Shown: positions 1-64,000 of the stretch, one piece after another
How the letters are laid out: every line of letters starts with the position of its first letter
Numbering within the stretch: position 1 is the first letter of the stretch
Source of the DNA: Pseudomonas huaxiensis
Lineage (GTDB): Bacteria > Pseudomonadota > Gammaproteobacteria > Pseudomonadales > Pseudomonadaceae
Assembly (NCBI RefSeq): GCF_003231275.1
Contig: NZ_QKVL01000003.1
Span: 62,001-126,000, forward strand
Length of the DNA stretch: 64,000 nucleotides
Direction: 5' to 3'
Translations under genes and position numbers: made by a program
Notes under the pieces: model-generated
Seen by the model: the letters and a program-made list of their open reading frames with translations, nothing else
What the model was told of the DNA's origin: nothing
The model's database searches: none

Positions 1-1871
<1,871 letters not shown>

Positions 1872-2063
1872 GGTTCTATGCACTCTTGAGGACGTTCGGC
1901 AAACCTCTGCGCGTTGAGCGCTGTGCCGACAGCACCGGCATGTAAACCAGTGCTGTAAAAATTCGGGTATTCCAGACACGCCAACGCGGGAGCAAGCCCC
2001 CGCGCGGCGATATCCTACCAGTCAACGTCAAACATCAGTCAACCGGCCGACAACAAGCAGCAA

Positions 2064-3983
2064 TTACTTGTTGTCTTTGACTTCTTCGAACTCCGCGTCG
2101 ACGACGTCGTCGTGCTTGGCTTCATCAGCCGGCTGTGCCTGAGCACCCGCTTCCGGCTTTTCGGCCTGCTCGGCGTACATCTTCTGAGCAACCGGAGCGG
2201 AGACTTTCGACAGCTCTTCGACCTTCGCATCGATAGCAGCCTTGTCGTCGCCTTTGACAGCAGCTTCCAGAGCAGCAACAGCAGCTTCGATCGCGGACTT
2301 CTCGTCAGCGGTTACCTTGTCACCGGCATCAGCGACCATTTTGCGAGTCGAGTGAACCAGTGCATCACCCTGGTTACGGGCTGCGGCCAGCTCTTCGAAC
2401 TTGCGGTCTTCCTCGGCGTTGACTTCAGCGTCGCGGACCATCTGCTGGATTTCTTCCTCGGACAGACCGGAGTTGGCCTTGATCACGATGGACTGTTGCT
2501 TGCCGGTGGCCTTGTCTTTCGCGCCGACGTGCAGGATGCCGTTGGCGTCGATGTCGAAGGTCACTTCGATTTGTGGCACGCCACGTGGAGCAGGTGGAAT
2601 CTCGGCCAGGTCGAACTTGCCCAGGGACTTGTTCTGTGCGGCCTGTTTGCGCTCACCCTGCAGCACGTGAATGGTCACGGCATTCTGGTTGTCATCGGCA
2701 GTCGAGAACACCTGCGACTTTTTGGTCGGGATGGTGGTGTTCTTCTCGATCAGCGCGGTCATCACGCCACCCATGGTTTCGATACCCAGGGTCAGCGGGC
2801 TGACGTCCAGCAGCAGCACGTCTTTCACGTCACCGGCCAGAACAGCACCCTGGATGGCAGCACCCATGGCAACAGCTTCGTCCGGGTTGACGTCTTTACG
2901 CGCTTCCTTGCCGAAGAAATCAGCAACGGTTTTCTGCACCAGCGGCATACGGGTCTGGCCACCGACCAGGATCACGTCGTCAATCTTGCTGACGTCGATA
3001 CCGGCATCTTTCAAAGCGATGCGGCAAGGCTCGATGGTGCGCTGAACCAGATCTTCGACCAGCGACTCCAGCTTGGCGCGGGAGATCTTCACGTTCAGGT
3101 GCTTCGGACCGGTCGCATCAGCAGTGATGTACGGCAGGTTGACGTCGGTCTGCTGGCTCGAGGAGAGCTCGATCTTGGCTTTTTCAGCAGCTTCTTTCAG
3201 ACGCTGCATCGCCAGCGGGTCACCCTTAAGGTTCATGCCGCTTTCTTTCTTGAACTCGTCGACGAGGTAGTCGATCAGGCGAATATCGAAGTCTTCACCA
3301 CCGAGGAACGTGTCACCGTTGGTTGCCAACACTTCGAACTGGTGCTCGCCGTCGACTTCAGCGATCTCGATCACCGACACGTCGAAGGTACCGCCACCCA
3401 GGTCATAAACGATGACGGTGTGGTCGCCCTTGGCTTTGTCCATACCGTAGGCCAGAGCGGCTGCGGTTGGTTCGTTGATGATCCGCTTGACGTCCAGACC
3501 TGCGATACGACCAGCGTCTTTGGTTGCCTGGCGCTGGCTGTCGTTGAAGTACGCAGGAACAGTGATGACGGCTTCGGTCACTGCTTCGCCGAGGTAGTCT
3601 TCGGCGGTTTTCTTCATCTTTTTCAGGACTTCGGCGCTGATTTGCGGCGGAGCCATTTTCTGACCGTTCACTTCGACCCAGGCGTCGCTGTTGTCAGCCT
3701 TGACGATCTTGTACGGAACCATCTGGATGTCTTTCTGCACGACTTCTTCATCGAAGCGACGGCCGATCAGACGCTTTACCGCGTACAGGGTGTTGTGCGG
3801 GTTGGTCACCGCCTGGCGCTTGGCCGACTGGCCAACCAGGATTTCGCCATCGTTGGCGTAAGCGATGATCGACGGCGTGGTGCGAGCGCCTTCGGCGTTC
3901 TCGATCACCTTGACGTTGCCGTTTTCCAGAATGGAGACGCAGGAGTTGGTAGTCCCCAGGTCGATACCGATAATTTTGCCCAT
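2064..3983 (-). CDS. dnaK: Molecular chaperone DnaK (Hsp70)
   Basis: ATP-dependent cytoplasmic chaperone, 639 aa. The N-terminal nucleotide-binding domain opens with [10 protein letters not shown] and contains DLGGGTFD. The substrate-binding domain follows, and the protein ends in an acidic tail of the EEVKDNK type that is typical of proteobacterial DnaK. It lies 102 bp downstream of grpE and has its own sigma-32 promoter overlapping the end of grpE, so it can be transcribed from two heat-shock promoters. The 192 bp between dnaK and dnaJ include a GC-rich inverted repeat near 1984-2002. Confidence 0.98.
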
Positions 3984-4062
3984 GTTAACTCTCCCGAAAC
4001 TTTGGATTTGGTTGCCACAGTGGTGTTGGCCAACTGCGGTAGCACTTAAACGCTTGACACCT

Positions 4063-4090
4063 AGATGGGGGTCGCCAGGTTAATTTCAAG
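4063..4090 (-). promoter_or_regulatory. Sigma-32 heat-shock promoter of dnaK
   Basis: On the reverse strand CTTGAAA (4084-4090) is followed after 13 nt by CCCCATCT (ending 4063), almost the exact sigma-32 consensus. It lies about 80 nt upstream of the dnaK ATG. The -35 element contains the TGA stop codon of grpE, so coding end and promoter share the same bases. Confidence 0.85.
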
Positions 4091-4652
4091 CCTTCTCGTC
4101 GATAGAAGGCGAAACTGGCGCCGGAGCCTTGCTGACCACGACCATTGCCGGGCGCAGCAGGCGACCATTGAGCTGATAGCCCTTCTGGAAGACCTTGAGC
4201 ACGGTGTTCGGCTCGACCTCGGCACTTTCCTGCAGGGCCATTGCCTGGTGATGCTCAGCGTTGAACGGCTCGCCGTGCGGATCAATGGCTTCGAGGTTGA
4301 AGCGCTTGAGGGTGTCCTGGAACATCTTCAGGGTCAGCTCGATGCCTTCGCGCATCGGACGAATGCTTTCGTCATCCGGGTTGGACAGCTCAAGACCGCG
4401 CTCCAGGCTGTCGATCACCGGCAGCAGGTCGCCAGCGAACTTCTCCAGGGCGAATTTGTGCGCCTTTTCCACGTCCTGTTCGGCGCGGCGGCGAATATTC
4501 TGCAGATCGGCCGCGGTACGCAGGGCCTGATCCTGGGCCGCCGCCAGTTGCTCTTCGAGCACCTGTACGCGCGCAGCCAGCTCGTTGGCGCCCGCGTCGG
4601 CGGATTTATCGGCGTTCAGATTCTGTTCGTCCAGCATCTGTTCATCAGCCAT
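4086..4652 (-). CDS. grpE: Nucleotide exchange factor GrpE
   Basis: Homodimeric exchange factor that releases ADP from DnaK. 188 aa, starting [11 protein letters not shown] long N-terminal coiled coil (about 24-75, with [14 protein letters not shown]) is followed by the beta domain carrying the GrpE signature region ([20 protein letters not shown], about 150-172). First gene of the leftward heat-shock cluster, directly behind a sigma-32 promoter and divergent from recN. Confidence 0.96.
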
Positions 4653-4705
4653 GAAATCTCTCCTCTCATTTCGTCAGCGAGCTCGACTCGCGTATCTGCC
4701 GGCCT

Positions 4706-4735
4706 ATATGGGGTCGCAAAAAGCAGCTTCAAGGG
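4706..4735 (-). promoter_or_regulatory. Sigma-32 heat-shock promoter of grpE
   Basis: The reverse strand reads CCTTGAA, about 14 nt of spacer, then CCCCATAT (ending at 4706). This is a very good match to the sigma-32 consensus, about 54 nt upstream of the grpE start. It is separate from the recN control region to its right. Confidence 0.85.
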
Positions 4736-4839
4736 TGATTGAACATCAATGTGGCGACGACATAACTGTCCGCGATCAAAACGCGGCCTCGGCGACGGAA
4801 TCGGACTAAGCGCGGGCATTGTCAGGGAATTTGAAAACA

Positions 4840-4855
4840 CTGTATAAATAACCAG
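4840..4855 (+). promoter_or_regulatory. LexA (SOS) box in front of recN
   Basis: CTGTATAAATAACCAG is a 16-bp CTG-N10-CAG element matching the gamma-proteobacterial LexA consensus. It ends 23 nt upstream of the recN ATG, where it would block transcription until LexA is cleaved. Confidence 0.88.
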
Positions 4856-4878
4856 ACATTTTTCTGGGAGCCGCCCGA

Positions 4879-6552
4879 ATGCTGGTGCACCTGTCCATCC
4901 ACAATTACGCCATCGTCGAACACCTCGACCTCGAACTCGCCCGAGGCATGAGCGTCATCACCGGCGAAACCGGTGCTGGCAAATCGATCATGCTCGATGC
5001 GCTTGGCCTGACGCTGGGTGATCGTGCCGACAGCGGCGTGGTGCGCCCCGGCGCGGACAAGGCCGACATCCTCGCGACCTTCGATCTGATCGACATTCCT
5101 GAAGCACGCACCTGGCTGGCCGAACGCGACCTCGACAGCGACGGCCCGTGCATTTTGCGCCGGGTCATTACCGCCGAGGGCCGCAGCCGCGGCTATATCA
5201 ACGGAACGCCCTGCCCGCTGAGCGATCTCAAGGCGGTCGGCGAATTGCTGATCGACATCCACAGCCAGCACGAACACCAGTCGCTGCTGAAAACCGACAC
5301 CCACCGTCGCCTGCTCGATGAATACGCCGGCGCCACCGATCTTGCCCGCCAGGTGCAGATGGCAGCCCAGCGCTGGCGCCAGACGCGCGCGGAGCTGGAC
5401 CGACTGTGCAACTCCGGCGACGAGCAGCGCGCGCAGCACCAGTTGCTCAGCTATCAACTGGAAGAGCTGGACAATCTCGGCCTCGGCGAAAACGAACTGG
5501 AGCAACTGGAACAGGAACACAAGAACCTGACCAATGCCGAAGCGCTGTTCGGCATCTGCCGCCAAGTGATCGACCACTGTAGCGAAAACGATTCGGGCAA
5601 CGTGCTCAGCGCACTGACTGTCAGCCTCAACCGCCTGACTGCGATAAACAACGCACCGCACGCCCTGGGCGAGGCTGCCAACCTGATTGCCAGCGCACAG
5701 ATCCAGGTAGAGGAAGCGGTGGGTGAACTCAACCGCTTCCTCGACAATTTCGATGCTGACCCGGCGCGCCTGCAACAGCTGGAAGAACGCCTGGATACGC
5801 TCTACACCCTGGCGCGCAAGCATCGCGTACACCCCAGTGAATTGATCAGCCTGCAACAACGCCTGGGCGAAGAACTGGAAAGCCTCAATGCCAACGATGA
5901 ATCCATCGAGCGACTGGAAGAAGAACTGAAGGCGTATGCCCGTCATTACCAGGAGAAGGCCAGCGAGCTCAGCGGGCTGCGCCGGAGCGCGGCCAATCAG
6001 CTTGCCGCTGCGGTAGAAGTTGAAATTCAGCGCCTGGGGATGCCCGGAGGACGCTTCTGTATCGAGCTACGCCCTGGCAACGGCGACGACCTGCACCCAC
6101 ACGGCCTGGAACAGGTGGAACTGCTGGTCAGCGCGAACCCCGGCCAACCGCTCAAGGGCCTGGCAAAAGTGGCGTCTGGGGGCGAGCTGTCACGCATCAG
6201 CCTGGCCATCCAGGTGATCACCGCACAGACCTCACGCATCCCGACACTGGTATTCGACGAAGTGGATGTGGGGATCGGCGGTCCTACCGCAGAAATAGTC
6301 GGGCAATTGCTGCGCCGACTGGGCGAGCGCGGCCAGGTACTGACCGTCACTCACCTGCCGCAGGTTGCCGCGCAAGGTCATCACCACCTGTTCGTGCACA
6401 AGGTACGCAACAGCGATGCTACCCACACCGCAGTTGCCAGCCTGGGCAAGCGCGAACGTGTCGAGGAAGTCGCCCGCATGCTCGGCGGCATCGATTTGAC
6501 CAAGGAATCTCTGGCCCACGCCAAGAAAATGGTCGTGACCAGCAAAGCCTGA
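4879..6552 (+). CDS. recN: DNA repair protein RecN (SMC-like)
   Basis: SMC-family ATPase acting early in double-strand-break repair. 557 aa, as expected. Walker A GETGAGKS lies at 29-36 and a coiled-coil arm occupies about 160-370. The C-terminal head has the signature SGGELSR (around residue 433) and a Walker B ending in VFDEVDVG. The start is supported by a GGGAG ribosome site, and expression by the adjacent LexA box. It is followed by a strong terminator. Confidence 0.97.
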   Translation: MLVHLSIHNYAIVEHLDLELARGMSVITGETGAGKSIMLDALGLTLGDRADSGVVRPGADKADILATFDLIDIPEARTWLAERDLDSDGPCILRRVITAEGRSRGYINGTPCPLSDLKAVGELLIDIHSQHEHQSLLKTDTHRRLLDEYAGATDLARQVQMAAQRWRQTRAELDRLCNSGDEQRAQHQLLSYQLEELDNLGLGENELEQLEQEHKNLTNAEALFGICRQVIDHCSENDSGNVLSALTVSLNRLTAINNAPHALGEAANLIASAQIQVEEAVGELNRFLDNFDADPARLQQLEERLDTLYTLARKHRVHPSELISLQQRLGEELESLNANDESIERLEEELKAYARHYQEKASELSGLRRSAANQLAAAVEVEIQRLGMPGGRFCIELRPGNGDDLHPHGLEQVELLVSANPGQPLKGLAKVASGGELSRISLAIQVITAQTSRIPTLVFDEVDVGIGGPTAEIVGQLLRRLGERGQVLTVTHLPQVAAQGHHHLFVHKVRNSDATHTAVASLGKRERVEEVARMLGGIDLTKESLAHAKKMVVTSKA

Positions 6553-6564
6553 CCCCGGAAAGCA

Positions 6565-6590
6565 CGAAGGCGACCCTGAGGTCGCCTTCG
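6565..6590 (+). terminator. Terminator-like hairpin after recN
   Basis: An 11-bp perfect stem (CGAAGGCGACC / GGTCGCCTTCG) with a 4-nt loop begins 12 nt after the recN stop and is followed by a short T-rich stretch (AAGCTTTTG). It lies between the convergent recN and fur genes. Confidence 0.7.
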
Positions 6591-6615
6591 AAGCTTTTGC
6601 CGCAAGCGCTAGCGC

Positions 6616-7020
6616 TTACTTCTTCTTGCGTACGTACAGCACCAGATTGTGATCAACCAGCTCGTAACCGTGCTGGGCAACAATTTCTTTCTGGCGCTTC
6701 TCGATTTCGGGATCGAAGAACTCGATCACCTCACCGGATTCCACGTTGACCATATGGTCGTGGTGGCCACCGTCGGCCAGTTCGAATACCGCATGACCGC
6801 CGTCGAAGTTGTGACGCACGACCAGACCGGCCGCCTCGAACTGGGTCAGAACACGGTACACCGTGGCCAGGCCAACATCTTCTCCAGCTTCCATCAATGC
6901 CTTGTAGACATCTTCAGCGCTCATATGGCGCTGCTCGGTGGAGTCGAGCATCTGTAGGATCTTGACTCGAGGCAGGGTTACCTTGAGACCGGCTTTGCGC
7001 AGTTCGCTATTTTCAACCAT
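6616..7020 (-). CDS. fur: Ferric uptake regulator Fur
   Basis: Iron-responsive repressor of iron uptake genes. 134 aa from MVENSELRKAGLKVT. The winged helix occupies about 1-85. The metal-site region HHDHMVNVESGEVIEF (about 87-102) provides the regulatory and structural histidines. No CxxC zinc pair is present, as in pseudomonad Fur. An upstream in-frame start at 7152 would add 44 residues unknown in the family and would overlap bamE. Divergent from bamE, the conserved Pseudomonas arrangement. Confidence 0.96.
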   Translation of the reverse strand: MVENSELRKAGLKVTLPRVKILQMLDSTEQRHMSAEDVYKALMEAGEDVGLATVYRVLTQFEAAGLVVRHNFDGGHAVFELADGGHHDHMVNVESGEVIEFFDPEIEKRQKEIVAQHGYELVDHNLVLYVRKKK

Positions 7021-7117
7021 GGTCAGCTTTCTCGCCGATGCTGCTTCGCAGCTTCTCTGAATACGGGTATGATCGGGGTTTACGTTGTCCAGCCAAGATA
7101 GTGGAAGTCGCCCACCG

Positions 7118-7639
7118 ATGCAAAACACCAAGCTCTTGCTAACCAGCCTCACCCTCGTGGGACTGCTCGCACTCGCCGGTTGCTCGTTTCCCGGGGTTTA
7201 CAAAATCGACATCCAGCAGGGCAATGTCGTGACGCAGGACATGATAGACCAATTGCGCCCCGGAATGACCCGTCGGCAAGTACGGTTTATCATGGGCAAC
7301 CCGCTGATCCAGGATACGTTCCATACCAATCGCTGGGACTATCTGTATAGCCTGCAGCCAGGCGGCGGCGAGCGCCAACAGGAACGCATCAGTATTTTCT
7401 TCAACGAGAGCGACCAATTGGCCAGCCTGTCCGGCGACTTCATGCCGGGCGTGAGCCGCGACCAGGAAATCCTCGGCAGCGAGAGAAACACCACCGTCAC
7501 CCAGCCTGAACAACAGGTCACGCCGGTGAAAGTGGACAAGCCAGCACGCCCCGGCTCGCTGGAAGACAAGATCCAGCGCGACGTCGATACCATCGAAGTC
7601 ATGCCCGTCCCGGTTCAGGAACCACTGCAAACGCAGTAA
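7118..7639 (+). CDS. bamE: Outer-membrane assembly lipoprotein BamE (OmlA/SmpA)
   Basis: Lipoprotein of the BAM complex, which inserts beta-barrel proteins into the outer membrane. 173 aa. The signal peptide ends in the lipobox LAGC (Cys about 23). The BamE fold includes the conserved [17 protein letters not shown] (about 53-69). The Pseudomonas proteins carry the same long, Pro/Gln-rich C-terminal extension seen here. ATG 7118 is chosen because the signal peptide begins there. Followed by a strong terminator. Confidence 0.95.
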
Positions 7640-7652
7640 CCCGAAGCCACAA

Positions 7653-7681
7653 AAAAAGCCCGAACATGTTCGGGCTTTTTT
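7653..7681. terminator. Bidirectional rho-independent terminator after bamE
   Basis: A perfect AGCCCGAACA/TGTTCGGGCT stem lies between an A-run and a T-run, so it can work on both strands. It separates bamE from the leftward ratA unit. Confidence 0.9.
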
Positions 7682-7720
7682 ACGTCTGCCTTCTGCGCCT
7701 GACGCTCTTGAAGACCCTTC

Positions 7721-7792
7721 TCACCTTGTCAGCCGCTGCTTGCGCGCCGCCTTGGCATCCGCCACAAGCGGTCGGCGCAAAACCCTCTCACC
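7721..7792 (-). pseudogene. rnfH: Probable remnant of rnfH (C-terminal tail only)
   Basis: Directly behind ratA on the same strand an open frame reads GERVLRRPLVADAKAARKQR, then LTR and a stop. This closely resembles the RnfH C-terminus (a GDRVEIYRPLxADPKxxRKQR-like ending). In other Pseudomonas a complete rnfH of about 100 codons follows ratA; here only about 23 codons fit before the bamE terminator. My inference is an internal deletion of rnfH. The match rests on recall of the family ending and is short. Confidence 0.5.
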
Positions 7793-8222
7793 CGTTGAGC
7801 TGCTTGGCCCGCTGACAGAACGCATCGACCAGCGTGTTGGCGGCCTGGTTGAACAGCGGCCCCAAGGTCGCGCGCACCAGCGCCCCGGAATATTCGAAGG
7901 ACAGATCGAGACTGATCTTGCAGGCCTTCTCCCCCAGCGGCTTGAACACCCAGAGCCCGTGCAACTGACTGAACGGCCCTTCCTCCAGATTCATTTCAAT
8001 GGACTGCCCCGGCACCAGCACATTCTGGGTTACGAAATGCTGACTGATACCGCCCTTGGCCACCTCGACCTTGGCCCGCATATGCGTCTCGCTGACTTCC
8101 AGCACCGTGCTCGCCGAGCACCAGGGCAGAAACTCCGGATAGCGCGCAACATCGTTGACCAGATCGTAGAGTGACCGAGCGGGATAAGGCAGCAGGGCCG
8201 ACCGTTGAATATGGGTAGTCAT
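7788..8222 (-). CDS. ratA: RatA/Coq10-like START-domain protein
   Basis: 144 aa START/polyketide-cyclase fold (MTTHIQRSALLPYPARSLYDLV), with the family's YPEFLPWC motif at about residues 27-34. In E. coli RatA was reported to inhibit 70S assembly; the eukaryotic relative Coq10 binds ubiquinone, so the physiological role may be quinone-linked. The start at 8222 matches the family N-terminus, although the frame extends to 8258. Neighbour of smpB (divergent), as in most gamma-proteobacteria, but its usual partner rnfH appears deleted. Confidence 0.9.
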   Translation of the reverse strand: MTTHIQRSALLPYPARSLYDLVNDVARYPEFLPWCSASTVLEVSETHMRAKVEVAKGGISQHFVTQNVLVPGQSIEMNLEEGPFSQLHGLWVFKPLGEKACKISLDLSFEYSGALVRATLGPLFNQAANTLVDAFCQRAKQLNG

Positions 8223-8431
8223 CCAGGCGTCATTTCCAAAACTGAGCGAAAAAAGCAAACCGGCGCCACTAGAACAAAGAATGCGGCACCCGGCAACCGG
8301 CCAAATGCCACATCACTGATGACAGCGGAGTGGCCGAAAAATGCGCGCATTGTCCGGGATTCAATGCGACGGCTCAAGCTCACCACTCCCCCGTAGCCGA
8401 CGACGCAACGACTGCCTATAATGCCGCCCCT

Positions 8432-8914
8432 ATGGCCAAACAAACGAAACATCCGACAGGGACCATCGCGCAGAACAAGAAAGCGCGACACGATTACTTC
8501 ATCGAACACAAATTCGAGGCCGGACTGGTCCTGTCCGGTTGGGAAGTAAAGAGCCTGCGTGCCGGCAAGGCGCACCTGGTGGACAGCTACGTGCTGCTCA
8601 AGGACGGTGAAGCCTGGCTGATGGGCAGCCACATCACTCCGCTGACGGCAGCCAGTACCCACGTCATTGCCGACCCGACACGCACCCGCAAGCTGCTGCT
8701 CAATCGCCGCGAGCTGGAACGTCTGTTCGTGGGCGTGCAGCAGAAGGGCTATACCTGCGTCGCACTGTCCATGTACTGGAGCAAGCACTTGATCAAGTGC
8801 GAGATCGCTCTGGGCAAGGGCAAGAAGGAATACGACAAGCGCGATACCCAGCGCGAGCGTGATTCCGATCGCGAACTGCAGCGCGCAGTGCGCAACAAAG
8901 GACGCGAAGACTGA
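8432..8914 (+). CDS. smpB: SsrA-binding protein SmpB
   Basis: RNA-binding partner of tmRNA in trans-translation. 160 aa: an OB-fold core (about 13-125, with the conserved [19 protein letters not shown]) and a basic C-terminal tail ([14 protein letters not shown]...). ATG 8432 gives the normal length. The ssrA gene, its RNA partner, lies 7.4 kb downstream. Confidence 0.97.
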
Positions 8915-8993
8915 GTCATCTGCATTCAGTCTTTCAGGGCCTCATCGCTGGCCGGGCGGCGTGCCGCTTGCCAGCGATGGCCGTGCACAGCAT

Positions 8994-9761
8994 TCAACGC
9001 CCCTTGCGCCGCTCCGCTCGCGCCACCCGCTGAACTTCCTGCCTCACCTCCTCCAACACTTCCTGCACATACAGAATGTGTCGGCTCGACACTTCGCGAG
9101 CGTCCTGCGCGCGTCCTTCGACAATCGCCAGATACAGATCGCGGTGCTGACTGATCAGCATGTCGCGGGTTTCCGTGCGCTGCTTGTACATCCCACCGAT
9201 GTTGGTCACCACGTTGCGCTTGAGCAGATCGAACAGCCCGCGAATGGTGTGCAGCAACACCGCGTTATGACTGGCCTCAGCAATCGCCAGATGGAAGCGC
9301 GCATCCGCAGCGCCCTCTTCCGCCCGGCTGACTTCATCGCACCGGGTGTAGCAGTCCTGCAAGGTATCGAACGCTGCCTTCAGCCGCTCACGATCCACAT
9401 CCGTGGCGCGCATGGCCGCGTAATACGCGCATGACGCCTCAAGGGTATGGCGGAACTCCAGCAGGTCACGCTGGGCCTCGGGATTGTTTTCGAGCAGTTG
9501 CAGCAACGGATCACTGAACGTCGTCCCCAGCGATTCGACCACATAGTTACCACCACCCTGGCGGCTGACCAGCATGCCTTTGGCCACCAGCTTCTGGATT
9601 GCCTCGCGCAACGACGGGCGCGACACGCCGAACTGTTCAGCCAGCACCCGCTCGGCCGGCAAGCGCTCGCCGGCGGTCAGGGTGCCCTCAAGAATCATTC
9701 CTTCCAGCCGCTCGACGATATCGTCGGACAAACGGCGCTGGCGGACCTGGTCGAAAACCAT
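8994..9761 (-). CDS. lldR: FadR-subfamily GntR regulator of lactate use (LldR-like)
   Basis: 255 aa. An N-terminal winged helix-turn-helix (about 8-75, with GERLPAERVLAEQFGVSRPSLREAI) is followed by an all-helical FCD ligand domain (about 95-235). Divergent from lldP-lldD-dld with a palindromic LldR-type operator in the shared region, so it probably represses the operon until L-lactate binds. A GTG one codon upstream (9764) is an alternative start. Confidence 0.9.
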   Translation of the reverse strand: MVFDQVRQRRLSDDIVERLEGMILEGTLTAGERLPAERVLAEQFGVSRPSLREAIQKLVAKGMLVSRQGGGNYVVESLGTTFSDPLLQLLENNPEAQRDLLEFRHTLEASCAYYAAMRATDVDRERLKAAFDTLQDCYTRCDEVSRAEEGAADARFHLAIAEASHNAVLLHTIRGLFDLLKRNVVTNIGGMYKQRTETRDMLISQHRDLYLAIVEGRAQDAREVSSRHILYVQEVLEEVRQEVQRVARAERRKGR

Positions 9762-9953
9762 CACGTGCTCTCCACAATCCCGAGTCAGTTCGGGGCCGTC
9801 TATTTTGGCCTATCCGGCCACCCGTCACACCACTCAGTTGGCAAGTTTCCTTACCACTCAGTCAGATCCGTCCGACGGCATCAGACGAAAGTTTTGCCGG
9901 GACAAATTGACACACCTATAACGAGGCTTTTAACCTAGCGCCTCGACATTGTA

Positions 9954-9970
9954 AATTGGTATTACCAATT
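9954..9970. promoter_or_regulatory. LldR-type operator
   Basis: AATTGGTATTACCAATT is a perfect 7-3-7 palindrome identical in form to LldR operators of E. coli and Pseudomonas. It lies 45 nt before the lldP ATG, within the lldR-lldP divergent region. Confidence 0.85.
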
Positions 9971-10015
9971 AACCAATGCCAGTGCCTGACCAACAACAAT
10001 TAGGGGCCACCCAAC

Positions 10016-11683
10016 ATGCAAACATGGCAACAAATCTATAGCCCGCTTGGTAGTCTCGGCCTGTCCGCACTGGCGGCGGTCATTCCTATCGTGTTCTTCT
10101 TCCTGGCGCTGGCCGTGTTCCGTCTCAAGGGACACATCGCGGGCAGCATCACGCTGGGCCTGTCGATTCTGGTAGCGATCTTCGCCTTCCAGATGCCTGC
10201 CGACATGGCGTTCGCTGCCGCCGGTTACGGCTTCGCCTATGGTCTGTGGCCCATTGCCTGGATCATCGTCGCCGCGGTCTTCCTGTACAAACTGACGGTC
10301 AAGAGTGGCCAGTTCGAAGTGATCCGCAGCTCGGTGCTGTCGATTACCGACGACCAACGCCTGCAAGTGCTGCTGATCGGCTTCTGCTTCGGCGCCTTCC
10401 TTGAAGGTGCGGCCGGCTTTGGTGCGCCAGTGGCCATCACCGCCGCTCTGCTCGTGGGCCTGGGCTTCAACCCGCTGTACGCCGCCGGTCTGTGCCTGAT
10501 CGCCAACACCGCACCCGTCGCCTTCGGCGCCCTGGGTATCCCGATCATCGTCGCGGGCCAGGTCACCGGTATCGATGCGTTCCACATCGGCGCCATGACC
10601 GGTCGTCAACTGCCGCTGCTGTCGCTGTTCGTACCGTTCTGGCTGGTGTTCATGATGGACGGCCTGCGCGGCGTGAAGGAAACCTGGCCTGCCGCCCTGG
10701 TTGCCGGCCTGAGCTTCGCCGTTACCCAGTACTTCACCTCGAACTTCATTGGTCCAGAGCTGCCGGACATCACCTCGGCCCTCGCCAGCCTGATCTCCCT
10801 GACCCTGTTCCTGAAGGTCTGGCAGCCCAAGCACTCGTTCACAACCGCCACCGGCAGCGTCGGTGCCGCCGTGGTCAATACCGGTAGCCAACCTACGCCG
10901 TACAGCCTGGGTGAAATTTTCAAGGCCTGGTCGCCGTTCCTGATTCTGACCGTGCTGGTCACCATCTGGACCCTGAAGCCATTCAAGGCCGCATTCGCCT
11001 CTGGCGGCGCGATGTACAACTGGGTGTTCAACTTCGCCATCCCGCACCTGGATCAACTGGTCATCAAGACCGCACCGATCGTCACCGCACCAACCGCGAT
11101 GCCGGCGGTGTTCAAGCTCGACCCGATCTCCGCCACCGGCACCGCGATCTTCATCTCGGCGCTGCTGTCGATGCTCGTCCTGAAGATCAATTTCAAAACT
11201 GGTCTGACCACTTTGAAAGAAACCTTCTACGAGCTGCGCTGGCCGATCCTGTCCATCGGCATGGTTCTGGCGTTCGCCTTCGTCACCAACTACTCGGGCA
11301 TGTCGTCGACCATGGCCTTGGTACTGGCCGGCACCGGCGCCGCGTTCCCGTTCTTCTCGCCGTTCCTCGGCTGGCTGGGCGTGTTCCTGACCGGTTCGGA
11401 CACCTCGTCCAACGCCCTGTTCAGCTCGCTGCAAGCCACCACCGCCCACCAGATCGGGGTCAACGACACCCTGCTGGTCGCGGCGAACACCAGCGGTGGC
11501 GTGACCGGCAAGATGATTTCCCCGCAATCCATCGCCGTGGCCTGCGCCGCCACCGGCCTGGTTGGCAAGGAATCGGATCTGTTCCGCTTCACCCTCAAGC
11601 ACAGCCTGTTCTTCGCCACCATCGTCGGCGTGATCACCTTGGTCCAGGCCTACTGGCTGACCGGCATGCTTGTTCACCACTAA
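10016..11683 (+). CDS. lldP: L-lactate permease
   Basis: 555 aa inner-membrane proton symporter for lactate/glycolate (LctP family), with about 13 hydrophobic segments over its full length. It starts [20 protein letters not shown] and contains the family segment [14 protein letters not shown] (about 127-140) and, near the C-terminus, [18 protein letters not shown]. First gene of the lactate operon, under the LldR operator. Confidence 0.96.
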
Positions 11684-11693
11684 AGTGACAGGG

Positions 11694-11719
11694 GCCGGGC
11701 GCGTCACGGCGCGCCCGGC
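11694..11719 (+). terminator. GC-rich hairpin between lldP and lldD
   Basis: A 10-bp stem (GCCGGGCGCG / CGCGCCCGGC) lies just after the lldP stop and has no T-tract. It is therefore more likely a transcript-stabilising or processing hairpin than a true terminator. Confidence 0.5.
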
Positions 11720-11752
11720 AGCCGCCTTCTCACACAAACGCTGCGAGACCCC

Positions 11753-12898
11753 ATGATCATTTCCGCCTCCACCGACTATCGCGCCGCGGCCCAGAGCAAG
11801 CTGCCGCCATTCCTGTTCCATTACGCCGACGGTGGCGCATACGCCGAATACACCCTGCGCCACAACGTCGAAGACCTGGCCAGCATCGCTTTGCGTCAGC
11901 GCGTTCTGAAGAACATGTCCGAACTCAGCCTGCAGACCCGGCTGTTCGATGAAACCCTGAACATGCCGGTCGTGCTGGCTCCGGTCGGCCTGACCGGCAT
12001 GTACGCCCGCCGTGGCGAAGTCCAGGCTGCCCGCGCGGCCGCCGCCAAGGGCATTCCCTTCACCATGTCGACGGTCTCGGTCTGCCCGATCGAAGAAGTT
12101 GCCCCGGCCATTGACCGGCCGATGTGGTTCCAGCTTTACGTGCTCAAGGACCGCGGCTTCATGCGCAACGCCCTGGAGCGTGCCAAGGCTGCCGGCGTGA
12201 AGACCCTGGTGTTCACCGTCGACATGCCGGTTCCCGGCGCTCGCTACCGCGATGCCCACTCCGGCATGAGCGGACCGAACGCGCCGCTGCGCCGCGTCTG
12301 GCAAGCCATGACTCACCCGCAATGGGCGCTCGATGTCGGTCTGCTGGGCCGTCCGCACGACCTGGGCAACATCTCCAAATACCGTGGCAACCCCACCGGT
12401 CTGGCCGACTACATCGGTTGGCTGGGTAACAACTTCGACCCGTCGATCTCCTGGAAAGACCTGGAGTGGATCCGCGAATTCTGGGACGGCCCGATGATCA
12501 TCAAGGGCATCCTCGATCCGGACGACGCCCGCGACGCGGTGAAATTCGGCGCCGACGGCATCGTCGTGTCGAACCATGGTGGTCGCCAGCTCGACGGCGT
12601 GCTGTCCAGCGCCCGCGCCCTGCCGGCCATCGCCGACGCGGTGAAGGGTGACATCACCATCCTCGCCGACTCCGGTATCCGCAGCGGCCTGGACGTGGTG
12701 CGCATGATCGCCCTCGGTGCCGACACCGTGATGATCGGCCGCGCCTTCCTCTATGCCCTGGCCACCCACGGCGAGGCCGGCGTACGCAACCTGCTGGACC
12801 TGTTCGAGAAAGAAATGCGCGTGGCCATGGTGCTCACGGGCGCCAAGTCCATCAGCGAAATCACTCGCGACTCGCTGGTCCGCGAACTGGGCGCCTGA
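11753..12898 (+). CDS. lldD: FMN-dependent L-lactate dehydrogenase
   Basis: 381 aa respiratory, membrane-associated enzyme oxidising L-lactate to pyruvate and passing electrons to quinone. FMN alpha-hydroxyacid dehydrogenase fold. It begins [30 protein letters not shown]. The active-site motif [10 protein letters not shown] (about 273-282) carries the catalytic His and substrate-binding Arg. Length and motifs are complete. Lies 69 bp after lldP. Confidence 0.97.
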
Positions 12899-12977
12899 TA
12901 GCGCGCCCACACCCCACACCGCCTGATTGACCGGGGCACGCGGCGCGCCAGACGCCGCGGCCCCGCGAGGAGACTGC

Positions 12978-15788
<2,811 letters not shown>

Positions 15789-15793
15789 GGCAA

Positions 15794-15830
15794 TCGCGGC
15801 GGGCCGTTACCGGTCAACGGCCCGCCGCGA
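15794..15830 (+). terminator. Terminator hairpin after dld
   Basis: A long, nearly perfect GC-rich stem (TCGCGGCGGGCCGTT / AACGGCCCGCCGCGA) starts 6 nt after the dld stop. It lacks a long T-run but closes the lactate operon. Confidence 0.7.
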
Positions 15831-15914
15831 GATTCATCTGAACCCCTGGCAAGCGGCGAAGTCCATCCTGATAGGCCCCATCTTCCCGAGGCCTTCCCAG
15901 CCAAGGAGATTCAC

Positions 15915-16193
15915 ATGAAGCGTACTGTGATTACCGGACTGTTCATGAGCGCCGCACTGCTTGCCTCCCCTGTGTTTGCCGCAGACGACCTGTGTGCTGC
16001 GAACCTGCAGAAAATCGACGACCAAGCGGCCACCCTCAGCACGACCTCGGAAAACCTCGCCAAGTCAGTCAAGGAACAAACCGACGACGCCCGCGCCGCC
16101 CAGGCGGCAGGCAACGACAAGGACTGCATCGCCCTCACCACGAAGGCCCTGAAGGATCTGGAAGACAGCACCAAAGGCGGCGGTAACCAGTGA
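15915..16193 (+). CDS. Small secreted hypothetical protein
   Basis: 92 aa with a clear signal peptide (MKRTVITGLFMSAALLASPVFA, cleavage after AFA at about 22). The mature part is a Lys/Asp-rich, Ala-rich predicted helix with two cysteines (DDLCAANL and KDCIAL) that could form a disulfide. It ends in GGGNQ. Good ribosome site AAGGAG. Probably periplasmic. I do not recognise a named family. It lies between the lactate operon and ssrA, in backbone-like base composition. Confidence 0.8.
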   Translation: MKRTVITGLFMSAALLASPVFAADDLCAANLQKIDDQAATLSTTSENLAKSVKEQTDDARAAQAAGNDKDCIALTTKALKDLEDSTKGGGNQ

Positions 16194-16289
16194 GCCAGCG
16201 CGTCCGGGCGATGGTGTACGTCGCCCGGATGATGGCGTATACTCCGCCTCACGCGCTTGATAAAGGCGCTCAGCTAGAGAGCAACAATT

Positions 16290-16681
16290 GGGGCCGATTA
16301 GGATTCGACGCCGGTAGTGAAACTCTAGGTGCATGCCGAGTTGGTAACAGAACTCGTAAATCCACTGTTGCAACTTTCTATAGTTGCCAATGACGAAAAC
16401 TACGAGGGCTACGCTCTCGCTGCGTAAGCAGCCGAGCCCGCTCTTCTGGTAGCTTCGGCTCCAGCAATCACTAGGGGATGCCTGTAAACCCGAAGTGATT
16501 GTCATACAGAACAGGATCGCCGTGCAGTACGTTGTGGACGAATCGGCTAAAACTTACACAACTCGTCCAAAGCACCCTGCCCGTCGGGCGGCTGCGGATT
16601 AACTCAGTAGACACGGCTAAGCATGTAGTACCGACAGCGGAACATTGGCGGACGGGGGTTCAAATCCCCCCGGCTCCACCA
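16290..16681 (+). ncRNA. ssrA: Transfer-messenger RNA (tmRNA)
   Basis: The 5' end reads GGGGCCGATTAGGATTCGAC, the conserved tmRNA start. The 3' end has the TPsiC-like GGTTCAAATCC and encoded CCA. The tag frame (16386-16427) reads ANDENYEGYALAA then TAA, ending in the ALAA degron. tmRNA rescues stalled ribosomes with SmpB, which is also encoded in this window. Its 3' end is the insertion site of the downstream integrase island and remains intact after integration. Confidence 0.96.
16662..16681 (+). other. Presumed left attachment site (3' end of ssrA)
   Basis: The last bases of ssrA (T-arm and acceptor end) directly precede a P4-type integrase on the same strand, the standard layout for islands that insert at tmRNA. 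No second copy of the 20-bp end was found by eye further right, so the exact core cannot be delimited. Confidence 0.6.
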
Positions 16682-16692
16682 AATTTACATCT

Positions 16693-16719
16693 AAAGACGT
16701 CCACGGACGTCTTTTTTTG
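16693..16719 (+). terminator. Rho-independent terminator of ssrA
   Basis: The stem AGACGTCC/GGACGTCT with a 2-nt loop is followed by seven T's, 12 nt past the ssrA CCA end. A related palindrome (CGTCCATGGACG, 16761-16772) lies 45 nt further on and may be an integrase arm site or a relic of an earlier junction. Confidence 0.85.
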
Positions 16720-16854
16720 TGCCTGAAATCCAGCAAAATCAAGGCTTTAGGGTCTATTAGCGTCCATGGACGTCCGGCACAATCCACGACATCGGGTATT
16801 CCAGATGGTATTCCAAGCCCTTCAGTGGTAGTTTTTGGAATACCAATTGATGTC

Positions 16855-18123
16855 ATGGAACACCTCATGTGCGCCCAAGCCACCCGCCTCTCTGACCGCC
16901 AGCTCAAAGCGGTAAAGCCGAAAGACAAAGACTACGTCCTCAGCGATGGAGACGGTTTGCAGCTGCGCGTGAGGGTCAATGGTTCTACGCTCTGGAATTT
17001 CAACTATCGGCAGCCGATCACCAAGAACCGCATCAATATGGGCCTCGGCACCTATCCAGAGCTCTCACTCGCGCAAGCCAGGAAGAAGACGGTCGAAGCC
17101 AGAGAGCTTCTCGCCCAGGGCATCGATCCGAAAGAACAACGTAGCGAGTTGGAGCAGACAAAAAGGCAGGCAACCGAGCACACGTTCGAGAACGTGGCAT
17201 CTGCCTGGTTTGAACTGAAAAAAGATTCGGTCACTCAGGCGTATGCCGAGGACATCTGGCGCTCTCTTACGCGGCATGTCTTTCCATCGCTGGGAACAAC
17301 ACCTATCTCGCAGATCAATGCCCCGAGGGTCATCGAGCTGCTGCGCCCTCTGGAAACCAAAGGCAGCCTGGAGACCGTGAAGCGACTGACCCAACGACTC
17401 AACGAGATCATGACCTACGGCGTGAACTCGGGAATGATCTTCGCCAACCCGCTCAGTGGTATTCGGGCCGTTTTCAAGAAACCGAAAAAACAAAACATGG
17501 CAGCCCTCCGTCCGGAAGAACTGCCAGAGCTGATGATTGCCATTGCTAATGCGAGCATAAAAAGAACAACGCGCTGCCTGATCGAATGGCAACTTCACAC
17601 AATGACTCGCCCAGCGGAAGCCGCTACGACATCCTGGGCTGACATCGATCTAGACAAGAAAATCTGGACGATCCCAGCGGAGCGGATGAAGAAGCGACGT
17701 GCGCACGTCATACCACTGACTGAACACGCACTTGCTCTGCTGGAGACAATAAAGCCCTACAGCGGCCACAGAGAATACGTGTTCCCAGCTGACAGAGACC
17801 CACGGGATCATTGCAATAGTCAGACGGCAAACATGGCCCTGAAACGTATGGGATTTGAAGGTAGATTGGTGAGCCACGGCATGCGCTCCATGGCCAGTAC
17901 GATCCTGAACGAAGAAGGATGGGAACCTGAGCTTATCGAGGTCGCACTTGCGCACGTAGACAAAGACGAGGTACGCAGCGCATACAACCGAGCGGACTAC
18001 ATTGAGCGCAGACGCCCTATGATGATCTGGTGGAGCGAACACATTCAAAAAGCCGCCACTGGCAGCCTGTCCGTCTCTGCCATCCAGGCGCCTAGAGACT
18101 TAAAAATAGTATCGATGGGCTGA
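16855..18123 (+). CDS. P4-type tyrosine recombinase / island integrase
   Basis: 422 aa. An N-terminal Arm-binding DUF4102 domain (LSDRQLKAVKPKDKDYVLSDGDGLQLRV, about 9-36) is followed by a core-binding SAM-like domain (about 100-180). The catalytic domain has Arg in TMTRPAEA, HxxR in SHGMRS, His in ALAHVD and the nucleophile Tyr in the AYNRADY region. It catalyses integration and excision at ssrA. Start chosen at MEHLMCAQ; ATG 16867 is equally possible. An open frame to 16645 would overlap ssrA and is rejected. Confidence 0.95.
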   Translation: MEHLMCAQATRLSDRQLKAVKPKDKDYVLSDGDGLQLRVRVNGSTLWNFNYRQPITKNRINMGLGTYPELSLAQARKKTVEARELLAQGIDPKEQRSELEQTKRQATEHTFENVASAWFELKKDSVTQAYAEDIWRSLTRHVFPSLGTTPISQINAPRVIELLRPLETKGSLETVKRLTQRLNEIMTYGVNSGMIFANPLSGIRAVFKKPKKQNMAALRPEELPELMIAIANASIKRTTRCLIEWQLHTMTRPAEAATTSWADIDLDKKIWTIPAERMKKRRAHVIPLTEHALALLETIKPYSGHREYVFPADRDPRDHCNSQTANMALKRMGFEGRLVSHGMRSMASTILNEEGWEPELIEVALAHVDKDEVRSAYNRADYIERRRPMMIWWSEHIQKAATGSLSVSAIQAPRDLKIVSMG

Positions 18124-18284
18124 TTCCAAGTTTCCGCTTAGGCGCTGCTATTGCGCTTAAACCCAGGCAAAGAGTGAGGGTTAGATAAAATTGATATCGC
18201 AAGCGGCTCTTAATCTTGAAATATACACTATATCGAACACTTCGACCCCAAACATTGCCAACTCCTTCAAGGAAAGATAATAAA

Positions 18285-19274
18285 ATGAAAAAACCGACCA
18301 AAATAAACTCCATATTAATTACAATCTTATTCAGCAGCTTCGCATATAGTGAACCAACAACCCCTCCGCTCCCCCCTCATGAAAGTAGTGCTAGCGCACA
18401 AAAAGCAGAAAGCTCACCAGAAAAAGCAACCTCTCCCTCATCCAATACAAAGCAAACCGAGCAACACCCACTAAAAATCACCGAAACTAGCGAATCAACA
18501 AATATAACACAGCCAGAACTCCACAAAGAACTTGTAGAAATACATGATCAATTACAAAAGTTAAAGCCCTGGTACACCGCACTTTTTCCGGGATTGTTTG
18601 CTCTACTCGGTATTGTGATAGGAGGGATAATATCTCTGCTTATTCAAAGAGGCCAGCGCCTTCATGACACCACCGAGCGACTCAAAAAATCGGGGTTTGA
18701 AGCAAAGCTAAAACTAATTGAATATCGAAGCAAGCAAGTAAACGAATTCTACGGCCCAATGCTTGTGCTATTAAAGCAAAGCAAAGAGCTAAGTATGCAG
18801 CTACACAACCAATTAGCCAACGATGCTCCTGAACGGTACAAGTTTGAGAGTGACAGTACCAAGAAGATGAGTACATCATTGTTCATTTATGAGACAGGCC
18901 AGCCCAAGAAAGCATTTAGACTTATTTCGGAATTACCTTACTTGGGAACCCATCATAAAGCAGCTTTACCTAGGGTAAAAGTCATAATAGACACAGGTGA
19001 GCGCCTTGCAAAACTTATTGAAGAAAAATCAGGACTCGTAAAGCCGAGTAGCCAGGATCTAATCGGCTGTCTTGGAACTTACTTAGCGCACCTTACAGCA
19101 TTACGTGACGCATACTCGCTCACTCAAAAAACTAAAGGCACTGCCCTGCGCACTCATGATGCAGTGTTTCCAAGAGAGATCGAAGGACTGACTCGAAGCG
19201 ATTACGACGACTTCATTAAGCAAATAGAAGAATGGGAGAATCTGGTAGACAAACTCCTAAGGGATCAAAAATGA
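18285..19274 (+). CDS. Membrane-anchored hypothetical protein
   Basis: 329 aa, AT-rich, with a good AAGGA site. An N-terminal signal or anchor (KINSILITILFSSFAYS) precedes a low-complexity Ser/Pro/Glu/Lys linker (about 25-75) and a short coiled coil (ELHKELVEIHDQLQKL). One strong transmembrane helix follows (about 100-122, ALFPGLFALLGIVIGGIISLLI). The last 200 residues are soluble and helical, with conserved-looking charged segments (LKLIEYRSKQVNEFYGPML). I cannot name the family. It shares a 4-bp ATGA overlap with the methyltransferase gene, so the two are translationally coupled. Possible island cargo or defence function; unproven. Confidence 0.75.
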   Translation: MKKPTKINSILITILFSSFAYSEPTTPPLPPHESSASAQKAESSPEKATSPSSNTKQTEQHPLKITETSESTNITQPELHKELVEIHDQLQKLKPWYTALFPGLFALLGIVIGGIISLLIQRGQRLHDTTERLKKSGFEAKLKLIEYRSKQVNEFYGPMLVLLKQSKELSMQLHNQLANDAPERYKFESDSTKKMSTSLFIYETGQPKKAFRLISELPYLGTHHKAALPRVKVIIDTGERLAKLIEEKSGLVKPSSQDLIGCLGTYLAHLTALRDAYSLTQKTKGTALRTHDAVFPREIEGLTRSDYDDFIKQIEEWENLVDKLLRDQK

Positions 19275-19891
19275 AAAATCTAAGGACATTGGCACCCGAA
19301 GCTGACAGTCAAACAATTGATTACTACAACAAAAATGGTGAAGAATATGCCGAGAAGACTCTCCACCTGCAATTGAACGATCAGTGGCTAGAGTTCACCA
19401 CGCATATAAAACCAAAAGGAAAAATATTAGATATCGGCTGCGGCTCTGGTCGAGACATGATTAAATTCCAGCAACTTGGGTTTTTTACCGAAGGTCTCGA
19501 AGCCTCCCCGGTAATGGCAAGAATCGCACGCCAAAACAGCGGATCAGTGGTCCATGAAATCCCTATTGAAAAAATGACCTTTAACGAGCAATTTGATGGG
19601 GTCTGGGCATGCGCATCACTACTTCACGTACATGAAGACAATCTACTGCTTGTGTTTGACAAAATCTTCACATCACTTAAAAGTGACGGATGTTTTTATT
19701 TTTCTTTGAAGCATGGTAAGGGCCAGATACGCCACGATGATGAAAGGCTATTCGTGTACTACAATGAAAGCAGGCTTCGGGGCCTCCTCAATAAATTTAA
19801 CTATATCAATACCCTACGAATCTGGACATCAAAAGATTCAGCTCAACGTGCAGGCAATCTATGGCTAAACTGCATTATAAAAAAAACATAG
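19271..19891 (+). CDS. Class I SAM-dependent methyltransferase
   Basis: 206 aa. Motif I ILDIGCGSGRD lies at about 51-61, an acidic residue ends beta2 (TEGLEASP), and the motif II/III region is FDGVWACASLLHV (about 98-110). Methyltransf_11/25 type. It resembles small-molecule (tellurite/thiopurine-like) methyltransferases more than DNA methylases: no NPPY/DPPY or PC motif is visible. Substrate unknown. Translationally coupled to the upstream membrane protein gene. AT-rich like the rest of the island. Confidence 0.82.
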   Translation: MKNLRTLAPEADSQTIDYYNKNGEEYAEKTLHLQLNDQWLEFTTHIKPKGKILDIGCGSGRDMIKFQQLGFFTEGLEASPVMARIARQNSGSVVHEIPIEKMTFNEQFDGVWACASLLHVHEDNLLLVFDKIFTSLKSDGCFYFSLKHGKGQIRHDDERLFVYYNESRLRGLLNKFNYINTLRIWTSKDSAQRAGNLWLNCIIKKT

Positions 19892-20307
19892 TAGGACAAA
19901 AAATCCAGTTCAGCCTTTAGCTCTACGTTTAATGTTAGGAATCAAGTGTTGTCATGCTGACGTTAATAAACTCATAGAAACGCCCGATCTATGTAGCTCT
20001 TTAAGTCTTAAATGGCAACCCTGTCGATTCGACGCCCCCACCCCTGTGAACAACCAAACAGGCCGCGCCGATCCAGATCTATGGATTGCATAGACCCCAC
20101 GGAATCGCCTTTACGGTTCGCTGCTCGATGAGATGATTCCATACGAAATAAATCGACGTTAGACAGGGAATGAATGGAAAGGGCTTGGGAAGGTTTCGAA
20201 TTGCAACGATGTGGCAATACCTCATACCTCGAACCAGCCAATGCTGACGTGGTAAACACTCAGTAGCAGCAATCTGTACGTCAAAAAAAGACATACACAG
20301 CAAAAAT
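19892..20307. other. Intergenic stretch upstream of dnd operon
   Basis: About 0.4 kb. Short open frames on the reverse strand (20008-20351) lack ribosome sites and family features. I see no RNA gene. It separates the methyltransferase operon from the dnd promoter. Confidence 0.5.
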
Positions 20308-20338
20308 ACGTTTAAAAATATGCAAAAAACGTCATAAT
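20308..20338 (+). promoter_or_regulatory. Candidate dnd promoter with inverted repeat
   Basis: The arms ACGTTT (20308-20313) and AAACGT (20327-20332) flank an A/T-rich centre. They overlap a plausible promoter, TTTAAA (20311-20316), 16 nt, CATAAT (20333-20338), 32 nt before the dndB ATG. In other strains DndB represses the dnd operon by binding an operator there; this repeat is a candidate by position only. Confidence 0.35.
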
Positions 20339-20369
20339 TGGGGCATCTCAACGACTTGACCGATGGGCC

Positions 20370-21455
20370 ATGACCTCACTTCACGCCGATTATTGCTACT
20401 CTTTTCCCGCAGTGAGGGGCATCCAAGCAGGCCGCCCCTTCTATATAGCGACCTGTCCCCTAAGGATCATCCCAAAAATATTCAGCTTTGATGAATGCGA
20501 GGTCCCGCCGGAGCTGCGCGCCCAGAGAATTATCAACAAAGCGCGTATCCCTGAAATGGTGAGGTATTTGTTGGACAATCCTGGGAACTACGTATTTTCC
20601 GCGCTTACAGCTTCCATAGCGGTAGACGTTGCATTTGAGGAGCACGCCGGTTCCTACAACCTAGGGACATTAAGGGTCCCTATGGACGCGCAAATCCTCA
20701 TCAATGACGGCCAACATCGTCGAAAAGCAATTGAAGAGGCACTTCAAGAACGGCCAGAACTCGGGCAGGACAACATACCTGTTCTGTTCTTTGTCGACGA
20801 AGGTCTTAGACGTAGCCAACAGATGTTTGCCGACCTAAACAAATACGCAGTCAAGCCCAGCCCCTCCTTGGCAACGCTTTACGACCATCGGGATCCTGAG
20901 TCGGAACTCGCGCGCACCCTAGCAACGACCATCTGTCCTTTCATGGGCCTTACAGAGATGGAGAGATCCAACGTAGCAGTTAGATCTAATAAATTATTTA
21001 CTTTGAGCAGCATCAAACAAGCGACTCGAGCTCTCCTAGGAAAAGGTAATCGTGATACATATAGCGATGCAGAGTCGCTGTTGGCAAAAACTTACTGGGA
21101 GGCCCTATATCAGTGCATGCCCGATTGGCAGATGGCGATCAAAAAGGAAGTTTCACCAACCCAATTACGCTTAGAGTATATTCATGCACATGGCGTCGGA
21201 TTGCATGCACTCGGACTTTTGGGTAAACATCTAATTTTCGCACGCCCAGAAACTTGGGAAAGTGAACTCCAAGAACTTAGACATATAGACTGGAGCAAAA
21301 CAAATCCTGAATGGTTACGCCGAACCATGTCCCATGGAAAGCTAAGCAAGTCTACAGTTTCTATTCAATTAACATGCAATGCGCTAAAACAAGCGCTCCA
21401 ACTTCCTCTAACTCCAGAAGAAGTCATGTTGGAAAAACAGGTTTTACAGCAATGA
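20370..21455 (+). CDS. dndB: DNA phosphorothioation regulator DndB
   Basis: 361 aa, the usual DndB length. It has the family hallmark DGQHR at 113-117, within the segment ILINDGQHRRKAIEEAL, followed by FADLNKYAVKPS (about 152-163). DndB is the transcriptional regulator of the modification operon and influences which sites are modified. The DGQHR box is related to the ParB/Srx nucleotide-binding fold. First gene of dndBCDE, overlapping dndC by 4 bp (ATGA). There is no strong ribosome site before the start, so the start is moderately sure. Confidence 0.92.
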   Translation: MTSLHADYCYSFPAVRGIQAGRPFYIATCPLRIIPKIFSFDECEVPPELRAQRIINKARIPEMVRYLLDNPGNYVFSALTASIAVDVAFEEHAGSYNLGTLRVPMDAQILINDGQHRRKAIEEALQERPELGQDNIPVLFFVDEGLRRSQQMFADLNKYAVKPSPSLATLYDHRDPESELARTLATTICPFMGLTEMERSNVAVRSNKLFTLSSIKQATRALLGKGNRDTYSDAESLLAKTYWEALYQCMPDWQMAIKKEVSPTQLRLEYIHAHGVGLHALGLLGKHLIFARPETWESELQELRHIDWSKTNPEWLRRTMSHGKLSKSTVSIQLTCNALKQALQLPLTPEEVMLEKQVLQQ

Positions 21456-23080
21456 GTAACCTTAACCAAAATTTCGACTTAGCCGATTACGAAGACTTCA
21501 TTAACAAAGAAATCTTCGCAGGCAAACCTTTAGCGGATTATGTTGCTGAAGTGCAACGAATATACTGCTCAGATGGCCGCCCATGGATCATCGGTTATAG
21601 TGGAGGAAAAGATTCATCAGCAGTCATTACGCTGGTCTATCTTGCATTACTCGGATTAAAACCGGAAGATCGAAAAAAACATGTTTTCTTAGTCTGCTCA
21701 GACACTCTTGTTGAAACACCGGTAGTCGTAGACTTAATACTCGAAAGCATGCAGCTAATTGAAAAAGGTGCCCGCAGAGATGGTCTTCCAATTACTCAAC
21801 ACGCTGTAACGCCGAAGGTTTCGGAAACATTTTGGGTAAATCTATTAGGCAAAGGGTATCCTGCGCCAAGTAGAAGTTTTCGCTGGTGCACCGAACGGAT
21901 GAAAATAAACCCAGTAAGTGAGTTCATCAAAGAAAAAGTCAGTCAGTTTGAAGAAGTAGTAGTTCTGCTTGGGGCCCGAAGCAGCGAGAGTTCATCTCGG
22001 GCGCAGGTGATTGCAAAGCATAAGATTGATGGCACACACTTGGCACGTCATACCACTTTAGCCAACGCCTTTATATACACACCAATTGACACTTGGGACA
22101 CTGAAGATGTATGGAAGCTGCTTCGCGGTGCTTTCCGTTACGCCGGCGTCGATATCGAAGAGTGGGAGAATCCATGGGGCGGAAGTAATCGGCAGTTGTG
22201 GACGCTTTATATGCACTCCTCTGGACAAGGGGAATGTCCTTTAGTAATTGACGAAAGCACTCCCTCATGTGGAAATTCTCGCTTTGGCTGTTGGACTTGT
22301 ACGGTCGTTACCAAAGATCGTGCGATGGAAAGCCTTATTCAGAACGGTGAAGATTGGATGCTACCGCTTTTGAAATTTAGGGACCTTTTGGCAAGCACAA
22401 GTGACCCGGAGCAAAAAAACGTTTTCCGTAATTATAAACGGAGATCGGGCAAGGTGACTTATCAGTATGCAAAAGAAGGCGCAGATCTTAATGAAGTACG
22501 GAAGCATGTCCCTGGTCCTTACTGGCTAAAGTATCGAAAAATCTGGCTTCAAGAGCTGCTCGAACTTGAAAGAGACATCAACAAAGGTGGCCACTCTATA
22601 AAGCTCATTTCCGAGCCGGAATTGCATGTTATCCGGCAACAATGGCTTAGAGATCCTAATGAGCCTGATTGGAGAGACGAGCTCCCTGAAATATACCGCA
22701 ACGTATATGGAACTGATTTAGCCTGGGTTATCGATGACCAAAGCAGATTCGATGTCCACGATGCCGATATACTTACCGATATATGTTCGAAATATGAAGT
22801 AGAGCCAGAAATGGTGATGAAATTGATTGAGCTTGAAATTTCCATGGAAGGTTTGGGGCGACGGCAAGGTATATTTGAAAAAATTGGGACAGTCCTCAAA
22901 CAAGACTGGGGATCACTTGAGGTTATCGAACAGCAAAACACCGCACTTCAGAAGCGACATGAACGGGACCTTCATGCTGACGCTATTTCAATTTTGGAAA
23001 ATGATTTAAAAAACATATCCGAGCAGATTATTGAAGTGGAAAAAACCAAGAGCTCACGGCGTGAAGACTTTGTTAAATGA
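21452..23080 (+). CDS. dndC: DNA phosphorothioation sulfur-transfer protein DndC
   Basis: 542 aa PAPS-reductase/ATP-pyrophosphatase family. PP-loop SGGKDSS at 50-56. Cysteines for a 4Fe-4S cluster appear in FRWCTERMK (about 148) and in CGNSRFGCWTC (about 270-280). It activates the DNA backbone and transfers sulfur received from a cysteine desulfurase. Overlaps dndB and dndD by 4 bp each. No dndA lies nearby, so a chromosomal IscS probably supplies sulfur, as in many Dnd strains. Confidence 0.95.
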   Translation: MSNLNQNFDLADYEDFINKEIFAGKPLADYVAEVQRIYCSDGRPWIIGYSGGKDSSAVITLVYLALLGLKPEDRKKHVFLVCSDTLVETPVVVDLILESMQLIEKGARRDGLPITQHAVTPKVSETFWVNLLGKGYPAPSRSFRWCTERMKINPVSEFIKEKVSQFEEVVVLLGARSSESSSRAQVIAKHKIDGTHLARHTTLANAFIYTPIDTWDTEDVWKLLRGAFRYAGVDIEEWENPWGGSNRQLWTLYMHSSGQGECPLVIDESTPSCGNSRFGCWTCTVVTKDRAMESLIQNGEDWMLPLLKFRDLLASTSDPEQKNVFRNYKRRSGKVTYQYAKEGADLNEVRKHVPGPYWLKYRKIWLQELLELERDINKGGHSIKLISEPELHVIRQQWLRDPNEPDWRDELPEIYRNVYGTDLAWVIDDQSRFDVHDADILTDICSKYEVEPEMVMKLIELEISMEGLGRRQGIFEKIGTVLKQDWGSLEVIEQQNTALQKRHERDLHADAISILENDLKNISEQIIEVEKTKSSRREDFVK

Positions 23081-25071
23081 TTATTAAAAAGCTAGTACTG
23101 CATAACTTTCGTGTATTTCATGGTACCCATGAAATACATTTGGACCCTCAGGGCTCCTCCCAAAATCAGAAACCAGTGATTCTTATTGGTGGACTAAATG
23201 GTGCTGGGAAAACTTCGATATTGACCGCGATTCGATATGCCCTGCATGGCAGGCTCGCATTTGAAGGTATTCATCAGACTCGAGATTACATTGCCCACAT
23301 CTCGGCGTTGATTAATCACGGCGCGGATGAAACTTCACGCCCCACTGAAGCCGCTGTAGAGCTAACGTTTACTTACAACAAAGATGGTGAAGAGTCAGAG
23401 TTCACTGTAGTGCGGAGCTGGCATCGTGACACAGTCGACAATTTGGTTTTGCAGCAAAACGGTATTCCTTTAAAAGAGCTAAATTATGAGCAATGCCAAG
23501 GCTTCTTGAACGAGTTAGTTCCACCAGGTGTTGCTGATCTGTTTTTTTTTGATGGAGAAAAAATATCGGCATTAGCAGAGGATGCTTCCGGTCAACTGCT
23601 AAAAACAGCAGTTAAGAGGCTCCTAGGCTTGGATGTTATCGAGCGACTGGCCACTGACTTGACTATCTATTTAAAGAGGCAAAACTCACTGCATTTAGAG
23701 AGTACAGAGCAGGTCAGGCTCTCCGAAATCGAGGCTGAATCGGACCGCTTACGATTGAGTGTTGAACAGTTCCGCTTTGCTGCAGACCTAGTAAAAAACC
23801 GTGTAGATTTTATATCTGACGACATACGTAAACTTGAGGGTACATTGGCAGCTCAAGGTGGAGCTTTTGCACTCAGCAAAAATCAAGAGCAGTTGGTTAT
23901 TGAGGAGCTTTTGAAAGAAAAAGCTGTTATAGAAAGAAATATTCGGTCTGAGTGTGAAGGATCCTTGGTCTATTGCCTTGCCCCAAAAACATTGGGTAGT
24001 TTGCTAAAGCACCTAGACGGTGAAAGCAAATCTAAGAGAGCTAAGAATTTTTCAGAACAACTAGAATTATTTCTCGGGGCATTCAAAGAGAGATTAAAGT
24101 CAGCACCTCAACCCACACAGAATGCCGTAGAGGAAATGATGCAGCTGGAGCTAAAAAGCTATTTTAGCTCCAAACCGTCTACCGAGATATTATTGGACAT
24201 ATCCGATCGTGAAACGGGCGTAATAAGTCATGCAATCAATTATGAAGCAAAGCAATCGTTCAAACGATTTAATCTAGCTAAGACTCGCCTTGCTGAAATT
24301 GAGCGCGCACTTGAAGATGCAGCGAGAAACATCGAACGCGCGCCAGACGATCAACAGCTGCTTGAATCATTTTCAAAAATAAGAGAATTAGACAAAAAAC
24401 GCATAAACGCTAATGACGAGCATGAAAATCTTTTAAGAAACATCAAGCTCACGATATCAAAACAACTCGACTGCGAGCGAAAAATCCGGAAAATCCATGA
24501 TAGTGTGCGTTCTAATCATGGCTTGACGACCGCGATTTCAAACGCAGCTATGACAGTTTCAATGCTAAATGATTATGCCAAAGCTCTCACAGCGGCACGG
24601 GTCAAAAAACTAGAGAAAAACTTCTCCGATGCCTATAGTCGTTTGGCCCGCAAGGATGATCTTAAAATAACGGCGCGTATCAACCCGGAAACTTTTGACG
24701 TAGAACTAATAGATCAGCAGCAAAACACTCTGAACCGCAAAGCGCTTTCCGCCGGTGAAAAGCAGATCTATGCTGTAGCAGTCCTAGATGCACTTGCAAA
24801 AACTTCGGGAAGACATTTGCCTGTCATAATCGACACCCCTCTCGGTCGCCTGGACTCAATCCATCGCCAAAACTTAGTAGAAAATTATTTCCCGTTTGCT
24901 AGCCACCAAGTGATTTTATTATCCACGGACACGGAAATTGGTGAAGCTTACTTTAGCGAATATCTTTCGCCGTACATTTCGCACTCCTACGAGATAGAAT
25001 TTGATAGCAATAAACTATCAACGCGGATTTTACCAGGCTATTTTTGGAGTTACGATGGAGGGGCGCGTTAA
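23077..25071 (+). CDS. dndD: DNA phosphorothioation ATPase DndD
   Basis: 664 aa SMC/Rad50-like ATPase. Walker A GLNGAGKTS lies at 39-47. Long coiled coils (about 190-540) separate it from the ABC signature LSAGEKQIY (about 563) and Walker B LPVIIDTPLGRLD (about 583). It is thought to open or scan DNA for the modification complex. Overlaps dndC (ATGA) and dndE (TAATG), so the four proteins are made in a fixed ratio. Confidence 0.95.
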   Translation: MIIKKLVLHNFRVFHGTHEIHLDPQGSSQNQKPVILIGGLNGAGKTSILTAIRYALHGRLAFEGIHQTRDYIAHISALINHGADETSRPTEAAVELTFTYNKDGEESEFTVVRSWHRDTVDNLVLQQNGIPLKELNYEQCQGFLNELVPPGVADLFFFDGEKISALAEDASGQLLKTAVKRLLGLDVIERLATDLTIYLKRQNSLHLESTEQVRLSEIEAESDRLRLSVEQFRFAADLVKNRVDFISDDIRKLEGTLAAQGGAFALSKNQEQLVIEELLKEKAVIERNIRSECEGSLVYCLAPKTLGSLLKHLDGESKSKRAKNFSEQLELFLGAFKERLKSAPQPTQNAVEEMMQLELKSYFSSKPSTEILLDISDRETGVISHAINYEAKQSFKRFNLAKTRLAEIERALEDAARNIERAPDDQQLLESFSKIRELDKKRINANDEHENLLRNIKLTISKQLDCERKIRKIHDSVRSNHGLTTAISNAAMTVSMLNDYAKALTAARVKKLEKNFSDAYSRLARKDDLKITARINPETFDVELIDQQQNTLNRKALSAGEKQIYAVAVLDALAKTSGRHLPVIIDTPLGRLDSIHRQNLVENYFPFASHQVILLSTDTEIGEAYFSEYLSPYISHSYEIEFDSNKLSTRILPGYFWSYDGGAR

Positions 25072-25418
25072 TGCTGCCGAATCGAATGCAACTTGGCCGC
25101 CAGACAGAAGATCATCTTAAGCGACTTAAGATGCAAACTGGCATAACGCCGAACGTAAGCGCAAGAATCGCGTTTTTTCGATCCATTGAATCGAGTTTTA
25201 TCTATGGTGGAGAAACAATTAAACTAGACGGCTCGCTGGTTCTAGACAAGGTAACTTGGCTTGGCGACACGGCCTCCGTTACAGAGTTGGTTTTGAAGAT
25301 AAAGTATCCAACATTTGAGAGCCGTGACCTCATGAAAGCCTGGGCCGCACATGTCGAGGACGGCATTGCAGCATTACGCAACCATAAGAATTTATTATCT
25401 TTTTCTGAGGCCCTTTAA
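25071..25418 (+). CDS. dndE: DNA phosphorothioation protein DndE
   Basis: 115 aa, mostly helical. It begins MLPNRMQLGRQTEDHLKRLKMQTGITPNV, the typical DndE N-terminus, with many basic residues on the helices. DndE is a small tetrameric protein that binds nicked DNA and supports modification. It overlaps the dndD stop. A frame open from 25044 is not used, because the family start is at 25071. Last gene of the operon, followed by a hairpin. Confidence 0.92.
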   Translation: MLPNRMQLGRQTEDHLKRLKMQTGITPNVSARIAFFRSIESSFIYGGETIKLDGSLVLDKVTWLGDTASVTELVLKIKYPTFESRDLMKAWAAHVEDGIAALRNHKNLLSFSEAL

Positions 25419-25445
25419 TTCACGCGTTCTTTTTAAAGAAATACT

Positions 25446-25485
25446 GGGCGCCTACATTCCCTAGAGAATAAACGCGCCCCTTTTA
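25446..25485. terminator. Terminator-like hairpin between convergent dnd and nuclease operons
   Basis: GGGCGC (25446-25451) pairs with GCGCCC (25474-25479), with an inner ATTC/GAAT stem, and is followed by CTTTT. It lies in the 145-bp gap between dndE and the facing operon. Confidence 0.5.
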
Positions 25486-25563
25486 AATCTTTAGGGTTTA
25501 AAAAAACAAAAGAAACTAAACCCATAGCAAACCTCTACGCACCTTCATTTCGGACTTTGTACT

Positions 25564-26460
25564 TTATATTGCCATGAGCAAAGGGGCGAGATTGCTCGTG
25601 AGATCTGGATGGCTAGGTATCTTAATATTCTCACTTAGACTTATTAAATCGGCCAATGAGTACTGTTCGGCCAAAGCCTCAGCCACTTGCCGCCTAGACC
25701 TCAACAAGGCTCCCACCTTTGGAGCAGAGGTGCTTGCCCCATGCTTTACATCGCCATTGGATATAATGGCATACACATAGGCAGCTCCAGATGTTGATTT
25801 TGGAACGCCCAAGGCATTTAAATATTGCATATATTTTTCTGTCCGGGGTAAACCGGCATATTTAGCATATTCTTGTAATACTTCAGCAGCCCCGAATGCC
25901 GTCACGCTGGATTTAGCCTGGATAAATATAGCGGTAGATCGAAGGGGCCCTGTCTTAATCAACCCAATGTAATCTATACCCTCGTCACGCCCACCATCTG
26001 TCAAATAAATTGGATCACATCCAAGGATTCGTAAATAGCATAGGCAAGGAAGATGAAATTCTTTTTCGTGTAGAGTACCCAGCCAAGCATATATATCAAA
26101 AATATTCCGCTCAGGAGCTGTCGTCCCGGTATGAGCTTCATATCGAGCGTGACGCCACGTTACGAGTGTACCGTCCTGATCTGGGATACGATCAAAAGGT
26201 GGTGCTACACCTTGGTACTTCCAGCGCTGAATTTGACGTTCGATCTCATCCATTAACAGGAGTGCCTGATCCGTCGCAATATCAACTGCTTCCGTTTCGT
26301 CAACACTCCGTTCGATAAGAAAGGCTACAAAATGGTCACTCACATTGATAAGTGGTGGACAACCTGCACCCACCGTTACGAATTCTAGTCTTTCAACTAC
26401 ATAAAAACGTATTGCACTTTTGATATCTGCGAAGCCTGCAACGGTTTTTCTAGTCGCCAT
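25564..26460 (-). CDS. Mrr-like PD-(D/E)XK restriction endonuclease
   Basis: 298 aa. The central region carries the Mrr-type nuclease pattern: a Glu-containing helix (about 132-136), DGGRDEGIDYIG (155-166) as the metal-binding Asp strand, and IFIQAKSS (178-185) as the QxK strand. The flanking N-terminal helical part (1-125) and the C-terminal domain are unrecognised. Mrr enzymes often cut modified DNA (type IV). The start overlaps the upstream ParB gene by 11 bp. Last gene of a four-gene operon facing dndBCDE. Predicted role: the cutting subunit of a defence module. Target unknown. Confidence 0.8.
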   Translation of the reverse strand: MATRKTVAGFADIKSAIRFYVVERLEFVTVGAGCPPLINVSDHFVAFLIERSVDETEAVDIATDQALLLMDEIERQIQRWKYQGVAPPFDRIPDQDGTLVTWRHARYEAHTGTTAPERNIFDIYAWLGTLHEKEFHLPCLCYLRILGCDPIYLTDGGRDEGIDYIGLIKTGPLRSTAIFIQAKSSVTAFGAAEVLQEYAKYAGLPRTEKYMQYLNALGVPKSTSGAAYVYAIISNGDVKHGASTSAPKVGALLRSRRQVAEALAEQYSLADLISLSENIKIPSHPDLTSNLAPLLMAI

Positions 26461-27565
26461 TTAGGGCGACCTCTACCATTTTGCGTCGCTGCTCTATGAT
26501 TGCGGCCAGTTTATTGAGTTCGTCCAAAAACTCCTGAGGATCATCTGACAGGGCTGACTGTGGTAAGTCGCCGAGAAGAATCTGGGCAGTCGCCATAAGC
26601 TTGCGCCAATCCTTAGGCTTAGGGTCGTCTGACGTTGCTTGTACCCTTGCCTCCTCAATCGAGACCAAGTGCCCCTCAAAATCATCAATCAATCCGTTGT
26701 GATGATTTTCGATGAGATAGGCAATATTCTTTATCTGTTTAGGATCGTGAAGACGACGACGGCCCTTGTTATCTTCGTCTGGAGTTATCCACGAGTAAAA
26801 TCGACGCAGATTATTAAGATCGCTAAAGCGCTTTACCGTTTCATCCCATCCCATCCATTCTTTCAGGATATTATTTCTCACAGCCTCTTCGAATAGAGAA
26901 AAATAGTCATTGCGTGCCTTAGCACTAAACTCCTCGTCCTCTCGCATCTGAGCAAGTGCACGATAGGTCCGATAGAGTCGACCAGTGGCTTGCGCAGACA
27001 ATCCAAATTGTTGTCCGACAACCCCAAGCTTTTTGTGTTCACCATCGATCTGCTCAGCAACTAACTTCGCACGCTGTGCAGGATCCCAATCACGGATACC
27101 GCTAATATGGCGTATCCCTTGAAACATCCAAGAAATATCCACACTGCCCGAACCGTTATAGACCAGCACTTCGATCTCATTGGTTTCTTCTAACAGCTTT
27201 ATCAGCGCGTCTTCATCGATATCCTCCCCAACAACGTCTCCGTTCTGAATATCCGCGCGTAATTTACTTAGTGAACGAAAGCGCCGGTTCCCCTCCACCA
27301 CAACGTATTTGTCAGGGATTCCGGCAATAGGTCGAACAACGATCCGATCAAGCAACAAAAAACCGTTGCGTAGCATGCTGTTGTACAAATTTTCGATACC
27401 GTGTAAGTCGATATCTTGGCGAGCTCTCGCTTGTTTTGAGGCGTCGGCGATATTTTTGTCTGGAACAGTGGGGCGGTTTGACTGCGTCCAGAAACGTGGG
27501 TTATTCGGGTCAAGAAGGATGCTATCAACAGATAATTCTTGCCGACTCAATTGATCCATATACAC
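26450..27565 (-). CDS. ParB/Srx-fold nuclease or CTPase-like protein
   Basis: 371 aa. The N-terminal ParB/Srx domain has LDPNNPRFW (about 18-26) and the box-II-like VVVEGNRRFRSL (88-99). A KorB/ParB-like helix-turn-helix (VVGQQFGLSAQATGRLYRTYRAL, about 200-222) follows, then a 150-residue helical C-terminus. Unlike chromosomal ParB it has no parA partner. It lies between a DGQHR gene (33-bp gap) and an Mrr-like gene (overlap). It may bind and slide on DNA using a nucleotide to guide the nucleases. An alternative ATG is at 27559. Confidence 0.8.
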   Translation of the reverse strand: MYMDQLSRQELSVDSILLDPNNPRFWTQSNRPTVPDKNIADASKQARARQDIDLHGIENLYNSMLRNGFLLLDRIVVRPIAGIPDKYVVVEGNRRFRSLSKLRADIQNGDVVGEDIDEDALIKLLEETNEIEVLVYNGSGSVDISWMFQGIRHISGIRDWDPAQRAKLVAEQIDGEHKKLGVVGQQFGLSAQATGRLYRTYRALAQMREDEEFSAKARNDYFSLFEEAVRNNILKEWMGWDETVKRFSDLNNLRRFYSWITPDEDNKGRRRLHDPKQIKNIAYLIENHHNGLIDDFEGHLVSIEEARVQATSDDPKPKDWRKLMATAQILLGDLPQSALSDDPQEFLDELNKLAAIIEQRRKMVEVALNGD

Positions 27566-27598
27566 GTGTATTTCCTCACTATGCCATTATGATTGAGA

Positions 27599-28855
27599 TT
27601 ACTCGATCTCGGTCAAAACACGATTGGGTAACCTAGCTTCAAACTCGGTGCCCAACGTTTTCGCATAGGAAGCACGAAGCTTAACGCGATCTGTCGGAAG
27701 GCCGACCATATAGCTCAGTAGCTCGATCAGAAGACGCTTGCCGGTCAACATCATCCGTTGGCGATCGTTGTCCCAAATAACGTCCCTGTAAGGGCGAGCA
27801 TTTAGGTCGGTAGGAATAACCGCAAGCTGGCGAACGGCTTCCGGAAGAGATAGCTCGTGATGCTTTGCGAAAGCAATAGCCACAGACGTAAAAACGTTCA
27901 ATCCCAGAGGACGAAATAAGAGATGGCCTCCGTGTTCGCCTCTATGCAATTGCGTTACCCGCGCCGGCTCAGTGGACCCAAAGAGCTGACCAACAGCAGG
28001 AAACGCTTCCGCCATGGCTTCGAAGAACTTAAGTGCATATGCATAATAGCCATCCAATTCTTTCTCTGACGGCCTAAAAAATCGAAGTGAAGTGTCGGTC
28101 TTTTTACCAATCCGATGTTTGAATATCTGTTTGAGAACATCATAGAGATTTGAGATGGTTGTCAAAGACACCCTGTTTGTAGATGGTATATTTTCGCTGG
28201 CTTCAATGAGAATTTTGGGTGAAGAAAACCACGAATTAGTCTCAATGAAACGACGAGCGGTAATAGCCATCGTATCGTCTTCGTCGAGAGCAATGATGTC
28301 CCGTTTCTTGACTGCCTTCGCGGTCTTGTTGAGTGTTGTAAACAGGCGCCGAGTGCGCTCTCGCTTGGCCTCACTATGGGCAATGAAAATTACTGATAGA
28401 CGCTCAATTCCGAAATCGGTTTGATCAGCTATTGCTCGCTTGATACCCGCAAGCCTGTGTTGCCCATCCACTGCAAAGATTTTCTCATCACCTGACAGAC
28501 TCAAAAATCCAAGTGTATCCAGTGCCTGCTCACCGATACGGGAGACCAGACCTTGATCTGATGTCTTACCGAAGTTACCTACCTCCAACCATTCTGGATG
28601 GCCATCGTAAGTTGCCAGCACCAGCGAATTGAAGAAGCGCTCGGTCGTACGCTCAAGATACGAAGCGATGTGCTCCGCACGCTCACCTTCAAGGCTCCGC
28701 TGGATTAAACGTGATAAAGCCTTGTCGTTGTGAATATCCTTTGCGTAATCAACGCGCAAGGCTATCTCGGAGATAGGCATGAGGCAGGTATAGTAAACCC
28801 AGTCCCCTATATGCCCTCGCAGGGCTGGAAGCAAAAGCTCACCATTGCTATTCAA
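27599..28855 (-). CDS. DGQHR-domain (DndB-like) protein
   Basis: 418 aa. VDGQHRLAGIKRA at 129-141 and FTTLNKTAKAVKKRD (about 172-186) are the two conserved segments of the DGQHR/DndB superfamily. It is longer than and very different from the DndB encoded 6 kb away, so it is not a simple duplicate. Similar DGQHR proteins occur in Dpd (7-deazaguanine DNA modification) and other modification islands. Second gene of the leftward operon, overlapping the GIY-YIG gene by 4 bp. A likely sensor or regulator of the nucleases; inference only. Confidence 0.85.
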   Translation of the reverse strand: MNSNGELLLPALRGHIGDWVYYTCLMPISEIALRVDYAKDIHNDKALSRLIQRSLEGERAEHIASYLERTTERFFNSLVLATYDGHPEWLEVGNFGKTSDQGLVSRIGEQALDTLGFLSLSGDEKIFAVDGQHRLAGIKRAIADQTDFGIERLSVIFIAHSEAKRERTRRLFTTLNKTAKAVKKRDIIALDEDDTMAITARRFIETNSWFSSPKILIEASENIPSTNRVSLTTISNLYDVLKQIFKHRIGKKTDTSLRFFRPSEKELDGYYAYALKFFEAMAEAFPAVGQLFGSTEPARVTQLHRGEHGGHLLFRPLGLNVFTSVAIAFAKHHELSLPEAVRQLAVIPTDLNARPYRDVIWDNDRQRMMLTGKRLLIELLSYMVGLPTDRVKLRASYAKTLGTEFEARLPNRVLTEIE

Positions 28856-29364
28856 AATGCCGCCCTCCTAGCGTTGGAAATACTGGCCTCAAAATCCCGC
28901 TCATTGACGGGTGGATTGACGGCAGAGAGAAATGCTCTTTCCAGCTTGCTTAAGCTCATACGCCGGTCAGGTATTGGCACGAAACTGAAAAATAAATCAC
29001 CTCTCCAGCGCTCGAGCATTAAATACACTTTTGGACGACCATTACGTCGCCTTAGGTCGCCCAAATATTGGGCATAACGGGAGTGAAGAGTTCCCGCTGA
29101 ATCATCACCCGTAATCCCCATGTAAAGGATATAGCCATGCGTAGGTAGGTTCGATGGATCCAGAGCTACTGAGAACACATAGATGCCACGCTCTTTGGGG
29201 ATCTGGCGTCGATTAGCAGCGTCAAACCTCAGCCTTGTCCAACCTAGCTGCATTGTTGACTGGAACTGACGCCAAGCGCTCAGATCAAGATAAAACTGAT
29301 ACAGGTTCGCCTTGTAGCGATCCGTATCGGCGAGCAGATCCTGAAATTTATTTATCGTACTCAA
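28852..29364 (-). CDS. GIY-YIG family nuclease
   Basis: 170 aa. All landmarks of the fold are present in order: GIY (60-62), YMGIT as the YIG strand (81-85), Arg96 in LHSRY, Glu142 in LSKLERAFL, and Asn154 in NPPVNE. A 55-residue N-terminal helical part precedes the domain. The start is TTG 29364 behind GGAAGG; no good ATG is available. First gene of the four-gene operon. With the Mrr-like protein the operon encodes two different nuclease folds. No known Dnd/Ssp restriction arm that I can recall has this gene set. Confidence 0.85.
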   Translation of the reverse strand: MSTINKFQDLLADTDRYKANLYQFYLDLSAWRQFQSTMQLGWTRLRFDAANRRQIPKERGIYVFSVALDPSNLPTHGYILYMGITGDDSAGTLHSRYAQYLGDLRRRNGRPKVYLMLERWRGDLFFSFVPIPDRRMSLSKLERAFLSAVNPPVNERDFEASISNARRAAF

Positions 29365-30044
29365 GTGCCTTCCCTTGATCCATTTTGGCGGGCCACAGCC
29401 GGCCCTCCAGGCCCTGTCTCCTATGCTACGTCAGTGTAATGGCCATGGGCAAATTGCCAGCGCACTCGTAAAGTCCTAGTGAGGGGACACGGCGCCAATC
29501 AGGACTCGCGACGGCCAATCCAGCTTTCTGAGGTTGGTATCGGTTGGTCAGGGCCACTCAGAGATCCAGTGTCACTACGATTTCGTCGATGGTACGGACA
29601 AAAACACCATCACCGTTCGCGGTTTGGTCTTGATCTCAATGGTATCGGTGGCTTCGATATAGCGAAGGTAAGCGGGACGGATCCAAATTAGAGGAGTGCC
29701 AAAACCGTCGCACATCGTTACTCATCACATGAATTTAATCCGGCTAAGAAAAATCACCACGTCTGCCAGTGAATGCGGCACGCATCGATATAAAGAATCA
29801 CCTGCAACAACTTGCCACAGATAGCGCGCCTTACTCTCAGGCGCACCTCAACCCAACGGTTAGGCCGCCTGGTGCGGCGGCCTGTCGCACTTGGGGTGTC
29901 AAAACACTCTTATTAAACTCAAAACGCCTTCGTGAGGTGCTTTCTGCCCAGCGTTGAATGCACTGGCAATGCTCATCCCCAACGGATTGACCATGTCCTT
30001 GCAAAGGCATCGCGTGATTATAAAAATGCCCAACGAGGTCCACC
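29365..30044. other. 680-bp non-coding stretch with unrecognised fragments
   Basis: It carries the promoter region of the leftward operon near 29365-29480. Then comes a GC-richer segment where one frame (about 29570-29660) reads HYDFVDGTDKNTITVRGL, which looks like a relic I cannot assign. A stem AGGCCGCC/GGCGGCCT (29862-29883) lacks a T-run. The change in base composition around 29.4 kb suggests a junction between island segments. Confidence 0.45.
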
Positions 30045-30332
30045 GTGAAAAAAGTATTGGCAGCTTGTTGTTTACTCGTACTATCACATGCTTATGCCGC
30101 CCAAGAGCCTGAAGCGGTGTTCAGCCGCTCCTGCTCTGTGTGCCATAACGGCCAGTCACCCATGGCTCCAAAAAAAGGTGATCAAGAGGCTTGGAAACCC
30201 CGCTTGGCGCAAGGCGCTGACGTATTGGTCAAGCACGTGACCGAGGGCTTCAAGGCCATGCCGGCTCGAGGATTGTGCATGGACTGTAGCGACGAAGATT
30301 ACAAAGCCGTGATTGCCTGGATGTCTAAGTAA
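30045..30332 (+). CDS. Cytochrome c5-family monohaem protein
   Basis: 95 aa periplasmic electron carrier. Signal peptide MKKVLAACCLLVLSHAYA; haem motif CSVCH (about 30-34); and the c5-specific second cysteine pair GLCMDCSDEDY (about 78-88), which forms a disulfide near the C-terminus. Met in KAMPARG is the likely sixth ligand. The start is GTG 30045 behind GAGG; the nearest ATG is out of frame. It stands alone between the defence operon and a TonB receptor. Confidence 0.88.
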   Translation: MKKVLAACCLLVLSHAYAAQEPEAVFSRSCSVCHNGQSPMAPKKGDQEAWKPRLAQGADVLVKHVTEGFKAMPARGLCMDCSDEDYKAVIAWMSK

Positions 30333-30419
30333 GGTTGCGGTAGGGATGGCAGCTTGCTGCCACCCACCCGCTCTTATCTACGGCCGCGGAACTACGGCAT
30401 ATCGATCGTGATGGTATCT

Positions 30420-32597
30420 TTAGAAGCGGGCCGTCAGCGTCAGGTAAGCTGAACGTGGTTGAGTGGGCAGTGCCACTGGAGAGCCCAGATATTGAAAGGT
30501 CTCGAAGACTTTGCGACCTGTCAGGTTTACCGCCGAAACCGAGATCGTGTAGCGGTCGAAATCGTATGAAGTCTGCGCATCCAGCAGTGCGTAGCCTGGT
30601 ACGGATACCGTATTAGGCAGGGTCAGCTCACGCGCACTGACTGCTGTAATACCGGCACCGAAGCCCAGTCCTTTAGCGGCGCCATCAAGTATCCGATAGC
30701 GGGCTGCGAGGCGACCACTGTGCCGTGGTACGCGAGGCAGTCCATCACCGACCGGAATCGAGTTGTCCTCTGTGATTTCTGCCTGGGTGTAGGCGTAGTT
30801 ACCCAGCAATGAAAAAGCGGGGGTCGGTTCCCAAACCAGATCCGCTTCTACCCCGCGAGCGCGTTGTTCGCCGCTCTGTACCGAGTAACCCAGAATCGCG
30901 TAGGTAGGGTCAGGATCAGGGGTGGACACATTACGACGCGTCTGCTCGAACATGGCGAGAGTGCCAGAAATGCCCAGATCGTTGAACGCCAGTTTGACGC
31001 CCGCCTCATAATTGCGAGACAGCTCAGGCTTGGGTGTCTCGTTACCAGTGAAGTTGAACGCCCCCCTGAACCCGGTGGAATACGCCGCGTAGAGCGCAAG
31101 ACTTTCGGTGAGATCATAGGTGATGCCAAATCGTGGTGTCATACGATGATATGAAGTATCTAAACCTTGCTCTTGTTGGTTGATGTCGAGCTGGGTCAAT
31201 CGCAACGACCCCAACAGATGGAAGCGGCCATAGGTCGCTTGATCCTGAACATATAGGGCCTTGGTCTCGTAACGGTTGGTCTGGGACAACATTGTTTCGG
31301 GCGTCGCACCGTAGGAAATCCCATATCCCGGATTGGCAAGGTCAAGCTCGCCGATGAGTTCAATGTCGGACATCCCCGAGCTGAAGTGAGTGTTGTCGTA
31401 ACTGATACCAACCAGCAACTCATGATCTCCACCCAACGATTCGACTCGGGAACCTAGGTTGGTATCCAGCGTGCTTTCCCGGATGTTCGTGGGCAGGTAA
31501 AGCTTGAATATCGGGTAAACCGTGGGTGTCGTAGGATTCGGTCCTAGAAGGTTCGGAAATACAAGGCCGCCATAGTCACGAACTTTGCCCTCGTAATACT
31601 GAGCGGTGACGGTCAGTCGTGTGTCGTCGTTAAGCTCATGTGTGAGTTCGGCAGTGGTTGTTCGATTCTCGATAGTGGTGTGAGGTTGTCCACTGGTCGC
31701 TCCTGGGAAAGCGTTGCGATCAATCTGCCCGCTCAATGCTTGGGCGGCTGGCAGGCCGGAATATTCGAGCTGGCTGCGATTCTCGTATTGGCCTCGCAGT
31801 AACAGCTCAGTCTCTGGCGATAGCTGGAACGCGATACTTGGTTGTATCGACCACTGATGGCCGTTGACGTGGTCAATCCAGCTGTCATTTTCTTGATAGT
31901 CAGCGGCAATCCGTGCGGCGACCTTGTCGCCGATGGGTGTGTTGAGATCCAGCGAAGGATTCTCTGTGCCGAAGCTACCGGTGCGCATCGACAACAGTGC
32001 ACTTGGCTCGGTCTCGGGTCGTTTAGAAACTACGTTGATCAAACCACCCAGCGGTGCGCCGATACCGCCGCCGTACAACGCTGATGTAGGGCCTTTGAGT
32101 ACCTCAATGCGCTCGGTGCCGATGAGGCTGGTCGGGTCGATGCTCGCTGCCGTGCCGCCAAATGCAGGCAGCCCGTTCATGTAAATTTCCGCCGGAAAAC
32201 CGCGCACGATTGGCTGAGCGAACAGTGCCTCTTGCGGCTTGGTTGCTCTTACCCCTGAGACGTTAACCAGCGCGTCAGCAAGCGAATGACTGCCCTGCTC
32301 CTTGAGCATCGTTTGCGTTACAACTTGAACGGATTGCGGGACTTCGACCAGGGGCGTGTCGGTGCGAGTGGCCGACGCAGAAGATGGTGCGCTGTAGCCT
32401 TCACGCGCCCCAGAAACGTTTATGGTTTCCAACGTCCAAATCTGTGATTGATCGGATGTTGGGGGTACATCCACGGCACCGTCGTGTGGGTGCGCAATGA
32501 CCGGTAATGCTAGCCCCAGAAACACGCAAAAGGCATGGCGCCAACGCAGACGCGATGGAACAATGTAGAACAGCGGCCCGTTCTTGTCCGAGTACAT
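30420..32597 (-). CDS. TonB-dependent outer-membrane receptor (siderophore/metallophore type)
   Basis: 725 aa. A long N-terminal leader with a hydrophobic segment (about 20-36) precedes a TonB-box-like segment (ETINVSGA, about 57-64). The plug domain (about 75-190) has VEVPQSVQVVTQTML and IERIEVLKGPTSALYG. The 22-stranded barrel ends in LTLTARF with the terminal Phe. It resembles ferric-siderophore receptors. The substrate could instead be a copper chelate, because the next genes upstream include a DUF2946 protein and the mature N-terminus is His-rich (HPHDGA). No Fur box is visible. Confidence 0.88.
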   Translation of the reverse strand: MYSDKNGPLFYIVPSRLRWRHAFCVFLGLALPVIAHPHDGAVDVPPTSDQSQIWTLETINVSGAREGYSAPSSASATRTDTPLVEVPQSVQVVTQTMLKEQGSHSLADALVNVSGVRATKPQEALFAQPIVRGFPAEIYMNGLPAFGGTAASIDPTSLIGTERIEVLKGPTSALYGGGIGAPLGGLINVVSKRPETEPSALLSMRTGSFGTENPSLDLNTPIGDKVAARIAADYQENDSWIDHVNGHQWSIQPSIAFQLSPETELLLRGQYENRSQLEYSGLPAAQALSGQIDRNAFPGATSGQPHTTIENRTTTAELTHELNDDTRLTVTAQYYEGKVRDYGGLVFPNLLGPNPTTPTVYPIFKLYLPTNIRESTLDTNLGSRVESLGGDHELLVGISYDNTHFSSGMSDIELIGELDLANPGYGISYGATPETMLSQTNRYETKALYVQDQATYGRFHLLGSLRLTQLDINQQEQGLDTSYHRMTPRFGITYDLTESLALYAAYSTGFRGAFNFTGNETPKPELSRNYEAGVKLAFNDLGISGTLAMFEQTRRNVSTPDPDPTYAILGYSVQSGEQRARGVEADLVWEPTPAFSLLGNYAYTQAEITEDNSIPVGDGLPRVPRHSGRLAARYRILDGAAKGLGFGAGITAVSARELTLPNTVSVPGYALLDAQTSYDFDRYTISVSAVNLTGRKVFETFQYLGSPVALPTQPRSAYLTLTARF

Positions 32598-32694
32598 GGG
32601 ATCTTCCGATAAAAGTCATTTGAAGCAGAACGCGCAGAGGGATTCGGCGTCGGCGGACTCAAAAGCCGGTCGATGCAGAGTCGGCAATGCGCGT

Positions 32695-33108
32695 TCAGCC
32701 AAAAGTGGGTATGACGTTCAACGATCGAATCGGTGGCGCTCGGCTTCTTGCACCGAGGAATATCGGTGGCGCTGCTTGCTGGGGAATTAAGTGAGTAGAA
32801 AAAAGCTGTAACGGTGGAACATTAAGTTGAAACCTGGACAGGTTTGACTCGGCAAGAGCGGGATGCTGGAACAGAAGAGAGCAATATCCGCATTTTTCCC
32901 ACACGACCAGATCATGGGTCTTGCCGACAGAAGCATGGTGAGACTTCTGGCTCGTGCCAAGCATGTCGTGGCACTCCATGCCAGCCATGCTCATTGGTTG
33001 ACTTTTGCCATGGGAAAGGCTGATCCCCTGACTGATCAGGGGGCCGGCAAAAATCATCAGTATGGCGAACAGGCTCAGCCATGCTCCGATAATGTGACGC
33101 TTACGCAT
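32695..33108 (-). CDS. DUF2946 family protein (copper-linked, membrane-anchored)
   Basis: 137 aa. An N-terminal hydrophobic segment (about 9-27) is followed by a Met/His/Cys-rich stretch (MSMAGMECHDML, about 39-50) and the family motif CGYCSLLFQHPAL (about 77-89). Such residues suggest periplasmic copper binding. DUF2946 genes usually sit beside TonB copper receptors or copper chaperones, and one lies downstream here. The start codon overlaps the stop of the upstream gene (TAATG), so the two are translationally coupled. Confidence 0.8.
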   Translation of the reverse strand: MRKRHIIGAWLSLFAILMIFAGPLISQGISLSHGKSQPMSMAGMECHDMLGTSQKSHHASVGKTHDLVVWEKCGYCSLLFQHPALAESNLSRFQLNVPPLQLFSTHLIPQQAAPPIFLGARSRAPPIRSLNVIPTFG

Positions 33109-33746
33109 TAGCAGGGCTTCTGCTCATCACGCGCAGCCTTCGATACCTGCGTCTGCCGCTCGTATTCGGGGATGGGCAACCACCGTCGAAACCCGGCACC
33201 CGCTTTCCCCGTCAGAGGACACCAGGAAAAATCCCAGAGTGCCGGTGGGAAATCCTCTTTTTCAGGGTCAACACCCGCGAAAGAACGAGGCGCTACTTTC
33301 CAGTCAAACACCCTCATCGGCGAGCCTTGCCAAGCCAACACCAGTCCTCGTGCTTGGCTATCGTCAGTATTTATCCACCGGGCCGCTGCCGCAGTCATGA
33401 AGGCATCAATGTGTTCTTCGTGGATGTGCGCCCGATAGGTCGACGTGAGTAACCAACGGCAGACACTCAGGTAGTAAGTCCAATTCAGCGACGGATGATT
33501 GCGGTACGCCCAGGTCATAAAAGTGCGAAATATGTTCAAGCCGTCTGGTGGATCTAGCTTGAGCAGCCCCGGACACACATCGAACAACGTATGCCAATAA
33601 GGCAGCAATCCGGCATCCAGTTGAACAAAGCTGCGTGCGTTGCAGGGATAGTCTGGAAACGGCAATAGGAAGTCGCCACGACTGTTTATGCGCGACGTTT
33701 TGCTAACCAGCCGCGAAACGCCTGAAGGAATAACTACAGAGCGCAT
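33108..33746 (-). CDS. Unknown protein coupled to DUF2946/TonB receptor genes
   Basis: 212 aa, soluble, no signal peptide, unusually rich in Trp and aromatics (LLPYWHTLFDVCPGLL, FMTWAYRNHPSLNWTYYL, PPALWDFSWCPL). I do not recognise a family. ATG 33746 has a perfect GGAGG six bases upstream; an earlier ATG (33758) would use no such site. Preceded and overlapped by a 40-codon frame, and overlapping DUF2946 downstream. Position suggests a cytoplasmic biosynthetic or maturation partner in a metal-linked operon; the function is open. Confidence 0.7.
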   Translation of the reverse strand: MRSVVIPSGVSRLVSKTSRINSRGDFLLPFPDYPCNARSFVQLDAGLLPYWHTLFDVCPGLLKLDPPDGLNIFRTFMTWAYRNHPSLNWTYYLSVCRWLLTSTYRAHIHEEHIDAFMTAAAARWINTDDSQARGLVLAWQGSPMRVFDWKVAPRSFAGVDPEKEDFPPALWDFSWCPLTGKAGAGFRRWLPIPEYERQTQVSKAARDEQKPC

Positions 33747-33856
33747 AGCAGCCTCCATGCCATCGCCGCTTGCGATTTATTGAATGCAGGAAAACTGAAA
33801 GTCAGACCTTCGGGAGCACTGGAACTGCAACCGGAGTGATTAATAACGCGAGACAT
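33734..33856 (-). CDS. Possible 40-aa leader or precursor peptide
   Basis: The frame MSRVINHSGC...WRLLCAL (40 aa) follows an AGAAGG site four bases before ATG 33856. Its stop lies inside the first codons of the 212-aa gene, so the two would be translationally coupled. It has two cysteines and a hydrophobic C-terminus. It could be a translation leader, a small peptide substrate of the downstream protein, or chance. Confidence 0.35.
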   Translation of the reverse strand: MSRVINHSGCSSSAPEGLTFSFPAFNKSQAAMAWRLLCAL

Positions 33857-34356
33857 ACTGCCTTCTCTACAAGACGATTGGAGGGCGTTCAACGGCAATC
33901 GCTGCAGCGACGACCTAGCGTAAACGGACGACAACAAACGAGCGGTGGCGGACAAATCGAGCCAGCCCCCGTGGAAGCGTTAACTGAGGGAGAGCTCGAG
34001 GATGGGCTGAGGATCAGGAGTATCCAGAGCGTTGCCTTGCAGTGCATCTCGCGACTAGAGCGCGGCTTTTGTCCAATTCGTAGTAGCGAGGTCAGGCAGA
34101 AAAGTAAGGCGATACTCAACTTCGCCACAGGACAGAATAGGCAGCAAAGACTACCGGCCCAACCACGGGTTGAACGGTCAGTGAAGTCCATGCTCTGTGC
34201 CGGATTATGTCTGCCCGATGCAGAGCAAACTGACCGCCACCAACAAGTTCAAGCCCTATCATCTGCTATGCCCTAAGCCGAATCACCATATTGAAAACTG
34301 CTGCTACAGGACCTTTTTTCACTATGGCTTAACACTCTCAGATCCGGCCATTAACG
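33857..34356. other. 500-bp stretch without a convincing gene
   Basis: On the reverse strand a segment near 33985-34060 reads SRDALQGNALDTPDPQPILELSLS before a stop. It looks like the C-terminus of a lost gene, but no start or family is identifiable. Nothing else is supported. Confidence 0.35.
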
Positions 34357-35088
34357 TTAGACATGCTGGCCACCGTTAACGTGAATCTCTGCGCCGTTTA
34401 CATAAGAAGCGCCACTGGTGCAAAGGAAGTAGACGAGCGAGGCAACTTCTTCAGGTTTACCCAGCCGGTTCATCGGCACTAGCCGTTCAACGATTTCCGC
34501 AGTGCCTGCGGACAGTATTGAGGTTTCGATTTCTCCAGGTGCGATAGCGTTGACCCTTACGCCATGTCGGCCAAAATCAAAGGCCATTTCCCGAGTCAGG
34601 GCGGAGAGCGCAGCTTTGGATGTGGAATAAGCGACACCTGCGAACGGGTGCACCTTGGATCCTGCAATAGAGGTAACGTTGATGATGCTACCTTTTGCAG
34701 CTTTCAATTCATCAAACAGCCCCCGCGCAAGGAGGGCCGTAGAAAACAGATTGACATTGAAGACCTTGATCCAGGTTGCATAGTCGGACTCCAGAACACC
34801 AAGTCGTGTCCCCTCAGGCCCCTTAGGCGAAACTCCTGCATTGTTTACCAATGCATCCAAGCGTCCGCCCAATTTTTCCCTGATGGCCGCCAGGCTGTCA
34901 CTGACGCTATCAATATCTTCGAGATCAAGATGAATGTGGTTGAGTAAGCCCTCGGCCCATGGGCATTCAGCGACCCAGTCCTGGCGAGAGGCGGTGAAAA
35001 TCCTCCACCCAGCGGCTTGAAAGTGTTTGACGGTGGCATGGCCGATGCCACGACTGGCACCGGTCAATAACAATGTCTTCTCGCTCAT
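34357..35088 (-). CDS. Short-chain dehydrogenase/reductase
   Basis: 243 aa classical SDR. Cofactor motif TGASRGIG (about 9-16), NNAG (about 86-89), and catalytic Ser in NVTSIAGSK with YSTSK (Tyr about 154, Lys about 158). The C-terminus is VNGAEIHVNGGQHV. NAD(P)-dependent oxidoreductase of unknown substrate. It stands alone between relic-filled spacers, so context does not indicate a pathway. Confidence 0.9.
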   Translation of the reverse strand: MSEKTLLLTGASRGIGHATVKHFQAAGWRIFTASRQDWVAECPWAEGLLNHIHLDLEDIDSVSDSLAAIREKLGGRLDALVNNAGVSPKGPEGTRLGVLESDYATWIKVFNVNLFSTALLARGLFDELKAAKGSIINVTSIAGSKVHPFAGVAYSTSKAALSALTREMAFDFGRHGVRVNAIAPGEIETSILSAGTAEIVERLVPMNRLGKPEEVASLVYFLCTSGASYVNGAEIHVNGGQHV

Positions 35089-35550
35089 ACATGCATTTAC
35101 CTATTAGAAAGTTTCGCTTTGTTTTTAAGCGGTCTAGGTCAAAAAAATCGCAATCTTCGATGCGCTACTTTTTGGCAGGTTGTCATGAGAGGCCATGACT
35201 CTCATAGCCGCTTTTGATCGCAGCAAACATCGGGTGGTCCGCTGGAATCCCAAGCACTTTTTGGCCATTTCTCGTTTCCTTGCGTTGAAGCGCCTGAACG
35301 GTGATGAGTGTCCTTCTCCAGGATGAGGATGAGTCAATCTTACCGTTCGAACGTCGACTCTACGTCTGACTGCAGGAGGCGGAAACGACATTTTTCCCTC
35401 ATTACCGGTCACGGGATGGCCCACTTACGGCGGCACTAAACTGCAGGTTTCTTCCGTCAAGAATCGCTGCTTCGACGAGCTGAGCCCTAGCTCAGAATCG
35501 TAAGTTCGCGAAGGGTCCAAAGCCAGTTCCGGCTGGCTGCGGCTTGTTAG

Positions 35551-35637
35551 GCACGGCACTCGATTGGCCGCTTGTACGAAGTTGAGCTACTCGCCCGGGA
35601 TATGAGCGATGAGGATAGGCAGCGCATATCTGCTTAG
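35551..35637 (+). pseudogene. Relic of an IS66-type transposase (TnpC)
   Basis: A 28-codon fragment reads ARHSIGRLYEVELLARD then MSDEDRQRISA and a stop. It resembles the IGxLYxVExxARDLxxxxR segment of IS66 TnpC. It lies in a 750-bp spacer (35089-35844) with no intact gene, so the spacer is probably decayed insertion-sequence DNA. The rest of the spacer shows nothing recognisable. Confidence 0.45.
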
Positions 35638-35844
35638 TCATGCAACGTGACTTCGGCGGACGCATACGAACTGACCTCACAGCTCTGTTGTAGTCCGGCC
35701 GAGGCTCCTTGTTTGATCACTATTCGTACTCATGGACTCTCGGCAGGCTTGCATTCCATAGGCTCATTTCGTGACACTTGAGTTGCGTAGCTGCCTCCTC
35801 AGTCGTCGGTACGCGCTTATATCTACCAATCCAAGGAGCGATGA

Positions 35845-36345
35845 ATGCGTGTGCGTCCAGCGATAATGAGTGACTCTGAGAGCATGAGTAGAATCGCGAA
35901 GGCTACATTTTCACTGGCGTGCCCAGCAGACACTCCAGCAGAAGAACTGGAGCGCTACATCAGCGAAAATCTGACCGCGCGTTGTTTTCAGATCGCGCTG
36001 GATACGTCAAGCCAAGAGGTGCGAGTGTTGGAGAAAGCCGGAGATATCGTGGGTTTCAGTTTGGTCGACTACAAACCAGATCGATTAAGCATCCCACTGG
36101 CGGATGGCATCCCTGAGTTGAAGCGATGCTATGTCGATTCAAAACACCATGGAACCGGTGCCGCACAACTCCTCTTAACTGCGACTCTTACTGGTATTTC
36201 AGATCGTATCCGGCTCACGGTGAATGATCAGAATGCCCGCGCAATAGGCTTCTACCAACGTAATGGATTTTTGACAGTTGGAGAAACCAGTTTTCAATGC
36301 GGCGATGATGTCCACCGAGACTTGGTGATGGTACGTGAACTGTAG
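35845..36345 (+). CDS. GNAT family N-acetyltransferase
   Basis: 166 aa. The GNAT fold has an acetyl-CoA loop region (RCYVDSKHHGTGAAQLLL, about 93-110, containing the HGTGAA equivalent of Q/RxxGxG/A) and the C-terminal VNDQNARAIGFYQRNGFLTVGE (about 133-154). The ATG follows AAGGAGCG. It probably acetylates a small molecule or protein amine. Isolated gene. Confidence 0.88.
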   Translation: MRVRPAIMSDSESMSRIAKATFSLACPADTPAEELERYISENLTARCFQIALDTSSQEVRVLEKAGDIVGFSLVDYKPDRLSIPLADGIPELKRCYVDSKHHGTGAAQLLLTATLTGISDRIRLTVNDQNARAIGFYQRNGFLTVGETSFQCGDDVHRDLVMVREL

Positions 36346-36591
36346 GGTCGCGGTTTTTGCGTAAGCGTTTCGGGAAAACAGATTGCGAGACTCCTGCATT
36401 CAGGCGATCGGTGCCGAGTACCTAGGTCAGGTCGCCGGACGCTCACAATTAAGGTCAAATCGAATGCAACACGTAGTCAACTGGAGTGCAATCTTACGAC
36501 AGGTAGGCACCCGTCTAATTAGGCAAGGTGTGTTGAGCGGACGCTTAATGCGGTTTGGCTCTGGCCAGGAAATTTCCGTTGGGTTTGAAGC

Positions 36592-36624
36592 ATAAAGAGC
36601 GGGTCAAGTTGACCCGCTCTTTAT
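36592..36624. terminator. Bidirectional terminator
   Basis: A perfect 16-bp inverted repeat with a one-base centre (AAAGAGCGGGTCAA / TTGACCCGCTCTTT core) lies 31 nt past the end of the leftward efflux operon and also closes rightward transcription. Confidence 0.85.
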
Positions 36625-36654
36625 GAGCAATTCAAAGCCGTCCAGGCTACGTGA

Positions 36655-38184
36655 TCACCGCTTACGGCCATTGGAGGCAACGCTAGTGTCGGCTCGGTTC
36701 CACCCACCACCTAGGGCTCTAATCAGGTTCACCGTTGCAATGGCCTGAGTACCCGTCAGACGGCTCAGTTGCAGTTCGGTTTGTAAGACTTGGCGCTGAG
36801 CATCGATAACGTCCAAGTAGCTGATCTGCCCCTCTTCATACTGAGTTTTAGAAAGTCGCTCTGTCCGTATTGATGCTGCAACAGCTTCGCTTTGATTACC
36901 TTTCTGATCATCGAGCAACCTCAGATCTGCCAGGTTGTCCTCTACCTCTCTAAACGCCACCAATACTTGCTCCCGATACTTTGCAACCTGCTCGTCGTAT
37001 CGAGCCCTTGCAGAGGCGAGATCTGCTTTCCTCCGACCACCATCAAATATCGGTAACGTCAGCGCCGTTCCCGCAAGGGGGCCTAGTAGAAAAGACCGAG
37101 TCGACCAGTCGAACAGATTCCCCAGCGATGACGACTCGAAGCCGGCGGAGGCATTTATGTTAAGCCGCGGGAAAAATGCTGATTTCGCCAATCCGATTTG
37201 TGCATTAGCCGCGGCCATAGCTCTCTCGGCGGCAGCAATATCTGGACGGCGCTCCAGTAGGGCTGATGGTAACCCGATAGGCACCTGGGTCGCGATGGGC
37301 TCTATAGGTGAGTCAGGGAAGCCGAAGTCGGCAGGAGACTTACCCAACAACACGGCAAGACTATGTTCTGACGTCGCGCGAAGCCGTGCGATCCCTACCG
37401 AGTCCGCCCTCGCGGTCGATAGTTCGTTGCGAGCTCGCGAGAGGTCAAGTTCGCTTATGTCACCTTCTTTGAATCGCCCCTCTACTAATTTCAGGGTGTT
37501 TTCACGCAGGGTGACCGTGCGACGAAATAGTCGAAGTTGGTTGTCGTACTCACGCAGCTCGAAATAATTTTTAGCCACATCAGCTTGGAGGGCTAACAGC
37601 ACAGAACGATACAGCGCCTCGTTCTGTGCTTGATTAGCGAGCGCAGTGTTCACTTGTGAATCCACCTTCCCGAACAGGTCTACCTCGTAAGAGGCCGTCG
37701 CCTGCGCCCGCCAAAGAGTCTGCGTGGACCCATTCGCATCGTCAGACAACAATTGTGAGGCAGGAGACAGGCGTTCACGCGTAGGACCAAATCCCGCATC
37801 TAGGGACGGGAACCATCCCGCTCGGGCTGATTGGGTCAAGGCTCTCGATTGCTGGACTCGTGCGGCAGCCGCCTTCAGATTCTGATTAGCCTCTGCGGCT
37901 TGCCGCTCCAGGTCGTTTAGCACCGGATCGCCAAAGACTAGCCACCATTCCCCACGATGCTCGGCATCGGCCGGTTCAGCGTTTTTCCAGGCGCTATCTT
38001 TGGGCAATGATGCTTGCTTCTGTTCAGCCGAAGCTTCCTTGAACGCCTGTGGAGTCGGGACGTCGGGGCGGTTGTATGTCGGCTCCACAGAGCATGCTGA
38101 TAGAAGCGATAGCAGCGCTGAGGAAGTTAGCAGTCCAAATATAGACTTTTTAGGTAATTGGATCATTCGTTTGGCTCCGATCAT
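36655..38184 (-). CDS. RND efflux outer-membrane factor (OprN/NodT family)
   Basis: 509 aa outer-membrane lipoprotein channel. Lipobox LLSAC (about 30), then two OEP repeats (about 75-270 and 290-490) with long helical hairpins. It begins in an ATGA overlap with the RND transporter stop; an internal ATG at 38166 would still include the signal peptide. Third component of the mexEF-oprN-like pump encoded here. Probably exports hydrophobic toxicants or antibiotics. Confidence 0.92.
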   Translation of the reverse strand: MIGAKRMIQLPKKSIFGLLTSSALLSLLSACSVEPTYNRPDVPTPQAFKEASAEQKQASLPKDSAWKNAEPADAEHRGEWWLVFGDPVLNDLERQAAEANQNLKAAAARVQQSRALTQSARAGWFPSLDAGFGPTRERLSPASQLLSDDANGSTQTLWRAQATASYEVDLFGKVDSQVNTALANQAQNEALYRSVLLALQADVAKNYFELREYDNQLRLFRRTVTLRENTLKLVEGRFKEGDISELDLSRARNELSTARADSVGIARLRATSEHSLAVLLGKSPADFGFPDSPIEPIATQVPIGLPSALLERRPDIAAAERAMAAANAQIGLAKSAFFPRLNINASAGFESSSLGNLFDWSTRSFLLGPLAGTALTLPIFDGGRRKADLASARARYDEQVAKYREQVLVAFREVEDNLADLRLLDDQKGNQSEAVAASIRTERLSKTQYEEGQISYLDVIDAQRQVLQTELQLSRLTGTQAIATVNLIRALGGGWNRADTSVASNGRKR

Positions 38185-41100
38185 GAGTCCAATGCTTCCG
38201 TTGTCAGGTGAGGCGCGTCTTTTTGAGCCACGTGTACTTTGCCACCTGCCAGCGTACGCAGGACCACGTAGAAGACAGGTGTTAGTGCGAGACCGAACAG
38301 GGTCACGCCCAACATGCCGAAAAACACCGAGATCCCCATGGCTTGGCGCATTTCTGAGCCCGCCCCAGTGGAAAACACGAGTGGAACAACGCCCATGATG
38401 AAGGCGATCGAAGTCATGAGAATCGGCCGGAGGCGCAAGCGGCTCGCTTCAATGGCAGCCTTCAGCGGCGTGTACCCGTCGTGCTCTAGTTCTCTGGCGA
38501 ACTCGACGATCAAGATGGCGTTTTTGGAAGCCAATGCGACCAATACCATCAACCCGATCTGGGTAAAGATATTGTTGTCTCCTTGCGTGAGCCACACCCC
38601 CGTGAGTGCGCACAAGATGCTCATGGGAACGATCAGGATTACCGCCAAAGGGAGGGTCAAGCTTTCGTACAGTGCGGCCAGTACGAGGAATACGAGCAGG
38701 ACGCTGACAGGGAAGACCCACATACCGGCATTACCTGCCAAAACCTTTTGGTAAGTCAGCTCAGTCCACTCGAATTTTACGCCTTGAGGCAACACCTCGG
38801 CTGCAATGCGCTCTGCTGCTGCTTGGGCCTGGCCAGACGAATAGCCCGGCGCTGGGCCGCCGTTAATATCCGCTGCGGTGTAGCCGTTATACCGAACCAC
38901 CATGTCCGGACCGTAGGTTGGGGTGATACGAACCAGAGACGATAGGGGCACCATTTCTCCACGGTCGTTTCTGGTTTTTAGCTGAAGGATGTCATCTGCT
39001 CGCTGACGAAACGGTGCGTCGGCCTGCACTCGTACCTGATATACACGGCCAAAACTGTTGAAGTCATTCACATACAAGGAGCCAAGGTATACCTGCATGG
39101 TCTTGAATACATCGGTAACAGACACGCCCAGCTGTTTGGCTTTCACACGGTCTAGCTCGACGTTTAGCTGCGGGAAGTTGATCTGATAGTTTGTCAGTGA
39201 CCCACCAAGCTCCGGGGTCACTGCAGCCTTGGCCATGAATGCTTGAGCGGCCTTGTTAAGCTCCTCATACCCGAGGCTACCTTGGTCTTCCAGCTGCATT
39301 TTGAAGCCACCTAGTGTGCCAAGCCCGAGTATTGGAGGCGGTGGAAAGGCTGCGACATAGGCTCCTTTGATACTGGCGAACTTTTGGTTAAGGGATGCGA
39401 CGATGGCCGCGGCGGACTCATCTTTCGATGTACGCTCGCTGAGAGGCTTGAGGGGGACAAAGACAATCCCTGCGCTAGAACTGTTCATGAATCCGTTAAC
39501 GGACATGCCGGGGAAGCCGACTGCGTGAGCGGCGCCCGGCTGCTTCATGACTATTTCGCTCATCTGGCGAATCACTTCTTCCGTTCGGTCAAGAGAAGCG
39601 CCATTGGGAAGCTGGGCGATGGTGACCAAGTACTCCTTGTCCTGCATGGGAATAAACCCAGCAGGCACAACGTTCCCCATAACCGCCGTGAGACCCAGAA
39701 GAACCACATAAACAACCAGCATGCTGCCCTTGCGCTTAAGGATGCCTGTTACGCCTTTCGAGTATTGCTCCGAGCCACGATTAAAAACCTTGTTGAAGGC
39801 TCGAAAAAAACCGCCCAGTAGCTTATTCATCACCCGCGTTAAGGCGTCTTGCTTAGCGTCGTGGCTACGCAAAAGTAGTGCGCTGAGGGCTGGAGAGAGC
39901 GTGAGTGAGTTGAAAGCAGATATCACTGTAGAGATCGCAATGGTCATCGCAAACTGCTTATAGAACTGGCCCGTGAGACCGCTCATAAATGCCAACGGTA
40001 CAAACACAGCCACCAACGTGAGTGCGATGGCAATGATGGGGCCGCTGACCTCTCGCATGGCTTTATACGTGGCGTCCCTCGGGGTCAGACCGCTGGCTAT
40101 GTTCCTCTCCACGTTTTCAACCACAACGATGGCATCGTCAACGACGATACCAATGGCTAACACCATTCCGAAAAGCGACAGGGCATTGATTGAGAAGCCG
40201 AAGGCCAGCAATAGCGCAAAGGTACCGATGATGGACACCGGTACAGCGATTAAAGGGATGATCGCTGTACGCCATGATTGGAGGAACACAATTACGACCA
40301 CGACCACCAGTGCGATGGCTTCGAGCAGTGTTTCTATAACCGCCTGAATGCTCGACTTCACGAAGCGAGTGGGGTCGTAGATAAGCCTGTAATCCAGGCC
40401 TGGAGGGAAATCAGCGCTGAGATCTTTGAGTGCGGCGCGGATTTGATCAGAGATCTCCAGCGCGTTAGCGCCAGGCAATTGGTAGATGGCGAGGGAGACG
40501 GCGGGTTTGTTGTCCAGCAGCGCACGCAATCCGTATTCAGCCGCAGAGAGTTCGACTCGGGCGACATCCCGCAGATAAGTAACTGCGCCATTCGGGCTAG
40601 TTTTGAGAATGATGTCGCGGAACTCGTCGACGGTCTTCAAGCGTCCCTGGGCGTTGATTGTCAGCTGTACTGCAGTACCCGGCGAAGAAGGCGCAGCACC
40701 AACGGCACCCGCAGCAACCTGAATATTCTGTTCTTGAATGGAAGTGACAATCTCCGAGGCGGTGAGATTACGCTGCGCCACCTTTTGCGGATCAAGCCAC
40801 ACACGCATTGCGTAGTCACCTGCCCCCCACATATCGACACGGCCAACGCCAGGTATCCGCTCAAAGCGCGTTTTGACGTTCCGTAGGCCGTAGTTTCTCA
40901 AATACGTTGTGTCGTACCGATCATTCGGCGACACGAGGTGCAGAAAAAGAACTAATGAAGAAGAGCTTTTGAGCGTAGTAACACCCAATCGTTGTACATC
41001 TTCGGGCAATCGTGGCAATGCTTGATTGACTCGGTTCTGTACCAGCTGGGTAGCCAAGTCCGGGTCAGTTCCTAATGCGAAAGTTACAGTGATGGTCAGG

Positions 41101-41366
41101 TTACCGTCACTGTTCGCTTGAGACTGCATGTACAGCATATTCTCAACGCCGTTAATTTTTTCCTCAAGCGGCGCAGCAACTGTCTCGGCAATGACTTTTG
41201 GGTTCGCTCCAGGATACTGTGCGCTGATTGTGACCGAGGGCGGAACGACCTCTGGATACTCAGAAATCGGCAATTTAAATATTGCTATCAACCCTGCAAG
41301 CAGGATCACCACGGATAGTACGCCCGCAAAGATCGGACGATCAATGAAGAACTTTGATATGTTCAT
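38181..41366 (-). CDS. RND multidrug efflux permease, MexF-like
   Basis: 1061 aa HAE-1 inner-membrane proton antiporter. It starts MNISKFFIDRPIFAGVLSVVILLAGL. Twelve transmembrane helices surround two large periplasmic loops. Proton-relay residues lie in the TM4 region (GIVVDDAIVVVENVERN, about 402-418). The C-terminal GxxxxF-type segments (SIAFIMGVVPLVFSTGAG) are present. Closest in character to MexF/BpeF pumps. 176 bp separate it from the adaptor gene; it overlaps the channel gene. Confidence 0.94.
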   Translation of the reverse strand: MNISKFFIDRPIFAGVLSVVILLAGLIAIFKLPISEYPEVVPPSVTISAQYPGANPKVIAETVAAPLEEKINGVENMLYMQSQANSDGNLTITVTFALGTDPDLATQLVQNRVNQALPRLPEDVQRLGVTTLKSSSSLVLFLHLVSPNDRYDTTYLRNYGLRNVKTRFERIPGVGRVDMWGAGDYAMRVWLDPQKVAQRNLTASEIVTSIQEQNIQVAAGAVGAAPSSPGTAVQLTINAQGRLKTVDEFRDIILKTSPNGAVTYLRDVARVELSAAEYGLRALLDNKPAVSLAIYQLPGANALEISDQIRAALKDLSADFPPGLDYRLIYDPTRFVKSSIQAVIETLLEAIALVVVVVIVFLQSWRTAIIPLIAVPVSIIGTFALLLAFGFSINALSLFGMVLAIGIVVDDAIVVVENVERNIASGLTPRDATYKAMREVSGPIIAIALTLVAVFVPLAFMSGLTGQFYKQFAMTIAISTVISAFNSLTLSPALSALLLRSHDAKQDALTRVMNKLLGGFFRAFNKVFNRGSEQYSKGVTGILKRKGSMLVVYVVLLGLTAVMGNVVPAGFIPMQDKEYLVTIAQLPNGASLDRTEEVIRQMSEIVMKQPGAAHAVGFPGMSVNGFMNSSSAGIVFVPLKPLSERTSKDESAAAIVASLNQKFASIKGAYVAAFPPPPILGLGTLGGFKMQLEDQGSLGYEELNKAAQAFMAKAAVTPELGGSLTNYQINFPQLNVELDRVKAKQLGVSVTDVFKTMQVYLGSLYVNDFNSFGRVYQVRVQADAPFRQRADDILQLKTRNDRGEMVPLSSLVRITPTYGPDMVVRYNGYTAADINGGPAPGYSSGQAQAAAERIAAEVLPQGVKFEWTELTYQKVLAGNAGMWVFPVSVLLVFLVLAALYESLTLPLAVILIVPMSILCALTGVWLTQGDNNIFTQIGLMVLVALASKNAILIVEFARELEHDGYTPLKAAIEASRLRLRPILMTSIAFIMGVVPLVFSTGAGSEMRQAMGISVFFGMLGVTLFGLALTPVFYVVLRTLAGGKVHVAQKDAPHLTTEALDS

Positions 41367-41542
41367 TAATGACTCTTTAAGTGAGGCGGCTACTTGCTCT
41401 CAGCGCTGCTTGAAGGTTAAAAAAGACAACAGGACGCTTAAGGATGCACTCTGTTTTATAATCAATGCACGGATCAATAAATCCTAAGTGCCTGAGGGAC
41501 ACTCATTATTTACTGGTGAATTTTAGTTAGTCCTGTCGTGGG

Positions 41543-42721
41543 TCAGTGAGCGTTTCTAGCCTGAGCGTCATTTTGGGGAATTATCTTTCCTAGAACCTGC
41601 TCCCCTGGACGGACTCGCTGAATACCGCCTACCACCACCCGTTCGCCCTCTTCGAGTCCGGACGTGATAATGCGATAATTGCCTTGTAGATTTCCCAGCG
41701 CTACCGGGCGATAAACAATATGGTCATCTTTTCCCACGACCAAGACAAATCGCTTGTCTTGATCGGTGCCAATTGCCGCATCATCAATAAGAAGGGCCGC
41801 GTATGGTTCACTGCCGCCCACTTTTACACGCGCATATAGCCCCGGGACCATGGTGCCATCAGCGTTGTCAAACCGTGCACGCATGCGGATAGTGCCTGAG
41901 GTAGTGTCGAGTTCATTGTCTACGGATTGGATGACTCCCCGGCGCGAATACCCTGTCTCATCTGCAAGTCCTAGATCAACCGGAACAGTAGCCTTATTGC
42001 CGAGTCTGTTGATGTACTTAAGATAAGTCTGCTCATCAGCGTTGAACTCTGCGTAAATGGGGCTAACAGAGACAAGCATCGTTAAAGGTGCCGCGCCTGC
42101 CCCGGCGTTTACGATGTTTCCAAGTGTTATTTCCGCCCGCGATACTCGACCAGAAATTGGAGCTGTAATCTGGGTATGGCCGAGATCAATTTTAGCTGCA
42201 TCCAGCGCCGCTTCAGCAGTCTTAAGATTGGCACTGGCCTCCAACGCCGCGTTGTTTTTTTCATCGTAGTCACGTTTCGCTATTGCATTTTCGGCAATCA
42301 GGCGCTGTGCCCTCTCCCAGTCGCTTTTCGTGTACGCGGCGCGAGCTTGAGCTGCTGCAACCTGCCCCTTAGCTCGTTCGACTTGTGCTTGGTAAGGTCG
42401 TGGGTCGATGACGAACAGAGTGTCCCCTTTTTTTACCAATTGGCCATCATGTATGTTGACGTCCGTTATGGTTCCCGCAACCAGTGGCTTAACCTCAACT
42501 TTTTCCACCGCTGCTAATCGGCCAGAGTAAGTTTGCCAGTCGGTAACCGTTTCTTTTTTAACGACCACGACATCTACCTCTTGGACTGGGGGCGGGCCGT
42601 CCTGTGCTACAGCTTTCTCTGAGTTATCGACCACGCCAAAGGCAACGACTCCGAAAATAATAAGTATACCTGCGGAATAAAGTGCCGGCCTAGTGCGGGG
42701 TTTGGAATTAGCGCTCATCAT
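41543..42721 (-). CDS. RND efflux periplasmic adaptor, MexE-like
   Basis: 392 aa membrane-fusion protein. N-terminal anchor (ALYSAGILIIFGVVAFGVV), lipoyl/barrel-sandwich halves (VKPLVAGTITDVNIHDGQLVKKGDTLFVIDP, about 70-100, and the TAPISGRVSR region), and an alpha-hairpin rich in Ala/Gln. It connects the permease to the outer-membrane channel. Start MMSANSK chosen because the anchor follows. No LysR-type mexT lies adjacent; the nearest regulator is the AraC gene at 44.5 kb. Confidence 0.92.
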   Translation of the reverse strand: MMSANSKPRTRPALYSAGILIIFGVVAFGVVDNSEKAVAQDGPPPVQEVDVVVVKKETVTDWQTYSGRLAAVEKVEVKPLVAGTITDVNIHDGQLVKKGDTLFVIDPRPYQAQVERAKGQVAAAQARAAYTKSDWERAQRLIAENAIAKRDYDEKNNAALEASANLKTAEAALDAAKIDLGHTQITAPISGRVSRAEITLGNIVNAGAGAAPLTMLVSVSPIYAEFNADEQTYLKYINRLGNKATVPVDLGLADETGYSRRGVIQSVDNELDTTSGTIRMRARFDNADGTMVPGLYARVKVGGSEPYAALLIDDAAIGTDQDKRFVLVVGKDDHIVYRPVALGNLQGNYRIITSGLEEGERVVVGGIQRVRPGEQVLGKIIPQNDAQARNAH

Positions 42722-42877
42722 GACTCCAAGATTAATTCTGTTATAGCTTAGCTGTTGTGTGAATGCCAAGTTCCGATGGATCATTCACAGCAACATGAGG
42801 TGGCGTTTCTTAAAGCGCCAAGCTTTTTGGATCTCCAGCGATACCGCTTTTAAAAGGTGTGCGTCACGCCCGGATAA

Positions 42878-44152
42878 TTATGTCGCCGATCGGTTTTCGC
42901 TGCCCGAGACGTGTTCACTGGTTGCGTTTTTTATTCTGCGTTCGATACACACCCACCACAAGGTAATAACAGCGCATACCGCTAATAGTGGGAAAATCAT
43001 ATCGTTCATACCCTTCCAGCCAAGTGATTGCAATAGAGGGCCGGCGGCCAAAGTTGCAAATGCAGTGAACGTGTATCGAATAAACTCTGCCACTCCCTGC
43101 ACCCTAGCCTTCTCGGAGGGATGATGCGAAGCAGTCAGTAAGACTGTGCCGCCCACAAACATAAAATTCCATCCCACGCCTAAAAAAAGAAGTGCAATAT
43201 AAAATGCCGCCAAGCTGTCCGAACAATGTGCAATCAACCCGCAAGCTGCACTAAGTGCAATTCCCAAGAACAAAATCGAAGGCAATCCGAATCGGGAAAT
43301 CAGGCGTCCAGCAAATAGTGACGGCGCGTACATACCTACTAAATGCCATTGAATAATGCTGGCGCCATCATTTATTGAGTGATTGCTGGCGACAGCCGCC
43401 AGCGGTGTTGCAGTCATGATGAACATCATCACCACGCCGCCTATGACGTTATTCGCGAGTGCCGCTAGTGAAACTGGCTGTCGAAATATTGTAAGTAACT
43501 TGCGTGGCGGCTGTTCGTGGCCATGCAGCTCCAATGATTCTGGAAGTGCATCTTCATAGCCTAACCAAAGTAATGCTGCCGAGGCAATGCCGAGCAGGCA
43601 TACCATCAAATAAGAACCGGCGAATAGGGTAGCGAATAAATTCGTGCTCCAACTCGCTAACAAAGGCCCAAGAATAGCGGCGATCACTCCGCCCGCAAGC
43701 ACCAACGAGATTGCGCGTGCTTTGCGGTCGTCAGGTTCCGAATCTGTCGCCGCCAAACGGTAATACTGGGCGAACGCTTGAAAGATACCGACGGCCGCTG
43801 TCCCGATGCAGAATAGCCAGAAAGAGTTCAGGAAGACCGCCCATACGGAAATCGATCCGCCTATTGCACAGGTGAAGGCACCTAGCACAAATCCACGCCG
43901 TCTTCCGATCTTCTGCATCAGCGTAGAAGCGAAATATGTCGCAATGGCGCCTGCTACGGTGATCAGTGCAAAAGGCAGAGTCGCGAGCGATTTATCAGGG
44001 GCAAGCTGATATCCCGTCAAACCGGTCAATGTGAGATCGATCGCGATGGCCGCCGTGAATAATCCTTGGGCTATGGCCAACACAGCCACATTCGAGCGAC
44101 TTGACGATTTTTCTGGCGCTGGAACGTCTTCCGACGACTTTGATGTACTCAT
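42878..44152 (-). CDS. MFS transporter
   Basis: 424 aa with twelve predicted transmembrane helices and a charged loop around residue 205 (EDALPESLELHGHEQPPRK). MFS loop-2/3-like FASTLMQKIGRRRGFVLGAF lies at about 75-94. Drug or metabolite exporter of unknown substrate. It lies upstream of the mexE-like gene on the same strand (156-bp gap) and divergent from the GlxA-type regulator, so it may be part of the same toxicant-response unit. Confidence 0.88.
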   Translation of the reverse strand: MSTSKSSEDVPAPEKSSSRSNVAVLAIAQGLFTAAIAIDLTLTGLTGYQLAPDKSLATLPFALITVAGAIATYFASTLMQKIGRRRGFVLGAFTCAIGGSISVWAVFLNSFWLFCIGTAAVGIFQAFAQYYRLAATDSEPDDRKARAISLVLAGGVIAAILGPLLASWSTNLFATLFAGSYLMVCLLGIASAALLWLGYEDALPESLELHGHEQPPRKLLTIFRQPVSLAALANNVIGGVVMMFIMTATPLAAVASNHSINDGASIIQWHLVGMYAPSLFAGRLISRFGLPSILFLGIALSAACGLIAHCSDSLAAFYIALLFLGVGWNFMFVGGTVLLTASHHPSEKARVQGVAEFIRYTFTAFATLAAGPLLQSLGWKGMNDMIFPLLAVCAVITLWWVCIERRIKNATSEHVSGSENRSAT

Positions 44153-44508
44153 TGCACCCGCCTCCAGCCAAGAAGATTTGAGGTGACAGCCCTTACAGCC
44201 ATGACGACTCTCCCGTTGAGAAACGGGAGCATTCTCTATGTCACTTATGGCGGGATAAAGGACTTACTTCCCTCCTTTTTGGCCGTCATGCTGCATTGGC
44301 CAGCGGATGTCACAGACAGGAACGCAAATAGCGAAGCGGGACTACGAGGCGAAAAATTAGGATGACGTTTTTTGAGGGTTTTTTGCTCTTTTCGCCATAC
44401 GACTTTTAGAGGATCATCCGAGGAAAGCAGTACGAAAATCGCCAACAGGAGGCTGGCAGGGAATAGTAATTGTGAACAGGATCAATGATTTTTGGAGAAG
44501 GTAATTCC

Positions 44509-45498
44509 ATGCGTGACATCGCTTTCCTGGTCTTTCCCGAGTTTCAGATTCTGGACCTTAGTGGTCCGCTGGCCGCCTTTGAAATCGCTAAAGAGATCGG
44601 GGTATCAGATCCATACTGCTGTTCGGTAGTCTCGTTGTCGGGCGGTCCCGTTATGAGTTCGGCTGGTCTGGAAGTAAGGAGTCAGAAGATCAGATCTAGC
44701 CCGTACGATACGTTGATAGTGGTCGGCGGTAAGGCTTTTTCCAAACCCTATGACCTTCCCATGGTGTCGGACCACCTCGCTAATGCGGCCGCGAAAGGTA
44801 CCAGGCGAGTTGCGAGTGTTTGCACCGGGGCTTTTCTATTGGCTTCGGCGGGCCTGTTAGACGGTCGCAGGGCTACTACACACTGGAGGCAGACCGCGCG
44901 ACTGCAACGCAATTTTCCGAAGGTGCGGGTACAGCCCAATCATATATTTACGAAGGATGGTGGCATCTGGACGTCTGCTGGCATCTCTGCGGGAATCGAT
45001 CTGGCGCTGGCCATGATTGAGGAGGATCTGGGAAATGCTGTTTCCCATGAGGTCGCCCGCGCCATGGTCGTGTACCACCGTCGGCCAGGAGGGCAGTCAC
45101 AATTTTCAGCCATGGCCGATATGGAGCCGACGACGGATCGCATGAGGGAGGTGCTTTCCTACATGCGAGAGCATCTAAACGAACAGCTATCAACAGAGCA
45201 TTTGGCATCAATTGCGTGCCTCAGCTTGCGCCAATTTGGTCGAGCCTTTCTGCTGGAAACGGGGGAAACACCCGCTAAAGCTGTGGAGCGTTTGCGTGTC
45301 GAGGTCGCGAGGCTGCGCGTTGAACGTGGGGCGGAACCGATCGAACTGATAGCACACTCGGTTGGCTTCAAGGATCCGGAGCGGATGCGCAGAGCCTTCA
45401 TCAGAGTTATCGGGCACCCTCCTCAAAGCATCAGACGACTGGCCGCACATCAGGGTGTTAGCGCTTATGAGGTTACGGTTGAGGCTGAAGTGTCTTAA
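44509..45498 (+). CDS. GlxA-type AraC-family regulator (DJ-1/PfpI-like N-terminus)
   Basis: 329 aa. The N-terminal DJ-1/PfpI-like domain (about 1-185) has the nucleophile-elbow segment SVCTGAFLLASAGLLDGRRATTHW. Two C-terminal AraC helix-turn-helix units (about 215-310) include LASIACLSLRQFGRAF and AHSVGFKDPERMRRAF. ATG 44509 has GGAGAAGG upstream. Divergent from the MFS gene, which it may control; an SDR gene follows 264 bp later. Confidence 0.9.
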   Translation: MRDIAFLVFPEFQILDLSGPLAAFEIAKEIGVSDPYCCSVVSLSGGPVMSSAGLEVRSQKIRSSPYDTLIVVGGKAFSKPYDLPMVSDHLANAAAKGTRRVASVCTGAFLLASAGLLDGRRATTHWRQTARLQRNFPKVRVQPNHIFTKDGGIWTSAGISAGIDLALAMIEEDLGNAVSHEVARAMVVYHRRPGGQSQFSAMADMEPTTDRMREVLSYMREHLNEQLSTEHLASIACLSLRQFGRAFLLETGETPAKAVERLRVEVARLRVERGAEPIELIAHSVGFKDPERMRRAFIRVIGHPPQSIRRLAAHQGVSAYEVTVEAEVS

Positions 45499-45762
45499 CT
45501 GCCCGCTCAGGGTTCATTGCGCTCGGCGCAATCCCCTCTGCAACGGCGTATTTGAGCGCTGTACCGAAAGTCTATTCCTCTTAAAGCCGCCTCATCAGTA
45601 GATTCTAATTTCGGAAGGGGAAACAAGTTCGACTAAACCGTATGGCGTAAATCGAGGGGACTAAGTCGTTTTGCAAAGCGCTAGTGACGCTTAAACTTCA
45701 GCTTCTGGGTTTAGTTACCCCGAATGGTCGCGGTAAATCTCAAATCTACTAATGGGACAGTC

Positions 45763-46503
45763 ATGAAAGAACTTTCAGGCAAACGTGCATTCATCACTGG
45801 CGCTGCACGTGGTATTGGCGCAGCTATCGCTATCGAGTTGGCAGAAAAAGGAGCTGATATTGCTTTCAGCTATGTTCGCTCTGGGGATGCGGCGGAGGAA
45901 CTGGCCAGAGAAATTGAGGGATTGGGTGTTAAAGCCTTCCCTATCCAGGCCGATAGTGCGGATCCCCAAGCAGCTACGCGTTCTGTACATGAGGCAGCTA
46001 GGCTTTTAGGAGGGTTGGACATACTAGTAAACAATGCGGGCGTCGCTTTTATTTGCCCGCTAGAGACAATGCCGCTGGATCAGATAGACCAGATCATCGC
46101 CGTAAACATTAGAGCAGTGATCTTGGCTTCTCAAGCAGCCATTACCTATCTTGGAGAGGGCGGAAGAATCATCAATATCGGTTCCTGTCTGGCGGAGCGT
46201 GTGGCCTTCGAATCGGTCACAGTCTATTCCATGTCCAAGTCCTCCCTACTTTCCTTTACACGAGGACTTGCTCGTGAGCTAGGACCGCGTGGCATCACCG
46301 TTAATACTGTGCATCCTGGACCTACGGACACTGATATGAACCCAGCCGATGGTGATGGTGCCGATGCAATGAGGGCTCATTCAGCATTAGGCCGATACGG
46401 TACTGGGAAGGATGTCGCAGTGGCGGTCGCGTTCATCGCAAGCCCAAGCGCTAAACACATCACCGGCACCGGGTTAAGCGTGGACGGGGGCGTAAACGCG
46501 TAG
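45763..46503 (+). CDS. Short-chain dehydrogenase/reductase (FabG-like)
   Basis: 246 aa. TGAARGIG (about 12-19), NNAG (about 90-93), Ser in NIGSCLAERV and YSMSKSSLL with the catalytic Tyr/Lys. The C-terminus is TGTGLSVDGGVNA. It resembles 3-oxoacyl reductases but, with no fatty-acid genes nearby, is more likely a general ketoreductase. The preceding regulator suggests inducible expression. The start is set at MKELSGKRAFITG; the frame is open from 45724. Confidence 0.9.
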   Translation: MKELSGKRAFITGAARGIGAAIAIELAEKGADIAFSYVRSGDAAEELAREIEGLGVKAFPIQADSADPQAATRSVHEAARLLGGLDILVNNAGVAFICPLETMPLDQIDQIIAVNIRAVILASQAAITYLGEGGRIINIGSCLAERVAFESVTVYSMSKSSLLSFTRGLARELGPRGITVNTVHPGPTDTDMNPADGDGADAMRAHSALGRYGTGKDVAVAVAFIASPSAKHITGTGLSVDGGVNA

Positions 46504-46869
46504 TCCTGATTTATCTACCTACAGACTCTCTGACTAGTTACCCCAGGCACCTTGCTAGTAAGACTGTACGCCATTACGGGGCTAAAGAACTTGGTAGTTC
46601 GGGCTGATTTCCAGCAGTCATTCTAGTTGGGTGGCCGGGGAACTTAAATCTTCTTTTCGCGAACGCCTAGTTAGACGAACCACGTTTTACAGTTGAGGCG
46701 CCGTCAAAAGCATTAGAGACAACACCCTCAATTCAATCGCACTGGTGATCAGCTCGACCTGAACCGATGTATTTATACATCGGCAGCACATGATCAATGT
46801 ATGAAGTAATAATTCGAAGAAGACTTGCTAATCCAATTTGTGGTTTTTTGTATAAAGAGGCTTGAATCA
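46504..46869. other. Intergenic region, no gene seen
   Basis: 366 bp between the SDR and the SCO gene. Reverse-strand open frames here overlap the SCO start and have no supporting features. It presumably holds the promoter for the copper chaperone pair; no known operator is recognised. Confidence 0.4.
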
Positions 46870-47475
46870 ATGAGCGTTTTGTTGACTCGCCGCAAGGTGA
46901 TTTCAGGTATGGGACTTCTAGGTATCGGCATGCTGGCAGGATGCGATACCCGAGGTGAGCTATCGTACAAATACGGCAAAGACTTAAGCAATAAAATTCT
47001 TGGGCGCACATTCCGGCTAAAAGACACCGACGGCGAGGTAAGAACGCTTTCAAGCTATCGAGGCGTGATGCCCATGATTTTTTTTGGATTCACTCAATGT
47101 CCGGCAGTCTGCCCCACCGCCTTGGCTCGTGCAGTTAAAATCAAAAAAATGATGGATAAGGACGGCTACTTTCTTCAGGTTATCTTTATTACGCTCGATC
47201 CCGAGCGGGATTCACCAGCCGTCCTAGACGCCTATGTAAAAACTTTTGATCCGTCATTTATCGCTCTTTACGGAACGCTAGAAGAAACAGCGGCTACAGC
47301 CAAAGAGTTTGGCGTGTTTTACGAGAAAGTACCGATTGGGTCAACATATACACTTACTCATTCATCGACGAGCTATGTGTATGACTACCAAGGAACGCTA
47401 CGCCTTGGATTTTCTCAAGCACTTTCGGCACAACAATGTGCAGAAGATCTGATTACACTCATGGAGATTTGCTAA
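46870..47475 (+). CDS. SCO1/SenC copper chaperone lipoprotein
   Basis: 201 aa, thioredoxin-like. The Tat/Sec-type leader has RRK (about 8-10) and a lipobox-like GMLAGC (about 27). The copper motif CPAVCP (about 77-82) and the distal His in TLTHSSTSYVYD (about 160) provide the CxxxC + His copper site. It supplies CuA of cytochrome oxidase or acts as a thiol-disulfide reductase. Stop and start overlap with the PCu(A)C gene (TAATG). Confidence 0.93.
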   Translation: MSVLLTRRKVISGMGLLGIGMLAGCDTRGELSYKYGKDLSNKILGRTFRLKDTDGEVRTLSSYRGVMPMIFFGFTQCPAVCPTALARAVKIKKMMDKDGYFLQVIFITLDPERDSPAVLDAYVKTFDPSFIALYGTLEETAATAKEFGVFYEKVPIGSTYTLTHSSTSYVYDYQGTLRLGFSQALSAQQCAEDLITLMEIC

Positions 47476-47957
47476 TGTATTCAGGTCCAAATTTTACCAA
47501 TATAAATCAACACGTTAAACAGATCGTACTTGGATTTTCTCTACTAGGGCTGGCTTTCCAGGTTTCAGCCCAAACGCAGATAGAGGGCGCATGGGTTCGC
47601 GCGACAGTGCCAGGACAACAAGCGACTGGTGCGTTCATGACGATAACTGCAAGCAGCGACAGCAAGCTGCTCAGTGCCCAGTCACCGGTGGCGAAAATCG
47701 TGCAAGTTCACCAGTCGACAATCAAGAACGACGTGATGCGCATGCAACCAGTAGAGTTCGTCGCCTTGCCTGCTGGCAAAGCAGTCATCCTGGATCCCCA
47801 CAGCTATCACATTATGCTTATTGACTTGGTGAAACAGGTAAAAGAAGGTGACCAGGTGCTTGTGAATCTTACGGTAGAGAACGCCAAGGGCGAGAAGGAA
47901 TCGATCAAGGTTGAGGCCACCGCGCGAGCTTTAAATATGGCTGATGACGCAAAATGA
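47475..47957 (+). CDS. Periplasmic copper chaperone PCu(A)C
   Basis: 160 aa. A signal peptide ends around QVSAQ (residue 35). The copper-site residues occur in VHQSTIKNDVMRMQPVE and HSYHIML, matching the H-x10-M...H-x-M family pattern. It hands Cu(I) to the oxidase CuA centre together with SCO. Coupled to the SCO gene; the pair would help oxidase assembly when copper is scarce or toxic. Confidence 0.93.
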   Translation: MYSGPNFTNINQHVKQIVLGFSLLGLAFQVSAQTQIEGAWVRATVPGQQATGAFMTITASSDSKLLSAQSPVAKIVQVHQSTIKNDVMRMQPVEFVALPAGKAVILDPHSYHIMLIDLVKQVKEGDQVLVNLTVENAKGEKESIKVEATARALNMADDAK

Positions 47958-48294
47958 ATCGATAGTTTCAACGATGAGCGCCAGTAGATAAAAGTGGCTG
48001 ACCGTGACGAGCGTTTAAACTGGGCGACGCCGCCAGCCACGTTGTCGGATTCGCTGGCCGCGTTTATCGAGTAGATTCGGCATGAAGCTAAGGCAAAGAG
48101 TTTTTTTGCCTTAGCTACCTTCGTGCGTGTAACACAACAAAAAATTGCTGGCTTATCTCAGGTGACCTCGCGCGACCCTTGTCTGGTTGCGATGCACCTC
48201 AGGTTAGCGCGCTCAAGCCTTTTAGCATCGGCTTAGAGGAAGAGGATCTTGCATCTGACGGGCTAAATTTATCCGATGCGGCTCCGTCGCTTGC
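47958..48294. other. Intergenic region with possible gene tail
   Basis: The rightward frame ending at about 48074 reads DERLNWATPPATLSDSLAAFIE before a stop. It has the look of a natural C-terminus, but no start or family can be given. The rest shows no feature. Confidence 0.3.
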
Positions 48295-48681
48295 TTAGGC
48301 GTATCGTTGGAATATCTTCGAGATTATTTTCCACTGACCGTCGATCTTGAGCAGCGAAAGAAAGTCGTGGAAGCTCGAGCCCAAAACGTCATTCTCCATG
48401 TCCACTCGGACAACTGCAGCTGTGGGTGCGATAGCCAAGATATCCAGGCGACTGCGGGTGTTCGGTGAAGCGCCCAGTGCTTTGAAGAAACTCGCAAATA
48501 CCGGAACAGCTGGACCTTGAAGCAGCTCATCGCCCGTGTAGCCCCACATTATCGCGTCTTCGTGGAAGGCTTTCTCAATTCCAGCGATGTCCCCAGAGCG
48601 ATAACCGTCAATATAAGCTTGAGCAGCCTGAATTACATCGTCGTACTCAGTCGTGGCGACTGGTTTTATATGCGAAGTCAT
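48295..48681 (-). CDS. NTF2-like/SnoaL-fold protein
   Basis: 128 aa cone-shaped NTF2 fold: an N-terminal helix (YDDVIQAAQAYIDGYRSGDIAGIEKAFHEDAIMWGY, about 13-48), then a sheet with AAVVRVDMENDVLGSSFHDFLSLLKIDGQWKIISKIFQ. It matches the putative lumazine-binding/nuclear-transport-factor-2 group. Function and ligand unknown. Start MTSHIKPV chosen; the frame extends 12 codons upstream. The promoter region faces the DJ-1/PfpI gene. Confidence 0.82.
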   Translation of the reverse strand: MTSHIKPVATTEYDDVIQAAQAYIDGYRSGDIAGIEKAFHEDAIMWGYTGDELLQGPAVPVFASFFKALGASPNTRSRLDILAIAPTAAVVRVDMENDVLGSSFHDFLSLLKIDGQWKIISKIFQRYA

Positions 48682-48989
48682 GTTGAATCCTCGAGAGCTA
48701 CTTAGTGAAATGTGCAAGTTTTAGAGCCGCTCAGCACCACGTACTGCGATCACCACAATGGTTATTAAAACGAGTGCTCGCTCCCTGGCGTAGGATCGAT
48801 GCATTCAGATCTAGCTGCGCGAGCCCCCAATTTTCAGGTACTCCCACGGCAAGTCCCCTGCGTGTAGGAGTGCAGGGGCTTTTTGTTTGGCGATGACTAC
48901 TGCTCAGGACCTGCCCCTAGAGCGACCCCGCGGCATGGCGCAGAAATGACTGACCAAGGTCCGCCGAGAACAACGTTACAGAGCAACGA

Positions 48990-49721
48990 TCACGCGGGAG
49001 CTAGTTTTGATAACTGCGCTCGACGCTTCATATGCTCACTCGCGACTCTCACAGCCTCGTCAGTTCGCCCCCACAGACCCTTTATCTGTGCGACGATCTC
49101 CGGCCGCGCGGTACGTGGATTCCCCGAGTTCATTGTCGGCTGCGGGTCGTACTCGAGCACCAGCTGCGTAAACTCTGCCGCATCCTGGCCTTTAAGCTCG
49201 GCGATGACCTTCAGCGCAAAGTCGATACCTGCCGTTACACCGCCACCTGTGATTCGGTTCCTGTCGACGCATACCCGTTCGTAGCTCGGTTCAATACCCA
49301 GTGCGATGAGGGGTTCGTAGAAAGGCCAGTAGGTTGCTGCACGGTAGCCCTCCAATAGTCCCGCCATAGCAAGAAGTACAGAGCCTGTGCATACGGCAGT
49401 TACATAGGTGGCAGTCTGTCCTGCGCGAGCAATAAAATCGAGCAACTCCCGGTCCTTCATGATTTCAGGGGTTCCTCCGCCACCTGCGACAAACAGCACG
49501 TCTAGGTTATCTGGAACGTCATCAATCGTGATCGTGGGGTTCAGGGTGACGCCCATATCCGTGGGAACGGGCTCCAGCGTCTTCCAGATGATGTGAGTTT
49601 TGGCATGAAGGCCGAACGCCGTCTGTGGGCCAGCCAAGTCCTGCAGAGTGAAACCAGGAAAAATTACCATGCCAATCTGCAGTTGTCGGTCTTGAATCTT
49701 ATTGCTCAGCTCATCAGACAT
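48990..49721 (-). CDS. DJ-1/PfpI family protein (isonitrile hydratase-like)
   Basis: 243 aa class I glutamine-amidotransferase-like fold. Nucleophile elbow TAVCTGSVLLAMAGLL (Cys about 111), upstream acidic strand LFVAGGGGTPE, and GGGVTAGIDFAL (about 163-174). It resembles Pseudomonas isonitrile hydratase InhA in length and pattern, but the substrate is unproven. Divergent from a GlxA-type regulator 127 bp away, so probably regulated by it. Confidence 0.85.
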   Translation of the reverse strand: MSDELSNKIQDRQLQIGMVIFPGFTLQDLAGPQTAFGLHAKTHIIWKTLEPVPTDMGVTLNPTITIDDVPDNLDVLFVAGGGGTPEIMKDRELLDFIARAGQTATYVTAVCTGSVLLAMAGLLEGYRAATYWPFYEPLIALGIEPSYERVCVDRNRITGGGVTAGIDFALKVIAELKGQDAAEFTQLVLEYDPQPTMNSGNPRTARPEIVAQIKGLWGRTDEAVRVASEHMKRRAQLSKLAPA

Positions 49722-49847
49722 TACCGTCTCCTCTCGTCGTAGTTGACGAAAGAGTATTCCTGCTAGACGCTACACGTGAGTGGCTTAAATGACATCAAGC
49801 GATCGTTTTCTGCCAGTTATTTGATTTTGAGAGCGGGGGTCAACGCC

Positions 49848-50789
49848 GTGCATAAAATTGCGGTTCTGGTATTGAATGACGTGGTGCCGTTGGACTTTGG
49901 TATCGCCTATCAGGTTTTCGCTTTGGCTTCTCAGGTCGATGGCAGCAACGCATACGAGGTTGAGGTGTGCGCACCCGAGCGGACAATTCGGTCTGCTGGT
50001 TTTGATATGCAGGTGCGGTACGGCCTCGACCGTCTTGAGCTAGCCCACACTATCGTCGTTCCAGGGTGTGAAGACCCGTTTGGAGAGGTTCCAGAGGCAG
50101 TAAGAATCGCCCTTCGCGAGGCATATGTTCGTGGTGCACGATTGGCTTCAATCTGCACGGGGGCTTTTATCCTTGCCGCGAGCGGTCTTCTTGATGGAAA
50201 ACGCGCTACCACCCATTGGCGTTTCGCCGAGGACTTGGCCAAGCTTCACCCAGAGATACAAGTAGAACCTAACGTTCTGTTCGTCGATGAAGGAAGCATC
50301 GTGACTTCGGCCGGCGCGTCAGCAGGATTAGATATGTGTTTGCATCTCGTGCGACGCGATTTTGGTCAGACTGTTGCGGCAAACACTGCCCGTCTAGCGG
50401 TCGCGCCACTGTACCGTGACGGTGGTCAGGCCCAGTTCATTCGTCAGGAGCTTCCAGGCTCTTCAACGAGCTTAATGCCCTTGATCGAATGGATACGGGA
50501 CAATCTGAACAGTTCGCACACGGTCGACAATCTTGCGGCGCGTGCCAACATGAGCTCTCGCACCTTCGCTCGGCGATTTCAAGAACAGACCGGGACTACA
50601 CCTCTACAGTGGCTTCTCACCGCCCGTATTGATCGAGCGCGTGCATTGCTTGAGGAGAGCGAGACGTCGATTGATCAAACGGCACTTCTTTCCGGATTCG
50701 GGTCTGCGGTGACCTTCCGGTCGCGATTCCGAAGGGTCGTTGGCCTGACGCCGACGGAGTACCGTCGTCGTTTCAGCTCAGCAAACTAA
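49848..50789 (+). CDS. GlxA/FtrA-type AraC-family regulator
   Basis: 313 aa. DJ-1/PfpI-like sensor (about 1-180, with ASICTGAFILAASGLLDGKRATTHW) and a two-helix AraC DNA-binding domain (about 210-310, ending LLSGFGSAVTFRSRFRRVVGLTPTEYRRRF). GTG 49848 is preferred, with GGGGG nearby and the family N-terminus HKIAVLVLN. Divergent from the DJ-1/PfpI enzyme gene, its likely target. It ends in a terminator overlapping the stop. Confidence 0.88.
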   Translation: MHKIAVLVLNDVVPLDFGIAYQVFALASQVDGSNAYEVEVCAPERTIRSAGFDMQVRYGLDRLELAHTIVVPGCEDPFGEVPEAVRIALREAYVRGARLASICTGAFILAASGLLDGKRATTHWRFAEDLAKLHPEIQVEPNVLFVDEGSIVTSAGASAGLDMCLHLVRRDFGQTVAANTARLAVAPLYRDGGQAQFIRQELPGSSTSLMPLIEWIRDNLNSSHTVDNLAARANMSSRTFARRFQEQTGTTPLQWLLTARIDRARALLEESETSIDQTALLSGFGSAVTFRSRFRRVVGLTPTEYRRRFSSAN

Positions 50790-50823
50790 AATCCAATACC
50801 CGCAGACCATGGGTTTGGATTTT
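50787..50823 (+). terminator. Rho-independent-type terminator
   Basis: The stem AAAATCCAATACCC / GGGTTTGGATTTT begins at the stop codon of the AraC gene; its right arm ends in TTTT. Confidence 0.75.
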
Positions 50824-51277
50824 CAGGACGACCGACACGCTCACATCGATGCGTCAATCGCCAATTCCGCTGGCGATCAATGACAGTACCTCGCTCGGCG
50901 CATTTTTCGGGGCACAACAAATTCTGGATGGGAGGGCTGTAGTTTCACTACGGCGAAGCCAAGAACTTCTTATGGACAAATGCTAGAAAATCTTGCCCTT
51001 ATGCCAGCACCTTAGCCTGAGTCTTTACTGTCGTAAAGCTGGGCGCTATCAATGGATTTCTGGTCCGAGAGACCCGATAGGCGGTCAGTTGTAGGCTGGG
51101 TTTGCCTCATACTCCCTCCGGCTCGAGTGTCATGACCATTGGCTATGCGCCCGTGGATAATCAAAAATATTTCAGACCTATATCACCTCTATGAACGCCC
51201 ACCTGTATCGACTGCAGTTGGGATTTTGGCGTGCCTGCACTTCGCTTAGCACGCTCATCATTTGAGAGGATCTGCGT
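50824..51277. other. Intergenic region, no gene seen
   Basis: 454 bp between the regulator and the glycine-zipper gene. Neither strand shows a frame with family features. It marks the passage from metabolic cargo to element-type genes. Confidence 0.4.
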
Positions 51278-51607
51278 ATGTATAGCCCTTGCCCAAGTTG
51301 TAACTCTGGACGCATCGTCACGAAAAATATCGGCAAACAAGCAGGCGGTTTGATCGGTGCCGCAGGCGGCGCCGCTAGTGGTACAGCTGGCGCTCTGTCC
51401 GGCGCTGAAGCTGGAGCTGTTTTAGGTGTCGCCGGAGGCCCAATAGGCATCGCAATCGGGAGCGTCGCTGGGGCGATTTTAGGGGGGTTGTTTGGAGGGG
51501 TCGCTGGCGGTATCGCCGGGGCCACGCTCGGTGAACAGATCGATGACAAGGTACTGAATAACTATCAATGCCTAGAGTGCGGTTACAGCTTCAGCGCTAA
51601 TCGCTAA
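51278..51607 (+). CDS. Glycine-zipper protein with split zinc ribbon
   Basis: 109 aa. It starts MYSPCPSCNSGRI (first CxxC) and ends YQCLECGYSFSANR (second CxxC), the two halves of a zinc ribbon. Between them lies a Gly/Ala-rich hydrophobic block (about 24-90, many GxxxG steps) that can insert in a membrane. A small protein of plasmids and conjugative islands, function unknown. The ATG follows GAGAGG. First gene of the 51-55 kb element block. Confidence 0.8.
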   Translation: MYSPCPSCNSGRIVTKNIGKQAGGLIGAAGGAASGTAGALSGAEAGAVLGVAGGPIGIAIGSVAGAILGGLFGGVAGGIAGATLGEQIDDKVLNNYQCLECGYSFSANR

Positions 51608-51619
51608 CTCATCGAGTCA

Positions 51620-51655
51620 GCCCCTGTTTCTCATGCAAACAGGGGCGCCCCTTTT
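51620..51655 (+). terminator. Hairpin with T-run just before the DUF932 gene
   Basis: CCCCTGTTT / AAACAGGGG with a 7-nt loop, then CGCCCCTTTT. It ends 18 nt before the next start codon, so it may attenuate as well as terminate. Confidence 0.65.
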
Positions 51656-51673
51656 GTGAAAGGACCTATTCCC

Positions 51674-52642
51674 ATGGCTCATCTCATTGAACAAATGGCT
51701 TATGTTGGCGCAACTCCCTGGCACGGTCTGGGTAGTCGTCTTTCTCCGAAACAACCCATCGAAATCTGGCAGCGCGAAGCGGGTATGGACTGGAAGATCC
51801 AGGACAGCCCGGTGCATTTCAAATCCGATAGCATCGGTGCACTTGGCTCAATTCACACCTTCCCTGACCAGAAGGTTCTCTACCGCTCCGATACTAAGGC
51901 CCCGTTGTCCGTGGTTTCTCAGCGCTACCAGGTCGTGCAGCCGCGCGAGGTCTTGGAGTTCTATCGGGACCTCACTGAAGTATCGGGCTTCGAGCTGGAA
52001 ACGGCCGGCGTACTCAAAGGCGGTCGCAAGTTTTGGGCGCTGGCCCGCACTGGCCAAGGTACGACCTTGAGAGGCAACGATCAGGTCAATGGTTATCTCC
52101 TGCTGGCCACCTCCTGTGACGGTACCTTGGCTACCACGGCCACACCTACAACTGTGCGGGTAGTTTGCAATAACACGTTGACTATTGCGCTGGACGGTTC
52201 GGCCAAAGCGATCAAGGTGCCGCACAGCACGCGTTTCGATCCACAGGCAGTTAAAAAGCAACTCGGTATCGCCGTCTCGCAATGGGACAACTTCATGCAC
52301 CGGATGCGAATGCTATCTGAACGCAAAGTTCAGTGGCATGAAGCCATGGGATTCTTCATGAACGTGCTGTGTGATGCCAATCCGAACATGCCACGACCGG
52401 CAGTACTTCCCAACGAGCGGGCGCTACGCAAGGTGCAATGCCTGTATGAAGGTCAGGGCCGCGGGTCAACCCTGGAGTCAGCTCAAGGAACCGCCTGGGG
52501 CCTGCTCAACGCCGTGACGGAGTACGTCGACCACGAACGCCGTGCGAGAAGCATCGAGTACCGTATGGACTCTGCCTGGTTCGGGCAAGGAGCACAGCTC
52601 AAGCAACGGGCGCTGGAGGCGGCGCTACAACTTGCAGCTTAG
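51674..52642 (+). CDS. DUF932 (phage/plasmid-like TIGR03299) protein
   Basis: 322 aa. MAHLIEQMAYVGATPWHGLGSRL is the typical start of this family. The core includes YQVVQPREVLEFYRDL, FWALARTG and TTPTVRVVCNNTL. It is found next to RadC and YqaJ genes in phages, plasmids and conjugative islands. Biochemical role not established; probably DNA metabolism of the element. Good AAGGAC site region. Confidence 0.88.
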   Translation: MAHLIEQMAYVGATPWHGLGSRLSPKQPIEIWQREAGMDWKIQDSPVHFKSDSIGALGSIHTFPDQKVLYRSDTKAPLSVVSQRYQVVQPREVLEFYRDLTEVSGFELETAGVLKGGRKFWALARTGQGTTLRGNDQVNGYLLLATSCDGTLATTATPTTVRVVCNNTLTIALDGSAKAIKVPHSTRFDPQAVKKQLGIAVSQWDNFMHRMRMLSERKVQWHEAMGFFMNVLCDANPNMPRPAVLPNERALRKVQCLYEGQGRGSTLESAQGTAWGLLNAVTEYVDHERRARSIEYRMDSAWFGQGAQLKQRALEAALQLAA

Positions 52643-52697
52643 GCCTAGTTTTCACTGTCCTCATAAACCCCTTCCCCATTCTGTTCTTCCACTCCCT

Positions 52698-52734
52698 AAA
52701 CGCCTGATCAGCTTCGTGCTGGTTGGGCGTTTTT
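52698..52734 (+). terminator. Hairpin with T-run just before the YqaJ-type gene
   Basis: AAACGCC-TG-ATCAGC / GCTGGT-TG-GGCGTTT with loop TTCGT, followed by T's. It lies 20 nt upstream of the next start. Second member of the repeated pre-gene hairpin pattern. Confidence 0.7.
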
Positions 52735-52753
52735 ATGCCTCAAGGAAATGATT

Positions 52754-53758
52754 ATGAGCTCTCAATCCCTACTACATCTCAGAACTAAACCCAGTCCTGC
52801 CTTACGCTTGGTCGGCACCAAACAACTGCCGCGTGAGGACTGGTTGACCGTGCGCAAGCAAGGCATCGGCAGTTCAGATGCCGCCGCCGCTGTGGGCCTG
52901 AACCCTTATAAATCACAGCTGGAACTGTGGATGGAAAAAACCGGGCGTGACACCTTACTAACCATGCTCGATCCGCAGGATGAGGAAAGCCCCGCGTACT
53001 GGGGCAACATCCTGGAGCCGATTGTCGCATCCCATTACACCCGGCGCAGCGGTCATCGGGTCCGCCGGGTCAATGCGGTTCTGCAGCATCCTGATCCCAA
53101 ACTGGCCTGGATGCTGGCCAATATCGACCGTGAGGTTATCGGTGCGTCAGAAGTGCAGATTCTCGAATGCAAAACCGCCGGCATAAACGGCGCACGTCTC
53201 TGGAAAGAAGGCGTGCCCGAGTATGTGCAGTTGCAGGTCATTCACCAGTTGGCCGTGACTGGCAAGCAGGCGGCGGATGTGGCGGTACTGCTCGGAGGTC
53301 AGCACCTGGAAATCCATCGCATTGAGCGCGATGAGTCACTGATAGCTCGGCTGATCGACCTGGAACGGCTCTTCTGGGATTACGTCGTCAGTGACACCCC
53401 ACCGCCGGCAGACGGTTCGGCCTCAGCGGAGCAAGCTTTGCGCTGTCTGTATCCGCACGACAATGGACAAACCCTAGACTTTAGCCAGGACACACTGCTC
53501 TGCACGGCCTTTACCGAGCTGCAGAACGTCCGCAAGTCGATTGCTCTGCAGGAGGCGCAGGAAGCTCAACTTAAGCAAACACTGCAACAGGCCATAGGCG
53601 ATGCCAGTCGGGCGACCTTCGCAACCGGCAGCATCACGTGGAAGAAAGCCAAAGACAGCTTGGCTCTGGATATCCCCCGCCTGCTAAAAGAAAAGCCTCA
53701 TCTGCAAGTTCGCTACTCGACCACCAAAGCCGGTAGTCGACGTTTTCTGCTGGCTTAA
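52754..53758 (+). CDS. YqaJ-family viral-type recombinase/exonuclease
   Basis: 334 aa. The N-terminal half is a lambda-exonuclease-like PD-(D/E)XK fold: RKQGIGSSDAAAAVGLNPYKSQLELW (about 35-60), EPIVASHY with the first Glu (about 95), and LECKTAGIN (about 138-146) as the ExK strand, followed by QLQVIHQLAV. It resects DNA ends for single-strand annealing. ATG 52754 has better spacing from AGGA than 52748. It belongs with DUF932 and RadC as an element DNA-processing set. Confidence 0.9.
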   Translation: MSSQSLLHLRTKPSPALRLVGTKQLPREDWLTVRKQGIGSSDAAAAVGLNPYKSQLELWMEKTGRDTLLTMLDPQDEESPAYWGNILEPIVASHYTRRSGHRVRRVNAVLQHPDPKLAWMLANIDREVIGASEVQILECKTAGINGARLWKEGVPEYVQLQVIHQLAVTGKQAADVAVLLGGQHLEIHRIERDESLIARLIDLERLFWDYVVSDTPPPADGSASAEQALRCLYPHDNGQTLDFSQDTLLCTAFTELQNVRKSIALQEAQEAQLKQTLQQAIGDASRATFATGSITWKKAKDSLALDIPRLLKEKPHLQVRYSTTKAGSRRFLLA

Positions 53759-53803
53759 ACGATCGTTCGCTCCTCCCTTATCCCCGTGCCCTTTCCCTTC
53801 AAT

Positions 53804-53841
53804 GCCACCCTGGTCGCTCACGCGGTCTCGGTGGCGTTTTT
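53804..53841 (+). terminator. Hairpin with T-run before the Cys-rich gene
   Basis: GCCACC / GGTGGC with partial inner pairing, then GTTTTT, 24 nt upstream of the next ATG. Third of the pre-gene hairpins. Confidence 0.6.
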
Positions 53842-53864
53842 ATTTCAGTGACAGGAGAACTCCC

Positions 53865-54788
53865 ATGCTCAAAGGTTTAGCCATCACACCGCCGGTTTTA
53901 GGCCGAATTTCCATCGGCAAAGTCGTCGAAAAGAACGGTAAGCATCTGCCAGAAAAGGACGATCAATTTACCCTCACCTCCCAATTACATAACCGTGACG
54001 GCTGGTTGCTGCATCCCCTTAACGAAGAACTGCGCAATGGCAAGGACGGCAAGCTGCGCAGCATTCCGATCCGGCTGCTGTTCAACGAGCCGGACCTCAA
54101 CTTTCGGGCTGACTACAGCCTGTTCGACCGTAATACTGGCCGGCCGCTGTGCGTCGGCAATGGTGAGACCTGCAAGCGTCTGACCAAGGATGGTATTCAG
54201 TCGTTGCCCTGCCTTTCACCGGATGGCTGTTCACTGGCTCAAGGCAATGCCTGCAAACCTTACGGCCGGCTCAACGTTGTGATTGGCGATGACGATCCAC
54301 TTGGCAGCTTTGTCTTTCGCACCACAGGCTACAACAGCATCCGCACCCTGGCAGCGCGACTGCACTATCTGCAAGCCATCTCCGGCGATCGACTGGCCTG
54401 CCTGCCGCTGGAGTTGCGTCTTCGCGGTAAGTCCACTCGCCAAAGCCACGGTGTACCGATTTTCTACGTAGACATCACGGTACGCAGCGGTCTGGGCATG
54501 GAAGATGCCTTACTTGCAGCCAAGCAATTGGAGGAGACCCGTCAAGCCGCAGGCTTTGACCAGAGCGCCTTGGATCAAGCGGCACGGCAGGGTTTTAACA
54601 ATGGGGCCTTTGAGGACACCGTGGAGGACACAGGTGCCATCGTCGAGGAGTTCTTCCCTGTCATTGAAGATCAGCCCAGCCGTATAGAACTCAACCCCCC
54701 TCCACCGGCAGCGCCTGCCAAACCCTCACTTGCCCAGAAGCTGGAATCGCGAGCCTCGCAGCACAAAAGCAGGTCTTCGGTTCAGTAG
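53865..54788 (+). CDS. Element protein of the hydrolase or metal-binding annotation group
   Basis: 307 aa. It starts MLKGLAITPPVLGRISIGKVVEKNGKHLP. A cysteine group (CVGNGETCKRL, LPCLSPDGCSLAQGNACKPYGRL, about 105-142) may bind a metal. The C-terminus is Pro/Ser-rich. Homologues sit between YqaJ and RadC genes in pseudomonad islands and resemble phage recombination-directionality-type proteins. I cannot assign an activity. The ATG follows AGGAGAA. Confidence 0.75.
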   Translation: MLKGLAITPPVLGRISIGKVVEKNGKHLPEKDDQFTLTSQLHNRDGWLLHPLNEELRNGKDGKLRSIPIRLLFNEPDLNFRADYSLFDRNTGRPLCVGNGETCKRLTKDGIQSLPCLSPDGCSLAQGNACKPYGRLNVVIGDDDPLGSFVFRTTGYNSIRTLAARLHYLQAISGDRLACLPLELRLRGKSTRQSHGVPIFYVDITVRSGLGMEDALLAAKQLEETRQAAGFDQSALDQAARQGFNNGAFEDTVEDTGAIVEEFFPVIEDQPSRIELNPPPPAAPAKPSLAQKLESRASQHKSRSSVQ

Positions 54789-54834
54789 CCATCAACTCTT
54801 CTGCGTTCTTCCCTATTCGCTCAGGAATACCCGA

Positions 54835-55332
54835 ATGAAATATCACAAGCTGATAGCCGGTGAAACAATCGGTACCTATGTCATGGAATCCCCGGTTACC
54901 GAGGCTGACATCCTGCAGATGGCACAACAATTGGCAATGAGCCGTCTGTCTAAAGGCCGGGCATTAACGGAGCCAAAGCAGGTTTTTAGCCACCTGCAAA
55001 CACTGCTGCAGTACCACGAGCACGAGGTCTTTGCGCTACTACTGCTCGACAGCAAACATCGAGTGATTGCCTTCAGAGAGCTATTCAGAGGCACACTGGA
55101 TGGCGCCAGAGTCTACCCGCAAGAAGTGGTCAAGATTGCGTTGGAGCACAATGCGGCAGCGGTGATTTTGGTACATAACCATCCATCCGGCGACCCTGAA
55201 CCCAGCCAAGCTGATCGCACGCTAACCCAGGCGCTCAAGAACGCCCTCAGCATGATTGGCACCCAGACGTTGGATCACATCGTTGTAGGTCATGAAGGCT
55301 GCGTATCGCTGGCTGAACGAGGTTACCTTTAA
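54835..55332 (+). CDS. RadC/JAB-domain protein
   Basis: 165 aa, a lone JAMM domain without the N-terminal HhH of chromosomal RadC. The metal motif is HNHPSGDPEPSQAD (114-127), with the upstream Glu in FRELFRGTL. Such short RadC proteins are typical of phages, plasmids and islands. Role unsettled, probably linked to element DNA metabolism or antirestriction. Last gene of the rightward set, followed by a large terminator. Confidence 0.9.
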   Translation: MKYHKLIAGETIGTYVMESPVTEADILQMAQQLAMSRLSKGRALTEPKQVFSHLQTLLQYHEHEVFALLLLDSKHRVIAFRELFRGTLDGARVYPQEVVKIALEHNAAAVILVHNHPSGDPEPSQADRTLTQALKNALSMIGTQTLDHIVVGHEGCVSLAERGYL

Positions 55333-55343
55333 CTCCAATGTAC

Positions 55344-55411
55344 ACACCGTCCGATGGACCGCCTTTGGCATTGCCAGGGTGGTCGTCGGCACGGTGTCCT
55401 TCTATTTTTTT
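55344..55411 (+). terminator. Long terminator after radC
   Basis: ACACCGT (55344-55350) pairs with ACGGTGT (55391-55397), with further pairing inside, and is followed by a run of seven T's ending at 55411. It closes the DUF932-RadC set. Confidence 0.75.
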
Positions 55412-55431
55412 GTCGTGATTCAGCGTTGCGC

Positions 55432-56088
55432 TCAGGTTCTGCTGCACCCGAAACCATGGGAACCATCCCCAAAAACCTTCGTGCTCGACTTACACAGGTA
55501 GCTCGCACGATGGAAGAAGGCTGCCTGTCCGGCTATCTCGTCGCGATACAAGTGATAGTAAGGATTTTGTGGAATCTCGACCAATCCCCTGACAGCCTCT
55601 ACTGATAACCCTAAAGCGCTTGCCCACGCTCCTTCCAAGCGATTAAACATGTTGTCTCTGCCTGATTCGAGCTTACCCAGCGCATTGAATGCATCGTAGT
55701 TCAGCAAGATCGCAAAGTGATGATGTGGTCGCGCATGCTGCCCTTGTTCCCTAGCCCAGACGTAACGCACCTTGGTGTCGTGAGCGTACTTATTCACAAG
55801 TTTCGCCATTTGGCGATTGTGCTTGATTTTGGCTTTAAAGGATTCGATGAAGCGGTCAATAACTTCGTTCGTGAAAGCGTAATCGGGCAATTGATTGTTA
55901 GCTGGTAGCCGCAGGTCAAACCTGAATGCGAACACACGAGGGTACTGATTAAGCGCTCGAGATACCGTCTGATGAAGACGGTTTAGGTACTCTTGGATGA
56001 AGGGTCCCTTATCCACTTGCACGGTCAGGCCTTGATAAGAACCTTCGTAATGAAGGGTTAAGTTCGTGTTGCCTGGATATCTAGCCAT
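55432..56088 (-). CDS. Inovirus Gp2 / YagK-YfjJ family protein
   Basis: 218 aa from MARYPGNTNL, behind a GGAG site. The family core includes RVFAFRFDLRLP (about 50-61), VRYVWAREQGQHARPHHHFAILLN (about 106-129) with the HHH cluster typical of HUH-like replication proteins, and FHRASYLCKSST near the end. Likely a replication or satellite-phage protein. It is in the same orientation as AlpA upstream, the layout seen in P4-like satellites and filamentous prophages. The frame continues to 56115. Confidence 0.85.
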   Translation of the reverse strand: MARYPGNTNLTLHYEGSYQGLTVQVDKGPFIQEYLNRLHQTVSRALNQYPRVFAFRFDLRLPANNQLPDYAFTNEVIDRFIESFKAKIKHNRQMAKLVNKYAHDTKVRYVWAREQGQHARPHHHFAILLNYDAFNALGKLESGRDNMFNRLEGAWASALGLSVEAVRGLVEIPQNPYYHLYRDEIAGQAAFFHRASYLCKSSTKVFGDGSHGFGCSRT

Positions 56089-56454
56089 GATTGAGCTCCG
56101 AGTATTTAGTTTCATATAGTCAGGCCCGCTAGTACATTTTTACTTACACCTAAGAATTTAGAGCACAGTACTGCTCTGCTTAGAGTGCCTACCTTCCCTC
56201 CGACACACCCCTACACCCCTACACCTAACCAGTACAGACAAGCCAAACTCACAATAGAGATACTGTATAAGCATAATACCAATACCGAAACTTTCTGACG
56301 GCACGACACTAGATAAAACACCCACAAACCCTGTTAAAAAAGATACATTACAGAGAAACAACAACTCTGGAAAAACACCATGAAGAATAAGTTCCTTCAT
56401 GGTGTTAACTAGAACCGAGCCAGTGAAATTCACAAAGGCAAACGCAGCAGTTCC

Positions 56455-56655
56455 TCAAGCATCATTCTTCACCAACTGATCCCGCTCTTTAACTTTACTT
56501 AGTATCCAATCGTGAACTTCACTTTCCAGCCAACCTACACAACGGTCCCCCAAGGAAATAGGTTTGGGAAATGAATCTCCCGAAATAAACTTGTAAATCG
56601 TAGATCTAGCAAGGCCAGTTAGATCCATGACCTCTTTCAATCGAATTATCCTCAT
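56455..56655 (-). CDS. AlpA-family transcriptional regulator
   Basis: 66 aa, MerR-like helix-turn-helix. RLKEVMDLTGLARSTIYKFISGDSFPKPISLG (about 5-36) and the W-rich end GWLESEVHDWI. AlpA proteins activate island excision or integrase genes. Start MRIIRL behind GGAGA; the longer frame to 56799 is not supported. About 370 bp separate it from the Gp2 gene, with only a weak hydrophobic frame (56158-56433) between. Confidence 0.9.
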   Translation of the reverse strand: MRIIRLKEVMDLTGLARSTIYKFISGDSFPKPISLGDRCVGWLESEVHDWILSKVKERDQLVKNDA

Positions 56656-56759
56656 GAACGCATCTCCTGTATTCGTCCAGAGGATTGGCAAGGTCAGTAG
56701 AACTTTACTGAGGGCCACGAAACTCCTGTCTACTGGCGAGTCAATGAACCACTCAGAGG

Positions 56760-56924
56760 CTAGAGAACGGGCATGGTAAGAAGCGACCCTTCCTTGCAAT
56801 GGGCGGCGGCGTTGACGGATTTTTGAAGACCTTTCGGCAGCCGCCCCTTGTTGACCTCAAGGCGGTTCAGGCCCAGCAGCACTTCAGCGGCTTGTTCACG
56901 GGTGCTCAGTTGGGCGAAGTCCAT
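56760..56924 (-). pseudogene. Short high-GC fragment, possible gene relic
   Basis: A 54-codon frame MDFAQLSTREQAAEVLLGLNR...VNAAAHCKEGSLLTMPVL sits in a GC-rich patch inside AT-rich DNA. It reads like part of a larger protein, but I do not recognise which. No ribosome site. It probably marks a junction. Confidence 0.35.
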
Positions 56925-57072
56925 GGTGCTGATGCCTTAAACACCGCATAATTTCGGCCCCATCATCAAAAAACATCTACTATAAATACTCTAGCTAAAC
57001 ACTATAAAACTCATGCAAAATCTCTATGTTTGTGCTATAAATCTACTGAATTTTTTCTAGAAGACTTATAAA

Positions 57073-57921
57073 ATGGCCGTCAGAATCAATGATAATCTTT
57101 CTCAGCTCTGGGGAGACAATTTAGTCAATGACCGCAGGGATATTTGGCTATGGAAACGCCTCCAAGAATACGGACTCAATATTGGCCCCCTCGACAGAGC
57201 GCCGCGAGAGATGCGCAACATAATCGCAGAGTGCTTGAGCTTAAACCCACACATCGCTGAGACTTTGAAACAACAGGAAGCGGCAAAACTACTTCATCAG
57301 GATCACTTCAAGTGGATACATGAGGGCAAACGCCAAATCTCATGGGTAAGTAATCGATTACTTAGCGCTTCAGGACTTATTCCATTCATGATCCCAAAAA
57401 ACCTACATGGAATAGACAGGCTGTATTACATCGCAGACTGCTGGGAAGCCGACATCACCTACAAGCGTATTGAACTAAAAAACATAGAGGAACTGTGGAG
57501 ATCACAAAAAAACACTGACAAACCTTTCAGATGGTTTAAAGACGACAACCAAAAAATCTTGCTCGCGTGGGAATGGCTTACAAAGAACACTCAACTCAAT
57601 CTCTCACGCCCCCCGTTTGAAGACTATGAAGACCTTTTAATATATTTTGATGAAAACTTTATCATCAACGAACAAAGGGAGCTCTACCTTACTAAAATTA
57701 AAGCACGATGGAGCCAGCAAAAATACAGAAGCAACCTATTAGGAAAGTCTCAGTACAACTTTATACTTTCCGACAAGGCCATTCGAAGTTTAGACAAAAT
57801 ATGCGAACAACATGAAATCAGTCGTGCTCGAGCAATAGAAATCCTCATAGCGCAAGAAGAGATAAACGCTACGTACATTGCTGAAAAACTGAAAAACTCC
57901 AAACTACTCAATCAAGATTAG
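57073..57921 (+). CDS. Orphan AT-rich hypothetical protein
   Basis: 282 aa, soluble, rich in Trp, Lys and Asn. It has repeated WxxK-type segments (WLWKRLQEYG, FKWIHEGKRQISWVSNRLL, FRWFKDDNQKILLAWEWL). A C-terminal part (YNFILSDKAIRSLDKICEQHEISRARAIEILI, about 230-262) looks like a ribbon-helix-helix or plasmid-type DNA-binding segment. No family recognised. Strongly AT-rich upstream DNA. Transcribed alone; likely an accessory gene of a recently acquired element. Confidence 0.7.
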   Translation: MAVRINDNLSQLWGDNLVNDRRDIWLWKRLQEYGLNIGPLDRAPREMRNIIAECLSLNPHIAETLKQQEAAKLLHQDHFKWIHEGKRQISWVSNRLLSASGLIPFMIPKNLHGIDRLYYIADCWEADITYKRIELKNIEELWRSQKNTDKPFRWFKDDNQKILLAWEWLTKNTQLNLSRPPFEDYEDLLIYFDENFIINEQRELYLTKIKARWSQQKYRSNLLGKSQYNFILSDKAIRSLDKICEQHEISRARAIEILIAQEEINATYIAEKLKNSKLLNQD

Positions 57922-58220
57922 TGGACTTTGCAGAAATAGATACCTGATAGATCTCCGGTCAAGACCCGACCTCACTCTCGGATTATTTTACGGCCCAGCA
58001 GGATCTATCTCAAGAGAGCGATACAATGGCTGCTCTCTATTTACCTGCTCTGCATCGTGCCAATCCATGCTGTGACGCAGCTGTTAAGCAGAGCATATTG
58101 TACGGCCTGGGTCCGTCCTCCCGACTGAACTAGTATTGGCTCTCATAACTCACGCAGGCAAAGAAACTAGGCCCAGCGCCAAACCTGGCACATCTTGCAC
58201 TACAACGTAGTTTCAAACTT
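57922..58220. other. Intergenic region, no gene seen
   Basis: 300 bp after the orphan gene. Short frames only; no RNA gene or repeat recognised. Confidence 0.4.
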
Positions 58221-58370
58221 CTAACCGGCAATCCAGGCATTGTCGACATCGTTGACGCCAGGACTCACCACGTATTGAATATTTGGCCGCGCAGTCAGCC
58301 ACTTGCTGACCAGGAAGCCGTAGTAAAGCTCCACTTTGGATGTAGAACCTCCCGGGCTGGATGTAGCGAT
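58221..58370 (-). pseudogene. Relic of a carbohydrate porin (OprB family) C-terminus
   Basis: The frame reads KVELYYGFLVSKWLTARP then NIQYVVSPGVNDVDNAWIAG and a stop. This closely resembles the last two strands of OprB porins (ELYY...WLxxRPNxQYVxxPG...DNA). The roughly 400 upstream codons are missing. The fragment begins next to the repeat array at 58379, so an insertion or deletion removed the gene. Confidence 0.65.
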
Positions 58371-58378
58371 TGGTTTTG

Positions 58379-58436
58379 AACAATATAGATCGACACTAAA
58401 CAATAAAGTTTGTCACGCGAAAACATAGATTGACAC
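58379..58436. repeat. Three 20-bp-period repeats, possible transposon end
   Basis: Related 17-18-mers end at 58396, 58416 and 58436 (AACAATATAGATCGACAC, AACAATAAAGTTTGTCAC, AAAACATAGATTGACAC), a period of exactly 20. The outer edge read inward is TGTCAATC. Regularly spaced sites with a TGT edge are typical of IS21-like or Tn7/TniA-type ends. No transposase is nearby. Confidence 0.45.
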
Positions 58437-58443
58437 AAATCTT

Positions 58444-58468
58444 AAACCCCCGTATCAACGGGGGTTTT
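58444..58468. terminator. Rho-independent-type hairpin
   Basis: AAACCCCCG / CGGGGGTTTT with a 6-nt loop and T/A runs on both sides; usable in both directions. Confidence 0.75.
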
Positions 58469-59087
58469 CTCTTTCCAGGCTTTCCCTTTGGTCTGGATTC
58501 ATCGCTTCAGTTTTCAGCGGGTGTAGTCTAGAAATGCTCTAAATATGGTCGCTATGGTGGTCATGCTCTTCTACGACTCTTTCTCGGCGAGAGGTGAAGT
58601 GGTCCGCATCAACATAGGAGGCGTAGGCTGCCAGTAGATCGTTTGGAGTACAGTCATGCTGATGTTCCTGTAGCTCAAGGGGTATGCGGAGCAGAAGTAT
58701 ACAATGAAGCCATCGTCTATTGCGACCCGCTGCCAAGCTCCGCATGAGCTACGTCAGATACAGGCTTATTCAATGGGTATACCTGCGGGCAAGACTTTGT
58801 TTTCCACTCGTTATTGTCTAAGCTGGTCTGAGTGCTGAGAGGTGAGTTGGCCAGACGGTTACTGATGGGTAATCTATCAGCAGAAAAAACCGCCACGACC
58901 TCCAATGATAATGTTGCTGAAAATAGAGTGAGCTGCTTTTGCGACAGAATTGGCTGATAGCGAAAAATCATGAATCGGTTCGTGGAGGCCAAAAATAATT
59001 CATGACATTTTTCTACGAGAACCTACGTTAGGACTAACCTAATTTATCGAAACTCCTGTTATGCAAAAATAACAATGAGGCTAGTCG
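58469..59087. other. Region without a supported gene
   Basis: About 620 bp. Reverse-strand frames (58539-58745 and 58717-58992) lack family features or ribosome sites. It includes the promoter region for tsdBA near 59000-59087. Confidence 0.4.
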
Positions 59088-59723
59088 ATGGAAATCTCGC
59101 GTTGGGCAATAGTTTGTATTTTATCTGGTTCATTTACTACACCCGCTTTTGCAGCAGACGCACAAAAGATATTCTCCCAGGGTGGGTCTAATCCAGGGGC
59201 CATCGCCTGCTCAACCTGTCATGGTGCGGATGGCTTGGGGTTACCCTCTGCGGGTTTTCCACGGATTGCAGGCCTACCAGAGGATTACTTAACGAAGCAA
59301 ATCTCTGATTTCCGCTCAGGTTCGAGGAGCAATTCCATAATGCTTCCAATCGCTCAGGCATTGAGCGAAGACGAGTCAAAAGCCCTCTCAGTTATGCTCG
59401 CGAAGATGCCAAGTCCATCGGTGAAGCTAGTGAATCGTGCGCACGTAGCGATAGGACCAGGGGAAAACCTGGCCTTGAGAGGCGCATGGGAACGAAATAT
59501 TCCCGAGTGCGTCGCGTGCCATGGTCCAAGTGGTATCGGAGTCGGCGCCACCTTTCCGCCGCTCTCAGGCCAATCTGCTCAATACCTAACATCACAACTT
59601 ACTGCCTGGCGGCAGAAAACTCGAAAAAATGATCAAGACGATCTCATGGGCCACATTGCGCGCTCGCTCACCGATGCCGAGGTCGAGGCGGTTTCCCAAT
59701 ATTTTGCTGAGCTCAGTAAATAG
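59088..59723 (+). CDS. tsdB: Di-haem cytochrome c4-like electron acceptor TsdB
   Basis: 211 aa periplasmic protein. Signal peptide MEISRWAIVCILSGSFTTPAFA; two haem c motifs, CSTCHG (41-46) and CVACHG (about 140); and c4-type repeats (GFPRIAGLPEDYLTKQI and FPPLSGQSAQYLTSQL). It sits 10 bp before tsdA, as in tsdBA operons where TsdB takes electrons from thiosulfate oxidation and passes them to the oxidase. On sequence alone it is a c4; the name rests on its partner. Confidence 0.87.
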   Translation: MEISRWAIVCILSGSFTTPAFAADAQKIFSQGGSNPGAIACSTCHGADGLGLPSAGFPRIAGLPEDYLTKQISDFRSGSRSNSIMLPIAQALSEDESKALSVMLAKMPSPSVKLVNRAHVAIGPGENLALRGAWERNIPECVACHGPSGIGVGATFPPLSGQSAQYLTSQLTAWRQKTRKNDQDDLMGHIARSLTDAEVEAVSQYFAELSK

Positions 59724-59733
59724 AGGCCTAGCC

Positions 59734-60651
59734 ATGAAATCCATCATCGCTGCACTTATTACTCTCAATATTATATCAATGGCTTGTGCGACTGAGATTA
59801 TAGAATCAACCGTACCACCCAAAATGCCGAATCCAACTCAGAGTCAAGCCTCCACATTTCTCCCTCCCGCGGAGGTGACGCTACCTGACAATGCTTTTGG
59901 TCGATTAGTCCAGCAAGGCCACGCGATCTTTGTAGATACGAAAGCCAATGCATCCGAGTTCGTAGGAAACGGTTTAAATTGCACCAACTGCCATTTGGAA
60001 CGGGGAAGAAAAGCTGACTCTGCTCCTCTTTGGGGGGCTTACACAGTGTACCCGGCCTATCGAAAAAAGAACGACAAGGTCAATACCTACGCTGAGCGCT
60101 TACAAGGGTGCTTTCAGTTCAGCATGAACGGAAAACCGCCTCCAGCTGACAGTCAAGTCATCTCTGCTCTTACCGCATATTCATATTGGCTCGCAACGGG
60201 CGCACCTACAGGGCAAGAGCTGCCTGGACGTTCTTACCCCGAGATTCCTGAACCTACCGGAGGTTTCGATCTCGCTAAGGGAAAGGCAATCTATGCTAGG
60301 CAGTGTTCTGTATGCCACGGAGATGAAGGTGAAGGCCAGAAAGCCGGGGGCGACTATGTGTTTCCACCGCTATGGGGTAAAGATTCATTCAACTGGGGGG
60401 CGGGGATGCATCGAATCAATACCGCCGCCGGCTTCATAAAGTCGAACATGCCCTTGGGTAAAGGGGGAACGCTTTCCACAGATGAGGCGTGGCACGTTGC
60501 GGCCTATATGAACAGCCATGAACGACCAAAAGACCCAAGGATGATTGCCGGCTCTGTCGAGCAGACCAGATTAAAATTTCACGCGAATGATGGGGTCAAT
60601 CTTTATGGGCAAAAGGTGAACGGAGTGTTAGTCGGCCAAGGTACTGAGTGA
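59734..60651 (+). CDS. tsdA: Thiosulfate dehydrogenase (tetrathionate-forming) TsdA
   Basis: 305 aa periplasmic di-haem enzyme that joins two thiosulfates to tetrathionate. Signal peptide about 1-19. Haem 1 CTNCH (83-87) with the family region APLWGAYTVYPAYR, and Cys126 in LQGCFQFSMNG, the unusual cysteine axial ligand. Haem 2 CSVCH (191-195), then FPPLWGKDSFNWGAGM and IKSNMP with the Met ligand (239). These match TsdA closely. The start at 59734 follows a GAGG site just after tsdB. Confidence 0.92.
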   Translation: MKSIIAALITLNIISMACATEIIESTVPPKMPNPTQSQASTFLPPAEVTLPDNAFGRLVQQGHAIFVDTKANASEFVGNGLNCTNCHLERGRKADSAPLWGAYTVYPAYRKKNDKVNTYAERLQGCFQFSMNGKPPPADSQVISALTAYSYWLATGAPTGQELPGRSYPEIPEPTGGFDLAKGKAIYARQCSVCHGDEGEGQKAGGDYVFPPLWGKDSFNWGAGMHRINTAAGFIKSNMPLGKGGTLSTDEAWHVAAYMNSHERPKDPRMIAGSVEQTRLKFHANDGVNLYGQKVNGVLVGQGTE

Positions 60652-60674
60652 GTTCAGTCAGCTTAATGGACGAA

Positions 60675-61104
60675 TCTATGTACACAGCGCAGCAGTCGAG
60701 GGTTAACCTACCAGAATGTACGGCCATAGGCGTCAGCTTCGCTCAAGATGGTATGAGCGTAGACTTTCCTCTAACCATAGCCATCGTCTTTACATGACAA
60801 TCCGGAAGGTCTAGCCGTAGCACGTACCCTACGCAGCGCTGGCTTTGCTCCTGGTCTTGCCTTTCTGATGGCAGCTTCTGGTGGTTTGCTCGAACCGCTC
60901 GGTGCATTGCTAGGCGTCGGTTTGTCCAGCGGCTTAGCGGTTGCCTATCCGATAGCGCTGGGCCTAGCCGCTAGTTCCATGCTCTTCGCGGTGTACCATG
61001 AAGTTATTCCTGAAACTCACCGTAATGGGCATCAAACCTCCGCAACTATCGGCTTGATGGCCGGTTTGGCACTGATGATGGTATTGGGCACTACTCTCGG
61101 GTAA
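60675..61104 (+). pseudogene. Decayed ZIP-family metal transporter
   Basis: The frame from about 60700 reads CTAIGVSFAQDGMSVDFPLTIAIVF, then hits a stop at about 60795. One base out of phase, the next frame continues DNPEGLAVARTLRSAGFAPG and GLLEPLGALLGVGLSS to 61104 (ending [10 protein letters not shown]). Together they form the middle and end of a ZIP transporter (HDNPEG is the TM4 metal motif). The 5' third is missing, so it is truncated and frameshifted. The in-frame ATG at 60868 would give only 78 residues. Confidence 0.8.
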
Positions 61105-61133
61105 TTCTGACTCTACTGATAAGGACACAAACG

Positions 61134-61622
61134 ATGGCTACCAAGAAGGCAAAAACCATGGACATCGGCATCAAAACTGCCGACCGCGGAAAAATCGTCA
61201 AGGGCCTGTCCGGCCTGCTGGCTGATAGCTACACGCTCTACTTGATGACCCACAACTTTCACTGGAATGTCACGGGTCCGCAGTTCAATAGTCTGCATCA
61301 AATGTTCATGACGCAATACACAGAACAGTGGAACGCCTTGGACATGATCGCCGAACGTATTCGCGCCCTCGGTCACCCTGCGCCAGGAACATATAAGGAG
61401 TTCATCAAGCTGGCTTCCATCAAGGAGGTAGAAGGAGTGCCCAAGGCAAATGACATGATTCGCCATCTGGTTGCTGCCCAGGAAGCAACGGCGCGCACCG
61501 CTCGCAAGCTTTTCCCCCTAATAACTGCTGCCGATGATCAACCGACCGCCGACCTGCTTACTCAGCGTCTAGAGGTTCATGAAAAGACCGCGTGGATGCT
61601 ACGCAGCCTACTAGAAGAGTAA
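61134..61622 (+). CDS. dps: Dps-family ferritin-like DNA protection protein
   Basis: 162 aa. A Lys-rich N-terminus (MATKKAKTM) precedes the ferroxidase His in [13 protein letters not shown] (about 39-51). The second ferroxidase signature is [22 protein letters not shown] (about 64-85). It forms dodecamers that oxidise and store iron with peroxide and protect DNA. 29 bp after the ZIP relic. Base usage is higher GC than the tsd genes. Confidence 0.94.
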
Positions 61623-62025
61623 GGCAGTGATCGGCTGTGCATTGAGCTAGCGACCAATACGCGCGGCGGTAACCGTGCCCCAGCGGCATACATTGACCTG
61701 ACCTGACCTGACCTGCATCCGCACTGCAGGCCAGGTTTGGACTAGCGTGTCTCCAGTCCGTCGAGTGGGTTGCACCTCAACTATAGACTGCAGAGCTTTT
61801 GCAAATCCCACCATCCGCGTCACACAACGCTGCGAGAAAGCGCTGCGCTGTTCCGCGAAGGTTACCCCGTACAGGACGAGCCATTGAACTCTGTAGCGTT
61901 ACCCATAGTTTCGGGCAAAATGGCATGCAGCGATTGCACTTCACCGGCAGATCGCGTTCACCCTGACTCGAAGAAAGAGAAATTGAGTGAATACCTGCGG
62001 CAACAACCCCCGGACAGTTTCCGCC
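61623..62025. other. Intergenic region with short tandem repeat
   Basis: Contains four TGACC units (61694-61713), part of a short imperfect tandem array. The rightward open frame 61770-62039 begins with TTG, has no ribosome site and overlaps the di-haem gene end, so it is not called. Confidence 0.5.
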
Positions 62026-63450
62026 CTACAAGGAATTGATAAAGGACTGTAAGGCGGCTCGCTGTTCGGCGTCGAAGTCCATAACTGCCTTCCGTGCACC
62101 TTCAGCCTCGCCACCGTGCCAGAGAATGGCCTCCAAGCTGCTACGCGCACGACCATCATGGAGGAAGCGGGTATGGCCGCTGACCGTTTCGGTCAGGCCG
62201 AGCCCCCACAACGGTGGAGTCCGCCATTCACGGCCATTCGCCAGGAACTCGGGACGATCGTCCGCCAGCCCCTTGCCCATGTCATGCAGAAGAAGGTCGG
62301 TATATGGGCGGATAACCTGGCTGACCAGCTCAGGCTCGGCGGCATTAGCCGCGGTGGTAAAACTCGGAATGTGGCAGCGCTGGCAGCCGGCTTCATGGAA
62401 CAGTCCCTTGCCCTGCAGCACCTGAGGATCATCGAACTTGCGCCGTACTGGCACGCCTAGGTTGCGAGTATAGAACAGCACTTGGGCAAGGATATGGTCG
62501 CTGACCTCCGGCTGACCGCCGCTTGGCAGTTGCAGGCAGCCCAGTTGGGCTTCCCCGCAGTTGCTTCCAGCGATCAGGCTGGTCGAAAGTCCGAGGTCGT
62601 TGAAAAAGGCGTCAGCGTTCTGCTGATTGATCGATGGTTGCCCAGCCTTCCAACCAAAACGACCAAGGCGGGAGCTCCGGCTGGCATGGTCCCACACTCG
62701 GTTGGGGCGGCCAGAAATACCGTCTCTATCAAGATCGTCGGGGTCGGCATTTACCAGAATCGCTGCTTCAGGAACCGCTTCGAGAAGACCGAGGCCGATC
62801 ATCGGCGGCGCCACACGAGCGGAGAATAGAGTGTCCGGATGTAGGGAGCCGTAGCCCAGCTGGAGGATCTCTAATTCTGGCTTCTGCAGCTCAATACGAG
62901 TGCCATCCTTGAGGGTAACTAACTCGCTCGTGTAGTTCACTCGTATCCTGCCTTCAGGTACGGCCCCGGGGATCGCGACGTCCTGCAACTGGCTGCCATA
63001 GACCGGCTCGGGGATAACGCCATGGCGTTCGAGCAGGGCTTCTTGGCCTGGCTTAGCGGGGATCGACAGGCGCACGAACATCGACACTGCATTGTCGCTG
63101 TCCGACGTTGGCGGGTGGCCGCGGCCATCTTTGATATGACAGCTCTGGCAGGTGTTGGTGTTAAACAGCGGGCCAAGGCCGTCTCGGGCACTGATAGTAG
63201 AGGGGGCGATCAACCAGGGGTTACGGAAGAAGCTGTTACCAACGCCAAAGTCCAACCTTCGGCTTGGCGAGAGATTGGCGGAAGGCAGGGAGAAGGCGTT
63301 ATGGTCGGACTTGGTGACGGTGCCGATACCGGCGGATAGCTGTTCACCCGGCTCGACGGCGGTGAAGCTCTGGGTCTGCTCTTGGTCACAAGCGCTTAGG
63401 ACCAGACACATAGCAAGCGAAGCGTACAGCCGAGCTGGTAGAACGAGCAT
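62026..63450 (-). CDS. Di-haem oxidoreductase lipoprotein (DUF1111 / putative thiol oxidoreductase)
   Basis: 474 aa. Lipobox LSAC (about 20). Haem motif CQSCH (about 101-105) in the context LGPLFNTNTCQSCHIKDGRG, and a second motif CQRCH (about 356-360). The C-terminal TPPLWGLGLTETVSGHTRFLHDGRARSSLEAILWHGGEAEGARKAV is typical of this MauG/peroxidase-related family. In Pseudomonas it is usually co-encoded with imelysin-like iron-uptake proteins, which could lie beyond the window edge. Electron transfer in the periplasm is likely; the substrate is unknown. Confidence 0.88.
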   Translation of the reverse strand: MLVLPARLYASLAMCLVLSACDQEQTQSFTAVEPGEQLSAGIGTVTKSDHNAFSLPSANLSPSRRLDFGVGNSFFRNPWLIAPSTISARDGLGPLFNTNTCQSCHIKDGRGHPPTSDSDNAVSMFVRLSIPAKPGQEALLERHGVIPEPVYGSQLQDVAIPGAVPEGRIRVNYTSELVTLKDGTRIELQKPELEILQLGYGSLHPDTLFSARVAPPMIGLGLLEAVPEAAILVNADPDDLDRDGISGRPNRVWDHASRSSRLGRFGWKAGQPSINQQNADAFFNDLGLSTSLIAGSNCGEAQLGCLQLPSGGQPEVSDHILAQVLFYTRNLGVPVRRKFDDPQVLQGKGLFHEAGCQRCHIPSFTTAANAAEPELVSQVIRPYTDLLLHDMGKGLADDRPEFLANGREWRTPPLWGLGLTETVSGHTRFLHDGRARSSLEAILWHGGEAEGARKAVMDFDAEQRAALQSFINSL

Positions 63451-64000
63451 GAGTAAAGCTCCTGTTTCCCTACAAAATATGCAACATCATGACGGTGAAA
63501 ATTATCCGCAAAGGCGCTTACGCGTTTATTTACGATGGTAAACATTAGGGTTTTCTTTTGATGTTCTCCTCAACAGTAGTCTGTGTTGAACTAGAAGTTT
63601 GTCGCAGTAACGATTGGCGCCCAAAATAGCCACAAACGAACCACGTCAGAATTTTTGGAAATATTTCTTATGAAGCATCAGCATCACTTATCTGCTCTGA
63701 CACAAATTCAGCCACTTTAATTTTATAATAATAACTTACGCTCGCCATATATACGCAGGGCGCTTGACTTATCTGGAGTATTATTTTTCATCCCGTTTGG
63801 CATCTCCTACTATCAAGTCAATCTGAGGAGCTTTTTTTGGCAGCGTGGCGAAAGAACAACAGTTTTCTGCACAGAAACCAAAACTGGTGATTAAATATTT
63901 AAGAGTGAGCGCATGACGCCACTTCGACTCGAATATCGAAATTAGCACTGAACCTAATTAAACATCAGATGTTAATCGAAGGTTGGAAGATGCGGAGCTG
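63451..64000. other. Terminal 550 bp without a supported gene
   Basis: AT-rich. No frame with family features on either strand and no clear Fur box or terminator. An upstream partner of the di-haem gene may start beyond the window. Confidence 0.4.

Follow-up and report, generated by a model that had tools for sequence, protein, structure and literature searches.

The window, a stretch of 64,000 nucleotides from Pseudomonas huaxiensis, carries an island with the tmRNA gene as its apparent integration site, a tyrosine integrase, dndBCDE on the forward strand and a four-gene operon on the opposite strand (Table 1). As no second copy of the tmRNA 3' end was found, either in the window (3 mismatches) or in the rest of the genome (1 mismatch), a second att site could not be assigned and the island has no defined right end. 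The real start of dndC probably lies 3' of 21311. Relatives of the SAM methyltransferase were also seen close to dnd genes in two other loci (L017 and L024). The operon and dndBCDE lie tail to tail, with 145 bp between the ends of dndE and the Mrr-like open reading frame, and all four minus-strand frames between 25564 and 29364 are open, two of their junctions overlapping (by 4 and 11 nt) and one leaving 33 nt between genes, as the sequence-only reading had described. The overlap of 4 nt joins the GIY-YIG stop to the start of the DGQHR gene and that of 11 nt joins the ParB and Mrr-like genes. A promoter and terminator scan returned fewer sites than were found in shuffles.

Table 1. Features of the island and of the four-gene operon in the window.
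Feature	Coordinates	Strand	Basis and remarks
tmRNA (ssrA)	16290..16681	+	
Tyrosine integrase	16645..18123	+	PF00589, PF13356, PF22022
Hypothetical protein	18216..19274	+	no family over cut-off (Pfam, NCBIfam); no PADLOC match
SAM methyltransferase	19232..19891	+	PF13649
dndB	20370..21455	+	TIGR03233, 467.5 bits (cut-off 328)
dndC	21311..23080	+	TIGR03183, 522.4 bits; match from residue 79
dndD	23077..25071	+	TIGR03185, 474.1 bits
dndE	25044..25418	+	TIGR03184, 90.2 bits (cut-off 71.85)
Mrr-like PD-(D/E)xK nuclease, 298 aa	25564..26460	-	PF04471; GRDEGID 157-163, QAK 181-183
ParB-fold protein, 371 aa	26450..27565	-	kin to N-terminal part of PADLOC PDC-M38A
DGQHR (ParB/Srx-fold) protein, 418 aa	27599..28855	-	TTG start; TIGR03187, PF14072, tree clade, fold
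GIY-YIG nuclease, 170 aa	28852..29364	-	TTG start; operon gene 1; alignment, Pfam on relatives, fold

The absence of dndF, dndG and dndH, also claimed from the sequence, holds for the annotated island genes (Pfam, PADLOC and NCBIfam). Genome-wide, only the SspH model gave a negative with a working control, matching the control plasmid and nothing in this genome; the DndH model matched neither the genome nor its own control. None of the four operon proteins matched a PADLOC model named DndFGH, SspE, SspFGH or Pbe at E<=0.1, in a library that includes PbeC, SspF, SspG and SspH, and none has the DUF262-DUF1524 make-up of SspE and DndI, in line with the earlier view that the quartet does not match such systems.

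Landmarks of GIY-YIG nucleases are the GIY and YIG motifs, a catalytic Arg and Glu and a later Asn. The first protein of the operon had no family match in Pfam, PADLOC or NCBIfam, and 11 relatives searched at E up to 1 matched GIY_YIG_2 in five cases (best 1.4e-3) and GIY-YIG in two (best 1.3e-5). In the family alignment G60, Y62, Y81, G83, R96 and E142 are invariant in all 16 complete copies; the landmarks read earlier from the window thus stand for the two Tyr, the Arg and the Glu, while Asn154 is present in 10 of the 16. The predicted fold (mean pLDDT 68) gave GIY-YIG nucleases in VIA rows 1-8, among them T4 EndoII (Z 7.6, 84 residues, 2.5 A), UvrC (Z 6.7, 70 residues, 2.3 A), Hpy188I (Z 5.7, 77 residues, 2.6 A) and I-TevI (Z 5.0, 66 residues, 2.9 A). 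Both motifs and fold place the protein in the GIY-YIG superfamily, at VIA Z values all below 8.

The DGQHR protein scored 126.8 bits with TIGR03187 (cut-off 58.85) and 102.4 bits with the Pfam family DndB, PF14072 (cut-off 29.1), and all 16 aligned copies keep its QR, DGQHR and FxxxN motifs unchanged; domain score and motifs together assign it to the DGQHR/ParB-Srx superfamily. Next to the dndB product it is a second DGQHR protein in the window, as was noted beforehand. It reached only 66.4 bits with the DndB equivalog TIGR03233 (cut-off 328), and the DGQHR partners of GIY-YIG proteins form a clade of their own apart from DndB (support 100/100). The residue preceding QR is Ile or Leu in 16/16 of these proteins and Ala in 7/7 DndB. 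Its model (pLDDT 73) resembles ParB CTPases (VIA Z 6.4) and Srx (5.7), followed by SspE (6jiv, 4.5), BrxU (4.4) and DndI (9jfl, 3.2). The architecture of SspE and DndI was not recovered, GmrSD_N scoring 13.5 bits against 33.2 and GmrSD_C being absent. Both predicted folds are held with medium confidence, all VIA Z values lying below 8, and Foldseek returned nothing for either model at E<=0.001. DUF262 and DGQHR domains have been described as homologous, with the QR pair and FxxxN motifs common to both (PMC4619093).

For the third protein, the assignment to ParB/Srx narrowly missed the Pfam cut-off (ParB_N, 25.3 bits against 26.3) and gained from PADLOC matches to PDC-M38A (2.7e-42, residues 7-269) and PD-Lambda-5_A (1.5e-9). 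It shares with these two the ParB-fold N-terminal region but stops after it, the Mrr-like gene coming next, whereas a relative in L002/L020 (730 aa) extends into a region that is ATPase-like by eye and another in L003/L021 has similar length. No literature match was found for 'PDC-M38'. The Mrr-like protein has the GRDEGID and QAK motifs noted earlier; its class rests on the D...QxK motif and on a single profile, Mrr_cat, at a marginal score (22.7 bits, cut-off 21). It matched one of 398 genomes at E<=1e-3, its own, no plasmid, and nothing at E<=1 across the loci then examined. The PDB was searched by sequence with the single Mrr-like and GIY-YIG proteins as well as profiles A5 and A4, and yielded chance-level matches or nothing; viral contigs scanned with the single ParB and DGQHR proteins gave no relative.

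The quartet was rejected as a conserved unit. Among the loci examined the complete set occurs in the window only, the closest approach being an Ideonella locus (L024) with the order ParB, HARE/Mrr, GIY, DGQHR. ParB and Mrr are best read as a second, variable sensor/nuclease pair within the same operon. What recurs is the GIY-DGQHR pair, the GIY-YIG gene standing directly upstream of the DGQHR gene in 17/17 distinct loci of the close family, and beside it in 0/10 DndB-like control loci. The 17 come from viral contigs as well as from Pseudomonadota, Bacillota, Binatota and Poribacteria. Of 13 measured junctions, 11 show an overlap of 1 or 4 nt, and the two in Bacillota have gaps of 4 and 10 nt. 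Distances among the GIY-YIG proteins co-vary with those among their partners over 13 loci (r 0.82, reached in 0 of 10,000 permutations, shared host phylogeny left in).

These 17 loci include 5 of 14 plasmid records (three Rhizobium records being one locus), 3 of 6 viral loci and 1 of 3 phage records. The other three viral loci are closer to DndB and lack a GIY-YIG gene, and the other two phage records are DndB with dndC and dndD, likewise without it. Plasmid loci L032 and L070, DndB-like without GIY-YIG, were excluded, as were seven plasmid records (H8, H9, H11, H12, H14-H16) of identity <=27% and coverage up to 66-68%. A divergent pair (L045) stands outside the count; L015 (genome G192) and L028, whose contigs agree in length and ORFs, were pooled, as were E. 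coli L065 and L067 with L060. A tblastn search of plasmids with the GIY-YIG protein of L026 and the DGQHR protein of L045 found nothing. Some GIY-paired DGQHR proteins are annotated as DndB in plasmid records.

Modification genes of dnd or ssp type for phosphorothioation (PT) lie within the sequence examined in 13/17 pair loci; of the four without any PT gene there (L023, L059, L060 and L061), three are viral and the remaining one is a short bacterial contig. In SspABCD-SspE systems sspE stands behind sspD, and in three loci (L030, L043 and L044) the pair follows sspD in the same direction at 20-52 nt; in L026 it is flanked by sspC and a gene for a cysteine desulfurase. Searching 385 alphaproteobacterial genomes with the GIY-only A5 profile gave three strong matches, all adjoining DGQHR and PT genes: G192, whose GIY-YIG protein is part of that profile, and L043 and L044, which were new. 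The pair coexists with other PT effectors. It adjoins SspFGH in L029, stands beside Pbe/CxC-type genes in L026, L027, L028/L015, L031 and L044, and in a Salmonella ICE (L066) has a DndI orthologue directly behind it and dndEDCB facing it. The proposal that the operon stands in the place of dndFGH was therefore too strong as a rule. Conversely, PT systems can do without the pair, since it is missing from 5/5 dnd-bearing control loci (L016-L018, L068 and L069). A new PT-linked restriction arm, as the sequence-only reading put it, is favoured by neighbourhood for the pair, and not for the quartet.

This recurrence across distant bacteria, mostly beside DNA-sulfur genes, suggests an undescribed two-part restriction arm. 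There is about an even chance that GIY-YIG and DGQHR proteins form one effector in two chains, a split counterpart of SspE and DndI. The DGQHR protein, of predicted ParB/Srx fold and with its NTPase motifs intact, would read the state of the DNA, most likely whether PT is present or absent, or whether the PT machinery is active; its nucleotide binding or hydrolysis would license the separate GIY-YIG nuclease, which would then nick or cut invading DNA. The model is SspE and DndI, whose HNH nickase is gated by a DUF262 PT sensor (ParB-fold, DGQQR) of the same chain; here sensor and nuclease would be split and GIY-YIG would replace HNH. In the window a second putative sensor/nuclease pair (ParB-fold and Mrr-like) is appended to the operon. 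The reading predicts complex formation, PT sensing, NTPase activity, DNA cleavage and phage defence. Counting against it, one cassette family accompanies both Dnd and Ssp, which are reported to differ in target DNA; the four loci without PT genes, the prophage copies, the dnd-bearing controls that lack the pair, its coexistence with other PT effectors and the medium confidence of the fold models also weigh against it.

A rather unlikely alternative is a self-contained two-gene anti-phage system, type IV-like or infection-triggered, that is independent of PT and merely frequent in PT-holding defence islands. In E. coli P2-like prophages the pair lies between the portal and replication genes, where the annotated neighbours include neither dnd nor ssp, and one viral copy sits in the gpA-gpQ region of P2, described as an anti-phage hotspot in PMC9122126; given its occurrence in such prophages, the pair may be a cassette parked beside Dnd, the other option raised from the sequence. 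The variant of L023 and L059, with a GHKL-ATPase-like neighbour (49% identical over 813 aligned positions), fits an independent system too. GmrSD and BrxU, ParB-fold relatives in fused form, are reported to act on modified DNA, and the GIY-YIG enzyme PD-T4-3 bears the title 5hmC-specific in the PDB. Yet 13 of 17 loci holding dnd or ssp-type genes, and three pairs right behind sspD, look far above what a random defence gene would show. That same position, which is the place of sspE, argues against a back-up suicide effector, in which the GIY-YIG nuclease would cut host DNA when PT defence fails and the DGQHR protein would restrain it like an antitoxin. Rakesh et al. 2024 (PMC10853773) proposed suicide effectors for URI (GIY-YIG) and REase genes that stand alone at Dnd boundaries, and strict pairing also suits a nuclease/inhibitor couple, but the retention of QR, DGQHR and FxxxN seems to go beyond the needs of an inhibitor, and we consider this reading improbable.

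A reading in which the PT operon has a second DndB-type regulator in the DGQHR protein, with the GIY-YIG nuclease as an unrelated passenger, is very improbable. The Pfam family name and the DndB annotation of some plasmid members point that way, against the low equivalog score, the separate clade and the unbroken association with GIY-YIG. Moreover, the DGQHR partner coexists with dndB in five loci (the window, L022, L024, L031 and L066), and ssp pair loci hold no further DndB match in the stretch examined. DndB, itself a DGQHR domain protein, differs in clade, in lacking GIY pairing and in having Ala before QR.

As a proposed effector in two chains, the pair resembles SspE and DndI in joining a ParB-fold NTPase with a DGQxR motif to a nuclease beside ssp or dnd (PMC4619093, PMC11662687), and differs from them in having two chains, GIY-YIG and a DGQHR family protein instead of one chain, HNH and DUF262. 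Before QR, DndI has the PT-sensing Tyr25 (PMC11662687) where the pair has Ile or Leu. GmrSD and BrxU likewise combine a ParB-fold NTPase with a nuclease, GmrSD also in two genes, but the nuclease is HNH and they are not known to be tied to PT genes. URI nucleases, like that of the window, lie at dnd cluster edges, sometimes on the opposite strand, and the abstract and main-text sections consulted in Rakesh et al. 2024 name no DGQHR partner or Ssp link (PMC10853773). GIY-YIG nucleases at Dnd boundaries were thus already known; the literature searched yielded neither their pairing with DGQHR nor a connection to Ssp. PbeABCD, DndFGH and SspFGH are known or proposed PT effectors, as is proposed for the pair, and Pbe and SspFGH can coexist with it. 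With moderate confidence, the pair may be a portable split sensor-nuclease cassette that plugs into DndBCDE, SspABCD, Pbe-bearing mixed clusters, a GHKL-ATPase variant and phage defence hotspots, and so a further PT restriction branch besides DndFGH, SspFGH, SspE, DndI and Pbe.

DndFGH is present in 806 of 3416 nuclease-bearing taxa according to PMC10853773. Many PT modification clusters lack it, and the pair is a candidate for the restriction agent in such clusters. With two genes and about 1.7 kb it is small and recurrent, and its copies in E. coli P2-like prophages make it directly testable in a laboratory strain. The survey also exposes an annotation habit, GIY-paired DGQHR proteins sometimes being named DndB. 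If the proposal is true, ParB-fold sensors would be readers of DNA state that combine freely with nucleases of the HNH, GIY-YIG and Mrr types.

The four-gene operon belongs to a stretch of the window with a mean GC content of 0.45 (18000-29364), compared with 0.61 for positions 1-16000 and 0.52 for 31000-64000. This low-GC stretch starts directly after ssrA. Past the integrase gene come a hypothetical gene, a methyltransferase gene, dndB, dndC, dndD and dndE, followed on the opposite strand by the four genes, which stand tail to tail with dndE at a distance of 145 bp. No further island cargo was recognised among the ORFs examined, and the tmRNA end was not found a second time in the window or elsewhere in the genome. 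A re-check of ORFs and motifs bore out the coordinates, overlaps and motifs that the sequence-only reading had given for the four genes.

Positions of features in the window and in compared loci (L-numbers)
Locus	Positions	Feature	Remark
Window	16290-16681	ssrA	
Window	16645-18123	Tyrosine integrase	First gene of low-GC stretch
Window	19232-19891	SAM methyltransferase	Upstream of dndB
Window	21311-23080	DndC	
Window	25044-25418	DndE	
Window	25564-26460	Mrr-like	Fourth operon gene
Window	26450-27565	ParB-fold	Third operon gene
Window	27599-28855	DGQHR	
Window	28852-29364	GIY-YIG	
Window	30045	Cytochrome c gene	Next annotatable gene beyond operon
L022	11276-13232	SIR2-like (below Pfam cut-off) and RES-domain genes	After the pair
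L023	157-2631	GHKL-ATPase-like	
L029	6971-8299	SIR2-like gene	
L029	14989-16242	DGQHR, GIY partner	Annotated 'DNA sulfur modification protein DndB'
L031	8002-9288	DGQHR, GIY partner	Annotated 'DNA sulfur modification protein DndB'
L045	7631-9792	Divergent GIY-DGQHR pair	
L059	11587-14028	GHKL-ATPase-like	

The island showed no dndA; five cysteine-desulfurase-like matches lie elsewhere in the genome, so that a housekeeping desulfurase could serve. The methyltransferase has relatives close to dnd genes in L017 and L024; L031 carries a methyltransferase gene between DGQHR and dndB. DndC and DndE score so highly to the PADLOC 'MTase_II' models PDLC03333 and PDLC03334 that these labels look wrong. 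Two adjacent DUF262 (GmrSD_N) genes (L055, L056) were found on another contig of the genome, C112.

The DGQHR protein scores 126.8 bits to TIGR03187 (cut-off 58.85), 66.4 bits to the DndB equivalog (cut-off 328) and 39.3 bits to 'DNA phosphorothioation-associated DGQHR protein 1' (cut-off 450). Its identity with DndB is ruled out by the equivalog score and by its separate clade: in a tree of 22 rows, among which the long-branched L032DG and L045DG are of unsure placement, a 100/100 branch parts seven DndB rows from 13 rows of the pair family. The DGQHR partners in L029 and L031 carry DndB annotations despite this separation, and L031 also has its own dndB. The window's GIY protein on its own matched no family; its relatives match GIY-YIG models, and GIY-YIG nucleases top the list for its predicted fold. 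The third gene encodes a ParB-fold protein, and the product of the fourth is classed as Mrr-like on a single profile match slightly over the cut-off together with a D...QAK motif.

The first relative of the pair formed by the GIY-YIG and DGQHR genes was found in genome G192 with the single GIY sequence. A profile from a two-row DGQHR alignment recovered seven loci in genome contigs, all seven with GIY directly upstream. Three more distinct loci came from tblastn against plasmids (one with equal scores in three Rhizobium records) and two (genomes G653 and G872) from a GIY-only profile; three of six loci from a viral scan and one of three from phage records by tblastn, the latter in a Salmonella ICE, were accepted. 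GIY is followed by DGQHR in all 17 distinct loci, window included, and a GIY match is absent from all ten control loci with more distant DGQHR proteins (L016-L018, L032, L062-L064, L068-L070), each closer to DndB. Eleven of 13 measured junctions overlap by 1 or 4 nt; in the two Bacillota, 4 and 10 nt separate the genes. Damage is seen in some copies: L024 and L027 have a split DGQHR, L066 a frameshifted one and L028/L015 (one locus) one cut near the contig end, and GIY is incomplete in L059. In L045, left out of the count of 17, a divergent pair (GIY 156 aa, DGQHR 564 aa, 4-nt overlap) is flanked by pbe-type and dnd genes; it represents another subfamily built on the same plan.

The GIY profile matched eight of 385 genomes of G192's class at E<=1e-3: strongly in G192, G653 and G872, at 1e-6 in G595 (L045), and otherwise within four frames of 609-612 aa. 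Among 369 genomes of the window's class six matched, the source genome strongly and five in frames of 613-747 aa; all these long frames are taken to be UvrC-like, judging by length. The single GIY sequence matched the source genome and G192 among 398 genomes of the phylum. These few matches indicate that the pair is rare.

A GIY-YIG gene beside dnd is already known, since the available text of Rakesh et al. (2024, PMC10853773) reports URI (GIY-YIG) and REase nucleases at Dnd cluster boundaries, at times on the opposite strand, and proposes them as suicide effectors. Its strict pairing with DGQHR and its presence in ssp loci and the P2 hotspot were not found in the literature searched, mostly outside subscription journals, nor in the available portions of PMC12839542, PMC12704722, PMC9122126 and PMC12707154. 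The accessible part of the last lists dndFGH/sspFGH, sspE and pbeABCD as phosphorothioate (PT) restriction branches.

DGQHR and DUF262 are described as homologous ParB/Srx-type domains sharing a QR pair, DGQ(H/Q)R and FxxxN (PMC4619093, as far as available), and in SspE and DndI the DUF262-type domain acts as PT sensor and NTPase and governs an HNH nickase (available text of PMC11662687 and PMC10952713). The QR, DGQHR and FxxxN motifs are invariant in the 16 aligned DGQHR copies, and the fold list, from a medium-confidence model, includes ParB CTPases, sulfiredoxins, SspE, BrxU and DndI. On these grounds, the DGQHR and GIY-YIG proteins may form a split SspE/DndI-like effector in which GIY-YIG would be the nuclease part; from sequence, medium-confidence folds and linkage, we infer everything biochemical in this proposal. 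DndI senses PT via Y25, in a hydrophobic patch with P23 and Q26 (PMC11662687, in the part available), and YQR begins at residue 25 of the DndI orthologue in L066; the sensing Tyr therefore directly precedes QR. That position is Ile or Leu in the pair's DGQHR (16/16) and Ala in DndB (7/7), which might be a telling difference, taken as a hint and no more. The ParB and Mrr proteins appear to follow the same sensor/nuclease logic a second time. ParB-fold relatives lie upstream of a HARE/Mrr gene in L024 and of genes without family assignment in L019 and L033; that in L002/L020 extends, by eye, into an ATPase-like region, and that in L003/L021 is of like length.

In the compared stretches, which vary in length, dnd or ssp-type genes accompany the pair in 13 of the 17 loci: dnd in the window, L022, L024, L025, L028/L015, L031 and L066, and ssp-type in L026, L027, L029, L030, L043 and L044. 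L027 was so classed on SspC-like pieces and a desulfurase resembling those of L026. Pbe-type genes also occur alongside the pair in L026, L027, L028/L015, L031 and L044. The pair follows sspD by 20-52 nt in the same direction in L030, L043 and L044, and sspFGH lies just downstream of it in L029. In L026 the pair has sspC on one side and a gene for a cysteine desulfurase on the other. The PP-loop gene of this locus gives its highest score to BrxP, and the locus is therefore possibly a BREX type 4-like cluster; clusters of that type share relatives of SspB, SspC and SspD (PMC12839542, available part). In L066 the pair faces dndEDCB tail to tail, as in the window and L024, and is followed by the DndI orthologue (PDB 9jfl, E 6e-233). 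The pair is missing from all five control loci that bear dnd genes (L016-L018, L068, L069).

A GHKL-ATPase-like protein stands in place of PT genes in L023, a bacterial contig of 8.7 kb, and in the viral contig L059. The two proteins are 49% identical over 813 aligned positions, with a Pfam HATPase_c_3 match in L023 and none in L059; together with the pair this gene is possibly a separate three-gene variant. Neither dnd nor ssp genes occur in the compared stretches of the viral contigs L060 and L061, L061 having just 1,062 bp on one flank. The L060 pair recurs with identical DNA in two of 5,426 E. coli genomes (L065, L067), in P2-like prophages with the portal gene on one side and replication genes on the other, the site described in the available text of PMC9122126 as the gpA-gpQ anti-phage hotspot; a PAPS-reductase-like prophage gene lies nearby. 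Loci of this kind, in which the compared stretch contains neither dnd nor ssp genes, indicate that the pair can be carried along without PT genes. The DGQHR nearest to the window's in the tree is that of the Ssp-linked L029 (56% identity), and thus Dnd and Ssp machineries appear to have exchanged the cassette.
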